NCBI GenBank assembly: GCA_963971425.1
Contig: OZ020520.1
Span: 28,675,535-28,739,534, forward strand
DNA length: 64,000 nucleotides
From: Bryoerythrophyllum caledonicum
Lineage: Eukaryota > Streptophyta > Bryopsida > Pottiales > Pottiaceae
Direction: 5' to 3'
Part shown: positions 1-64,000 of the stretch, in pieces
Layout: the number at the start of each line of letters is the position of its first letter
Position numbering within the stretch: position 1 is the first letter of the stretch
The notes under the pieces: generated by a model
Database searches by the model: none
Told to the model about the DNA's origin: nothing
Seen by the model: only the letters and a program-made list of their open reading frames with translations
Translations under genes and position numbers: made by a program

Positions 1-226
1 ATCCATCGCCCATTCAGCTTCATGATTTTCGAGGCTTTTCGTACCTAGTGTTTCAATAACTCTGAAACATGCTCTATACAATGGGATTGTCGTCACCCTT
101 AGATCGAACAGACACGGACTGATTCATGACCGGATTTTGGGGTGACGTTAACTCTCTAATTTCATTACACGCCCAATTCAGCCAATGAGTTGAATTTCGT
201 ATTTCTGACATTGTCACATTGGTCAG

Positions 227-2935
227 CTGTTGGAGATGACGGAAACCAAGCTCGCTTTGGAACAGGGAGCTCATGCTCTCTCAAGTGCGCAGGTTTCTTG
301 CTGAACCTATCACTCTCTTGGTCAGTCATTTATGAAGGAAACTTAGCTGCTACTATTTTTTGTGGTTCTGGGTGCCATTGCTTCGCGATTAGCGTTTGTA
401 ACTTCGCCGGGGTTTTGTGGCTTCGTGAAACTCACAATTTCTGAACTTTCGTATTTGCATTTGCTTTTGCAGGCTGACAAGTATCGCAAAGAACTGGAGA
501 TATGTTGCAACGATTTGAGCACTTGTTTAGAGATTAACTCGACATTGACGATGTAAGTGAAGTCTCCGATCTGAATGGCGTGCTTCTCCTCTGCTTCCTT
601 TTATGGCATGAAAGCGGTTGTTGACTCTTTGCTGACTTACAATGCCATATACCTTTTTGCAGGCAAGCGGAGCAGCTGAAATCTCAAGTCGCGCAGCTCA
701 ATGCTCGATGTGAAGAGCAGCAGCAAGATCTGAAATTCCTTAAGGTAGACTCTAGTGTGCTTAGAAGTACGCGATGTTCTGTAGCGTTAATAATCGTGGT
801 CAGCTTTTTGGGGAATACTTTTCGTGTTTGCATCCTGGCTTGTTTTTGTGAACGTCATGCTGACTTCGTAACTCTCGACAGGCCCTGCCAATGGGGCGCT
901 ACGAGGAGTTGGAGCTAGAACGGTCGGTACACTTGCAAATCATTGAAGACCTGAAAGCTCAACTTTTGCAACAACAGGTTAATCATTACCCTAAACTTTC
1001 ACAGTACTATTTATTTGTACAAACTCCTCGAAAAACCCTGTTGTGAGGTTACTACCGGTAGACTAAACGCGTTATTCTGAATCTTATCCATCAGTTTCTG
1101 TACATGGAGTTGCTCTAAGCTTCATATGTTGTGCAGAAAGAGAATGAAGAGCTTGAAGGGAAGCTTGAACGGAGCGTCGAGCGTGACGATGACGCTAAGG
1201 TTGTGGTTCAGGACAAGCACACTGTACACCAGGGCCAATCTCAAGACCAGACTCAGGTGATTACCAAGCTACTCTGCTTGAACTTTCACCATGAGTTCCA
1301 CTTCAAAACTTGCTAGTTTTGTATAGCATCGCGAGAGTATATGTCGAACATGGGTTATTGCTAAAGTCCTCTTATCCTTGGGTGAAGCAGGTTCAAGCGA
1401 AGGTTTCTGTCAACCCAGAGCTTAAACTTTACGTGGACGAAATCACGACTGACCAAGGTTCCTTATTCGATGAAGATATCGAGCAAATACACGTCTGCGA
1501 TGTGAAACAAGCAGCAATGGAGACTGAATTTGAGACGTTTTCGGAGCTGATGAGGGAGAAGGAGTCGCTTTTGGACGAAGATCTCGATAAGTTGGATGTG
1601 CCAAGCAAGCGACAGAGCTTGGAGTCTGAGTTCGAGGCATATTCAGGGGTTCTAGAGGAGAGAAAGTCGTTCGTGTCTGAGGATTTCGTGCACCAAAGAG
1701 TCGCTGCGAAGACCTTAGAGATTGCATCGCATTTCGAGCCGTTCACTGAGCTCATGGAAGGGGAAGAGATACTGTTGAGAGAGAGCATGGAGCAAGCTGA
1801 CTGTAATCCGAGTATGGATCTTCTTTCAAAGTTTGAAATGATTAGCTCGCAACCAGTAGTGGATAGTGGCCCAGAGGTCGAGAAACCCCTTACAGAGCCT
1901 GAGACAACTTCTTTCCCGCAGATTGCACTATCTGCTCATGATGACTCCGGAACGCCTTTCCTGGTTGCGGATTCACATGAAGTGGAGACGAAGTCAGATT
2001 GTGGAACACACTCGGTTGTAGTGGGGGCTACAGAAGCATCCTCTGTACCAGTACCCGAAGATGAGGTGGCCATCGTCTCAGAGGTCATTTCGCAGCAACC
2101 AATGGTCGTCAACACAGAGGAATCTTTGGTCTTATCAGAACCTAGTGAGCTGAATCTACCCACTCTTGGGGGTTCAGAAGAAGACGTAATCAATACAGCG
2201 ACCGTAATCACGAAGACGTCTTCAATGGAGCTTGACGATAAAGAATCAACTCTCGTGTCCAGCAATGAAGACACTCTGCCGAGCATTAGAGAGATTGTGG
2301 TCGCCATCGCGGACGATTTGCTCTTGAACGAAGACAGTGTTGTCGCCAATGTAGACGGTTTGCTCATGATCGAAGACACTGTCCCCGCGAACAAAGATCG
2401 TGTGTGCTCGAACGAAGAAGGCAGTGTGCCCACAACCGAAGGCCGTGTGCCCACAACCGAAGGCGGTGTGCCCACACCCGAAGCCAGTGTGCTCATAACC
2501 GAAGCCAGTGTGCTCACAACCGAAGCCAGTGTGCCCACAACCGAAGGCGGTGTGCTCACAACCGAAGGCAGTGTGCCCACAACCGAAGGGGGTGTGCTCA
2601 CAACCGAAGGGGGTGTGCTCACAACCGAAGGGGGTGTGCTCACAACCGAAGGGGGTGTGCTCACAACCGAAGGGGGTGTGCTCACAACCGAAGGGGGTGT
2701 GCTCACAACCGAAGGGGGTGTGCTCACAACCGAAGAGGGTGTGCATATCAACGGAGACTGTGTGGTAACGGACGAAGACAGCACTTCCATCAACGATGTG
2801 AAAACCACGGCAGATACTGAGACTAGGACAGTCCTGGAGACATGTACCTTGCACGCGAATGATGAGGAATCAATGAAGACGGTTGGGGATGAAGATGTGG
2901 CGAGCTCGAATTCAGATTCAGGCCTTCAAGAGTGA
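227..2935 (+). CDS. Acidic coiled-coil protein with two internal repeat regions, 5' partial
   Basis: Six exons join in frame: 227-292, 473-552, 663-744, 882-977, 1137-1256 and 1391-2935, ending in TGA. All introns are GT-AG. The first visible exon starts at an acceptor, so the gene begins upstream, probably outside the window. The first five exons encode a Glu/Gln/Lys/Leu-rich coiled coil (for example the stretch ELEGKLERSVERDDD). The last exon starts with about three imperfect 34-residue repeats, each with an acidic (S/L)DED core followed by EFE(A/T)(Y/F)S. It then runs through a Ser/Thr/Glu-rich acidic stretch into 15 seven-residue repeats of the GGVLTTE type and a Ser/Asp/Glu-rich tail. 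I see no catalytic motif and do not recognise the family. A scaffold or cytoskeleton-associated role would be a guess from composition. The host gene is supported by five introns with consistent phases. Confidence 0.72.
2420..2734 (+). repeat. In-frame 21-bp minisatellite coding GGVLTTE-type heptads
   Basis: Fifteen 21-bp units, consensus ggtgtgctcacaaccgaagg plus one g. The unit length is a multiple of three, so several frames on both strands stay open and produce long spurious ORFs. The first eight units vary (RVPTTEG, ASVLITE); the last seven are nearly identical GGVLTTE, which suggests recent expansion at the 3' side. Confidence 0.95.
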
Positions 2936-3936
2936 CTTGATTAGTCCAGTCCCGGCTGATCAAAGTCGTGTTCTTGGCGCGTCCTGGCATTGGCCGCTGA
3001 GGAGTAACATTTTAGAACTCCAGGAGCCAGCTCATGCATTTACATGTTTAACCAGTAGAAGGGGCGATATATGGGAGGCGGTCGATGCGGAGAGCCGAAA
3101 CCTAAAGCAACCATGCACAATTGGGTTAACATCAACCCACTGGTTCATTCTGCCTCGTTGAAGATGCCCAAGATGACGAAATCATTTTACTCTGATTAGT
3201 GAATCATCGCTGGAGGTCATCGTCCAATGGTTTTTAAATTTTCCCGAGTCCCAACCAGCGGAGCCAGTCACAGACAGACGCAGACCACGAAGCGATGGCT
3301 GAAATACAGGTCTGGATCGTTTTCAGTGTTCGTGTATTGAAGACGAACAGCTCGGACAGATAATTGAGGTTTGACTGAACTCACTAACCATTTACTTTCG
3401 AGTATTTTACATACACATTGTCCGTAGTTATTCAATTACTGTATCTAACCCTCGATCACGCTTAGCTTTTTGAGGCCGGGCAAGGATTGTTCGGCTGGTG
3501 AACGTCAGTAGTTCATGCATCCTGGTGGAGAAGGTAGTTATTTCCAAGTTTTCTAGTTCCCTAACTGAAGCTGGATTCCCTCCGAGCATCAATATCTTTT
3601 CAGCAGATATGGCGCCGACTCAAACCTATCCTTGTACAGATTCATTCCTCTATTTCGCGAGCCGAGCAATCCTTCTCAGAGGCCTTAGAGAAAGTAAGTA
3701 GTTTGAGACGAAAGAAAGCGAGGTCATGGTCGAACCATGAGTCTTAGCCGCCGTTAGCCGCCTCTTTCCTGATTGTAGGTACTCAGAGCTATGTAGGGAT
3801 GATTTAATCATACGAAATGAGAAAAGAGGTCAAAGCTCTTGATATCTTTGCCTCACTTCACAACCAGCTCATAAGTTCGTGAAATACTTCTCTGTTTGGA
3901 TCAAGTTAATGATACAAGATTTCACCCTCACCATTC
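2936..3936. other. Intergenic spacer between two convergent genes
   Basis: This stretch holds the 3' flank of the coiled-coil gene and of the minus-strand ATP synthase gene. No ORF here has convincing coding features; the 67-codon ORF at 3498-3701 has no recognisable motif. Confidence 0.6.
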
Positions 3937-5837
3937 TCAAAGGTACTTCCGATGGTCGATATCGCTGACACGCACATCTATCTTGATATCATCTCTGCGA
4001 AACGCAGGTGTCCCATCAATTCAGATGTAACCATAGCCACCCAAAAAGAAGAATAGAAAGCAGGAACCGGTGCCAATTGAAGGTGAGGAAGGAGATAACT
4101 TACCTCCGTTTGATGCTGTCAATCTTCTCGAACGCCACATTTCTGAACTCTTCCAGCTCCGCCTTCGCTGCCGCGTATTCAGCCTCTTCCTCCAGCTTTT
4201 CCAGGTCTGCATCCTTGATCCCGAGCCTGAGCAGAGGACCATCGTAACGTTACCACTAGAAAAATGAATGTGGTGTTATAATGGGTGTACGTGTGGGAGA
4301 ACATGGGGAGCTATCTTGAGACAATTGCTCCAGTTCCTTACTTGGCATTGATCTGGTCAATCTCTTTCTTCCAAGCTGACATGTGACTGACGTCGTCGGT
4401 TCGGAGCGGCTTGCCGATGCTCTTCTCCAGCCTCGTCAGAGCTTGCAGCATCATGTCGTCAGCTCCCATGTCATCTTCAATTCCAGCCCTTTTCACCCAC
4501 ACGCATCGAAGTGAGATCAGGGTGAGCACGTCTGCAAGCATATCAGACATTGATTGGCTCGGAAGCAGGGCAGGAGTTGATTGACCAGATTGGGGCTACT
4601 TGAACGTTAGAGATGCCCTTCAAGGTTTGGAGTTCGGTAGCAAGATTGGAGAGTTTGGTTGTGAGTTGCAAACAAAGGATGCATTCTACTATTTAAGGAC
4701 CATTGAGACTGGGGGTTTGTAATCTTTCCATATGCGGAGTATTGAGACCTAATTAGCCGAACTCCAGTTGACTCTGTGGGTAGCTCTGTTACCTAGACCA
4801 TAATCCATGCCGGAAAACGAAAATGAACAGAAGAGGCAGAGAAGAGGGGATGGTGATGAGTACTCGCTACGAAGGCTTCGACAGTTGTTCAGAATGGTGC
4901 GCACGTCTGCAGCATCTTCCGCAGCCCCATCCAGAAGATTTGCTATCTTCCGTGTAAGGGATGGAATTCCAAGACTACAAGATCACCAACCCCCAAGTAA
5001 ATGTGAGATCATGGTTGCAAATTCAGTTAGGGTTTCGATATCACTGGAAGTCTACATTCTAATGCTGCACATATTACACTCAGAAAGGCCTAATGAAACT
5101 GGAATGCCCGATTGGATGTAATGAGCTGGCCCACCTTTCCCGGATTCTCGCTTGCACCTCGAAGTAGGCTTTTACATTGCTTTCGTTCATGTGGTCCATG
5201 TCGAGTTTGGTCTGGGATATCGCCTCCAGGTACGTTCTGAAGTTCTTCTGCTGCCTGATGAACACTTTCTTCACAATGTCGTCTATCAAGAAAATTGAAC
5301 ACACGAGTCAGCAACTTGCAGGATATTCCAGGTATCGAGACTCGTGCTCCACGGATGACGACAACAGCTCATCCCTGTTGCCGCAAGCATCGAGAAGAAC
5401 TTCTCCTGGAACCAGTCAAGAGTTTAAGGCAGGAGGGTGGAGACTGTGACCTCACCATCTGCAGCTTTAGGACCACCACTCAAGAACCTACCGAACACTG
5501 TCAACCGCTCCGGTCTCGTCGCTTTAACCTGAAATCACACCCACGCAATGAACAGATGCCATTGGCTTCTGAAGCTTCTCCAACAAGAAACCACAAAGAA
5601 AACAGAGACGAATCTCCACGACAGAGAAATAATTCTTCCTCACGCGCAGAAAAAGAACTGTACGCCACTCTGATCAACTTCTTTTCTCCTACACAGAGCT
5701 CAACCAAAGAAACCACGTGAAGCCTGATATGACTAAAATGGCGCCACCATGTGAGAGTGACGTGAAACGCCGAGAGAAAGGGTGTGGTGGAGTACCCGGC
5801 GGAGGGAGCATGCGGCGAGGCGGGCGAGGGCGGCCAT
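3937..5837 (-). CDS. Mitochondrial ATP synthase 24 kDa subunit (FAd/MGP1-like)
   Basis: Six exons read on the minus strand: 5837-5796, 5528-5456, 5282-5135, 4488-4342, 4226-4104 and 3994-3937. They give 591 bases, 196 residues and a TGA stop, with phases matching at every GT-AG junction. The N terminus, starting MAALARLAACSLRRV, is Arg/Ala/Leu-rich without acids, like a mitochondrial presequence. The C-terminal half carries the signature of plant ATP synthase 24 kDa subunits: an IRER.G..D.MGADDMML..L stretch, a GKPLR segment, LGIKDADLEK, and a closing DIDHRKYL. The known role is a plant-specific peripheral subunit of the F1Fo ATP synthase in the inner mitochondrial membrane. The protein is shorter than the roughly 240-residue Arabidopsis version, the difference lying at the N terminus. 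The identity is fairly secure; the first two exons are the least certain part. Confidence 0.75.
5316..5405 (-). other. Possible 30-codon cassette exon inside intron 2
   Basis: Inside the intron between exons 2 and 3 of the ATP synthase gene lies an open 90-base segment preceded by AG and followed by GT. It would enter and leave in phase 1 and so add exactly 30 residues without shifting the frame. The flanking introns would be only about 50 and 33 bases, short for a plant, so it is more likely plain intron. Confidence 0.25.
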
Positions 5838-7174
5838 GGCGACGTGCATGCATGCAAATGAGGAGCGTACGTCGAGAGATCTGGCGCTGTGCACGCAGTA
5901 GAGTTAACTTGGACGATGGGCTTCGACAGGTTTTTAGTATGCGCGGGAGACGGGAACTCAAATGCGTCACTGCGTCCCCAAACCGACTGTCGGGGTTGTG
6001 TCCCAAGGAGGATGTATTCCAGGCCTTGTTTTTTTCTTTTTGGCGATCTGGAGCCAAATTGCGATTTTTTTTCTCCAGGGAAGGAATACTCCCAAAAAAG
6101 TGGGAAAATTATGATTTTACATCACCAAAACTTCATTGATGGCCGTTGTTGTATGGCCGTATTGCCACTAATGAACAGCTCGGGCTCCATCCTATCGCCA
6201 AAAAGGATGTACAATTCTATGTTTATGGAGATGTATTTTCCAAAATGGATATTTATGGAGGAAATTTGGTTTCGTATGGTTTCAGGAGAAAGCTAGAAGT
6301 GCTATAGCTCCGTGGCCTCTGTAGCCACTGTGGCTATCCCACTATAACCAAAATATAAAGGTTGATGTATTTGTTATTTTGGCGGTTTTAAGTGTTGTTC
6401 GTGGAGACTTTTTAGATGCAAAGTCTATGCGCAATCTAAGAGTCCTTAACCCCAAAAGGACAGAGCCTATGGCCGTGGCATCAAATTCCCAATTTCCATT
6501 CCATTGCGTGCTCTATTTCTTCATGAAATATAGTTGGAATTTTTTCTTTTTCTTTTCATAAATGAAATCACATGTCTTGGTTTTGTCACAAAAATTGGAG
6601 ATTTTTGAGTGAAAATTTATAGATATTGTGACCTTCCAAAGGAAAGTTGAAGAAATTTTATATCAAATACAACGTATGCCTAAAAAATTTGAAAATTTCA
6701 CCAGAGGTGCTCATTATAGTACCAAAAGTTGAGTTGTAGATGAAACTTCAATGTTTTGCTAAAATTAGTATATATATCAACCTTATATATTGGCCCAAAG
6801 TTCAAACTGCAATAACTTATTCAATTTTATGTATTTTTCAAATTTTTAAATTGGAATGGAAACTAGACTTCATAAGCTTTGTTTCATTAGTTGGGCTTGA
6901 ATTCAAAAAATATAATTTGAATAACTCCAATTCAAAGTTGGAGCAAGAGCTAGTAGTTTCTAAAATACACTACATTGAGATCCATGTCACAAAAAAATTC
7001 TTCTCTTGATAGAATATGACTACCTCAACAAGGCAAGTTTCATCATCATCTATTACTTACACATTCAATGAACTCTCCAAAAAAGAATTAGATGAAAAAA
7101 AATCATTCAGATTGATTATCATCGTAGAATTGTCATGAGAGAAGCCAATTTTTGGCTCTTCTAACGCTCCTAGG
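5838..7174. other. Upstream region of the ATP synthase gene, then AT-rich intergenic DNA
   Basis: The first 200 bases upstream of the minus-strand start are GC-rich and are the likely promoter and 5' UTR. From about 6,300 the sequence becomes AT-rich with short ORFs lacking any recognisable motif. I see no gene here. Confidence 0.5.
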
Positions 7175-7178
7175 TTAA

Positions 7179-8238
7179 CTCTTGAAGTCCCTTGACAATT
7201 TTTCTCAAAAACTAGTCGGAAACTGCCACTGTCAAAAAGAGGCACAAAAATCACATTTTCAAATGACATTTAGGATTGTTAACCATAAGATCAAAAACAA
7301 GACTCATATACAAGTATGCCATATTTTTTGGTAGCAATCCACCACACGGATATGAAGGTTATAGTGTTTGAAGTGCAAGAAATACTTATTTTCCTCTCTT
7401 GCCCGGCAAGGGAGGCCCACTTGGACTTAGCATATCTTGTAACAATTACACTCATTAAAAGTGTGTTCAAAACCATTATCAATATGATCCATATGGTGTT
7501 ATCTAACTATGTGCAAAACTTGGGATCAAATCGAGAGTTATTACATGTGGAAATAAATACTTTAGTAAAAAGGGGTAAAAAACCCATGAGCATGAGTACA
7601 AAAGTGGTAAAAAAATTCTTCCTAATTGAAATCTTACAAATTTAAGAATCCCAACGGCTTATATGTGCCACATTCATTTTCCACTTTTGGAAAAATGATT
7701 TTCAAAAAATTATAAAATCTCTCATTTTCATAAATTTATTGAATCATTCAAGCATTATGGGGGAGGACAAGGCTTGAAATTGGGGACCCTTCATGAGATA
7801 AAGAGCCACATCATTCATCCACTCCCCCAAGAAGTTAGGGTCTTTAACATTTGACTTCAAGTCAAGACCATTCTTTTTTATCTATTTTTTATTGGTCCAT
7901 ATTACTTGGACTTCGTAGGGTCTTTCCTTGCACTATTCTCTTCCATGGTTTTTGTCCCACCCTTCGTCCACCCTTTGTGCCCCTACTTACTTCCTCTCTT
8001 TGACAATTTTGTTTCATTCGTCCACAGGGGTGCTTAGGCTGTCCGGTGTCCCTATTTTTTACTTTGAGCGGTGTTAACTTTCAAACCATCACTCCAAAAC
8101 AAAAAAAAAAATCCTCTACGAAGCACTTATCACGGACAATCTTATATCAATTATTTTTTTTAAAAGATTTTTTTCCATATTCTAGAAACTTGCCCAAAAT
8201 TAAAATCCTCCCCTCAAGACGAAATGGTCCTTTAGGGG
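7179..8238. mobile_element. TTAA-flanked non-autonomous DNA element, copy 1 (piggyBac-like ends)
   Basis: Bounded by TTAA at 7175-7178 and 8239-8242. The right end is ggtcctttagggg. The left end is decayed (CTCTTGAAGTCCCTTGACAA) but aligns base for base with the left end of the copy at 9446, including the following segment tttctcaaaaactagtcgga. The two copies share internal sequence through to the right end. No transposase coding is visible. Confidence 0.7.
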
Positions 8239-8242
8239 TTAA

Positions 8243-9182
8243 GGTAGAAGGCACTATTCCCATTAATTTAAGGCATGCAACATACTTGTAATAATGATAT
8301 TCTTTGAACAAAAATATTCACACTTGAAACTTTGGATGTGAGCTTGACACGTTCCCATGGGTGCAATTTATATTTATAATTCTTGAAATTTTGTATAAAG
8401 ATGTAAGAAGACTAGGGGTACATAGCATTATAACTTTTATTTTGGGCGGACCTCTGGAAAATAAGTTATGCCATCTAAAAAAAACTCCTCGAGTGGACGC
8501 ACGTCAGGAACTCCATAAACTTTTGCTAGAACATTGCTAGGACATTGCTAGTATTTTTAATACTAGCAAGTAATGTTATTTCCTTTGATATTGTCAAAAA
8601 AAAATTAGTGAAAAATACCATTTAAACCCAAGTCAAACATTTTCACACATTCTCGGGCAAGGTACAAAAAAAAATTCCTCATAAAATTTAGATCTTCATA
8701 CTTTATACTTTTTGTTTCTTCTAATGTTAGATGTATTGACCCTTTGGATTTTCATTCTAAAACATACCAAGTTCACAATAACTATAACATGAATTGGCAA
8801 TTTTTGAACCTTGAGCCCTTGCACAATTTCTTAAAAATATACTTCACCCCTTCTTTACCTCTAAAATTGGTGTACATGGATCTAATATCATGCTTGACAT
8901 GATGGTAATGAATTTTGACCTTGAGTAGTGCACTTTGACACCAAGTGACATCAAAGTCTGCTGATCTACTCAAACAATACAATCTTTTAATTTGTGCGGT
9001 CAAATTATGACATTATCTGAGTATATGACATTATGTGTGTATATTACTTAAAAAGTCTCCATTGAGATCCTACGGTAAAAACTAGAAATAAAAGTTTTTG
9101 TTTCCTTCTTTATACATTGCATTAGAACCAGCAAGTTTTGAAGTGTTTTTTCTTGTGTAAAATTGTCCAAGAAATTTAGGGG
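8243..9182. mobile_element. TTAA element, right-end copy of a second subfamily
   Basis: The right end gaaatttagggg is followed by TTAA at 9183-9186. The interior from about 8,390 matches the 32073-33016 element over several hundred bases (shared blocks include gcaagtaatgttatttcctt, caaagtctgctgatc and aaataaaagtttttgtttcc). The left end is not clearly preserved, so the start is approximate. Confidence 0.6.
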
Positions 9183-9445
9183 TTAATGTAAAAAACAATC
9201 CATTTTGATTTGCATATAAATTGATGAAGGAAATCCTTGTAGGCCCTTCTAGTGTTGGTAGAGTGGTTCATTCATGTATACATATCATCCACCACTTACT
9301 TTCACCATTTTGGTAATATTTTGTTCCATAATCAAATACATTACGGTAAGAGAATTAGAGACTAAGGAATTAAATAAAGATGCATTTGTAAGAGAACACT
9401 TCTGGTTCCACACGATATTAGTATCGTTCACCTTCTATCATTTAA

Positions 9446-10570
9446 CCCCTAAAGTTCCTTGGCAATTTTGCTCAATTACTAGTCCAAAATTGCCATTGTA
9501 AAAAAGAGGCACAAAAATTACATTTTTGAGCAAAATTTTGGGCTTTTGACCGTAAGATCTTTATATATACTCCTATTTAAACATGTCACATTTTTATTGG
9601 TTGCAGTCCACCGCATGGATATGAATATTATAGCGTTTGAAGTGCAACATAATGTTTTTTTGTTGCCCCTTGCCCGGCAAGGTCAGCCCTTTTTGACTTC
9701 GCATATCTTGTAACTTTCACACTTAAGTGTATTTGGAACCGTTACCAATATGATTCATATGATATTAGCTAATTGTGTGCAAAATTTAAGGTCAAAACAA
9801 GGAGTGATGCATGTTGAAATATATAGTTTGGTGCAAAGGGGTACAAAAACGTGACTGACTTCAAAAATGGAGTGGAAATGTTTCTTGCATACAACTTTAC
9901 AAATTTGTGAATCCCAATGGTTCAAAATTGTCATTCCATTTTTTTCTTTTTAGGAAAAAGAATTGGGTAAAAATAGTAAAATCTTTAATTTTGAATGATT
10001 TATTGAATTATCCAAGCAATTTTTGGTAGGGCAGTCTTTGAAAATGGGTCTTGTTTGTCAAATGTTGGGCCACGTCATCTCACTTACTTCCTCTAAAATT
10101 CAAAGTCTTTAAACTTTTTTTCACACGAGAAAAATCCAATGTGGTGGGCCTTGTTGGTCCCTCCGCGGGTCCCGTGAACTACTAGCGGGCCCAATCCAAT
10201 ACCATTTTAATTTATTTTTCTTTAAGATTTTTTTTTATCTTTAAGAAAGGCATCTTTCGAGGTTCTTCTCCCACCCATGATTTGGATTGCCTTACCCTTC
10301 CTCCACCCTTGTGCCCCTATTTACTGCCCCTCTTTGACACTTGTATTTCATTGGTTCACAAGGTTGGCCCAAGGTGCCCATCGACCCTATATTTGACTTC
10401 AAAGGCCAATAGCTTTCAAACTATGAGTCCAAAAAAAAAAACCCCCCTCAAAGCTCTTATCTGGGACAATCTAGAATTTTTTTTTAAAAACTAAAAAAAA
10501 TTGTTTTGATTTTTAGGAACGTACCCAAAATTGAAATTGTCCTCTTAAGGGACACTAGGTCCTTTAGGGG
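9446..10570. mobile_element. TTAA-flanked non-autonomous DNA element, copy 2
   Basis: Clear ends: TTAA at 9442-9445, CCCCTAAAGTTCCTTGG at the left, cctttagggg at the right, and TTAA at 10571-10574. It is 1,125 bp long and related throughout to the 7179-8238 copy. There is no ORF of note. Confidence 0.8.
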
Positions 10571-11140
10571 TTAAAAAAGAACCTTAACATGTTCCATTGT
10601 ATGGATACAATAGACATTTTATATTTACAGTATATCATTAATGATGGATTTCAATGGGTCTTTATTATGCAACACGCAATTAAGTAATTTTTCTCTTGCC
10701 CTTTTAAATTGTACATTTCTACAACAATATTGCGCATAAAAATGTTATAATTGTTGATTTTTGAGGACAACTTCCACAAATAAAAATGGCCGGCACAGAG
10801 TTTATTGTACAGTTTAAAATAATGGTTCTTGATGCCGTCATAAGGCATTTTTAGCATTTATATTCAGCATCCAATCAATAATTAGTAAGCAAACATATGA
10901 TGTAACGTCTATATTGTGAAGAAGCACACCATGATCTCTATTGTAATAGATAGAGACACAATTACCTTAAATTATACAAAATAAAATGAATGCCTAACTA
11001 GAATATTTTATAGACTACAAGACATACATATGGCAGTGATTTGTATCAATGATAGGAAAAAGCTACAATCATATAGAGTATTGTTTTACAATATATTATA
11101 TGTAAGGACAAAATATAGTTATAGTTACCTTCCATATACT

Positions 11141-11305
11141 TTATAATTTCCATGCATATTATACTTATATTTCTTCCGTCATGTACAACGTAAGAAGAAA
11201 AGTTGGTGACAAACGTCCGTTATTGATAGCTTCAATTACTACATTGCAATATATTCTACTATATGAGCCTTGACCAATTGAAGAGTATACATCTTGCTTT
11301 CAAAC
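11141..11305 (+). repeat. Direct repeat, upstream copy, beside Helitron 1
   Basis: This segment starts near actttataatttccatgca and includes ctacattgcaatatatt. It recurs in the same orientation at 14560-14725 with moderate divergence, so the two copies bracket the Helitron coding relic. Confidence 0.65.
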
Positions 11306-14090
11306 TATTTGAAAGTATTTGTCGACCTTTGGAATGCAAAACTTTTTTAAAGTATTCATCAAAATTGATAAACTTTTTGAAAGCAATTGGCAATGGAATT
11401 AGAACTCTATTTGTTGTCTTTGAAATACAAGATCGTCAAAGGTACAATACTCCCACAACACATGAAGTTGGCTCGATAATGGTCGGCAATGGCCATAGTG
11501 GCAGCACATCAGATCTAGATATTGTTGTCAAGTAGGTGAATGAGCATCTTCAACAAACCTTAGCTTTGCATTTTACATATGTGCCATGCATTACGTGCTT
11601 CTCTTTTCTAGCGGATAACAAAAAGGACTTGCAATGCAAACTCTACAGCGGAGTAATGGATGCCCTGAATGTTGGTGAATGTTGGCGACTACAATTCAAT
11701 ACAAATGGCCAAAGGTTCATCATCTTGTCTTCTTTTTAAGATGCATGTGTCATATGAACTAGCGTTATAAGGACTCCATGACCATTGTGCTTTATTTGAG
11801 AAAACAAAGCTTTTTGTGACGTTTGCGTAGAAATCAGGATGCCTAAGATAACAACACAACTGGAACTTGGGCTAGCAACACATGAACTTGGGCAAGTAAG
11901 GAACTTGGGCAAGCAACACAAGACCAACCTTACTTAGTTGCGCGTATATTGAATTTAAATTTAAAGAGTTGATGGCAAATTTCAAGAACATCAAAGTATT
12001 GGGCAAGGTACTACGATACATTTAGATGATTGAGTTTTAGAAGAAAGGCCTATTGCAAGCGCACACCTACTAATTCTTGAAGACCACTCGAGATTGAGGA
12101 ACTACAATTGATATGCACTCAGTAATGACTGTTGAATTTCCGGATCCGATTACTTACCCCGATGCGTACGAGACAGTGACATGCTGCTTGGTGCACGGGA
12201 CTTGTAGCACATGAATTTCAAGCACCCCTTGCATGAACAATAGTAAATGTACCAAGTGGTACCATAGCGACTATGTCAAAAAAGACATGCTTGGATATAA
12301 ATGGCTTCCAATATATATGAGAAGAGATGATAGATGTTTTTTTGTTGACAACAATGGTCATCATATTGATAATTCTTGGATTGTACTATACAATCTATAT
12401 TTAGAGTTAAAGCTCAATGGGCACATTAATGTTGAAGTTTATTTTTGTACCCTCTTGTATTGTTGTTTAAAGGTCAATTTGCTATTATGATATCCAACAT
12501 GTATGTTTGTCAATCATTGCTCTAAAGTACCTTTTTAAATACATGTATAAAGGTCACAATCAAGTAACTATAGTCTTCTATAGCACCATCGAGGTTTAAA
12601 GGTACACCAATGCTTGCTACGTCTCTGCATCTAAGGCAACGTGGAGGCTATTTGGATTCCCAATGCACATTGAATTTCTAGTAATCCAACATTTGCAAGT
12701 TCATCTACCCAATCAACAACGTCAAACATTTATTGCAAGTAGGAATCTAACGGACATTCTTAACACAAATCGAGCTAGGAAGACAACGTTAACGAACTGA
12801 CATTCTTAACACAAATCAAGCTAAGAAGACAACTTTAACAAACTAATTTGAGGCAAATCAGAGAATTCTACTTACCAATGAGACATCCTACATGGACTTT
12901 CCTTCCCGCTTCACATGGCAGTTACAAAAGAAATGGGCAAAACGAAAAGATTTGCAAAAGGGTGTCAATTCACCAACATATAAGAGATACTTTCTCTAGT
13001 CACTTTTGACAGTGGTAAAAGGCGCAATATCTTTTCTAGGCATGTGCACTTTTGAAGAGGAGCAGATGCACAGTTTTGCATCAAACGTGATCGATCAACT
13101 ACTTTGTTTGCAACAGTCATTGGACAATTTTATTTTGCCATAACCTCCACTTTTCATGGAGAAATTCCAAGCAAATTGACTTATTTTGGAGGAGCTGAAC
13201 AACAATGCCACACAATTCAAGGGAGAAGTTCAACAACAAATTAAAACATTGAGCAACGGGCAGTCAAGCATTTACAACATAGTCATGAAATCGACTGCGC
13301 TTCACATATCCAACAAAAAATACTTTTTAGATAAAGCAGATAGTACTGGAAAGACGTACTTGGAAAATTTCATCCTCATGTTTGTGCGCAAAATCAAATT
13401 GCCTTGGCACTTGCTTCGTTCGAAATTGCCACGTTACTGCCACACATAGGCAAGACCGATCATTTAAGATTTAAAATTCCAATTGAGTCGACATATGTGC
13501 AGTGTTTGTAGACAAAGTGACTTGGCGGAATTGATTTGACATACCACGCTTATTCTCTAGGACAATGGTCAACAAGCTTGCTTTAGAAGTTGTTGACCGT
13601 ACGCTCTACAACATAACCAAACATCCTCCTTTAATGGAATCACTTTCATTTTGTGCGGCACAAGTTATGCCTAATGTTCCAAGGGACTTGTAGCCAAATA
13701 TTGTCATAATATCAATTAATGAGTAGTGTTTGTGAAGTGATGTTAAAGTATGCGCCTTACCTCAAATATACATGCCACTAGAAGGCATGATCAACACGAT
13801 TTACACCAACATTGCAACTCGTCTAACCAGAAGGGACTTTTTCAGCAATGGCGCTATTCTTGCGGCACGCAACGAATACATCGCAAAAATCAACGTTGTT
13901 GTGTTGCACCTGGTGCCTAGAAGCAAATCAAATTCTCTTAAGCGTTGACAAGATGATTCTAATTACATCCAAGTCTTTAAATATGTCGAATGTCAGCAGG
14001 TTGGCATTGCTTATGATAACGCATATAGCTGGTACACTAATTCAGATGGTATTGCATGTCATAGATTAACCAAATAGACTATGTGATAGC
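11263..14090 (+). pseudogene. Helitron 1: degenerate Rep-helicase (RepHel) gene
   Basis: Several frames together read as a decayed Helitron replication protein. In order they show the N-terminal THEVGSIMVG block (about 11,460) and GQRFIILSSF (11,700). Then comes the Rep segment with DQPYLVARI and the spot of the HUH motif, read as GLLQAHTY (about 12,060). Next are the SSTPCMNN.KCTKWY block and RRDDRCFFVD...NGHINVEVY (12,230-12,440). A Pif1-type helicase follows with FLDKADSTGKTYLEN (Walker A region, 13,330) and a later helicase block near 13,850-13,950. Stops and frameshifts are frequent and the second HUH histidine region is altered, so no functional protein is possible. Helitrons move by rolling-circle transposition using this kind of protein. 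A second family copy lies on the minus strand near 40-51 kb. Confidence 0.82.
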
Positions 14091-16527
14091 ACCACGTCCC
14101 CTAATGTTCGACCCAAGTGGTTGAGGCAGATGTCCTTACAGGTGATTGTCCAAGATACGTTGCATTTATACCATGAATTCCTTTGGTTACTGAAAGCACT
14201 GGACTTCTTTTTCCAACATGTTGCAAACAATTTCTAATATGCATTGCTTATATCATGACTATCAACAAGTTGTAAGGACAAACGCTTCTCAAATGTTGCT
14301 ATCTACATGACCAAAGACGTTTTCTTGCATAGACAATGGTATGTTGCATTTTTTCATACAACGGCTCTCAAGATTGTTTTTGTGTTTCAGAAGGAGAACC
14401 ACATGGAAATGACTAAATAATGTGCAATTTTGTTTAAAACAAATGCTTTGGAAATCGCATTTATTTTTTAATTTGATTCTCCAATGACTTTCCAAGTTTT
14501 TGACAAGTTTTGCGTCATCAGAGTCCTTGCCCCATCAAGGACGACATGTATTCACACTTGTACTTTATAATTTCCATGCATGTTATATTTATAGTGTGTC
14601 CGCTACGTACAACGTAATATTGAGATTTGGCTACAAACGTTCGTCACCAACGGCTTCCCTCTACATTGCAATATATTTTAGTGTATGAGTCTTGGTCAAA
14701 TGAAGAATATAGATTTTGCCTTCAACCTACATCTCAAATACACTACATTTTCCACCAACGAAGTACATAGTGGATTCTTTCAATTTCTCTATTCATGAAA
14801 AAAATACATGGCTCATTTCTTACCAGTAGCCAACACGAGACGACTCTTACATTGCTTGTTTGCATATTGTTGTAAAAAGATCCTAGTTCATCAACAACCT
14901 CATATTGAATGATGGGCTAAGGTAGAGGCACCCAATTCCGATCAGTAGAGTATGCATGGCATGGTGTATGAAAATGGCAAATGCTTGAAATGGTGCATGA
15001 AGTAACCCAAAACCAATAACTCAAATCTGAAAACACCAATCATTATCCGCATTGGGTCATGATGTGTGCAATTTGGGGTTGCTCCACCTCAATTGAGCTC
15101 TCATTGGTGGCATTGCCTCGAAAGTTGAACAAGGCCGATCGGCATTAGGTACCCTCCATGAGTTAGTTATTCATGGCATGTCTTCTCTCTTTTACTCACT
15201 CTCACTTATTGGCATCGGGTGAAGGAGGGCACCAAATCTCACCTACTCTAGAGTTTGTTTATGGGCTCCGGTGGTTTCTGGGCTTTTAAATTCTATATCA
15301 ATTCCAAATCTTTGTGATTAAATTTGAAAAAATAATTGTTGAGTTTCATTCCTAATTCCGCATCTTCCTCCATAAATGTTTTTGACATACAATGTCATTT
15401 GAGTCTTGAACTGGCTTAAGTGATAAGAATTGGGTGCCTCTATATTAGTACTAACAAACCTTCATCTTCATTCCGAATGTTTCTTCTCCACATTCAATTG
15501 CCTTTCTTACATAAAACAACACATTGCCTTCTATTTTTGCTCCATTATCACAAGCCACAACAATTATTGCATTTTGGATTGAATGGCAAAAACATGTTGT
15601 GATTGCCTTCTACCGCCATATGTGATGCCGTGGCATTTTGCTTGCCTTTGCCCATGGACAAAGGTGTATTAATGCCTCTAGAAGAAAGTTAGGTCGAACA
15701 AGATTATAAATCCAAACCCTTGTCGAGGTGCCAAACTTATTTATCTTCAAAATAATTATAACTTGACAAGACGCTAGCCATTAGATTGAACCAACTAATT
15801 TCTTTTTACCTATTTACTTTATATGAGTTTGAACATAGTTTTTTTTACTTGAATTATTACATGTACTTCTAATCTAGATTTTTTGCTGAATTTTTATTTG
15901 GATTGAGTACTTGGAATTTTACCTAAATTACCTACACACATCTTTGTCTTTGGCCTCCAAGCCGCACTTTTCCTTAAGGATCATGCATTAAGCCATGCTG
16001 GTGCAAGAATTGGAACTTTGGTCTCCCTCACATTGTTCAATAGCTCAATTTTGTATTAGCAAAATTTCCACCTATTCTCCTTTGGTAAAAGAAATCTCAT
16101 TCAATGATGTTCTATAACAATTACAATACTAGTGTTTATACCAGATTTTTCAAATAATGTGCATTTTAGCATTTTGATGAATTTAGCCAAAAATGTGTTT
16201 TCTTCTTGGCTCCATGATGAGAAGAGGGAAGAGATTTCTAAGATTTAAAAACTTGCAAAGACTAAAATTGACTTGGAATTTGCCAAATGGTATGGGTCAA
16301 GGCCCCTCAACTTGGGCTCCTTTGGGCTTGACACTACAAAGACCAAACTCCACAAAACGCATATTTCAATGATTTTTTCAACTCCAAAACCCGATCTTTT
16401 GGAATAGTTTGGTCTTCAATGAATTTCGGTCATTGACTTGAGTGTGGAAGTTTAACGTCCTTGAGAAGATGTTACAGCAAAAACCCATTTCTAAACAACT
16501 TGACAATATTTGTGACCCTTCTTCACC
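14091..16527. other. Helitron 1 3' side and AT-rich intergenic DNA
   Basis: Near 15,070-15,115 the segment ggttgctccacct and the sequence after it match the reverse complement of about 40,240-40,285, the 3' side of the second Helitron, so both copies probably extend to there. I could not identify a convincing 3' hairpin with CTRR end. The rest holds only short ORFs without motifs. Confidence 0.45.
14560..14725 (+). repeat. Direct repeat, downstream copy, beside Helitron 1
   Basis: Same-orientation copy of 11141-11305. Shared blocks include actttataatttccatgca and ctacattgcaatatatt. Confidence 0.65.
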
Positions 16528-16674
16528 AAGAAGAAGAAGAAGAAGAAAAACTCCGGTCTCCCAAAGGAGGCCGACATGAATAGAGTGTCTGTTCGTTCCA
16601 CATACTAAAACGATGCCCATTGGACAAAGGATTAGCAAGATGGAACTACTTCCCCCTTTCAAAGGTAGACACTA
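16528..16674 (-). mobile_element. 5'-truncated LINE 3' end fragment
   Basis: The reverse complement matches the 3' tail of the large LINE (29,368-29,501): gtgtctacc, ttccatcttgctaat, gggcat, cgaacagacactctattca and a terminal TTC repeat, here (aag)n at 16,528-16,547. Such short 3' pieces are the usual product of incomplete LINE reverse transcription. Confidence 0.8.
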
Positions 16675-16859
16675 TAGTATAAACATAACAAACCCATAGT
16701 ATGAGAGTATTGGCAATTTTGAAAACATGTGTGGCACGTTTGATTAGTTTTAAGAGGAGTGTGGGTCGGGTATTGGTTGGTTATTTTCTAGTCTACGTTT
16801 GTGGAGGAGGATGGACATAGCATGTTGGATAGCAATGGTGTTAAAGTTTTTGAAGGTAT

Positions 16860-17010
16860 TTTAATGGGCCTTTCTTAACCACTTTAAAATGACAAAAGTC
16901 TCAAGGTAGGCTTGTGCAAATCTTGTGCACGTTTTCATGGTTGGAGTTTATATTTACAATTCTTGAAATTTTGTACCAAGAAGCAAAAAGACAATAGGTA
17001 CATAGGATCA
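16860..17010. mobile_element. Left part of a TTAA-family element split by the LINE
   Basis: The segment attcttgaaattttgta...ggtacata matches 8,380-8,430 of another family copy. The match resumes after the LINE at 29,504, so the LINE inserted inside this element. Confidence 0.6.
17002..17010 (+). repeat. LINE target-site duplication, left
   Basis: ataggatca occurs here and directly after the LINE tail at 29504-29512. Confidence 0.8.
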
Positions 17011-17634
17011 TTTCGAGCAAAATGAACTCGTATGTGGATCAATTGAAGAGGTCTTGAGATGGACTGCTAAGGAGCTCCGTGTTTCTAGGTGAGGGGAAGT
17101 CAAGGAGTTAGTCTAGAAAACACACACTAAGGACACCAAGCGTAGCTGGAGCTAGGTGTATGTCCCACTTAGAGTTTGTTTTGTAGAGATCTGTGCTTTA
17201 CGATGCGTAGTGTGTTGGAGAGGACGAAATCAAGTAGGTTATGATCTTTTGGGGTATAGTTTTGGCAATATTGAGAGCGGATCTGGTAGAGTATTCTGTG
17301 TGTTGGGGGCCTAGTAAGTGTTGGAACCAAGATCACACTCATTATGTCCAAAACCCACCCTTCTTGCCCAGATCTATTTGCGCAGGATGGTACAAGCACC
17401 GTAAGCACAACACTTTGTGAGCACCCAAACCTAGAAACAATAGATCACCACCAACCTGGAAGAATCGATAGGAAAACCGCACCCTGGTTACTATAGTTGC
17501 ACGAAACCGTTAGATCTAGCAAGCAAACAAGCAAATCAGAATCTCTCGTTACTGATTCATAGAGACAAAGCAAACGACAAGGTGCCTTCCAAAATCTCGC
17601 GAACCCCAGATGTAGCAGTACCCCAGTCCCAAAC

Positions 17635-18270
17635 AGAACAAGACCACCGAAGAGGAGGGCGGATTCAAGCTGAAACATATCCACAATTCGGCACAAAGGA
17701 GGCAGCACAAGATCACAGAAGAGCAAGGCGAATCAAAGCAAAAGAAGATCCATAAGTTGGCGAAGAGAAGAAGGCAACACGAGATCGACAGAGCGAAGCT
17801 CAAATCCCAGCGGTCCATGCAGAGAAGAAGACAACACAAGATCACCGAAGAGCTAGGAGAATCCGAGCTCAAGTAGACCCACAGGCTCATGCAGAGAAGA
17901 AGGCAACAGAAGATCAACGAAGAAAAGAGAGAATATCAGCTGTAGCAAAGCTCCAGCCCATCGCAGAACAAGATCACCGATACACAAGACGATTCCTCGA
18001 TGCAGCAAACCTACAGGTAGACGTAGAGAAGAAGGCAACACAAGACCGCCAAGGAACATGGCAATTTCGAGCTGGAGCAGAGCTACATGATGACGAAAAG
18101 AAGAAGGCAACACAAGATTAACAGAGGGCAGAATGAATCTTAGCTAAAGCAGACTCACAGACTTGCGTGGATAAGAAGATAGTGCCAGTCCACCGAGGAA
18201 CATGGCAAATTCCAGCTGAAGCAGAGCTCCAACTCAACATAAACTCAAAGGCAGTACAAGGTCGCCGAAG
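17635..18270 (+). repeat. LINE 5' leader tandem repeats (about 57-72 bp units)
   Basis: The block gaaggcaacacaagatcacc followed by gaag and a variable segment recurs at about 17,700, 17,771, 17,828, 17,900, 18,032 and 18,104. Degenerate units sit around 17,640, 17,965, 18,185 and 18,250. The repeats open spurious Cys/Leu/Ser-rich ORFs on the minus strand. Repeated 5' monomers act as promoters in some LINEs; whether they do so here is not known. Confidence 0.75.
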
Positions 18271-19972
18271 CTGGACCGTAGGAAGCCACCACCGGCTACT
18301 TCATCAACGTAACACCCTTCAAACATACAGGCCAGCTCATACTCTATTACTACTCCTACTATGTATCTCTCTAACACATGACAGTAGATTACAAATTAAT
18401 GCTTATGCTAAGAACATTGAAAGAACATACATTGCTTGTAGTACTAAAAACCTAGATAACTACTACAACCCTAAAAAACTAGTACTACTTACGTTCGAAC
18501 TAGAGTGGCAAAAGTGGCAGGATCCCCAGAACGGCCTCCGTCAACACCGACAATCGAGGCACACTGCAATATTACACAACATCAACACCTCAAACAGCAA
18601 ACCAGGTAAGACTCATAACTTCAATTGTTACTTATACATACATCAATCTGTGCACACTAAATTATCCCCTCTAAACATATATCACCATAAAAATTACTCA
18701 TCGACGTACACCCTAACAGAAACCATAAATACAGATAAAACGAACTCAAAAAAAAAATGTAACAATGACAAAGAACTAAACCAGAAAAAATTAATAATCC
18801 ATCATTGAAAATCAAAAAACGAATTTGTATTGCATAGGGAGAGAAAACAGGGTGCAGGTACACAAGCAAGTTCATACTCCAGGGACCATGAAATCAACAA
18901 ACAAGCTATAGATGCACAAGACACCTCGTGGAGATCAAGCGAGGACATGACAGATCCTCAGAAGATACCCCTGAAGACAACACAACAAGATGAGCTACAG
19001 ACAAGAAGGCACGAACCTGCATGCAGTCGGCCCAAATCTGCCTCACCAAGCATCTCCTCACCAAAAGCAACCCCAGCTGTAGCAATCACGACTTCCGCAC
19101 AAGGCCACAAGTACCCTACGCCGGCTCCTGAAGATCCAACGACGGAACTAGAAGAACAAGGACCACAGAAGCAAAAGCGGCGCCCTACATCGAGTCGATA
19201 CTCCACATCCTTGGTAGCAACCAGTACAATCATAGAGGCACACAGAGTAGGCGAGAAGAAACACCTGAGTGCACAACGACGAACTCCTGAAGCACAAAAA
19301 AATCGACACCCCACTTCCGGTAAGGATACCAACACAGACGTTGGGGCACGCAGAGCAAGTTCAAAAAAGTACCCGTGCATACCCAGAAGAAGCCCTGAAG
19401 CACAGAGACCCCGACACACGAATACAGGCGAGGAGACCAGTACAACAGAAGAGAAGTACAGAGAAGGCGCGAGGAAGTACTAGTGGGCACTACGCCGAAC
19501 CGCTGTGGAACACCGACACAACTCCTTGTGCCGGGCGCCCCTGCCAGAGACGTGGAGATACCAAGGCCGCACAGAGCGTAGAGCAAGACAAACCAGCCTC
19601 AGGCGCGCAACAAAAAAGCCGAAGGCGCCATCACCAAGAGCGCCCCCGAAGACACCAGCGAGCAGATGCTACAAAGCAGGAGCCACGGACGGAAAGACCA
19701 AGGAGCCAGAGAAGAGCCGTTGTAACGCCGAGCAAGGCGTAAGAGCCAGGCAACAGCTGAACAACTCGCCGAACCTCACGCGAAGCCCTGCCCCAACCTT
19801 GTCCGCCCCCCTAGACAAACTCCCACCCCAACCACCAAGCGAAGTCCCTGCAGCAACTCTCCTCCAAACCAACCAAGTAAGTCCCGTCATAAAGGAACGT
19901 CTTCTTCCCTTTTTCCTTTCAATTTCCCAGTTGTGTATCAAGAAAACTAAAAAAACAAGTAAAATTAACAAC
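18167..19972 (+). other. LINE leader with low-complexity open frames
   Basis: Open frames at 18167-18808, 18830-19483 and 19269-19742 encode basic, Lys/Arg/Thr/Pro/Glu-rich sequence without domain signatures. Two diverged copies of a segment beginning gaagcacaaaaaaatcgaca or similar lie near 19,290 and 19,397, so the frames look like by-products of repeats. The ORF1 frame is open from 19,505, but its first 156 codons are of this low-complexity kind, so I start ORF1 at 19,973. Confidence 0.45.
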
Positions 19973-21586
19973 ATGTCTAACACTAAACAAAACCTCCGCT
20001 TTGAAGAAAACATGGACATAGACGATGCTGGGACTAGTAAAACACTCAACTCAAAAGAAAAAGGAACTAGAACAAATGTGGAGATGGAGACAGGGCGCAT
20101 CAAAAAGAGTCGGGGTACCCATGAATGCGTAAGTCAATCCCCTCCCCTTAGCTCAATAACCATGCCATTCAAGTTTTGGCTAGGTTTTGAAGACATGGAG
20201 TGCCTTGCGATCGAAGAAGGGCTGGAGGAACTCCTATATGATGAGAGAGTGGAAGACATGATGACTAGAGGATTCGAAGAGCATGAGGCAAAAGAGTTCA
20301 AAGCATCCAAGATGGCTTTCCCAAGGATACCTCAACTTTACTACCCTATTGCAAGACCGGGAAGCGAGGAGCAACACTACAACATCACTCAAGTCCCTCA
20401 AAACACCAAAGTCAATGGTGCCACAAGTTTGGCTCACAGCTTTCATGTGACTATTTACTTTGAACCCCCATCCTCCATTCTATTGCATGATGATGTTCAC
20501 AAGATGATAGTCCATAAACTTGAAGTAATGAACATTATGCTAGGCGAGGGAGTCATGGATCCTATTTACATACATTGTCATAGCACCAAGAGAGGTGGGC
20601 AAAAAGGTGTGTGGACCGGAATGCTCAAATTACACTTGCTTAATCCCAAAACGGATGCTCTCATGTTGTTAAAAGGTATTAGGCCCTTTATCCTCAACAT
20701 AGATAACCAAACCATGATTGGAAAGATATGCAAAGCTTATCCTCAAATTGCTAACCCCTCTAACCTATCCGTGCAAGTGAGAAGTGACACGTTAATAGGT
20801 ATCTCTTCCCATCAACTCTTCAAGGACATCCTCATCAATAGCTTCAAGCGAGGACAAGACTACGAGATCACGGAGGTGACTAAGGTGATGGGAGATCCTT
20901 CTGCCTTCATTGCCGCCACCACTCCCACCCTAGCCTCCAAGATTCAACTTCAACACGTCACCACCCACCATGAGATCATCAAGGCAAGGAAGACCCACAC
21001 CAGTGGTCGTATGACCCCCGAAGTCAAGGCAAAAAAGGATGCCATATCTCTTACCCTTTCTCCTCTACCTCTTCTCATGAATGTGCAAGATACCACCAAT
21101 GCTATCCAAAAAATCATGGAAGTAAACAGTGTTAACTCCATATGGTTTCACAAGGAAATTGGTGGTAGACACAATTGTAAAGCTAACGTGGAATGTGCTA
21201 ACCCAATTATCTACAAGCAATTCATTAGGAAGACTTTTGACATTGGAGACAACTACGTGGACTTTGCTCCACATTGGAAGAGCTTGGAGGGCACACAACC
21301 TCCCATGGAGGAGCAAGTCAAGGCCTTTGGGTTCAACAATATCAACACCGCCATGGTCAACACCGTCGCAACCTTCAAAATACAAGATGCCCCGGCCGCC
21401 ATTACCATGAAAGAATTGAAGGAAGCATTGGAGGAGAATCACAAGAAGGTGATGGAAGCAAGCAAGAAGTACAGCGACATCCTACACAACTCATTCATGG
21501 AGCACCTAGACAAGATGGAAGAAGCCATGAATGCCACAAGACTTGCATTTCAAGCCATGAAGGGGAAAATGCCACAAAGACTTTGA
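19973..21586 (+). CDS. LINE ORF1 protein (537 aa)
   Basis: Intact frame starting MSNTKQNLRFEENMDIDDAG and ending KGKMPQRL. The ATG at 19,973 is preferred over the in-frame one at 19,505 because composition changes here from basic low-complexity to ordinary protein and the ATG follows an A-rich leader. The protein has a central region of mixed alpha/beta character (about residues 150-430) and a C-terminal helical, Lys/Glu-rich stretch (residues 470-525) that could form a coiled coil. I see no CCHC knuckle and no clear RRM signature. LINE ORF1 proteins generally bind the element RNA; that role is inferred here from position upstream of ORF2. Its base composition is much more even than that of ORF2. 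Confidence 0.75.
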   Translation: MSNTKQNLRFEENMDIDDAGTSKTLNSKEKGTRTNVEMETGRIKKSRGTHECVSQSPPLSSITMPFKFWLGFEDMECLAIEEGLEELLYDERVEDMMTRGFEEHEAKEFKASKMAFPRIPQLYYPIARPGSEEQHYNITQVPQNTKVNGATSLAHSFHVTIYFEPPSSILLHDDVHKMIVHKLEVMNIMLGEGVMDPIYIHCHSTKRGGQKGVWTGMLKLHLLNPKTDALMLLKGIRPFILNIDNQTMIGKICKAYPQIANPSNLSVQVRSDTLIGISSHQLFKDILINSFKRGQDYEITEVTKVMGDPSAFIAATTPTLASKIQLQHVTTHHEIIKARKTHTSGRMTPEVKAKKDAISLTLSPLPLLMNVQDTTNAIQKIMEVNSVNSIWFHKEIGGRHNCKANVECANPIIYKQFIRKTFDIGDNYVDFAPHWKSLEGTQPPMEEQVKAFGFNNINTAMVNTVATFKIQDAPAAITMKELKEALEENHKKVMEASKKYSDILHNSFMEHLDKMEEAMNATRLAFQAMKGKMPQRL

Positions 21587-21936
21587 AGATAGGCCGCCAA
21601 ACATGTAGTGGTCAAAGACCTCAAGGTAATGCACAATTACCACCTCGCACTCAACAATTACCATATAGGGCTCTTTACTCTCTACAAATACATACATTAT
21701 ACTAGTACTACATATGTAGTAATCCCTACACACTTTTATACTAGACAAAAAAATTGTATTAGATACTAACAAAGTATGAAATACATTATACGTTTCCTAT
21801 ACACAATACCCAACTACTATACTATCTACCATACATGTACTAAATACTATGTCTTCAATATAGAATACAAATACAATACCAAAATGTATAACAAATACTA
21901 TACCAACCATCATACAAAATACTATAACAACCATTC

Positions 21937-22008
21937 TACCAACTACTATACCAACTACAATACCAACTACAATACCAACTACAATACCAACTACAATACC
22001 AACTACTA
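21937..22008 (+). repeat. 12-bp tandem repeat coding Asn/Tyr/Thr
   Basis: Repeated taccaactacaa units at the start of ORF2 give a NTNY-type peptide (NYNTNYNTNYNTNY). It lies upstream of the 2A-like motif, so it would be on the released N-terminal peptide if the motif works. Confidence 0.8.
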
Positions 22009-22207
22009 TTCCAGATACAATACCATCTACTATACCAAATACAGTACCCGCATACAAAATACAAGCATCCACCTACCCCCAAACAAACAAGACTTTAATA
22101 ACATAACAAAGCCCCAAAAAAATACAAAAAAACAACAAACAACAACAACAACTTCAAAACACAACACTAAACATACATACCACAAAGTCATACTACTTCT
22201 AGGAGGA

Positions 22208-22231
22208 GACATAGAAATTAACCCGGGACCC
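22208..22231 (+). other. 2A-like ribosome-skipping motif (DIEINPGP)
   Basis: Codons 145-152 of ORF2 read DIEINPGP, preceded by VILLLGG, which matches the 2A consensus D(V/I)ExNPGP with its upstream hydrophobic stretch. In known 2A sequences the ribosome fails to join the final Gly and Pro, releasing the upstream peptide. 2A-like motifs are known at the N termini of several non-LTR retrotransposon clades. Activity here is inferred from the motif only. Confidence 0.75.
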
Positions 22232-25200
22232 ATGCCTAATATACTAGAAAGACACCCTACTTCACATAAGAAAAATGCAAAAATTTACTTCACACCTAAT
22301 ACCATAAAGTTACAACCGGAATATGGACACATTGCAAATTCCTTCGCACCTTTCTTAAAAAACACACATGCATTACACCACATACATAACAATACACACC
22401 CAAACATTGCCCAATATATACAACAAAAAAATACACATCCACCACCCCACATTCTATATGCTCTAGTAATCACTACCCATCCACACATAGATGAATGTAA
22501 CCATCTCCTAAATCCACAAAACTTGCACACAATTACATGGATCAACACACTTCTACATAATTTACTAACCTTACAAAACCCACCAGAACGACACATCCAC
22601 ACTCCCCACCCTTATACAAAGTTCTTGGAAGACAACCAAAATATTATAAACCATGAGAACTCAATACATAAAGAACTATATGATTTTTTACATAGCCAAC
22701 CAATACTCAACTCAAATGAAACAATAAAACAAAAATTCCCCTACCTCCCTAACAACCTCATCAATGAATCACTAAAATGTTTAGACCCTATTCCAGAATA
22801 CACCCACCCACCTCCACTACCTCCCTACATACCACCACGAGATCATAACACTAGACGAAATGAAGAAAATACATACATAATCACATGGAATGCCTCCTCA
22901 CTAAACACTGCCCTTCCTAACTTACAAACATTAGTTACGCACACAAACACACCACCGGCCATCATAGTCGTACAAGAAACAAAATTAACCGCCACAAAAT
23001 CTACAAAATACATACAAAATATATTTCAAGACTATAAACTCATCTTCAATAATACACATGCACTCACAAGATGTATACAACAACGTAGACCATATGCACC
23101 GGGCCGAGGTGGCCTCCTTACACTAATACACAAAAAATATGCCTTTCCAAATAATATCAACAAAATTCCTACCCCAATGCAAATATCACCTTACCTTCAA
23201 ATAATCAAAATTACTAATCACCCACTACAATCGTGGTTAATCTTTCACATGTATATGCCATCCCATCCCGAAGATACTAGATTTATCATAGACATACAAA
23301 ACACTATTACATCCCAAATTAATAATAACCCCAATCACACATACATATTATGTGGAGACTTCAACAGAGACATAGCACTAATCGGTCGCCAAAATGGAAA
23401 TCACAACATCCCCCCTCAAAACATTGATTACCAATGGCGCCGCTTCACAGAAAACCTAAACTTCACCTGCATAAAAATTGATACACAATTCTCTAGACAA
23501 GGTGGCTATAATTATAGTGATTGGAGTCTAATAGATGGATTTTAAATAAATACAAACAATAATACACAATACACCTCTACAACAAACAAAGATGTCCTTC
23601 TTAACTTGGACCACTCACCTATACAATTGCATATCCCAAATAACACACTAATTAACAGAATTCCTACAATCCTAAACAACGCCACTATACGCATACTCAA
23701 CTCCATCCCAAAAAACAATATAGAACAATTCAACACAAAATTCTTTGAAGAAAACTCCATACAAATAGATTCCCTCACAAACACTCTTGAAAATAATAGT
23801 CATCTATCACAAATACAATGGCAAGAAACATGCCACACCCTAGACAAACTCATCAATAAAATCTCTAATACATTAGAACAAACTTGTAGAGCCCACCCAA
23901 TACCTCAAACGACAAACATGACTTCTCAACAAGGCGGGTACTTACCCCGCAAACTTTCTAAAACTTGGAAACAACACCTAACTACATACCATACCATACA
24001 AAAAGTCACTAGAATTGCGAAAAATGACCCCCAATGGCATAGTCACCCCATATGCAATGAACTACTAACTCTACAACACGCCCAAATCCCTACCCCGCCA
24101 TTGCCGGATCTTCCCCACGATACATGGATAAAAGACATCGCACTAATTGCAAAAAATGCCAACATACAAGCCCGAAAAGTAACCTCAAAATACGCCAAAG
24201 ACAACATCAAAAAAGCCATCTCAAAATACAGACAATCATACAAAATAAACCCCAAAAAAATAAACAAAAAAATCTTTAAAAATCTTGAAACACCGCCAAT
24301 GGATTGTATCACAGATCAGTATAAAAATATTCTAACTAGCCCCGAAGACATTGCGAATGAAATATTCAACCAACAAACAAAAACCAACAGACCAATAGTA
24401 CCAACATGTAATTACCAACTACAACATACAAACAAATGTACATGTGCAGTATGCCAATACCCATGGCACGACCTCGATGGATATACCCTTGACAAACGAG
24501 GCGAACCAGAAATCCCAATATATAAATACCTTAACAGAGCCACATATGTCTTCAAAATCTTGGTAACAATAAAGCCCCAGGCCCAGATCGCATACCAAAC
24601 TCAATACTCAAAAACATGCCCCCAAGATTTCATAAACTATTATTCCTATTCTTCTCCCACTGCTATGAACAAAAACAAATACTGACCTCATGGAAAACAA
24701 ACGCAACAATTTTACTATACAAAAAAAGGCGAGCCATCCATACTACCCAACCATAGGCCAATTGCACTAGCTAACACAATATATAAATTCTTCACCAGTA
24801 CACTCACCTCTATACTATCCTCATATGGTGAAAAATTCAAAATCTTGCATGATAGTCAAGAAGGGTTTAGAGCAGAAAAAAGTACCGCTCGACAAATCCA
24901 AACTGTAATAGCCGCACTAGAAGACGCAAAATTTACTAACCAAGATATATACATATTATACGTGGACTTCAAAAATGCCTTTGGCTCAATAGATCATGCC
25001 TGACTACTAGCAATAATGATGGACCTTGGCTACCCAAAAGAGGCAACTACACTTGTTGGAAACATCTACTCCCAGTCATCCACTTACTACATCGGTGAAT
25101 ACTTTGGAAAAACAAATCCTATACCCATTCAAAGTGGAACTATACAAGGGGACTCCCTTAGCCCATACCTATTCATTATATTCTTAGAACCACTACTTAG

Positions 25201-28200
25201 ATGGCTAGAACGAGGCAACAATGAATATACTTTTGGCACATCACAAGTCACAATAAACTCCGCCGCATACGCCGATGACCTCGCCACCATAACTAACAAA
25301 ATCAAATCTATCCAAATACAACTCAATAAAATTAATAGATACTGTAAATGGGCCGGTATGGACGTAGGTGTCCCAAAATGTGCCGCTACCGGATGCCCGA
25401 ACAAATCCAAATTGAACCCCACCACTTTCAAAGCCCTAATGCAAGCTTCTAACATCAATTACCGTAATCAACCGATCCCTATACTACACCAAAATCTTGT
25501 TCCCTCACTAAAATGGAAAATCCAAATTCACACTACACCTACAAAACTCATCAAACAATGCAAAGAACTAACAACATGCCCGGCCACCATGAAACAAAAA
25601 ATAAAAATGGTTGATACCGTACTACGTCCAGGTGTGGCATATAGTTTCTACGGTGTACCATACTCTATGCCAGCTATCAAAAAACTTGATAAAAAAATAA
25701 TAGCCATACAAAAAACCATATGTGGACTATCAAAATGTATGTCAAATGCAATAACCCAACTCCCACATAACCTATTTGGGCTTGAAGCTTTCTCCCTCAA
25801 AAATGCATATTTCCGATGTATAGGCGAACAACTACAAAATGCGTCAAACAATAAAGGTAGACTTGGAAAAATATATAATGGATTAACTCACTATGTCCTT
25901 GCCAAATACCGTGGCGCCGAATACATACCCAGAATTTAAAAAAGTGACTGCATAAGATCACCAATAACACGAACATTCTTCTTAATAAAACATATAGCTA
26001 AAGTCCACCTTAAAAGTACGATTCCAAACTTCCTCATTAATCCTACATCGCTAGAAATACTATGGCGCCAAGAAACACTAAACCACAATACACTCAATGC
26101 CCAACTTTCCCAAAAGCTTCTACAAAAACTCCTCTCAAAAAATATTTTCGAACTAAACCAAATTACTTTACCCAATAGCACACACATCATGACCAATGAG
26201 GACTTCAAAACCTACCACTTCACCCCATCCAAACTAATAAAAAGTGCCCTAAACGTTGCTAAACAACTATTTTGCCACCAAACATGCCCCAATACATGTC
26301 ATACTCCTTGTAACATACACCCATACTCTCATACACTTAAAGATTCATTCATCACCCTCAACAATAACATATGCCCAAGAAATATCCCCACACCAATCAA
26401 TCCCCTAACCCTCCACATACATACCATCCCCGTCCCCCAACATACATCCCCAAAAACCCTACCACATACCCCATTAATAACATCATACGCCATAAACACA
26501 TCCAACACACAGACACAAATAACATACAAAATACCTATACAAAATATCTATGCCAATGGCAACACAATAATAATACATACAATAAATGGCTTCCCCAAAG
26601 AGACCTTTTTCCACGACACGACACCAATACTTCCACACATACCACCGAAAAATTAAAACAATACTACCAAAAAATTCAAAACAAAATATACTCAGATATC
26701 ATCCTAGTCCACCACCCCCAAGAACAAGTTTCAAACTCAAGGTCCGTAACACCACCCATAATTATCCCACTCTTAAACATTTACACAACAGAATGCAACC
26801 CCGAAAATGATATCCTTACATCCTCAAATACGATTCAAATAGATAACAGCCAAGCACATCTATACGATGAAAATGGCCGACATTTACACACCATCCCCGT
26901 TACTCGACTCCAATGGTTATGGAATCAATATAATACAAAATTACAAATCCTACAAACATTGAACCAACGATCCAACCCTTCGAAACCGAAATAATATGGC
27001 TATATCAAAGGTATAAATACCGAATACCAAAAACAGACCCCCTAAAAAATGTGCAATACACAATATCCACTCCCATTTTAGATTCATTAATCTCATCCTT
27101 TAACATCGAACAATCATACTTTTCTTCCCCAGTCACATGTTCTACCAAACTAAAAAATTCTACTCACCTTATGAAAGAGACAAAATATTCGGATCCCTAG
27201 GTAAGGTCTTTGACAATAAATGGATCGGTACTGGTATAGCTCACCCCCACAACGAGAAGGACATGGAACAAGCCATACATTGGGCTAGACTTGCCGCCAA
27301 ACACGATCCAAATAACACAAATATAATCATCATCAAACCGAACAACAATTGGTACCAAAACAACAACCAACATTCAAACCCATCTTTAGATTCCCATATC
27401 ATTGCATTATTTGAGGCAGACACAATACCATACGAAGAACCTACTATCCCACCCGAGCTAAAAAACCCCGAACCGAGCCATTTACATTACAAATACTGTG
27501 CGTCCATCATCAAAATCAAACCCTTGGCTCCCTAGAACAACTTGATGAACTTATCTCTATAACAGACAATTTAAACATACACCGACTATACCAAAACTGG
27601 CCCCACCAACACCTATACAAACCCCCGTAAACAGAAGTAAAAATTGGTCAAAACTAAATTATGTCAACAACACACTAAACTACTTAGTCACACCTCCCCC
27701 TCTCTCAAACTATCCAACTCATACCACACTAAAATTTAACCCCGCACACAGTTACTACACCGATGGCTTCTTTAAACCACTAGAACAAATTAGCCCGGGA
27801 TCCTGGCGCAGAGAAAAAGCTGGCTATGGCATATATAATTCTACCAAGGAAATCAAACTAGCCAAAAGACTCCATAGTCTACAAAATATCCTCAGAGCCG
27901 AACTCATGGCCATCCACAAAACCCTACAAATCATCACATCAAAATACAACAATGAATCCGCACATATATTCACCGATTGTATAAATGCACTCTACCTACT
28001 AAACACCCAAATAACACATCCTACTCTTCACAACAGCCACCCCGACCAAACCATATTAATGTCAATGATCCAAATGTTACAAAACTGAACACAAATTACA
28101 ACCCTCCCCAAAGTAAGAGCCCATGCCAACATTGATGGCAACGAACAAGCAGACAAATTAGCAAAAGAAGGCCGAGAAAAAACACACAAAAATGCTAAAG

Positions 28201-29503
28201 ACCCACACGAACATGCCCATGCCACCCCATACTACTTTCAAAAAGAAGATTGGCTTTCCAAGGAAGATACCCCCGACAAAGGCCCGATTAGATTTTTGGG
28301 CAAATATCTCAAAAAACAAGACTTCTACAACAACCTTGATACAATCTCAGCCAACTTCCCTAACATAGAAAAATGGACTAACAACAATGACATAGACAAT
28401 GAACTCTCCACAAATTTTTGGAAAACCCCCATCATCACCGATTCACAAATCACATGCCTTATCAAATCCCGTACCGGTCAGTACATGGGAAACGCCCGTA
28501 AACAAGTCCTCTTTGGAATAGAAAGATTCCCATCCATAACATGCCCCATATGCCCCTCAGCAGACCCCAACACATGGCTTCATGTTCTACTCAAATGCCA
28601 AAACCACCACATTCACTCTCTAATTGTTAGAAGACATAGTAAAGCGGTATGGGAAGTTCGAAAACTAATCACCTCCTACAATAAATCGAGATGTTTTATA
28701 CTAATGAACGCTGGCACTTTTAATAACAATCCACAAGAAAATACGGTCCCCCTTGGCTACTCCCATGCTCATGTATGACCCAAAGATGTCATTGCAACGC
28801 TAGGCTCAAACCGGACATCCTCTGTGTTAAAGGTTTACCATATAATGACCCACCACTAGATAACATCAACCAAGACTACACCATTCAATTCATAGAATTC
28901 ACATATTGCAATGATAGATTTTCCCCGGAAACAATCCAAAATAAAATAGATAAATACCAACCCCTTATTAACGACATCATTGCCCTCGGATGGAATGTGG
29001 CCCCCCTTATTATAATCACATCCGGCGCTCGAGCCACCACTTTTATCCCATCTATGAAAACTCTTGAAGATACTTTCAAAATACCCATTGAAACAATTAA
29101 AATCACCTTTAAAAACATTAACACCATAGCTACTCAACATGCCATGTCCATCTTACTGCACAAACTCAAAATTGAAAACAACCAAGCCCTTCCCGATACG
29201 CAAGACCCCCTTAATTTCTTTCTCCCGCTCTGATTTCTCCTGATTGGTTGGCTTTATGGTGCTTGGCTACTTGATTGGTTGGTTTGTGGTTTTTTGGCTA
29301 CTTGCCTGGTTAGTGGATGGTTGTATGGTTGGGTGTTTGTTTTGCGGGTTTATGGCTACCTGTTACATAGTGTCTACCCCCGAAAGGGAGAAGTGGTTCC
29401 AACTTGCTAATTCCTTGTCCGGTGGGCATGGTCTTAGTAGTGGAGCGAACAGACACTTTATTCACGCCGATCTCCTCGGGAACCGGCGTTCTTCTTCTTC
29501 TAT

Positions 29504-29512
29504 ATAGGATCA
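29504..29512 (+). repeat. LINE target-site duplication, right
   Basis: Second copy of ataggatca, directly after the TTC-repeat tail of the LINE. Confidence 0.8.
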
Positions 29513-31223
29513 CAAAATTTATATTCAATAGACCTATGGATAAAAAGTTATACTATCCAAAATAAAAACTTCGTGAGAGTGGGCAAGTCGGGCAACTCCA
29601 AAACTTTTGTTAGAGCACTTGATTGAATGGAAGGTTTCAAAACTAGCAAGTTGTATTATTTCCTTTAATATTGTCACAATCAATTCTTATCTTTAGTAAA
29701 AAATAGCATATTAACTTGAGCTAGACATTTGCACACATTGTCACACACTGTTAGGCAAGTTACCAAAGAAGCATCTTCTTTTCAACATTAAACTTAGATA
29801 TCTTCATATTTTTTACTTATTATTTATTCCACAACAACATGTCATGTAAAGCTTCTTAATGACCATTTAAATTATCATTCTAAAACATATTAAGTTCACA
29901 AAAAATAAAACTTGCAATTTTTGAACCTCCACTCATTGTACGATTGTTTTGAATTTGTTGAAAAGACCCGATTTGGGATAAACTAAAAAGAAATCGGAGA
30001 TTTAAAGAAGGCCAAAGGCCACGAGCAAAACTGGTGGAGAGCCCAGACATGACAAGACTTTTGTGTAGTTTTACTTTTCAAGACAAATATTGTGCATCTT
30101 CTGACCTTAAATACTTGATGGTACAAATTGTGATTTGAACTTCTACATATTGTTAAGGTTTAAAATATTTCTTTTGAGACAGTGTTAAACTTCAATAGAT
30201 ACCATAGGTGAGGGTCACCTTTGGCACCTCCATTCTAATGAATTAATTTGTGTGTAAAATTCAATAGATACGGTAGGTGAGGGTCACCTTTGGCACCTCC
30301 ATTCCAATTAATTAATATATGTGGGAAAAAGTTGTTCGGCTTTCAAAGAGAAAATTAATTAGTTTTTGGCAAGGAATACCATATAACTATGTTTAGCATG
30401 TTTTAACGGCCAAAGGATGCAACCAAAGACCTCGAGCTTTCAAATCAAATTCCTCATGCACACTCTTCCAAGGGTCAAGGCTTTTCCAAGCCCCATTCCT
30501 CATTGATGTCCTTCATGGTCGAAGATAGTGTATATTAATATTTTCTTCAATTTTGACATTTCCACTTCATAATTTTTCAGACAATTTGGCATGCCTTTTT
30601 TAAATGAATAATAGCTGAAGGTGACCTTCACCTATGGTATAGGATAAATGTACACTCATATTTTAGGTAAAACCAATAGTTGGAAGTTGGAACATGACTT
30701 TTAAGAACTTTGGTATGACAACATATTATTGCAGCATTGTACTTCTCTCAAATATAGACCTGCAACATGTCATTGTGCTAGAAAATCTTGTGCTTAATTA
30801 CCACATGTGATTGCCCTATAGAACCCTATCCCTAAATTGCTACACCACATAAAAATCTAATAGGCAAATCATATGATAGCAACTCTGATCTGGTAGACTT
30901 CCAGATGATTTGACAGAGGTCAGGCAATTAGTAAAGAGATTCTCACAGTTATCCACAAGTATAGTAAAGAAATCAAATTTTCCGTCCTAGCAAAACTTTT
31001 TCATCTACCCACTTCTTGTTATTATCACACTTAAACAACAATTTCTGAGGGAAAAAATGATATTATCAAGAGTGATAAATGTGAGGGAAATCATTTTCAA
31101 GGATTAGGGTGATAATATCAAGGTGTGTTAATAACAAGGGTGATATTACCAAGGTCAAGCTCATGGTTGAAATTGAAAATAAAAGTTTTTGTTTCCTTCC
31201 TAACTCATCAAAGTTTTCCTAAA
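29513..31223. mobile_element. Right part of the LINE-split TTAA-family element, itself interrupted
   Basis: 29,513-29,990 matches the 32073-33016 and 8243-9182 copies (gggcaactccaaaacttttg, gcaagttgtattatttcctt). The family right end resumes at about 31,150 with aaataaaagtttttgtttcc and stops at 31,223. The block between them (about 29,990-31,150) is unrelated inserted DNA that includes the TIR element at 30,199-30,640. Confidence 0.55.
30199..30640. mobile_element. Small TIR element (MITE-like), 442 bp
   Basis: The left end ATACCATAGGTGAGGGTCAC is mirrored by the right end, whose reverse complement is ATACCATAGGTGAAGGTCAC; the inverted match runs about 26 bases. An extra copy of the left end plus flank (agatacggtaggtgagggtc) follows about 65 bp downstream as a tandem duplication. 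No ORF and no certain target duplication were found. Confidence 0.6.
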
Positions 31224-32068
31224 CCCCTAAACGACGGGGCCTTGTGCTTCACCAAAACCACCCCAAAACTACCACTTTGAGATGAGGTTTTATCAGACTT
31301 ATTCAAAATAGTTTTTACTATTTTCAACCATTGGATCTTCAAGCTGACTACTACAAAAAGACAGCCTAAAATTTTCGTAAACTTTGACCATTCAAATTGA
31401 AAGATACATGCATTTGAAGAGTGAAAATTTGTTTTTATCTACTACGCCTCGACAGGTTCAGCGTACTTTGACTCAAATAATGACACATGTTTGCACTAAA
31501 TATTGCCTAAATTCAATGGATCTATGTTCTACCTTGAGTTGGCTCATTGCACTCCAAAAATCACAAGTGATGAAGGTGTTTGCGATAAGAAAAGATGGAC
31601 CTGTAACGACTAGGGGTACAAAAAACGCTTCTTTACCTAAGAAACAAAACCATTTAAAAATAAATAAACAACTGTTGGATCTAAAATCCGACCGGTGAAT
31701 AGAATCACTATGACTTATTCCAACTGTAGAAAAATAAAATCCAAAAAATTAAAATCCTTAATTTCTATGCATTTCCAAGTGAAAACAATGAAGGTAGCTA
31801 AGAAGTTTCCTTCACTACTACCCGCCCCAAAAAAGTCCAATTGTCAACTCTACAATAGCACTATTCATCTCTATAGTACCTTGCCCAATTGCCAAGAGAG
31901 TCAAGTTTTTTATGTTTGAACCACCATAATTTTTTCCTTGTAAGTCCAAAAAAAAAAAAAAAGAATTATCCGCAAAGATAACCCATACCTCTATTCTCAC
32001 AAAAAATTTCAAGAAGTTATCTTTGAAAATGGATTTTTAGGAACCTGCCCATAATGGTCCTTTAGGGG
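31224..32068. mobile_element. TTAA-family element, third subfamily
   Basis: The left end CCCCTAAACGACGGGG lacks a perfect TTAA (taaa precedes it). The right end ggtcctttagggg is followed by TTAA at 32069-32072. The interior is clearly homologous to the copies at 39091-39930 and about 54,500-55,337 (shared blocks: ctactaccaaa or ctactacaaaa, aagatacatgcatttgaaga, tacctacctcaaaaaagt types). Confidence 0.72.
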
Positions 32069-32072
32069 TTAA

Positions 32073-33016
32073 CCCCTAAAAGACCAAGTGTCCAAACGGG
32101 CTTTTTGAAAATTCGGTCAGGTTCCTATGCTGTCAATTTCAAACATTCATCTTTGAAATTCTTACCATAGAAGGGCATTACCAAGACCTTAGTGGGAAAT
32201 TTGTTTTTTCCTAAATTGGACATTTGATGAAAAAGTTATAGGGTTTTTAATTTCAAATGGGGAGGGCGGACACCTCGGGCACCTCCAAAAACTTTTGATA
32301 GAACACTCTATTGAAAGTGAGATTTTCAGTACTCGCAAGTAATATTATTTCCCTTCATGTTGTCAAAAAAAAGTTCTTGTCTTTAGTGAAAAATAGCATA
32401 CCAACCCAAGTCAAACATTTTCACACCTTGTCACTCATTGTCGGGCAAGGTACCAAAAAAACTTCTTCTTTTCCACATAAAATCTAGAGATCTTCATATT
32501 TTTCACTTTTTATTTTTTCCACAACAATATGTAAAGTAAACCTTCTTATTAACCATTCGGATTATCAATCAAAAACATATTAAGTTCAAAAAAAATTAAA
32601 GTGTGAATTAACAAATTTCGAGCCTCCACTCCTTGCACACTTGTTTTGAATGTGCTACACGCTGTCTCTACCTCTAAAAATTGGTGTGTAAGGAGCTAAC
32701 ATCATGCTTAACAAGATGGTAATAGATTTAGACCTTGTGTAGTGAAATTTCTTGACACCAACTGAAGTCAAAGTCTGCTGATCCACTAAACGCAGGGAAG
32801 AAAATGAACCATTTGCTTGACTTCAAACACTATAATCTTTCAATCCGTGCGGTCAAAGTTTATGGAATTTTGATCATGTATTACTTAATAAGCCTTTATT
32901 GAGATCCTACGGTCAGAACTAAAAATAAAAGTTTTTGTTACCTTCTTTATTCATTGCACTAGAATCCATTAATTTTGAAGTGTTTTTGGTGTAAAACTGC
33001 CTTGGTACCTTAGGGG
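32073..33016. mobile_element. TTAA-flanked element abutting its neighbour through one shared TTAA
   Basis: Left end CCCCTAAAAGACCAA starts right after the TTAA at 32069-32072 that also closes the previous element. The right end ttggtaccttagggg is followed by TTAA at 33017-33020. The ends form a 15-bp inverted repeat with two mismatches. Length 944 bp, non-coding. Confidence 0.8.
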
Positions 33017-33302
33017 TTAAAGTAGAAGAGGGTGACCCCGCATGTCACCTCAAATCTTAGGACCTCATGCCAAGAGCTGACACCACATGCACATGGTAAC
33101 TTGGCTTGGGAAAGGTACGGGGAGCCACCGGTCAACTTTTTGGGGTACTACGGGGCACCTCTAGCTTGCATGGGGTAGGGATCAAGAGCATTGATCGCCA
33201 TGCATTTCATTCGTGCAGAAAAAGGAAGTACGAGATTTTTGGAAACCGTGCGTGCAAAAAATAAAATAAAAAATCGTCCTCACCGGCACCACTATCATAC
33301 TA

Positions 33303-33477
33303 CACTAAAATTGAGAATTAGTGTTACACTACATTTAATGTAATAACCTCTATTGACCTTACTACTCTAATTGTGTATTTGTTGGAATTTAGTGTAACGC
33401 TCATTAATGAGCCACCTGTTGATGAGCCGCATGTTTGACTTTTTATTTATTATTACTATTATTATTATTCTTATTAT

Positions 33478-33545
<68 letters not shown>

Positions 33546-33802
33546 CTATTCAATTTTTAGTAATTTCTTGAATCACATGATCTTTGTCAATGTTTGTCAA
33601 CTTTGTAATATTTTCTAATTATTAATTTTCTAAACATTATTTTGCCATTACACTATATGTAAAGCTAGTTAAATCCCAAAGTTACAATTTTCTGTATTTA
33701 GTGTTCATGTTGGCATTTAGTGTTGTAACACTATATCTCAAGTTGACATTTAGTGTTAGAGTTCGTAATTAGTGTTGCGAACACTAATTTTCAATTTTAG
33801 TG
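33303..33802. mobile_element. Non-autonomous TIR element with CACTA...TAGTG ends
   Basis: CACTAAAATTGAGAATTAGT at the left is mirrored by actaattttcaattttagtg at the right, an inverted match of about 25 bases with one mismatch. Several copies of ttagtgtt lie just inside the ends, like CACTA subterminal repeats. TA flanks both ends, but a 3-bp target duplication typical of CACTA is not evident, so a TA-inserting MITE is the alternative. Confidence 0.6.
33483..33541. repeat. (AT)n microsatellite
   Basis: About 29 uninterrupted AT dinucleotides inside the CACTA-type element. Confidence 0.97.
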
Positions 33803-33804
33803 TA

Positions 33805-34404
33805 CTCTCCCCTTCACAAAGCACTTTGAGAAAAACTCTATTGAACCATCCGTTTAGAAGCGTTTTGGTGTGAAATAGTCAAGGAATTTGAGGGATGAAA
33901 AGATCTGGAAAGCGGCAGAAAAGTAAAAGGAAGGGAAAATGCTGGAAGGAAGAGTGGGCGGCCACACGCTCCACTGTCCAGTTAAAAGGCCCACCAAAAT
34001 TAAGAGGGAGTGGGAGGCAATTATGGCGGAAAGCCGGCCTCCAGCAGCAGCAGCGGCAGCAGCAGTAGCGGAGCAGGCAGCAGCTGCAGGCGCCAAACCC
34101 TAATCCTGGCTTTCCGCACCCCGAGGATTGGCAGCGCCTTTTCCTCCGCCATCGCACCGTCGCACCCACACACTTTCCCTCGCCTCACCTCATCCCGCAT
34201 GCCCGTCGCCCCTTCCCGTCTCGCCGCCTGCCTTCTTCCAGCTGGATCCGCGCTTGCCGTTGCGGCTCTCTCCTCCTCGCCACACGTCTTGGCTTAGATC
34301 TGTGTCCTTGTAGATCCCGCCGGGGCTTGTCATGTGGAGTTGTGAGGAGGGGTGAGGTGAGGGGGGCTTTTGCGAGGGTAGGGGTTTGGACGGGAGGACG
34401 GGCG
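33805..34404 (+). promoter_or_regulatory. Upstream region and 5' UTR of the CCCH gene
   Basis: GC content rises sharply from about 33,990. A telo-box AAACCCTAA occurs at 34095-34103, an element common in plant promoters of growth and translation genes. A CAG-rich run lies at 34,041-34,085. No TATA box stands out and the transcription start cannot be fixed from sequence. Confidence 0.4.
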
Positions 34405-37400
34405 ATGGCTATGGCTTCGTCGTTGCCGCCGGGGTTTGAGAGTTCTTCTTCTTCTTCTCATCAGCATGCGCCTGCGCCTGCGCCGCTGGCCGCGGCGGCG
34501 GCGGCGGCTGTTGTGTCGTCGTTGTTGCAGCCGGGAAGAGAGAGTAAGAAAGTGTCATGGGCGTCGGAAGACATCCTGTGTCAGGTTATTTTGCTTTTTC
34601 ATCTCCTGTGTCTCCCTGCCCTTTTCTCCTCCTTGTGTTGTGTGATTTGAGCCTGAGAAGAGGATCGCGGTTCCGACTGCCTCTCTATGACCACCATCTG
34701 GAAATATCTATGCCGGAAAGCAAGAACCAGCACATATCAGGAACATCAAAATATTTTGACTACAAACATTGCCCCCCCCCCCCCCCCCCCTGTTAAGAGC
34801 TACGGCCATGAGAAAACGCAAATCGATAACGATGTAATTGGCTTGGGACACACACAGATCTGCTGCCGTGAAACAACCAGATTGGCCTCTTGCGCCGTAT
34901 GGCGAAGGGCGATGATCGCGGGCTGCTGTGTGTGAGGAATGTTGTGGGGATGCATTAGGATAACTACGCTTCCCCTTGTGTCTTTACTTTCTTTTTTAGA
35001 GGGAGGGTTACTTCCTTGCCCTTCGTTCTTCGGGAGTTTTTTGGTTTCGAATGTTGCTGCGATCTAGCGGGCAGTATAGTGGTTTCCCCCCCCCCCCCCC
35101 CCCCCCTCCCTGTTGCTTTGAAAGGACACTACGACCGGCGTCTGCTGGTTTGATGCTGTTGCTGCTGTTCCCGATCGCGTGTTCCTTCGTCTATGCGTAG
35201 TCGATACTCCCTATAAACATCATTTCGGCGGTGATATGTAGCGATTTTAGTCTCTCATGCCAAGTAGACCTTGTACGGCCGAAGGGTCGAAGAAGAATGA
35301 CTGTTGCTCGTGTCGTCTTTTGTACGTGTGTGTGTCGTCTCTCCTCGGACAGTATCTGTAAGGGGGAGATCGTATCTTATTATCATATTAAACCACCAGT
35401 CTGGGAGTTGTTGTTAGTAAATATGAATCTCGGTAAGGCCGAACGAAGTATGTAGCGAGTCAACTAGAGAGTTGGGCATGTCACTACTAAGGCTGGTGTC
35501 GATGTAGATTCCATCTTTGATACCTTGAGTTGGGAGACAAACATGCAGATCACGTATGAATTACGAGACTTGAATTTGAAGTGATACGTGCACTTGCCAT
35601 GAAACTCATTGCATAGATCACTTTGTAGTGTCGTCTCAGGTGTCTGAAGGAAACAACGAATATCCTTCGCTAACGTCGACCGACCTTGTTCGACGATGGA
35701 GCGATATCTTTTCTGTCTGTGGAGGACCATGAGAACGTCCTTTCGGCAGTTTTGGGGTGTATGATATCTGCTAGAGAATTTTTGTCTTTACTTTCCGGGG
35801 CTGGCAAGCTGATTTTGTATGAAAACTTGTTGTGATGTAGGTGCGGCTTTTTGCAGCAGAAGATGCACCTGCTCAATCGAGTTCCACGATCCAAGAGCTT
35901 CTTCAGGCCAAAAAGGCTAAAATGATGCACATGATAAATCCTGCAAAAAATGAGGATCTGCCTCCAGGATTTGGAGGGCTCATGATGGGCAAGGGAATAA
36001 AGACAGTTGTGTTTGATGTTGTGCGTCAGTTGCCATGGCGTTTTCCCGAACCTGTAAGTGTCTTCCTCTCTGCAGTGCACGTCACTAAGCCTTGGATTAA
36101 GGCAACAGTCAGTCTGATGTCACTTGTTGGTCAAGTATGGTCACGTGCTCCTGAAGCTAACAGCATTTGAAGTCTCGTCCCGTGGTAGTTTACTGTGTCC
36201 GTTTCCTTGAATGAGATATGTTGAGCTCCTGTGATTGTGGTTTAAGATGTGAGTCACCTCGCTCACTGTGGTCTACAGGCTTACCCACTAACGTCTAGTA
36301 TATTCAAAACTCTACAGTTTAGACTGGACCCAAGTTGGCTAGTTATGGCTGGTCAAGACAGTGTAGAGGTGTCCGTTCAAAAGAAGCGAGAGAACAGAAC
36401 TCTCGAGGCTGTGTACCCGCGACTCTCTGCGATTCCCGACAGGTATTGTAAGAAACTTGTAATTATTTGAATTGACTAGGGAGTCTCGAAACGGATCATG
36501 CAAAGAGGAAACTCTTGCAGCCATTGAGCTTCACTGGAACTACTTGCTTGGAGATGATGCCGGGCAGCCAGTGCATATACTGACCATGAAATTGGATGCA
36601 TTTCAGTCCGGCAGAGCCTTCTGAAGCCCAGTCACCCTTCGATGATGCAAACACTCTGATCATCCCAGTTGTTCCATTAGACGATGATGACTTGCCTGAC
36701 CAAGATGAAGTCCCAACTACATCAGGTAGCACATATGAAGTACTCCAGGAGTATACGTTTCCAAGTAAGTCTTCTTTATGACACGGGTGTGTTACGCAGA
36801 TTGAGGGGGCTTCATGTCATTGTGTTTTCATTCGGTTTTGGGTGTACGTCTACATTCATGTCTGGTTTGAAGACCGGGTGTTTTCTGTGCAAGGGTGTGT
36901 TAGTTCATTACAATCCTTTTTCATTGGTCTGGACATCCCAAGTTGAACTTCTGAGCATTGACTTGCAGGAGAAAAATCACTGTCTCCTCCACCAGGTTTT
37001 ACCATGCAGACAGGCATGCCTACGAAAGCTCGATCCTGGTTTCCAGAAGCTCCTCAAGAGGTTAGTAATTCGATGTCAACAGTGTCAACCACAACACCAG
37101 CACTGGGTTTTCCCGCCTCCTTAAGTAGGCACACAATGCCTGCAAACGGCATTGCTGCTGCTATGCAGGCTACGAGCTTGTCAAGCGCTCGTAGCACGGG
37201 ACCTATGGTCCCGCCCCCTGCTCATCGTACAAACGAGGCAGGACCCGACGTCGCGGCAGCTGCGGCTGCCGCCTACGCGGCCTTATCCCAATCAAATGAT
37301 GCCACCATGATAGATCGGGAGCTTCTGATTAAGTTCCTTACCAACCCTTCCATGCTGCAGAATCTATCTGAAAAGCTGGCGCAGAACCCGCCCGGGGGTC

Positions 37401-38149
37401 TAGAGCCTTCTCACACAGGAAATGGAGGAGCTCCTCGTGGAAACGGGCGGCCCTGGATCGAGCAGAATAAAGGCGGTCAAAGATACCCAGAGACGTCAGA
37501 CGCGCTCCCGGGATCCCATGGGTACGACAAGCCCCCTGGATTTGGAGCACCTCTAGCAGCTGCCAACGGACTAGCTGTATACAGCGCCCCTCCGAGGCCC
37601 CTCAACATCTCAGCGCAGTCCATTTCTCCCCCGATCTCTGCCGCGCAGTCAACTGTGTCCGGCTCAGGGCGCTCCATCTCACAGCGCGACGATCAATACT
37701 ACAAAGACCTCATCTCCCAGCACGGCAGAAAAAACGAGGAAAACGTCTGGGGCGCAGCAGCAGCGGCAGCAGCAGCGGCAGTAGGGGCACTGGATTCCGG
37801 GAACAGCTATGGTGGGCGAGGAGCCAGGGCGAATGGCCCCGACAGGGATCGGAAGCTAGACAAGGCGGAGCGGACCGAGAGATCTGAGAGGGCTGATTCA
37901 GGCACCAGGTGGGCGGAAAGAGATGTTGACATGGACGGGGTTGCAGGGATGCCAGGACGAGGGCAAGGTGACGGCGGCGAGAATCGGTCCGGTCAGTCCC
38001 GAGGAAAATCTCGCAAGGCGTGCATATATTTCAGCACTTCCAGGGGTTGTCGCAACGGAAACACCTGCGCCTTTGTGCATGAGAGTAACAACGGGGAAAG
38101 GGCAAAGAGGCCCAAGCTGGAGGGAAAAGACAGCAAGGGATACAGATAA
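34405..38149 (+). CDS. CCCH zinc-finger protein of the plant C3H6/C3H30 type
   Basis: Five exons, 34405-34584, 35841-36053, 36279-36442, 36607-36764 and 36969-38149, join with consistent phases into 631 residues. The start MAMASSLPPGFE is chosen because the frame then enters the family block KKVSWASEDILCQVRLF. Further family blocks are EDLPPGFGG, LDPSWLVMAGQDS, LEAVYPRLSAIPD, LIIPVVPLDDDD, SLSPPPGF and MIDRELLIKFLTNP. The single finger near the C terminus reads C-x8-C-x5-C-x3-H (CIYFSTSRGC...CAFVH). Low-complexity Ala runs occur around residues 30-50 and again before the finger. Such fingers usually bind RNA, and the protein is expected to be nuclear; neither is shown here. The first intron is long (1,256 bases) and holds two poly-C tracts. 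Confidence 0.85.
34772..34790 (+). repeat. Poly-C tract (19 C) in CCCH gene intron 1
   Basis: Uninterrupted C run, hence a poly-G run on the other strand. An assembly or sequencing length error is possible at such runs. Confidence 0.9.
35086..35106 (+). repeat. Poly-C tract (21 C) in CCCH gene intron 1
   Basis: Second uninterrupted C run about 300 bases from the first, followed by tccc. Confidence 0.9.
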
Positions 38150-39090
38150 ATCTTACACTGGAAGATCCACACAAGTCACACTAATATGGTTTTCTTACTA
38201 GTCACGAGGTCAGTCTTTCCAATGCAACGTGCATCTACTATGCGAGTGGGGGAAAGCTACAAGAGATGAGTGAAAGCTCACTTGGAACAGTAGCTGGTTT
38301 GTCAAGCTTCACAGCACGCCAAAAGCCACCGACACTCTTGGTTGAAGAAAGGGTCCATCTGATGCACCATTAAGACCTGCGAATATTCCCAAAACCCTGT
38401 GTAGCGCGTTGGGAAGAATTTTCAGTTATCTCGCTTTCTTAGTTGTTTGGTGGCGCCAGGAATGAGAGAGAAACTCAAGGCATCAAGGAAAAAGGAACTC
38501 CAAAATTTGGTGTCACTGATCTCCAGGTGCAAAAGATGGCCAAAGTTGCAGAAAAGTTGTCACGTTTTCATTGATCATTTCTTAGTGATGAGCAATCCAG
38601 GCTGCCAAGTGCCAAGGAATATGGCTACCCTCGTACTACTCTGATGGTTGTGATTCAAATACTAACAGGCGCGAACTCTGAATTATGTCATATATCTCCA
38701 TGAACGTAAAGACGAACTGTTGGAGGTGGTTAGAGAATTATTGTAAATGGTTTGAAAAGCACAGCCCATAGTGCAAACGTGGGTGAGCTTTATGATGTAC
38801 CCTCATCTGCTTTCACTGAAGTAGTACTGTACTACTCCTCCTCACTCCACGTGCGTCCAGCGACAATATCATGTTGAAGATTACTCAGCTTCAGTGTCCT
38901 TCATCATTCTGTTGCAGTGTGCAATCCTCAGAGTTCTCAGAGAACGTGAGATAGGAACGCCACTCTGCTTCTGTCGAATGTAACGTGCATGTGACTGCGA
39001 CTTGACGTGCATAGAAATACCGTACTTAGCTTGTTGGTGTGTTGAACCACCACATGTTGCAGAGTGATCACCTGAAAACCGTTGTTTCAA
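38150..39090. other. 3' flank of the CCCH gene
   Basis: Probable 3' UTR followed by intergenic DNA. The 65-codon ORF at 38447-38644 and the minus-strand 69-codon ORF at 38881-39090 show no motif. Confidence 0.5.
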
Positions 39091-39930
39091 CCCCTCAAAG
39101 ACCCAGTCTGTGTTTCACAGAAACCACCCCCAGAACTGAGATGAGACCTTGCAACACTGATTGAAACAACTTTTTACTACTTACAACTGTTCAATCTTCA
39201 TGTTCACTACTACCAAATTACACTCTAAAAGTTTTGAAAGTTTTGAATGTACAGAGTGTAACATACATGCATTTTGAAGAGTGGAATATGGTTTCTTTCT
39301 TCTCTGCGTGGACACGGTCAACGTACTTTGACTCGAGATCATGGCATATTTTCTCACTACATGTTGTATAACTTTTATGGGTCTATGCTCTATCTTGGGT
39401 TAGGTCACTACCTGCCAAAAAACACAAGTAATGGAGGCGTTTAGGATAAGAGAAATGGACTTGTAATGAAAGTAGCCATTTATTGGAAAGGAGTTTGATT
39501 TTTAAAAACGATTGTTGAAGTCAAAATCCAAACATTGGGTGGAATTATTATGTCTAATTCTGTTAATGTAAACATGTGAAAAAGGTAAGATCTTAAATGT
39601 CTACATTTTTTTAGAAAAAAAATTGAGGATTGCTAAGAACTTTCCTTCATTGCTACCTACCTCAAAAAAGTGCATTATTCAACTTTACAATACTATTATT
39701 CAGCTCTACAGTACTTGCTTAGCTGCCCCAGATTCAAGTTTTTTGTGTTTGAAGCACCATAAATTTTTCCTATAACTCCAAAAAAAGAAAAAAAGAAGGT
39801 CCTCAAAGATAGCCCCTGTACGTACTCATATTCTCACTAAAAATTTCAAAACTAATCTTTAAACTTGGATTTCTTGGAACTTGCCTAAACATGATTTATA
39901 TCCCGCGTGTACAAAATTGTCATGCAGGGG
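39091..39930. mobile_element. TTAA-family element, third subfamily copy
   Basis: Left end CCCCTCAAAGACCCAG (preceded by ttcaa, a damaged TTAA) and right end catgcagggg followed by TTAA at 39931-39934. The interior is co-linear with 31224-32068. The ends are decayed relative to other copies. Confidence 0.65.
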
Positions 39931-39934
39931 TTAA

Positions 39935-42900
39935 GTCAAATGGGGCCCAAAATCATATTGTATGTGAACATAGACAATGCTGAAAGATGAAGCAATTAGT
40001 AAGCAAGCGCAACGAGCAATTCTTCAAATTTAATCTCATAGGTGCCAAATTGATGCAAAAATTTAAAGCTCAAAAACCATTGAGGCCCTTAAGTATGTTG
40101 TAAAATATGTGGTACTTGTCATGGGTTGAGTCAAATATTGTGCCTTTCCTCTTACCTAATGCTAGGAACTACCCAAGAGTAGAAGGTGTGTCATACGTGA
40201 CTCAAAATTGTACTAGCGTATTGAGAACTTCCTAGCAAGGCCACCAATGGCGAGTTCACAGTAGGTGGAGCAACCCAAAACTACGCACCCTAATGATCAA
40301 TTACCACTACTGAACATTTTTAGTTACATTTTTCAAAATCTATGTTGCCTAAACTATTGTATTAGAATTCTTTGACATAGGAAGGTCTACAAGACAATTT
40401 GGAGTGGGGTGTGGTTTTGAAATGCTCCACCATGCTTCCAATATGCACCTCCAACACCACTCCAAATAGCAATCCAACAAATTTTTAAATGGAAGAACTT
40501 CACCTTTAACCCTTTGTGCCCAAGGTACTGTAGCCACAAATTGTTGATCTAATTTAATTGTTTTCTTTGAGTGCTCAGGAAAATGAAATGTCTAATTCTA
40601 GCATCTATCCATACAAAGTTGAAATTAGCTGTGTTATAAACTTTGAAGAAATCCTGCACAACATCTAAAGTTGATGAAATAAATTATAGGGATTAAAGTT
40701 TCCATATATTGTTGGTGGAGGTTGTGATTTTCATATTGTGAGGCGATACCATATCAATAGAATCTTGTAAAAACAATTTACCAAAAATTGGAATTGATTC
40801 AAATGTGCAAATATGTTGATAGCTTCAAATTGGAAAGGAAAGTACAACACTTTTAGTAACCAAAGGAATCCGTGGTATACTAGCAACGTATTAAGCAACG
40901 ATCACTTGTAAGGACTTATGCCTCAATCACTTGGATGTAACAACGGTGGACAATGAATCATATGCCATTGCATAATCCGATTGATGGATCTAAAGTTTGC
41001 GGACGCATCATCGGTGTACCAACCTTAAATGTAAGCTTTTGCGGTGATCACCCGCTGACTTCCAACATAATATTCAAAAACTCGGATGAGATCATATAGG
41101 CACCATATTCATTGTCTACCTTGCCAATGCTTAAAAGAATTTGAGTTGCCCCGGGCATGATGCCAAACACAATAGTGTTGATTTTGCTACGTCTTTGTTG
41201 CATATCGCAACAATAGCGCGACTGCCAAAAATTTTCCTTCCATTGTGGCCGGTTGCAATATTGGAGTAAATTGCGTCGATCAAGCCTTTCATACTCTAAT
41301 GAGGCAATACCATATTGGGTGGACATCAGACATAATCTTCCTCAATAATGTCTAGCTTGCCTTTTCCAAGCACCAAAAGTCAACTAATAAATGTCTGATT
41401 CCCCAAGCCAATAAGCTTTGTAGAGATTGCACCGGCACGCATATTTGAAGGTAAGGCACAGACTTCAACATGGCTCCATAGTTAAGACTCCTTGATTGAT
41501 GTTGTGACGATGTCTAGCCACAAGCCTTTGGAACAACCAGCACGACATGTCTAAAATCACGGCACACCACAAAAGTTACTCCTCTAAAGGGCATATTGCT
41601 TGATTATGTCGTGGAGTGTACATTGGACAACTTCAAAAGCAAGCTTGTCGGCCATTGGTGCCTCGTCCCAAAGAATGAGCTTTGTACCCCGTATCAATTC
41701 CACCAAATTACATTTTCTGCGGATGATGTACATAAAAGTTGGGTCCAATTGAATTGGAATTTTATATCTTGAATGGAAGGTCATGCTTTCCTTTAGCAAG
41801 AGCACCACAATTCTATACGAAGCAAATGCCAACACAATCTGATTCAATGCACGCATGGACTTCATGATAAGATTCTCCAACTACGTCTTTCCGGTACCAT
41901 GTGGTCCATCAACAAAGTGAATCTTGTCTAAGATGGCAAGCGCTCTTGATTGCATGACACTTTGTAAACATTTCGTTGCTTGTTGTTCAACGTTTCAATT
42001 TGCAGTTGAACCTCTCCCCCCGACTTTGCGACATTGTTGAGTCACTCCAAATTAAGTCAATTTGCTTGCAATTCCTCCATGGGAATTGGAGGTTGTAACA
42101 AATTAATATCGTCCAATGACCTCTCAAGTGCTACAAACAATTGAGCGATCATGTTCAATGCAAGACTGTGAATTTTCTTCTTTGATGGTTGCTCCATTAA
42201 TTTATGTTGTAATCAATGCTTACAGTTGTTCGATAAACTTTCACAAAACTGCTTCAAAAGTTGTTACACGTCTAGTGGTGGTCCATGCATCAAGATAGAC
42301 TACTTGACTAAGAAGAAGAACACCGGTCCTCGGTAGGGGGCCCGGCGTGAATAAAGTGTTTGATCATTCCACCCCTAAGACCATGCCCATACTACTTGAC
42401 TACTTGACTAAATCATTGTAATTTCATAGAAATATTACTCCTACTCTTCATTGATTTTATCCAATGAAGAGTCCACGTTCAATGCATGTAACCTTAAAAG
42501 AGTCAAAGACAACGACTTCAAAAGTACACAGTTCCAATAATAATGTTGCGCCTTTTACCACCGTTGATAGTATTCAAAGGAAGTATCTCGCCCGTCAACT
42601 TAGTGAACAAGTGGAAACACCCTATTGTAAATTCATTTCTTTCAAATTTCCAATTTTTTTTGTGACTGCCGTGTGAAGCGGGAGATAAAGCCCACGTAAG
42701 ATGTTTCTATGGCAAATTAAATTGTCCGATGCCTTAAATCATCTTTCTAACACGATATGTTTTAAAATGTTTTATTTGCATCAAACACCATATGTTGATT
42801 GGGTAGATGAACTTGCAAATGCCTGATTGCTAAAGATCCATTGTGTACTAGAAGCCCAAATTGCGACTACATTGGCTCAGATACAGAGACATTGCCCTAT

Positions 42901-43200
42901 CTCTTGAATTTATTGGTGATTTCCAAGATCATAGTTGCGCAATTGTGACCTTTGAATATATATTTAAAAAATGCTTCATAGGGGTGATCAATGAATATAT
43001 TTGTTGGCAAATATGAACAAAAAAATAGTAAATTGACCTTTAAACAACAATGTAAGGGCGATAAAAAAGTCTTGAGGGTACCGCTTGGCACATTTACCGT
43101 CTTCCATGCAAGGGGAGCTTGAAATTCGCTTGTTGTATGGCTCATGCATCGAACACAATGTCACAAGACAAGGCGTCGAGGGCCTCTCCACATCGAAGTG
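39935..43200 (-). pseudogene. Helitron 2, 3' part: Rep C-terminal region and Pif1-like helicase
   Basis: Minus-strand reading in order: SSSPCMEDGKCAKRYPQDF (about 43,100), FFKYIFKGHNCATM (42,960), then the helicase with FKIPIQLDP (41,750), LILWDEAPMADKLAFE (Walker B, 41,650) and SIGKVDNEYGAYMISSEFLN (41,080). This is the order of Helitron RepHel proteins, and the parts before it are found on the same strand at 50,400-51,130. Stops and frameshifts are frequent. The relic shares segments with Helitron 1, including the cytosine-poor stretch gtttaaaggtcaattt. The 3' end is near 39,935-40,250 but no terminal hairpin was fixed. Confidence 0.8.
42310..42393 (-). mobile_element. 5'-truncated LINE 3' end fragment inside Helitron 2
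   Basis: The reverse complement matches the LINE tail: atgggcatggtctta, gtgga, cactttattcacgcc, accggtgttcttcttctt. It is about 84 bases long and shows the family was inserting into the Helitron. Confidence 0.72.
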
Positions 43201-43811
43201 GTTTAGCGTAGATTAGTTTATAACTAATCTATGGGTTTACGGACGTACGGCGGCACACCACATTCATCCATGTATGTTTTATTGGTGTTGAGCGAGTTTG
43301 TCACCCAACAAGTGATTTTCATTGGGAGGACTTGTGTTCTTAAACACCGCGACCGCATTAGCTCGCTATCCGATTAGTTTTAGACTTAGAGAAGGACACC
43401 TTTCGATGTTTATCTTGTGTTGTTGCAGGTTTTGCTACTAGTGACCATCGACTACAGACGTGTGAGTGGCTCTGGTCATTTTCATTTACCGCTTTCATGT
43501 TGTTGGGGGAAAGGATCCGGTTTTGATTTCTCGATTCTTATGCGGTACCTCCCCCGTGTTGCGGACTTGTTGCCGGTGTTTTCCAGTGGCCCATTTCTTG
43601 TTGCACTAGTTTATGTTAGGGTCCGTAGGGGTGAAGTCCGTTTCATAGTTGGCAAGACCTTTTTATGTGGGAGGTTGTGGTTGGACTTGTGCTAGCCGAA
43701 GGTGATGACCGCTGAACCACAAAGTTTGGTGAATTTGTAGGGGCGGATTGCCCGATCGTACCCTTCCCTGTAGATAGTATTTGTAGATGGATTTCTAGCT
43801 GGTTGTTGATT

Positions 43812-44925
43812 ATGGAACGTACACGAGGTCGATATTGCCGCTCTCCCTCATTAGACTACTCTAAGAGTGCTACCACCGCAAACTTTGGGCCAGAGTCGGA
43901 TATAAACGAGGCTTTTGAGGCTATTTTGGCGTTGAATACTAAATGTAGGCTTTGGGTTTGGAGCGTGAACTTGTTTGACGACATGGATGACGATCTCCGT
44001 CATGTCGTGCGAGATAGGTTCTCGAGACGAGATTGGGGCATCTCCTTGCCTGATTGGCGGCTTCCATTCTAGACTCGGATGAAGGAGAAACGCCAACGTC
44101 AGATGCCATCATTTAAGAAGTGGCACGCGTTCATATTATTGCCCCAACATTTGGCGCTAGAGAATTTTCAGACATACAGGAGGTGGAACACGCAGTATGA
44201 GGTACAGTTGCGCCATGTTGAGGAGTACTAGTGCCAGTGTGTGGAGTTGGTGACTGCGCTCAAGGAGAGTGCGGTTGCTTAACTCTCGACTTTCACGAAG
44301 GAGTCCAAGGTGGAAGAGAGTTTCCTTAGTGTGGACTTTAGGGGCCAGGGTGTTGCCATTGTAGGCAAACAGACTGACATGGGGGTCGTGTCCCGTATGG
44401 TCGTAGCTACTCGTGGAGCATTGGTCGCAGTGGCAATCCACCAGCCTTCAGCCCTCTAGAGTAGTTCACGGCGCACTTGAAGGTAGAGTACGAATGCTTC
44501 ATGCGTGATCAGATGGAGCGCATTCAGGATTTCCGCCGGAAAAATGAGGATAGCTCACACAATATGTATACACGGATGACACGATTGTTAGCGGAGGCCG
44601 GTGATGTGTTTACAAAGTGCCAACTCATGAAGATCTTCATCTCAAAGTTGGATAAGCATATGGGGGAGTTGATTAGTTTGCATCTTATTTTTCAGTATCA
44701 TGGAAACGCCACTTTGGCGTAGGCGTTCGCTGAGGTAGAGGCGCTTGATAGAGCGTTAGGCTTGAACGAGGCTACGGATTTGGTCACGGCCTTGTTGGAC
44801 ATTCCTAAGTCCAAGAAGCTTGCCACTGCGATTGGTAGCTTGGCGGACGCACAACCTAAAAAGGTTGTGCATTGTTGGGCTTGTGGGGAGGCGAGTCACA
44901 CTAAGAGGGATCCAAATTGCTCTAA
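43812..44925 (+). pseudogene. Gypsy gag relic with first CCHC knuckle
   Basis: Starts MERTRGRYCRSPSLDYSKS and passes through a capsid-like region with an internal stop. After frame changes come MKVEYECFMRDQMERIQDF and NMYTRMTRLLAEAGDVF, typical of plant retrotransposon gag. The last part has the knuckle CWACGEASH...C. A second knuckle-like CSHCGKFGHS is read at about 45,018-45,050 in another frame. Confidence 0.65.
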
Positions 44926-45507
44926 AAAAAAGGAGGAGGCACGGTCAAGGCAAAGCCCAAGACCAAGGCGTCCAAGACTACACAGAAGGCTAGGGACAAG
45001 GACAGAAGCCTGTGACATGCTCTCATTGTGGCAAATTTGGCCACAGTGATGAGAACTCTTTTGTTTTTTAGTCGGAGAACTGCCCAGGGTCTTTGGCTGC
45101 TGAATTGGATGTTGTGAAGACACTTCAGGCCGAAATGGCGGAGCTGAAGAAGCAAATAAGGGCGATGGCTTCTTTGGGGCAAGTGATCGACACATAGCCT
45201 CCGGTAAGGGGTCAGGGCTCACCTTCAGCCCGAGATCGCTATTTGTATGGCACTTCAAGGAAGTTGGTGGCAGCAGTTGCCACTCGTGCTCACACTACCG
45301 CATAGGTGGTGGCACCTTCTCCCTCTATGCTAGGTGGTGGTGACGGTCCTGGCGACACGGGTTTGACTGACCACATTGGTCAGTCCCGGTCACTTTTTTC
45401 TTTTGAAAATCCGTCACTACCCGTCTCTCTCCAACCCCGATTCCACCGATTTCTTCTAATCTTGGAGATGCCACACACACATTGGCGTCTAAAGTGTTGC
45501 ATTTGTT

Positions 45508-46113
45508 GTGTTTGCCGGTGTGGACTTTCTGACACCGGATTTTCAACCATCTAGAGTATTCCACTGGGCGGGTAGTATGCGGGAGGGCAAGGTGCCCATG
45601 CCATTGTTGGAGGTGTCGCAAACAGTGACGGCTCTATCCACCGAGGAGGATTTGGTGTCAATGCGGGCAAAGTTGGCGACAGAGGCTATTTCCGCATTTG
45701 AGGCCAATGCCATGTCCACATCTAAGGAGCAGTTCTCCGGAGATCAGCCCTTAATCTCTGAAGTGGCTAATTTGTCTGATGTTGCAGATTGGTCGGCACA
45801 AGAGCGACATAGTGTGCGTTTAGAGGTGGTACGTTTGGGGAATGACGATGGACTTGTGGTAGTTGGTCGTACGGACATCAATCCCACTCGTGCTACCCCT
45901 CTTCGTGTTATGTTAGACTACGGAGCTCAGCCAGTGATGATTCGCAAACATCTAGCCCATGATTTGGGTCTAGATGCTTCGGACCTCAAGTCTTGCCTAT
46001 TTACGATTGTTACATTAGTTGGAGGCACGGAGAAGGCCATGGGCTACACCCAACATCCGTTGCAATGGGATCCGGTCCTTTGTTCTCCCGCGTTTCTGTC
46101 CAGTGGACTGTGA
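45508..46113 (+). pseudogene. Gypsy aspartic protease domain
   Basis: A 201-codon open frame with LRVMLDYGAQPVMIRKHLA at about 45,900-45,960. The motif is normally LDSGAQPVMI, so the active-site Ser/Thr next to the catalytic Asp is replaced by Tyr. It lies directly before the methyltransferase domain. Confidence 0.7.
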
Positions 46114-46534
46114 CTAGTGCCACCAATTACGACATTCAAGTGGGTCAGCAAGCGCTTTATCCTCTTGGTTTTGGGATAGATAAGTGGACGGAGGAAGCCT
46201 CGACTATGCCTAGGTGGTCTGCCCGTGATGGCAGAAAGGAGCTTATTGTGGTTGTCTTTACTGCTTGCGGGATGACTTCTATGGTGGATGCTATGTTTGG
46301 GTGTAGTGCCTTGGCATTTAAATTTGCCATGTGGTTCAACGCTTTTGGAGGAGACATATGCTTTTATGTGGGGGGAAGTAGAATCACGTGAGCGCCGATT
46401 AGTGGAGATCCCTGCAAATTTATTGCAAGGATCTACTTCTTCCATGAAGGACTTAGTTGGAGCTCGCTCGTCGCAATCGGGAGATTGTGGACGCTCTTGA
46501 TGCTCTTCAACTTTCAGTGGATACGTCCACGCCA

Positions 46535-47834
46535 TAGTTGGCTCGCACTATTCAGTGGCGACCAACAAATGAGGATATTATTCTCTTGGATCTATTTGTC
46601 GGTATTGGTATGGGGTTTGCGGCTGTATTATAGGTCGGGCTCAAAGTATGGTGGTGCATCCACGTGGATAGTGGCTTTGCAGCCAACCGTGCCGCTCACC
46701 ATCACATTTACCGTCTTCTGTTGTTGTACTCAGATCAGTTACCACCTTCTGCAATTCAAGGGTGTTTTGGCAAGTTGCCACGTGATATGACATTGATCAA
46801 TAAGGATGATATGGGTCGGGTAGGTCATGTGGACTTTTGATTGCCAGATGGCCTTGCCAAGGCCATTTGCGGGCGGCAGTGGACGTGGCTCGAATGATCC
46901 ACAGTCGGGTCTCTTTGCGGATTTACTTAGGGTCATCCAATGGTGGACTACCCACAAATCGACGCCGCCGAGGTACATTTTTTAGAATGTGCCCCCATTC
47001 GGAGATACACGGACAAAGGTGCGTGAGGATGAGACAAACATTCATCACCTTCTTGGTCCCTCCACCTTTGTTGATGTTGTGGCATTGGGCTCTTATGCCC
47101 ATTGGCCATGTTGGATTTAGACCAACATGGCATCATCCGCGATGCTCACCTCTGCACTTGCTCAAGTACAACGGCCCATACATTGTGAGGTCGATGACAT
47201 CTTAGATGACCACCTTGTTTCCACGGAGGTTACCAAGGATGATGAGTCACTATTGGCGGTGGTGAACCGTGTTGCTTTCACTTGGAAGGTAATTTCCACG
47301 TTGATGTGCTACCCGGGGTCTTTTGCTTTCAATACTCGCGATCCGGGCATGGTTTGGGATTCTACTTCTAAAACTTACGAGGAGCTTTCTGCGGATAATA
47401 GGGAACGTGCAATGGGCTTTCTGATAAGCACCACCGCCGTACCGAGTCTGTGTGAGGGCGAGCGTCGTTATTTGTTGGCTCAAACAGATGACGTCGGCAC
47501 CTTGGTTTGGGTTTGTGGCCTTTGTTTTGCCCTTCAACGCGGTTCGCTTAACCATCCGCGCGTGTTGGGGACAGACTCTGATGATCAGGGAACAACGGTG
47601 CGACATCTCACAGAGATTGAGGAAGTGGAGGTAATTTTTTGTTTGAAGAAGCATGTAGCTAAAGAGCTTTGTGCTCAACGTGTCTTTGCAGCTTTGGCCG
47701 AGGACTTTGGTAGAGAGGATGTCCGGGATATCTTTTCCCCGTTTTATCATTACAACACAGGATTTTCTGTAGAAGCCCATTCACATTCACTTGAAAGACG
47801 ACCACTCGAGCTTCCGACGATCGTACAAGCTTAG
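46535..47834 (+). pseudogene. Retrotransposon-borne DNA (cytosine-5) methyltransferase domain
   Basis: Conserved blocks run in the usual order. Motif I is LLDLFVGIGMGFAAV (46,583-46,625), and HVDSGFAANRAAHHH follows as motif II. WPCQGH is motif IV with the catalytic Cys (46,849-46,866). A decayed (E)NVPPFGDTRTKV is motif VI, with TAG in place of Glu (46,983). GSYAHWPCWI.TN is motif VIII, apparently from RPRWIWTN. CYPGSFAF...DPGMVWD and NRERAMGF follow, with a motif X-like TLVWVCGLCFAL at 47,500-47,530. In-frame stops at 46,630, 46,838, 46,983 and 47,119, plus a frame change before the PCQ block, make it inactive. Enzymes of this family transfer a methyl group from S-adenosylmethionine to cytosine in DNA. 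The position between protease and RT shows it was part of the element's own polyprotein. Confidence 0.85.
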
Positions 47835-47869
47835 TCTCATTGCCAAGAGTCATAAGAAGCCAGCTTGAT

Positions 47870-48400
47870 TGAGCTCTCTAATGACGAGTACGCTTGTGCC
47901 ACAGTTATGCCATTAAAGAAGGATACCTTCGGCAACTAGACGAAGAAGTGGATGTGTGGAGATTATAGGCCGGTTAACCATAAGACCAAGTCAGACCGGT
48001 ATTCCATGCCCACGCCGAAGGAGTTATTTGAGGTTGTGGGCCACCCTAGAGTATTTAGTACTCTAGATTTACGGCCGGCTACCACCACTTACCATTGATG
48101 GTGGATGACCGGATGAAGACTATATTTTCGGGAGTTGATCAAGATGGAAGAGATCAACTCTATCATTGGAAGTTTCTCCCATTTGGCCTTAAGAACGCAC
48201 CCCTGAGGTTTAGATAGTGATAGACGGGGTGTTGACCGATTTACCGATTGTCAAATGCTACATCAATGATGTTATCATTTTTAGTAGCAGCCCACATGAG
48301 CATGTGAGGCATCTTCAGGCGGTGTTCGAGCGGTTATGACAGTGGAGATTGCACTTGCACCATGGCAAGTGCAAGTTCTTGCACAATCGGATGTTGGCTT
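47870..48400 (+). pseudogene. Gypsy reverse transcriptase relic
   Basis: The frame reads ATVMPLKKDTFGN, CGDYRPVNHKTKSDRYSMPTP, VFSTLDL, then after a frameshift GYHHLPLMVDD, FSGVDQDG, KFLPFGLKNAP, VLTDLPIVKCYINDVIIFS and LHHGKCKF. These are standard Ty3/gypsy RT blocks. The catalytic Y-x-D-D is YIND (tac atc aat gat at 48,258-48,269), a loss of the first Asp. Stops occur within. Confidence 0.82.
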
Positions 48401-48750
48401 GTTTTGGAGTTCCAGCTGAGGTTTTAACGGATTAGAGGCGTGAATTCCTTGGGGATTTTGAAGCTTTGTAAACCAAGGCTTTGATTGACGATTGTACCAC
48501 TTAGTGGGATCACCCGAAAGTGGACGGTTTGGCAGAGCGTGTGGTTCATACCGTAAAGCGGGCCCTACGAAAGTATGAATTACTTCATGGTGGCCATTGT
48601 GATTGGGATCTAATGATACCATGGATTGCCGTGAGATATCGGTTTAGCCAACAGGCTTCACTGGCTGTTTTCTGCCCATATCAGTTGTTGTACGGGCGGG
48701 AGCAAATTTTACCGAGTTCTGCTTGTGGTTTTAGGCTCTGGTTGTAGATA
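48400..48750 (+). pseudogene. Gypsy integrase relic (C-terminal part of catalytic core)
   Basis: Starts abruptly at FGVPAEVLTD (about 48,405), continues REFLGDFEALCTKALID, DGLAERVVHTVKRALRKYELLHG, WIAVRYRFSQQAS, YQLLYGREQILPS. The zinc-binding N-terminus, first catalytic Asp region and all of RNase H are absent, so an internal deletion joins RT directly to integrase. Confidence 0.78.
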
Positions 48751-48973
48751 TGAACAATTCAGAGGTGTGGGCCTAGTGTCTACCGGATTGAGCGGAGTTT
48801 TTCAAGTAGGCTATGTCTATGGCCATGGAGAACTTATCCATCGCTCAACACCCTAACACCTCACAATACGCTCGTATTCGTAGCGGTGCCTACCAACCTC
48901 AGCTACGATGTTTTCCCACCGAGGATTATGTTTATCTGTAGCCTGAGGCATCCACGACGTTGGATGTCAAGGC

Positions 48974-49372
48974 ATGGCACACCATTCTTGCGTGAAGGAT
49001 GTGTTGTCGAGTGGCATCTTGTTGCTGGAAGGCAAGGATGGCGAGGAGTGTTGGGAGTACTCTAAGAATTGTGCTCCCTACCATTTACCCATTGATGGCT
49101 TCGTTCATCCGGAATTGGCGGTTGTGCTAGACGGTCTTCCGGATTTTGTGTGTGGTGAGAAGAAGGGCGTGGCTACCATGTTGCTTTGTGACCACTGCCA
49201 CCGTGGTCGGCATATGGCTTGCTTGACGGCGCCTCTTTCTACTCTATTGTCCGAGGATTGGACTTGCCCTCATTGTTGGAGGTCTTCGAGCCACGTTTTA
49301 CACGATGTTCAACTTAAATTCCTTGTAGACTTGTCAGTGTGTGGTGCGTTGCCTAAGGCAATTAACCCCTAA
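48974..49372 (+). pseudogene. C-terminal PHD-like zinc finger of the gypsy polyprotein
   Basis: A 132-codon open frame reads SSGILLLEGKDGEECW, NCAPYHLPIDGFVHPEL, then VCGEKKGVATMLLCDHCHRG, RHMACLTAPL, LLSEDWTCPHC. This fits the C4HC3 PHD pattern from the second Cys on (C...LLCDxC..G.H..CL..PL...W.CP.C); the first Cys of the initial CxxC pair is not seen. PHD fingers read histone tails. It occupies the place where many gypsy elements carry a chromodomain, which suggests a targeting role by analogy only. Confidence 0.7.
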
Positions 49373-50171
49373 AGGACCAATGTCCCCTCGGGGGACATTT
49401 TGAGTTTGGGTAAGGTACCACGTTCTCAATTCTAGGCATTATTTTCTGAGATTTTTATTGAATAGACAACTTTTGATTAGCTTTGTGTAGACACAAATTT
49501 CGTAGAATTCCAACTTACGATTCAAAAGTTATAATTTATTTTCCCTTCCATATACAAATAGGCAGCAGTTTAGTGTGACATATCACAAATACTGTCACCA
49601 AACTTTAATAACTTCTAAATTCAATAGAAATTCGAGTTTTTGTCCATTTAAAAGAAAGAAAACTTCCTTTTGGAAAGGAAATTGAGATCTTTGCATCTAT
49701 TGTACGGATTTGTGAATTTCAAATATTTGAGAAGGATATGATATATGCAAAATATAATGTGTATTGTTGATTCTTGGCACATAGTTGCATTGCAAGATTT
49801 TTTAGGACATCTTCTACACCTCTTCTACTTCTAAAATTTGGCGCACATGTACCTAACATGGTCCTTTTCAAGTTAACATAATAAATTCACGGCTCGTAGT
49901 GCAAAAAGTTGCCATAGAAGGTGGTCGAAGTTTGTTGAAGGTGTATAGTATGACTTGAAAAAGAGATTATGGCACACTTCAAAAGCTAATATCTTTCAAT
50001 CCGTGCGGTCAAACTTACCAAAAATTTTACCACACACTCTCATACAAGTCTAGTACAAGATCCTATGGTATAATTTTCAAAAAAATGATTTTATATCATT
50101 TTGTATTGAATGTGCTGAAAATGGCAGTTTTGGAGTGTTTTTGAGGAAAAATTGCCTTGGTCCTTTAGGGG
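49366..50171. mobile_element. Best-preserved TTAA-flanked element (806 bp)
   Basis: TTAA at 49362-49365 and 50172-50175 flank a 15-bp perfect terminal inverted repeat, CCCCTAAAGGACCAA. A short hairpin TGTCCCCTCGGGGGACA lies just inside the left end. There is no coding capacity. The ends and TTAA duplication are the hallmarks of piggyBac-type transposition. Confidence 0.85.
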
Positions 50172-50379
50172 TTAAAAGATGGAGCTCACATTGCACTCGG
50201 CCTACTCTCTCTTTGTTACTTCTTCATATGTTTTTTTATTTGGCGACGAGCGACATTTTTGACTAGATGCGTACAATTGTTGTAGCGACATCAGCGTGGC
50301 ATTTAGTCTTGTTAGTGTTGTTTGGTCCTACTACGTATATTTGTTTTAGTGTATGTTTTTTGTTTATTTGATGTTGGTT

Positions 50380-51130
50380 AGGACCCTCGATATGTTGTGG
50401 TTATTGATCTTTCTTTACACAACAACAATGTGATTATCCCGTACGCATCAAATTCAGTGGCCACATTCAAAAGTTTGGTAGTCATTGTTGTTCATTTGTC
50501 GTTTACGGACCTCAATTTTGACTTCCCGTTGAGAATCATTCGAATGTGCATGTATAAAAGGCCTCTCTTTTTAAATTCAACCACCAAATTATATCCCATT
50601 ACCATATCAAACACTTTGCGGTCTTTGAAATCTACCATCAGTTCCTCAAATTTTAAGTTGAATACACATGCAGCTAAATGAAGTTTGTCTTGTATTGTTT
50701 TCCGGGTTCCAATTTTGTTGTAATCTCATGCCATTTTGGATCATACGTGAACATTACAAAAAGGTCTAAATGTCCAATCACCTGCACAATAGTCATGGTG
50801 TTCTTATAGTGTTGATTCATTGAACGTCTGCCTTTCAAAATGGACAACGACATGATGAGCATTTGACAAATTTGTGCTAGATCATAGTCGTTAGCATTCA
50901 AGTTATCCACCACTTGACTATAAAGTTCATTTTGGAGGTCCTAATTGTTATTAATAAACTTTAAGCACTTTTGTTTAACGCAAATCCATGCATCCACCAT
51001 GTATTGTTGCGAGAAACGACTAGGATAGAAAATGGCAAACACGCGCGTGAAGCATGTATGCATAAAACAAGTCATTTGGGTTAATCCCCTTGATCTGGCC
51101 CTCCCCCTAACACCATTTGAATCCACTTGG
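50380..51130 (-). pseudogene. Helitron 2, 5' part: Rep N-terminal region
   Basis: Minus-strand reading gives FSQQYMVDAWICVKQ (about 51,010), GRRSMNQHYKNTMTIVQ and LDLFVMFTYDPKWHEI (50,750-50,830). Next come LAACVFNLKFEELMVDFKD and VVEFKKRGLLYMHIRMIL (50,520-50,680). The last covers the HUH site, where the first His is replaced by Tyr (GLPHxH to GLLYMH). The rest of the protein continues at 43,200 and below after the gypsy element and the TTAA element. Confidence 0.82.
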
Positions 51131-52189
51131 ACAAACTCTAGACCTTTGGATTAAATAGCCACTTACTTAGAATGTTCAAAGACCACCTTTGATGCCCATC
51201 GGTATAGAAAAACACATAATGAAATGGTGAATATGTAGAGTGCAAAGCTAAGATTCGTTGAAGAAGCTTGTTTTTATTATTTATTATTTTTATCACATCG
51301 TAGTTACTGAATATAAAAATGAAGCATCATACTACAATGTTTCCGTAGTTAAAGTGAATTTTATATTGAATTTATTCTATAGTGCAAGTCAAAAAACTTA
51401 TATCCAATTAATTATATTAAATACTAGTGATTTTTTGGCTAAGAAAATAAAATCTTATTATTATTATTTAAGAATAAAAATGAAATAATAATAATAAAAA
51501 TTGGCTCACTGAAACAAAAGATTTTACATACAATATCCATCGTACAAGAAGTATTGTCATGTGGACGTACGGTATCATGTGGACTTATCATGTGGACTTG
51601 GGTTGTGGTCAAATAATGACATTAAAGTTTAAATGAAGGGCAATAATGCGTTTTCAAAATATTTTGTTAGGCCTCAAGTAAAGTTATTGAATTATATTAT
51701 ACTGGTCCTCGATTGCACAAAGTTTGTTCCAGATGCGCCCAGCAAAAAACATGCTAAAATTAAAATTTACAAATTTTATTTTATAACATTTTGTTTAAGG
51801 ACAATCATTTGTTTCATAATGATTGAATGAAAGTCTTTTATACTTCTGGATATACACATGTTCTAACAGGATTGCAAAATATATAGATATAACAAAGACA
51901 CGTCACATATACCGATAAATCTTATTTACATTAAAGCCAATCACTACACCGTTCCGTGAATATAGTATAGACTAGACTATGTGAAATTTCCTACACTAAT
52001 TGAAAATTTACATGCAATTGTTGACTGACACACACTTGTTTGAGAACAAATACCCAATCAGAACTTGGCATGCACATGCTTTGATGAAAATTAGTGTAGG
52101 TGATCTACGTCAATAATCCCTCTACACTATATTCAGTGTTTAGTGTAGTTAAGGGCCACATATTTTTAATTTGATTCAACCAAAAGATG
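51131..52189. other. AT-rich intergenic DNA with a small inverted-repeat element
   Basis: No gene is visible. At 51,990-52,100 the segment cctacactaatt is mirrored by aattagtgtagg, outlining a 110-bp TIR element that may relate to the CACTA-type element at 33.3 kb. Confidence 0.45.
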
Positions 52190-53510
52190 TGTAATCACGT
52201 ACAACAATAATTCAATTTTTTTTGCTTATGTACGTTTCCAAACTACACTGCTGCCAACTTTGGCGCCCTCATGAGGGCTGAAAAATTGTCAATTTACAAT
52301 GAAATTTTTGGCACAAGATCATTTCTATGTTAAGAAGATTTGTGCCAAATTTCAAGTCCGGAAAATGAATACAAAAAAAGATATTCAAAATCTACCAAGA
52401 TATGTAGTTGTGAGTCATTCACAACTACCAACTTTGACATCCTCCCTAGGGTTGATTATTTTTTAATTTACCGTGAAATTTTTGGCACAATATCACCTCT
52501 ATGTTTATAATAAGTATGCCAAATTCCAAGGCCACATGAAGAATACAAAAAATGATATTCAAAATTGTTTCTCATAGCTACATACTTTGGTAGATTTTGA
52601 AGATGGTTTTTTGTATTCATCTTCTGGCCTTGAATTTTTGCACACATGTTATCAACATGAAGATGATCTTGTGCCAATAATTTCATGGTCAATTAACAAT
52701 TTTTTTGACCTAGGGAGGGTGCCAAAGCCAGCAATAGTGAAATGGATTTCACAACTACACATGTTGGTAGATTTAGATTTGTTTCTTTTCTGCTGTGGAT
52801 CTTTTGGACTTGAAATCAAACACACATATAATCAACATAAAGGTGGTCATATGACCAAAATATCATGGGGAAATATAAAAAATTGAATCCTTTGGACGGT
52901 ATCAAAGTTGGCAGCAATGAAATGTTTTTCACAACTATACATATTGGTAGATGTCAAAAATCTTTTGATATGTAGATATTTTGGCCTTTATATTTGGCAC
53001 GCATGTGATCAATATAGAGGCAGTCTCATGTCAAAAATTTCATGGGAAAAAACAAAAAATCAATCCTTGGGAGTGTATCAAAGTTGGCTAGAAGTGAAAT
53101 GTTTCTCACAACTACACATGTTGCTAGATTTTGAATTAGTTTTACTTGTGTGGATATCATGGACTTGAAATTTTTCTAATACATCAACATAGAACTAGTC
53201 TCATGCTAAAAATTCCATGGGCAAAAAAAATTCTTTCAATCCTTAAGAGGGTGTCAAAGTTGGAGGCTGTGAAACTTTTCTTACAACTATCCTATGTTGG
53301 TAAATCTTGGATATCTTTTTTTGTGTAAATCTCTTGACCTTGAAATTTGGCGCACATGTTTTCGACATAGAATTGATCTTGTGCCAAAACTTTCATGGTT
53401 AATTGACAATTTTTCAGCCCTTAGGAGGGCGCCAAAGTTGGTAGTAGTGTAGAGGAAACGTACATAAGCAAAAAATTTGAATTATTATTGTCACCGATTG
53501 TACGTCACAA
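52190..53510. mobile_element. Foldback-type element: inverted arrays of a roughly 178-bp unit
   Basis: The outer ends are inverted copies: left gcttatgtacgtttcc and ccaactttggcgccctc (52,228-52,270), right gagggcgccaaagttgg and ggaaacgtacataagc (53,425-53,472). Inside, the left arm has about two units (52,250 to about 52,570). The right arm has about five units in the opposite direction, each with a caaagttgg-type block (52,718; 52,895; 53,070; 53,250; 53,425). The arms meet near 52,570-52,600. Long terminal inverted repeats built from tandem subrepeats are the defining trait of foldback elements. Confidence 0.75.
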
Positions 53511-54499
53511 AAATTGTTTGAAATATAAAGAATGCGCATTGTTAGGAATTTCCAAAGGAAACAAAACAAAAAAAATATGATAGATATATGTTGTTTATTT
53601 CCAATGTCATATGTTATAGGCAATACCCATCATAGACATAATCAATTTGACAAATGTAAAAACTTGACACCAAAATAGTTGGATTCAAAATTTGAATGGT
53701 AGATAAAATGATCATGCCTTCTTCTATTAGTGAAAAATAACTTTTGAAAATATAATTAAATCTTTGATTTCTATGTCATTTCTATGCATTCTCATTAAAA
53801 ACATTGCCTTGGTAAACATTTTTCCTTTAGACTTTCCTTCACTACTACCTACCTCAACAAATTATACTATTGAGCTCTACAATACCTTGATTTGTTGTCC
53901 TAATGTCCAACTTTTGATGTTTAAAGCACCATTATTGTTTCCATGAAAATCCAAAAAAAAACTCCTACAAAGCTTTAAAATGCCTACTTTCAATAAGAAT
54001 GTAAAAATTTCATTTTCGAAATAACATTATTTGGAACCCACATAAATTCTCAAAAGTCCTCCAAAGGACAAAATGTCCTTTAAAAAATTGGAATTTTAAT
54101 CAGCCTAACAACTAATTTTTTGAGAAAAGAATAGCCAGGGAAGTCGAAATACAATGAAAAGTTGCAGGCCATTGCAGAAAGAAAATGACTAGGGAAAGAG
54201 AAGAAGATGAAGAATTTTTAAAATAACAAAGAAATTTATTTGGTTGGCTATATTTTGATATTTCAAAAATTTCAGAATTTATTGTCAAAGATGTTATCTC
54301 TACGGAATGATGAAGACTCATTTACTTTCAAAATCTAAGATAGGAATAAAATAGTTTGTTAGGCAAAATTCCTGAAATAGCCCAACAACTACAATCAAAT
54401 TGACCGTCTGGGGAAATGATATAAAATTTCTATATCATTCATTTCAACGCAACAACATATTGCAGTCTTGTGATATCAACAATACTTTGAAATTATTTA
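53511..54499. other. AT-rich DNA with a decayed TTAA-family fragment
   Basis: 53,760-54,000 matches the third TTAA subfamily (cttcactactacctacctca, tgtttaaagcaccat, aaatccaaaaaaaaactcct). It lacks clear ends apart from aaaggac and gtccttt near 54,062-54,080. Nothing else is recognisable. Confidence 0.45.
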
Positions 54500-55337
54500 G
54501 AATCCATCCAAAACCACCTTAAAACTGCTACTTTGATATGAGATATCAATAGACTCTTTGAAACATTCTTTACTATTTTCAACCGTAGGATCTTTAAGCT
54601 AACATGAAGACACCTTAAGATTTTTGTAAACTTTGACCGTACGGATTGAAAGATGTATGCATTTGAAGAGCAAAGAATTGTTTCCTTTCCACCGTATTTT
54701 TTTCGACTTTGACTCAAGATAATGGTATATTTTTTCCGCTACACATTGCATAAACTCAATGGATCTATGCTCTACCTTGTTAGATCATTGCACGCAAAAA
54801 TCACAAGTAATGTAGGTGTTCACGATAAGGATAATGCACCTGCAATGACTAGGGGTATAGAAAGTGGCTCTTTACAAAGGAAAGCAATTTTATCTCTTAA
54901 ATAGAGAGATAATTGCTAAATTTAAAATCCAAACAATGAATAGAATTATCATGACTTATTCTAACAACAGAAAAAAAATGTTTAAAAAAAAAAAAATCCT
55001 AAATTTCTATGCATTTTTTGTGAAAACAATGAAGGTTGCCAAGAACTTTCCTTCACTACTACCCGCCTCAAAAAGTGCAATTGTCAATTCCACAGTAGCA
55101 CTATTCATCTCTATAGTACCTTGCCTAGCTCCCAGAAGAGTTCAGTTTTTTTTGTCTGAAGCAGCATAATTTTTTTCCTATAAGTCCCATAAGAGAAAGA
55201 AATAAAAACTTCCCTGCAAAGATAAACCGTATTCCTATTGTCACTAAATATTTCAAGAAGTTATCTTTAGACATGGATTTTTGGGAACCTCCCGAAAATT
55301 GATTTGTACTCTAGAGGTACAAATGGTCTTTTAGGGG
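54500..55337. mobile_element. TTAA-family element, third subfamily, left end lost
   Basis: The right end ggtcttttagggg is followed by TTAA at 55338-55341. The interior is co-linear with 31224-32068 and 39091-39930. The left terminus is not recognisable, so the start is approximate. Confidence 0.65.
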
Positions 55338-55639
55338 TTAAAGAGTGCAAAGAAACCATTGGTAGGTAGGAGTTTATCTAGAATTCAATCAATGTAGCCT
55401 TAAAATAGCCATTATAATATCTTTACCTCCAAAAAAGTAAAATGAATATACAAAGATATTTTGAAAATGGATAAAAAATGAAAAAATCCAAACTCTTGAA
55501 CCAAAGGATCAAAAACACTTCCAAAAAAAATGAAGTAATGAAGAAAAGGTCATAATATAGTTGGTAGAAAAGAAGAAATCTTGATGCAATCAAGAGAAAG
55601 AGATTCAGTAATAAATAAATAAAGAAGGAATTGACGAGA

Positions 55640-56800
55640 GGAAGTAAAAGAAAAGAGAAGAAGGAGAAAGAGAAGATGAAGAGAAGATGAAGAGAAGACG
55701 ACGAGAGGACGAGAAGAGGAAACAAAAGAGAAGAGAAGGAGGAAGAGAAGATGAAGAGAGGATGGAGATAGGATGAAGCGAGGATGACGAGAGAAAGTAA
55801 AAGAAAAGAGAAGATGGAGAGAGGATGAAGATAGGATGAAGCGAGGATGACGAGAGTAAGTAAAAGATAAAAGAGGAAGGAGAAAGAAATGATGAAGAGA
55901 GGACGACAAGAGGACGAGAAGAGGAAGCAAAAGAGAAGAGAAGGAGGAAGAGAAGATGAAGAGAGGATGAAAAGAGGATGAAGTGAGGATGAAGATAGGA
56001 TGAAGCGAGGATGACGAGAGGAAGTAAAAGAACAGAGAGGAAGGAGAAAGAGGAGATGAAGAAAGGATGAAGAGAGGACGACGAGAGGACGAGAAGAGGA
56101 AGCAAAAGAAAGGAGAAGAGGAGGAAGAGAAAGAGGAAGAGAAGGAGGAAGAGAAGGAGGAAGAGAAGATGAAGATAGGATGACGAGAGGAAGTAAAAGA
56201 AAAGAGAAGATGGAGAAAGAGAAGATGAAGAGAGGATGGAGAGAGGATGAAGGGATAAGATGAAGAGAGGATGAGAAGAGGAAGCAATAGAAAGGAGAAG
56301 AGGAGGAAGAGAAAGAGGAAGAGAAGGAGGAAGAGAAGGAGGAAGAGGAGGAAGAGAAGGAGGAAGAGAGGATGAAGAGAGGATGAAGCGAGGATGAAGC
56401 AAGGATGAAGATAGGATGACGAGAGGAAGTAAAAGAAAAGAGAGGATGGAGAAAGAGAAGATTAAGTGAGGATGGAGAGAGGACGGCGAGAGGATGAGAA
56501 GAGGAAGCAAAAGAGAAGAGAAGGAGGAAGAAAGGATGAAGAGAAGATGAAGAAAGGATTAAGGGGTAAGATGAAGAGAGGACGAGAAGAGGAAGCAAAA
56601 GAGAAGAGAAGGAGGAAGAGAGGACGAAGAAATGATGAAGAAAGGATGAAGAAAGGATGAAGAAAGGATGAAGAAAGGATGAAGAAAGGATGAAGAAAGG
56701 ATGAAGAAAGGATGAAGAAAGGATGAAGGGGGTAAGATGAAGAGAGGACGACGAGAGGAAGTAAAAGGAAAGAGAGGAAGGAGAAAGAGAAGATGAAGAG
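55640..56800 (+). repeat. Homopurine (GA-rich) tract of about 1.15 kb
   Basis: The plus strand is almost purely A and G, with repeats of gagaggatgaaga type. A nearly perfect run of the 11-mer ggatgaagaaa lies at about 56,640-56,730. The complementary strand is open in all frames and yields Ser/Leu/Phe-rich ORFs of up to 471 codons that are artefacts of composition. It ends just upstream of the GC-rich leader of the kinesin gene. Confidence 0.92.
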
Positions 56801-57290
56801 AGGGTGGATGAAGAGGGAGCGCGGAGACGGGTCCACAACGCATCTCGCGCGCGCGGCCATGGGGCGGCCTCCGGATGTGGCGCCGGGCGGGCGGGCGGAT
56901 CGCAGGGCGTGCGAGGGAGCGCTGCGAAAATCCGGAGGCGTCACCCGGCGAATCGCCGGGCGGACGCGGCCTCTCTCTCTCTCCTCGTCGCTCTCCCTCG
57001 CGGGCTTCCATCAGAAGCGGGGATCTCCGCTCCGCTTGTGTACAACCCAATATGTTCGCAGCTCCAGATTGCGCCATAGCTCTCCTCCCGATCTCCGCCT
57101 CCGCCTCCGCCCTCTAGATCTGGATGCTGCGCCTGCAGCTCCCGCCTGAGATTTTGATCAGTTCTGGATCTGGGCCGGCGCTGTCATGCTTGAATCAGGT
57201 GGGATTCGGATGTGTGGGCGCACTGGCAATGCGGGGACGAGGGATTAGGATTCACACGGGAGAGGATTGGTGACGCTGAGAATCTGAGAG
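56801..57290 (+). promoter_or_regulatory. GC-rich upstream and 5' UTR region of the kinesin gene
   Basis: Composition switches abruptly from the purine tract to GC-rich sequence with many CpG sites. It includes a ctctctctctcctc pyrimidine run near 56,970-56,985, a common feature of plant core promoters and leaders. The transcription start cannot be set. Confidence 0.4.
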
Positions 57291-60200
57291 ATGGCATTCG
57301 CGCAGGCGCACAAGAGCGGTCGGCCCCTGTCTGTGAACTCTGTTAAGACTGGTGCGGGGGGTGGTAGTAGTGGGGCGGGGTCGTCGCCGTCGCAGTCTCC
57401 GCTGCAGCCCGCGGCCGCGGGCGGGGCCACGCACACGCGCTCCAAGTCGTCGGCGGCGTCGCCCGTCTCGTCCACGTCCGCGACGTCCACGCCGTCCGCC
57501 CGGCGCCAGAGCAATGGATCTGTCAGACAGTCCCATGATGGCGGCGGTACGCTGCTTTCCATCGCCTCTCTCTCCCTCTCCTTCATTGTGCTCTCGCGTC
57601 GCGTGAATCCCAGAGGATTCAAATGCAGCGTCTTGCGCCGTGTCAGATCTTCTCTATCAGTTCTAGATTGGCTCTCTCGAGGTTTATGGAAGCAGCACCG
57701 AATTGCAACCTCTTGAACCTCCACCTTCCGAGTGTGAGGCCTTTTGCTGCACGTCAATCTAGATCTGACAGAAAGCCTGGAGACACTGTTTCGAGGTTTA
57801 ATGAGTGGGACCAGCCTTAAGTCTGTGTATTTAACAGGGGTTTAATCGCGGGAGTGCTACTCTTTTAAATTCCTCGGATAATCTGTTGCCTGTCAGGTTG
57901 AGAATTTAGGTCAGGAATTTATGACATGGTCGTAATCTGGGCCCAGATGCTGATTCCGAAGTTATTTTGAGTTTGCAGTTGCAAATCGAGTGCGAGTGAC
58001 GGTTCGGCTGCGTCCACGGAACGCCGAGGAATTGGAGGCGGACCTTGACTTCGCCGATTGCGTCGAGCTTCAACCTGAGGTCAGTAGTCGGACAGAATGT
58101 AGGTTAAGGCAGACAGTGAGTATGGGAAATAATGATCACTTACCTTGGCATCACGGTGTGTGTGTGTGCAGCTGAAAAGGTTGAAGCTTCGCAAGAACAA
58201 CTGGGAATCCGAGACGTACCAGTTCGATGAGATTCTCACGGAGACGGCTTCTCAAAAGCGTGTCTACGAAGTCGTGGCGAAGCCTGTCGTGGAGGTACTG
58301 ATCTGACTCTTGGTTTGCTCAATCTAAGGAGCTTGATTGGGTTTTAGGCAGCGCTGATTGACTGCAATGTCCTGTGCTCAGAGCGTGCTCGAAGGCTACA
58401 ATGGTACCGTCATGGCCTACGGCCAAACTGGAACAGGAAAGACGTTCACGCTTGGAAAGCTCGGGGACGAAGACGTTGCCGACCGCGGAATTATGGTGCG
58501 TGCACTGGAGGATATCTTGGCCAACGTCAACCACGTTGACGACACTGTGACGGTGTCTTACTTACAGGTACAAATCAACTCCGTGCTCATGCTCTGGTAC
58601 TGCACATCATTAGTAAAGGAGTAGATTGACCCATGATCAATGGCATTTGTTGTTTTCTCTTGATCGAATCGAAATGTAAATATTGCTAAGTCGGGTTGCA
58701 GCTCTACATGGAATCAGTGCAAGACCTACTCGCGCCGGAAAGGGACAACTGCCACATCCAGGAAGACCCCAAGACGGGAGATGTGTCGGTGCCCGGCGCC
58801 ACTCAAATCCAGCTTACTGATCACCAGAGCTTCTGCAACCTCTTGGACGTGGGTGAAGCAAACCGGTTCGCTGCCAACACAAAGCTCAACACGGAATCCT
58901 CCCGGAGTCACGCAATTCTGTTGGTGCGTGGTGTTCACTCTCCTCTCTCTCCCATTCTACTCTGTGAATATTAACCCTTCTGTGCTGCAGGTTCAAGTCA
59001 AGAAGGCAGTTAGAAATAAGGACCTCGTAGTACCCAATGAGAACGGCAACGGAGCTAAGGGGATGCGCGCACCTACCATTCGAAGAAGCAAACTTCTTAT
59101 TGTGGATCTTGCTGGCTCCGAGCGTGTTGATAAATCAGGTTGGTCCCTGTTCAATTCTGCTAATGATCTCTCCCCCCTCCCCTTTCTCACGTATTGAATT
59201 CTTCTATGTCATATCACAGGTAGTGAAGGCCATACCTTGGAGGAAGCCAAGTCCATTAACCTGTCGTTGACAGCGTTGGGGAAGTGCATCAATGCTTTAG
59301 CCGAGAACAGTCCTCATGTCCCCATTCGCGACTCCAAGCTGACAAGACTATTACGTGATTCATTTGGAGGAACTGCCAGGACATCCCTGATCGTCACAAT
59401 TGGGCCCTCACCTAGACACCGAGGAGAAACAACCAGTACAATTATGTTCGGCCAGAGGGTGAGCAGTCTTCCAACCAGATGTGTGATTCGATTATGAACT
59501 CAGCCATTAACGTGGTTGGTAACTGTAACAGGCAATGAAAGTCGAGAATATGGTCAAATTGAAGGAGGAGTTCGACTATAAGAGCCTCTGCCGAAGAATG
59601 GAAGCGGAACTTGACAGACTGGTGGCGGAGAATGAGAGGCAGGCCAAGCTGCGGCAGGAGAACGACGAGGAGCTAGATCGGACAGTGGAAGAAAGTCGTC
59701 TGCTTGTCATGGAAGCCGAGACTCGCCTCCAAACTGCACTCGAGGTATTACTACATTTGGATCTAGGATCAAGGAAATTTCACTACAATGTATGTAAGCT
59801 TCTACTAAACCATGGTTGCTGCAGTCTATGATGGCAGAGAAGAGCATCTACGAGCAGGAAGTGGAGGAGATGCGGCAAAAGTGTGAGAAAGGATGCGAGG
59901 AGGTGGAGGAGCTCCGCCAGAGACTAGAAGAGGTCATTCACGCCCGGGACATGTTGCAAGAGGAAGTCCAAGTGCTGGCACGCGAACGCCAGAACGAGCA
60001 ACAAGAAGTGAGCTCCTCCCTTCTCTTCCATAAATGAGGTCGAATGCTACAATGTGACAATGTTACTAACTTCGTCATCCCTTTTCCAGAAACACACGCA
60101 AGTCGAGAATCTGAAGTTGCAGAAGGAGATGACAGAGAAGGTGGAGAAGCACCACCAGGAGCTGAAGCAGCAGATCGCGAGGCACGTGCAGGAGCTAGCC

Positions 60201-62757
60201 GAGGCGCTAGAAACTCTCAACCTCGAGCGCTCACACCGGGAGCGCGCGGAGGAGGAGCTCGTCAGCGAACGCCTCCACTTCGCGCAGCTGGAGAAGGAGC
60301 TTCGCGCCGCAGCAGCTTCGCCGCAAGTCCAACGCGACGCTGTAGAGGTACACACCGCTCCGCAACCCTTCAAACCCTAAACCCTAGCTCTCAACGCTAA
60401 TTCTCACTTTCCCCGCAGCAATCGAGCGACCAGAGCCAGGAGATCGCGGAGCTGCGCGCGCAGCTGGAGAAGGAGCTGCAGAAGCACGACGACCAGAGCA
60501 GCGAGGTCGCGGAGCTGCGAGCGCAACTGGAGACCCAATCGCAATCCGGCGACCATGGTAAAGAAGTCGCGGAGCTCCAGAGCGTGCTAGAGAGCGAGCG
60601 CCAGAAGCTGGAGCACGTCGAGGAGCAAACCATCGAGATCGCGGAGCTCCGCACGCTGTTGGAGAACGAGCGCCAGAAGCGCGAGCAGCTGGAGCAGGAG
60701 CTCCGCGCCACCAAGACCCAGATGAGCAAGCGCAGCGTCAATGGCAGCCTCACGCGCCAACAGGGCGACGAACTCCTCACTGTCCGCCATCGCCTCGACG
60801 AAGAGCTCCGAGAACGCGAGCGTCTCGAAGAAGAAATCCGCCATCTCAAAGAGCAGATCTCTGTCCTCACCGAAGACCACGACGAGGTACATCTCACTGC
60901 TTCCCCATCCCCTCGCAACCGTTTTCCCTACCAACTAACACTGGTTCACCGCATGATAGCAGCATTCGAGGAGAATCATGACGAACGGAGGGTCAGGCAG
61001 AAGCTCCCTCGGCTCCGAGAGCCCGCTCATCAGCATGAGCAAGCCCAACCACATGCGTGACACCATCAACGGCCAGAGAGCAACCATCGCCAAGCTCTTC
61101 GAACAAGTTGGCCTCCACAAGATCCTGTCGCTGCTGGAGTCTGAGGATGTGGATGTTCGCGTCCACGCCGTGAAAGTGGTGGCGAATCTCGCAGCCGAAG
61201 GTGTGTTTACTCTCCAACCCCATTGTTTGCATGTTCTCAGCCGTTGTTTGGTACATGTTGTTCTGACAAGGCTTTGTTTCTTCAGAAGCGAACCAAGAGA
61301 AGATTGTAGAGGCTGGGGGTTTGGGCTCGTTGCTCATGCTGCTACAGAGTTCAGAAGATGAGACTATTAGGCGTGTAGCTGCTGGTGCTGTGGCCAACCT
61401 TGCCATGAACGGTGAGTTGATCCCTTCTTTTCCCTTCTAGTTGTTTGTAGACTAGTTTGGATTCCCTTCTTTTACCTTGGTTCTTGTGTGTTCGCAGAAA
61501 CGAATCAGGAGTTGATAATGTCACAAGGAGGAATTGGTCTCTTGGCTCGAACTGCAGACGATGCTGAAGACCCGCAAACACTCCGAATGGTTGCTGGCGC
61601 TATCGCTAATTTATGTGGAAATGGTACAAACTTCACTTCCAATCTGTTGAACCTAGAATATCGAGAGTGTGTTCTTTTCATGCATAACTGATTTGTTGAT
61701 TCTACAGATAAGCTACAAGTGAAACTGAGAGAGGAGGGTGGCATTCGTGCGCTCTTGGGAATGGTCCGGTCACGACATCCTGATGTGCTCGCCCAAGTCG
61801 CCCGAGGAATCGCCAACTTTGCCAAGTGCGAATCTCGGGGCGCTGCTCAGGGTACACACTCTTTCCCAGCCCACATTTATTTTTCAATGATAGCCAATAG
61901 AACCACAGTTTCAACCCAAGTGATCTCATAGTTTTCCGATGAAATGTGAAATTGTTATGAATTTTCAAACGTGTGCTGCCATGTTTAGCCGGTACCCCAT
62001 GAGCGCCGACCAAAAGTAACATCAACCAACTTAAACAGATGGAAATTGAAAGTATTCTCCTCGATTAAGTCACATCTTCTTCGTCTTCTTCCTATTTGAT
62101 CGAGATTTTTTTAATGAGATTTAAGATACTTTCAAGGGGTTAATTCAAGCTCTATTATGTGTAGGTTACAAATTGGGGAGGTCTTTGCTCATTGATGATG
62201 GAGCGCTGCCCTGGATTGTGGCCAATGCCAACAATGAGGCGTCTCCAATTCGCCGTCATATTGAGCTTGCTCTTTGTCACTTAGCCCAACATGGTATGCA
62301 ACCCCTTCATCCCTTGAATGCCCATCCTAAATTAGTAAAATCACAATAAAAATAAAAATAGTGATTTGCATTAAAAAATCTCACAATTAACCCCTAAAGG
62401 ACCACGCCCAATTTTAGAGCAATCTCTAGAAACTGCCCATATTGTCATTTTAAATTTATATTGGTCATTAGAAATCATTCTTTTCATGAGTTGATGTCAA
62501 CACTCGTGTCCTTGTGTACTTTGGCCTTTCTTATAAACTTTTAGTGATCTATGTACGTATGTATGTGGAGCTGATGTATGTGTGTGGGGGTTGCAGAAGT
62601 GAATGCCAAGGATCTTGTTGCAGGAGGAGCGCTGTGGGAGCTCGTACGAATCTCTCGCGAGTGTTCACGAGAAGACATCCGGAACCTGGCCCAACGTACT
62701 TTGAATGCAAGTGGTACTTTCCAAGTAGAATTGAGGCGCCTCCATTTAGTATACTAA
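57291..62757 (+). CDS. ARK: Armadillo-repeat kinesin (ungrouped KIN-U family), complete
   Basis: Seventeen exons: 57291-57546, 57979-58079, 58172-58294, 58382-58567, 58702-58923, 58991-59138, 59220-59458, 59532-59744, 59825-60007, 60090-60347, 60419-60886, 60963-61200, 61286-61411, 61498-61623, 61708-61851, 62165-62293, 62597-62757. All phases agree and give 1106 residues. A Ser/Thr/Gly/Ala-rich head (1-85) is followed by the motor (about 88-425). The motor shows P-loop GQTGTGKT at 174-181, switch I NTESSRSH at 285-292 and switch II DLAGSE at 335-340. The neck [19 protein letters not shown], a long coiled coil (about 430-800) and a C-terminal armadillo domain (about 830-1100) follow. Two of the armadillo exons are exactly 42 codons. 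In Arabidopsis, ARK kinesins act on microtubules, for example in root hair growth. All motor residues needed for ATP hydrolysis look intact. Confidence 0.95.
62387..62480. mobile_element. TTAA-family left end inside kinesin intron 16
   Basis: TTAA at 62387-62390 is followed by CCCCTAAAGGACCACGCCC, the family left end. The right end is not recognisable within the intron, so it is a fragment or a strongly decayed copy. The intron (62,294-62,596) is the second longest after the first and the 313-base intron 15. Confidence 0.6.
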
Positions 62758-63154
62758 TTACAACTTCAAATAATCAAACAATCCAATTTTCTTCGGGTTA
62801 TATTATCTGCTGCTGCTGCTGGGTATAGAGAGAGAGAGAGTGAGTGAGTCCTTCCGTTCTTTGTATTATTAGTCCACCATTATCATAAATTTAATCTCAC
62901 TGTTACAACCTTCACCATTACGTGAGATCATCCACACAACTGTTTCAACAGTTTCTTAGTAGTAATGCACATTTTGGTTGCACAGCCACACTATACCCAT
63001 CCCCCTTTTTCTTGCCCACTGAGTTTTCTCTCATTCGATTGCATGTATTGGTTTTTTGCATTACCATAGAAAAGCAAGAGAAAAATGCGATTAGAAAGAT
63101 ATTACTCTCCCTGGCATGTGTCTAGACGAATTCTATGTAAATATAGATCAATGA
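62758..63154 (+). other. 3' UTR and downstream flank of the kinesin gene
   Basis: AT-rich sequence with a short (ga)n run at 62,828-62,843. There is no coding signature. Confidence 0.45.
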
Positions 63155-63410
63155 AGTAGGGTTTAGTGTAGATACTGGCAATGTACTAGGTTTAGGGCTT
63201 GAGTTCTAGGATAGATATTGGTAACGAAGTATGTTCAAGGTTTAGGTTTCACGGTACTTACAGGCAATGAAGAAGAACTTAGGTTTCAGGGTAGGGTAGA
63301 TATTGACAACGAAGTAGGTTCAGGTTTTAGGTTTTTGGGTAGACGTTGGCACTGAAGTAGAGTTTAGGTTTCATCGTGGAGATAGAATTTAGGGTTTAGG
63401 GTTTCCTATG
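63155..63410 (+). repeat. Degenerate tandem repeat with telomere-like motifs
   Basis: About five units of 50-60 bp, each with gtagatattggcaacgaagt-type and aggtttaggtttcagggt-type blocks. The array ends in tttagggtttagggttt, two to three plant-type telomere units (TTTAGGG). Confidence 0.75.
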
Positions 63411-63572
63411 ATTTCCAAAACAGGAAATATGTCAACAGCAGGGTTCGAACCTGCGAAGGACATCGCCCAGCGGAACTGATGTCCGCCGCCATAAACCACT
63501 CGGCCATGCTGACATCAGCTGGGTTGACCTTTAGCAATTGTTTGCCCAATATCTACCCTGAAACCTAAACCC
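63281..63572. repeat. Inverted repeat flanking the tRNA-like gene
   Basis: aggtttcagggtagggtaga at 63281-63300 (continuing tattg) is mirrored by caatatctaccctgaaacct at 63548-63567. The right arm lacks one 5-base subunit. The arms lie about 130 bases left and 33 bases right of the tRNA-like sequence. Confidence 0.75.
63431..63513 (-). tRNA. Class II tRNA-like gene (Ser/Leu type), predicted anticodon UCA
   Basis: On the minus strand, 83 bases fold as a tRNA. The acceptor stem is GTCAGCA/TGTTGAC with one G-T pair. The D arm is GCC...GGC with AGTGGTTTAT, and the anticodon stem is GCGGA/TCCGC. The loop is CATCAGT, the variable arm is about 15 bases, and the T arm GCAGG/CCTGC has TTCGAAC. The long variable arm means class II (Ser or Leu). 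Loop position 33 is A instead of the nearly universal T, and positions 34-36 read TCA, complementary to the stop codon UGA. The following base is A, as in Leu tRNAs, and TTTT lies 11-14 bases downstream. Box A and box B are well kept. A pseudogene is the likelier reading because of the loop. Confidence 0.75.
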
Positions 63573-63815
63573 TCATATTTTGACTTGATAATAATTCAGA
63601 AGAATGGTCAATCAATGGAGGAGGAAATTTTACAGAATTTTTGTGACTTCCCAAATAACTCTATTATTGACTAGTTAGATAGATGATGAACTATTTGTTC
63701 TTTTTGGAGACTGTTTCAGAGGCTTTCCTATGTAAATTCTTCACATGAGGTATGTGGGTAGATCTAATTGCTTTTATAGACTTACATTCATCTTTGATGG
63801 AAAATTATTGTTTAA

Positions 63816-64000
63816 CCCTAAAGGACATTGTTCCCTTGGGAGACAAATTGAGTTTCGATTGAGTTCCTCAATCTCAGAAATTTGGCATGAAATCTTTAGA
63901 CTAATAAAACAATAAAATTAGCTTTCTATTGACATAATTTATTGTAGATATCTGATTTACGGTTCAAAAGTTACAAACAACTTCAAGTGATGTATACAAA
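63816..64000. mobile_element. TTAA-family element, left part, cut by the window end
   Basis: TTAA at 63812-63815 is followed by CCCTAAAGGACATTG and the subterminal hairpin region ttcccttgggaga. The sequence stays co-linear with 49366-50171 (shared gattttacggttcaaaagtt type block). Confidence 0.78.

Follow-up and report, generated by a model that had tools for sequence, protein, structure and literature searches.

The window (the whole analysed stretch, 64,000 nucleotides of contig OZ020520.1 from the moss Bryoerythrophyllum caledonicum) contains a Gypsy-type retroelement that carries a C5 DNA methyltransferase (DNMT). The best explanation, to which we assign a probability of about 0.8, is that this element is a dead member of a large moss Gypsy-type family, which also has young, preserved copies and encodes a methylating enzyme. 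The first-pass annotation had proposed a Gypsy-type element with its own C5 methyltransferase between the protease and the reverse transcriptase (RT). The methyltransferase motifs that it quoted are present in the DNA at that place (translations in three frames), and better-preserved members of the family keep the same order. Alignment with a better-preserved copy elsewhere in this genome showed that the element occupies positions 43159-50424 and is larger than had been described (Table 1).

Table 1. Parts of the element in the window (asterisk, stop codon)
Feature	Position	Strand	Basis
Remnant of 5' repeat A1	43159..43280	+	79% identity to A of copy c2
gag region, broken over frames	43791..45505	+	tblastn, ORF1 residues 1-576 of copy L017, 49-77% identity
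Aspartic protease region	45508..46419	+	tblastn, ORF1 residues 578-885
C5 DNA methyltransferase (DNMT3-like), three frames	46481..47774	+	tblastn, 71-73% identity to L017 DNMT, E 4.5e-178
Methyltransferase motif I, LLDLFVGIGMG	46583..46615	+	frame 2; relatives VELFAGIGTG
Methyltransferase motif IV with catalytic Cys, WPCQGH	46849..46866	+	frame 1; relatives GWPCQGHS
Methyltransferase motif VI, IF*NVPPFGDTR	46977..46997	+	frame 3, from 46977; relatives IFENVPP
Methyltransferase motif VIII, FVDVVALGSYAHWPCWI*TN	47067..47126	+	
Methyltransferase motif IX/X-like block, ELSADNRERAMGFL..LLAQTDDVGTLVWVCGLCFALQ	47382..47537	+	
Reverse transcriptase remnant	47773..48393	+	tblastn, ORF2 residues 64-279; ORF1 end with stop site deleted upstream
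Integrase remnant	48385..48989	+	tblastn, ORF2 residues 737-938; about 1.4 kb deleted before
PHD finger	49148..49276	+	Pfam PF00628, E 1.6e-09
Insertion with inverted ends TTAACCCCTAAAGGACCAA / TTGGTCCTTTAGGGGTTAA, foreign to the element	49364..50175	.	read by eye
3' untranslated part and B1 repeat	50167..50424	+	73% to c2 over 307 columns

The body of the window copy is 80.7-82.3% identical to the better-preserved copy. Relative to an intact relative, the window copy has three deletions and one insertion. The first deletion (about 1 kb) took the leader and most of repeat A1. The second, of about 240 bases, took the ORF1 end together with the stop site (6690-6932 of c2; blastn), and the third, of about 1.4 kb, extends from the end of RT through RNase H into the integrase. 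The insertion (about 0.8 kb) interrupts the 3' part of the dead element and has TTAA at either end, which we take to be reminiscent of piggyBac-type non-autonomous elements. Positions 50329-50424 are 93% identical to repeat B2. In the gag region, a zinc-knuckle-like CWACGEASHTKRDPNC was read by eye; its Pfam support is weak (E 0.048, in copy L021). The protease of the window copy matched Pfam Asp_protease_2 with E 9.6e-05 and 23.5 bits, slightly below the cutoff of 24.3. The methyltransferase is spread over three frames in all, with two frame changes and several stops, and in motif VI a stop stands in place of the Glu codon of the relatives. Because of these frame changes and stops, the window copy is dead and unable to make the enzyme.

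Several other features were observed in the window. A LINE-like element with broken frames lies at 19484-29233 (Exo_endo_phos, E 4.1e-06; RVT_1, E 2e-12; RNase_H, E 0.00032, below cutoff). A PIF1-like helicase fragment, perhaps from a Helitron, lies on the minus strand at 41587-41880 (E 8.1e-21). Repeats of about 150-170 bases, related to one another and placed in direct and inverted orientation, cluster at 52243-53456. ARAGORN called a tRNA-Sec at 63429-63514 on the minus strand; this call is probably spurious, as the Rfam gathering search had no match in the window. LEAFY has one place in the genome. Its last exon is identical at 101 of 106 positions (by eye) to PDB 4bhk, LEAFY homolog 1 (240.7 bits); the next PDB entries scored 172.4 bits and then 168.9 bits (PROTEIN LEAFY, 2vy1). 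The 4bhk protein is from Physcomitrium and 2vy1 is from Arabidopsis, and D and C at two LEAFY sites mark the moss type. The LEAFY of this genome is thus of the moss type and identifies the host as a moss.

When isolated pieces of the window methyltransferase were searched, no Pfam methylase matched, and two such pieces had no match in PDB. Because these piecewise searches were negative, relatives were needed to show the methyltransferase. Among 6415 candidates, a read-through query of the broken window protein matched 12 relatives at E <= 10; the best E was 2.4e-191, and identities were 39-71%. PF00145 is annotated in nine of the 12, and the seven that were rescanned scored 43-49 bits, where the Pfam cutoff is 22. 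We also compared relatives with the window stretch by tblastn without joining frames. The best blocks scored 201 bits for P0010, 141 for Marchantia, 116 for Klebsormidium nitens and 94.7 for Closterium; Marchantia and P0010 gave three collinear blocks in three frames, and K. nitens and Closterium gave one block each. The top score over 200 shuffles was 25 bits. Thus, the methyltransferase in the window is real and well above chance.

A profile of the relatives was then compared with PDB. The catalytic domains of DNMT3A, DNMT3B and DNMT3C were the top solved matches (52.1 bits, E 3.5e-13), followed by HaeIII (33.7 bits), HhaI (26.6 bits) and DRM2 (15.2 bits). Neither DNMT1 nor a chromomethylase was named in any of the 52 PDB matches of this profile. 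DRM enzymes have a rearranged motif order. In contrast, the motifs of the element enzyme follow the non-rearranged order I-IV-VI-VIII-IX/X. An AlphaFold2 (AF2) model had a mean pLDDT of 46.9, with core blocks up to 84. In a fold search with this weak model, DNMT3 occupied all of the best 50 of 104 matches (E <= 0.001), at TM-scores of about 0.3 by query length. Because the model is poor beyond the core, the fold search is supporting evidence only. By profile and fold searches, the element enzyme is nearest to DNMT3. It differs from DNMT3 in having PCQ at motif IV, where the aligned DNMT3 chains have PCN, and in a longer spacer between motifs I and IV. In P0029, P0032, P0034, P0038, P0039, P0040 and P0041, motif IV is ECQ or ECK instead of PCQ, which to our knowledge is unusual for a C5 methyltransferase.

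The broken, pseudogene-like frames of the window copy could be taken to mean that a fragment of a host methyltransferase gene was inserted by chance into an ordinary Gypsy copy. In the 437-Mb assembly, the element has at least 101 copies (scored matches of 2425 candidates), all 75-88% identical to query P0003, and for nine of these 101 the match is a stop-free open frame of 1353 residues. Searching with RT yielded 5790 candidates, of which 88 were scored. Of the 88, 72 have a methyltransferase match on the same strand upstream, in 66 of them at a distance of 296-305 bases. When 1.7 kb upstream of the other 16 was searched by tblastn, the methyltransferase was found in 14 (in L030, the last 48 residues only) and was not found in L035 and L040. 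Thus, the refuting case named in the first-pass annotation, intact family members that lack the domain, was not borne out: the methyltransferase lies upstream of RT in 86 of the 88 scored RT copies and is therefore a standing part of the element. The same block precedes RT in proteins from Marchantia, K. nitens and Closterium. These two results refute the chance insertion of a host fragment, to which we give next to no credence. A second subfamily (subfamily B) was located at 33 places, which are 54-71% identical to P0011; the 65 listed matches to which they belong also include the first subfamily. The element is abundant in this moss genome.

The anatomy of the family was read from eight fetched copies (c1-c8). 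Of the eight, four have an open ORF1 (1353 codons) and four have an open ORF2 (1047 codons); in two copies both are open. ORF1 encodes gag, protease and methyltransferase, and ORF2, after an in-frame UAG, encodes RT, RNase H, integrase and a PHD finger. Pfam detected DNA_methylase in ORF1 and RVT_1, RT_RNaseH, H2C2, rve and PHD in ORF2; RVT_1, RT_RNaseH, H2C2 and rve were above cutoff and in order. The phage-integrase family was absent from the Pfam scans of L017 ORF1 and L011 ORF2. The protease had no Pfam match in L017 and scored below cutoff in L021 (E 0.001). It is above cutoff in the relatives P0010 and P0011, and the protease of the moss copies is assigned by homology.

ORF1 and ORF2 share one frame. 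In seven of the eight fetched copies, a single TAG with CAATCA directly after it stands between them; the eighth has an insert at this site. With a pattern that left the stop and the hexamer free, the site was found in 17 of 26 distinct copies examined, and all 17 have TAG followed by CARYYA. These 17 correspond to 23 rows (six copies were counted twice), of which 22 have CAATCA and one has CAACCA. One subfamily B copy, whose ORF1 is 41% identical, reads TAG CAACTA at that site. In the protein database, ORF1 of relatives ends in similar words (ALSATK, APSTD and ASSSN), and in P0029, P0032 and P0039 ORF1 continues into RT as one protein. PMC3441728 describes CARYYA as important for the readthrough of stops and a leaky GAG-POL stop as very rare. 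The conserved leaky stop probably reflects that the enzyme is wanted in Gag amounts. Most ribosomes would stop at the UAG, so that the methyltransferase would be made and packed at the Gag level, and a few would read through to give RT and integrase.

Homology among independent copies begins at repeat A1 and ends at repeat B2. The 5' end carries A1 (362 bases), and the 3' end carries B1 (107 bases), the dinucleotide GC, A2 (361 bases) and B2 (107 bases). Thus, two simple long terminal repeats are not present; a split arrangement, A1 ... B1-GC-A2-B2, is found instead. The B1-GC-A2 junction is present in all eight fetched copies, and the GC spacer resembles the junction in a circle formed by end joining. 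In the seven copies with both A1 and A2, the two are 98.6-99.7% identical, and therefore the insertions of the preserved copies are young. The element ends are TGTC...GACA (TG...CA). An exact 4-base target duplication was read by eye in six of the seven copies with both ends (ATTT, GGTT, ATGC, TCTA, AAGC and TGTT); it is absent from c4, and c3 has lost its 5' end. The 4-base duplications and TG...CA ends, taken with the split repeats, indicate that an integrase-type insertion is combined with DIRS-type repeats. Split direct repeats of the type A1 ... B1-A2-B2 have been described for DIRS/Ngaro elements (PMC6681497); those elements use a tyrosine recombinase, whereas the moss element has an rve integrase. 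With Ty3/Gypsy elements, the moss element shares the protease before RT-RNase H-integrase order, rve after RT, the TG...CA ends and the short target duplication. It differs from them in its split repeats.

Next, we calculated dN/dS for the methyltransferase. Eight between-subfamily comparisons (c6 or c7 versus c1, c4, c5 and c8) gave 0.159-0.233, and seven other, within-subfamily pairs, which have few changes, gave 0.216-0.597. The comparison value for the KnitGypsy-Dnmt3 group is a Ka/Ks under 0.2. The between-subfamily values, which fall on both sides of this limit, speak for purifying selection on the methyltransferase. In the same eight comparisons, the synonymous distance is 0.37-0.50 for gag and protease and 0.10-0.14 for the methyltransferase, a difference of roughly three- to fourfold. 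This jump suggests exchange (recombination) between the subfamilies.

Catalysis and purpose of the enzyme are inferred. We see about even chances that it methylates newly made DNA of the element by the time of integration or earlier, the element thus entering chromatin already marked, and that the PHD finger would read histone tails and steer the integrase. Points against our overall explanation are the lack of CpG depletion, the negative yeast result for the K. nitens relative (see below), the within-subfamily dN/dS values, PCQ at motif IV with ECQ in some relatives, the weak AF2 model, the absent or below-cutoff Pfam protease in L017 and L021, the one of seven copies that has no target duplication and the two of 88 RT copies that have no methyltransferase. 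The CpG values of preserved copies are 0.785 and 0.787, compared with 0.676 for the rest of the window. Because the preserved copies are not CpG-depleted, a footprint of self-methylation is absent. This absence, together with the PCQ/ECQ variation at motif IV, would agree with a domain kept for nucleic-acid binding or RNA methylation instead of DNA methylation; in de Mendoza 2018 (PMC5890265), RNA methylation was raised for the LINE type. However, motifs I, IV, VI, VIII and IX/X are all retained in the relatives and dN/dS between subfamilies is low, and we regard this explanation as improbable.

Decay of the window copy was counted at sites where five preserved copies agree; this agreement may differ from the ancestral state. 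In the methyltransferase, C-to-T or G-to-A changes were found at 32 of 158 CG, 25 of 104 CHG and 46 of 414 CHH sites. In gag and protease, the corresponding counts were 68/297, 54/276 and 120/885. Transitions at A/T sites were 36/568 and 71/1106, respectively. The CG and CHG decay fits host methylation of a silenced copy: the host would methylate old copies at CG and CHG sites and so silence them, and they would decay as the window copy has. The same decay in a dead copy could be read as self-restraint, in which the element silences itself and limits harm to its host, an idea that is raised in PMC5890265. Since CHG decay points to host enzymes and preserved copies are numerous, self-restraint seems quite doubtful. 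A further explanation has the enzyme working in trans: its targets would be rival elements or the host genome, not the element's own DNA, and the effect would be a change in host silencing. Gag-level expression via the leaky stop would yield much enzyme, and the copy number is high. However, there is no sign here of release from the particle, and K. nitens, which has kin elements, possesses an ordinary plant-type methylome (PMC5890265). Action in trans is unlikely.

Retroelements that carry a C5 methyltransferase are already known from a green alga and from dinoflagellates (de Mendoza 2018, PMC5890265), and DNMT3 in retrotransposons of streptophytes and dinoflagellates is mentioned, citing de Mendoza, in a 2025 paper (PMC12344493). 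By sequence comparison, the closest known system is KnitGypsy-Dnmt3 of K. nitens (PMC5890265). In common with the moss element, it has a DNMT3-class enzyme in a Gypsy element and a DIRS-like repeat layout with Gypsy domains. The K. nitens protein KFL_009030040 (P0149), which may be one of the published copies, has the order protease-DNMT-RT-RNase H-integrase, as in the moss element, and is identical to the moss protease and methyltransferase at 195 of 584 positions (33%, E 8e-69). This alignment ties the moss family to the alga. Judged by homology, domain order and repeat layout, the moss family is kin of KnitGypsy-Dnmt3.

There are also differences. The moss methyltransferase is in the Gag-side ORF before the UAG, whereas P0149 has no stop between methyltransferase and RT, and the methyltransferase of KnitGypsy-Dnmt3 is inside the Pol ORF. 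The moss ORF2 ends in a PHD finger, whereas P0149, which is partial, shows none; another K. nitens protein, P0140, has RT-integrase-PHD. The moss genome has at least 101 copies, whereas K. nitens is described as having fewer copies than Symbiodinium (PMC5890265). A K. nitens relative gave no methylation in yeast, a result that its authors called inconclusive (PMC5890265). SymbioDIRS-Dnmt3 and SymbioLINE-Dnmt of Symbiodinium also are retroelements with a C5 methyltransferase, and SymbioDIRS-Dnmt3 has A-coding-B-A-B repeats like the moss element; however, they use a tyrosine recombinase or a LINE endonuclease in place of an rve integrase (PMC5890265). Within the literature searched, which left most subscription journals outside its coverage, there were no reports of methyltransferase-carrying retroelements in mosses or liverworts, and no paper other than de Mendoza 2018 used the name KnitGypsy. 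Relative to the literature that we could find, three features appear to be new: a land-plant host, a leaky stop that would give the enzyme a Gag-side position, and the PHD finger.

A search with the ORF1 methyltransferase region gave 32 proteins, including six from Marchantia polymorpha and one from Closterium sp. NIES-53. Eight M. polymorpha proteins (P0028, P0030, P0031, P0035-P0037, P0060 and P0061) have CCHC/protease-DNMT as in the moss, and in P0030, P0037, P0060 and P0061 RT follows. Identity to the moss methyltransferase is 41-49% (six proteins); the source annotates them as hypothetical proteins and not as a methyltransferase element. The RT search gave 3018 matches. Among the 120 listed were proteins from Marchantia, Calypogeia, Closterium, Chara and K. 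nitens. Others came from Haematococcus, two flowering plants and a pseudoscorpion (Cordylochernes), in which the RT is more distant or is not linked to a methyltransferase. The methyltransferase was in the same protein in 30 of 125 RT proteins compared; because proteins with only ORF2 cannot carry it, this number is no measure of its absence. No relatives were found among viral contigs in two scans.

In 33 tabulated proteins, the methyltransferase is before RT in 24 (including P0149, in which the integrase range is ambiguous) and after RT in eight, and P0042 has no RT part. The eight (P0041, P0120, P0122, P0124, P0147, P0148, P0156 and P0157) have it before the integrase where this is seen. 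Therefore, the methyltransferase shifted its position at least once or was gained twice. P0161 (source name beginning jgi/Tetstr1, probably Tetraselmis) has a weaker methyltransferase match (65.8 bits) before RT. In the RT tree, which was read without support values, the moss copy groups with liverwort proteins. Deep supports in the methyltransferase tree are weak (several of 34-56), and both one ancient capture and horizontal spread are compatible with these trees.

Tentatively, and with less than even confidence, we propose a single capture of a DNMT3, early in the evolution of the green lineage, by Gypsy elements with split repeats, and its retention in Klebsormidium, Closterium, liverworts, mosses and perhaps Tetraselmis; the moss element would then have become a reader-writer with a leaky-stop, Gag-level enzyme and a histone-reading PHD finger. 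The first-pass annotation had suggested that the find extends the range of this arrangement. It does extend to land plants, given the moss host and the Marchantia proteins with the methyltransferase before RT (vascular plants were outside the comparison), but as kin of the algal element it is not evidently a separate capture. If the P0161 match is sound, the group would extend outside the streptophytes. If the single early capture is true, a parasite would have been using the silencing mark of its host since before land plants. With young, preserved and dead copies together in one moss genome, and with kin in Marchantia, it becomes testable why a retroelement carries the class of enzyme by which its host silences.
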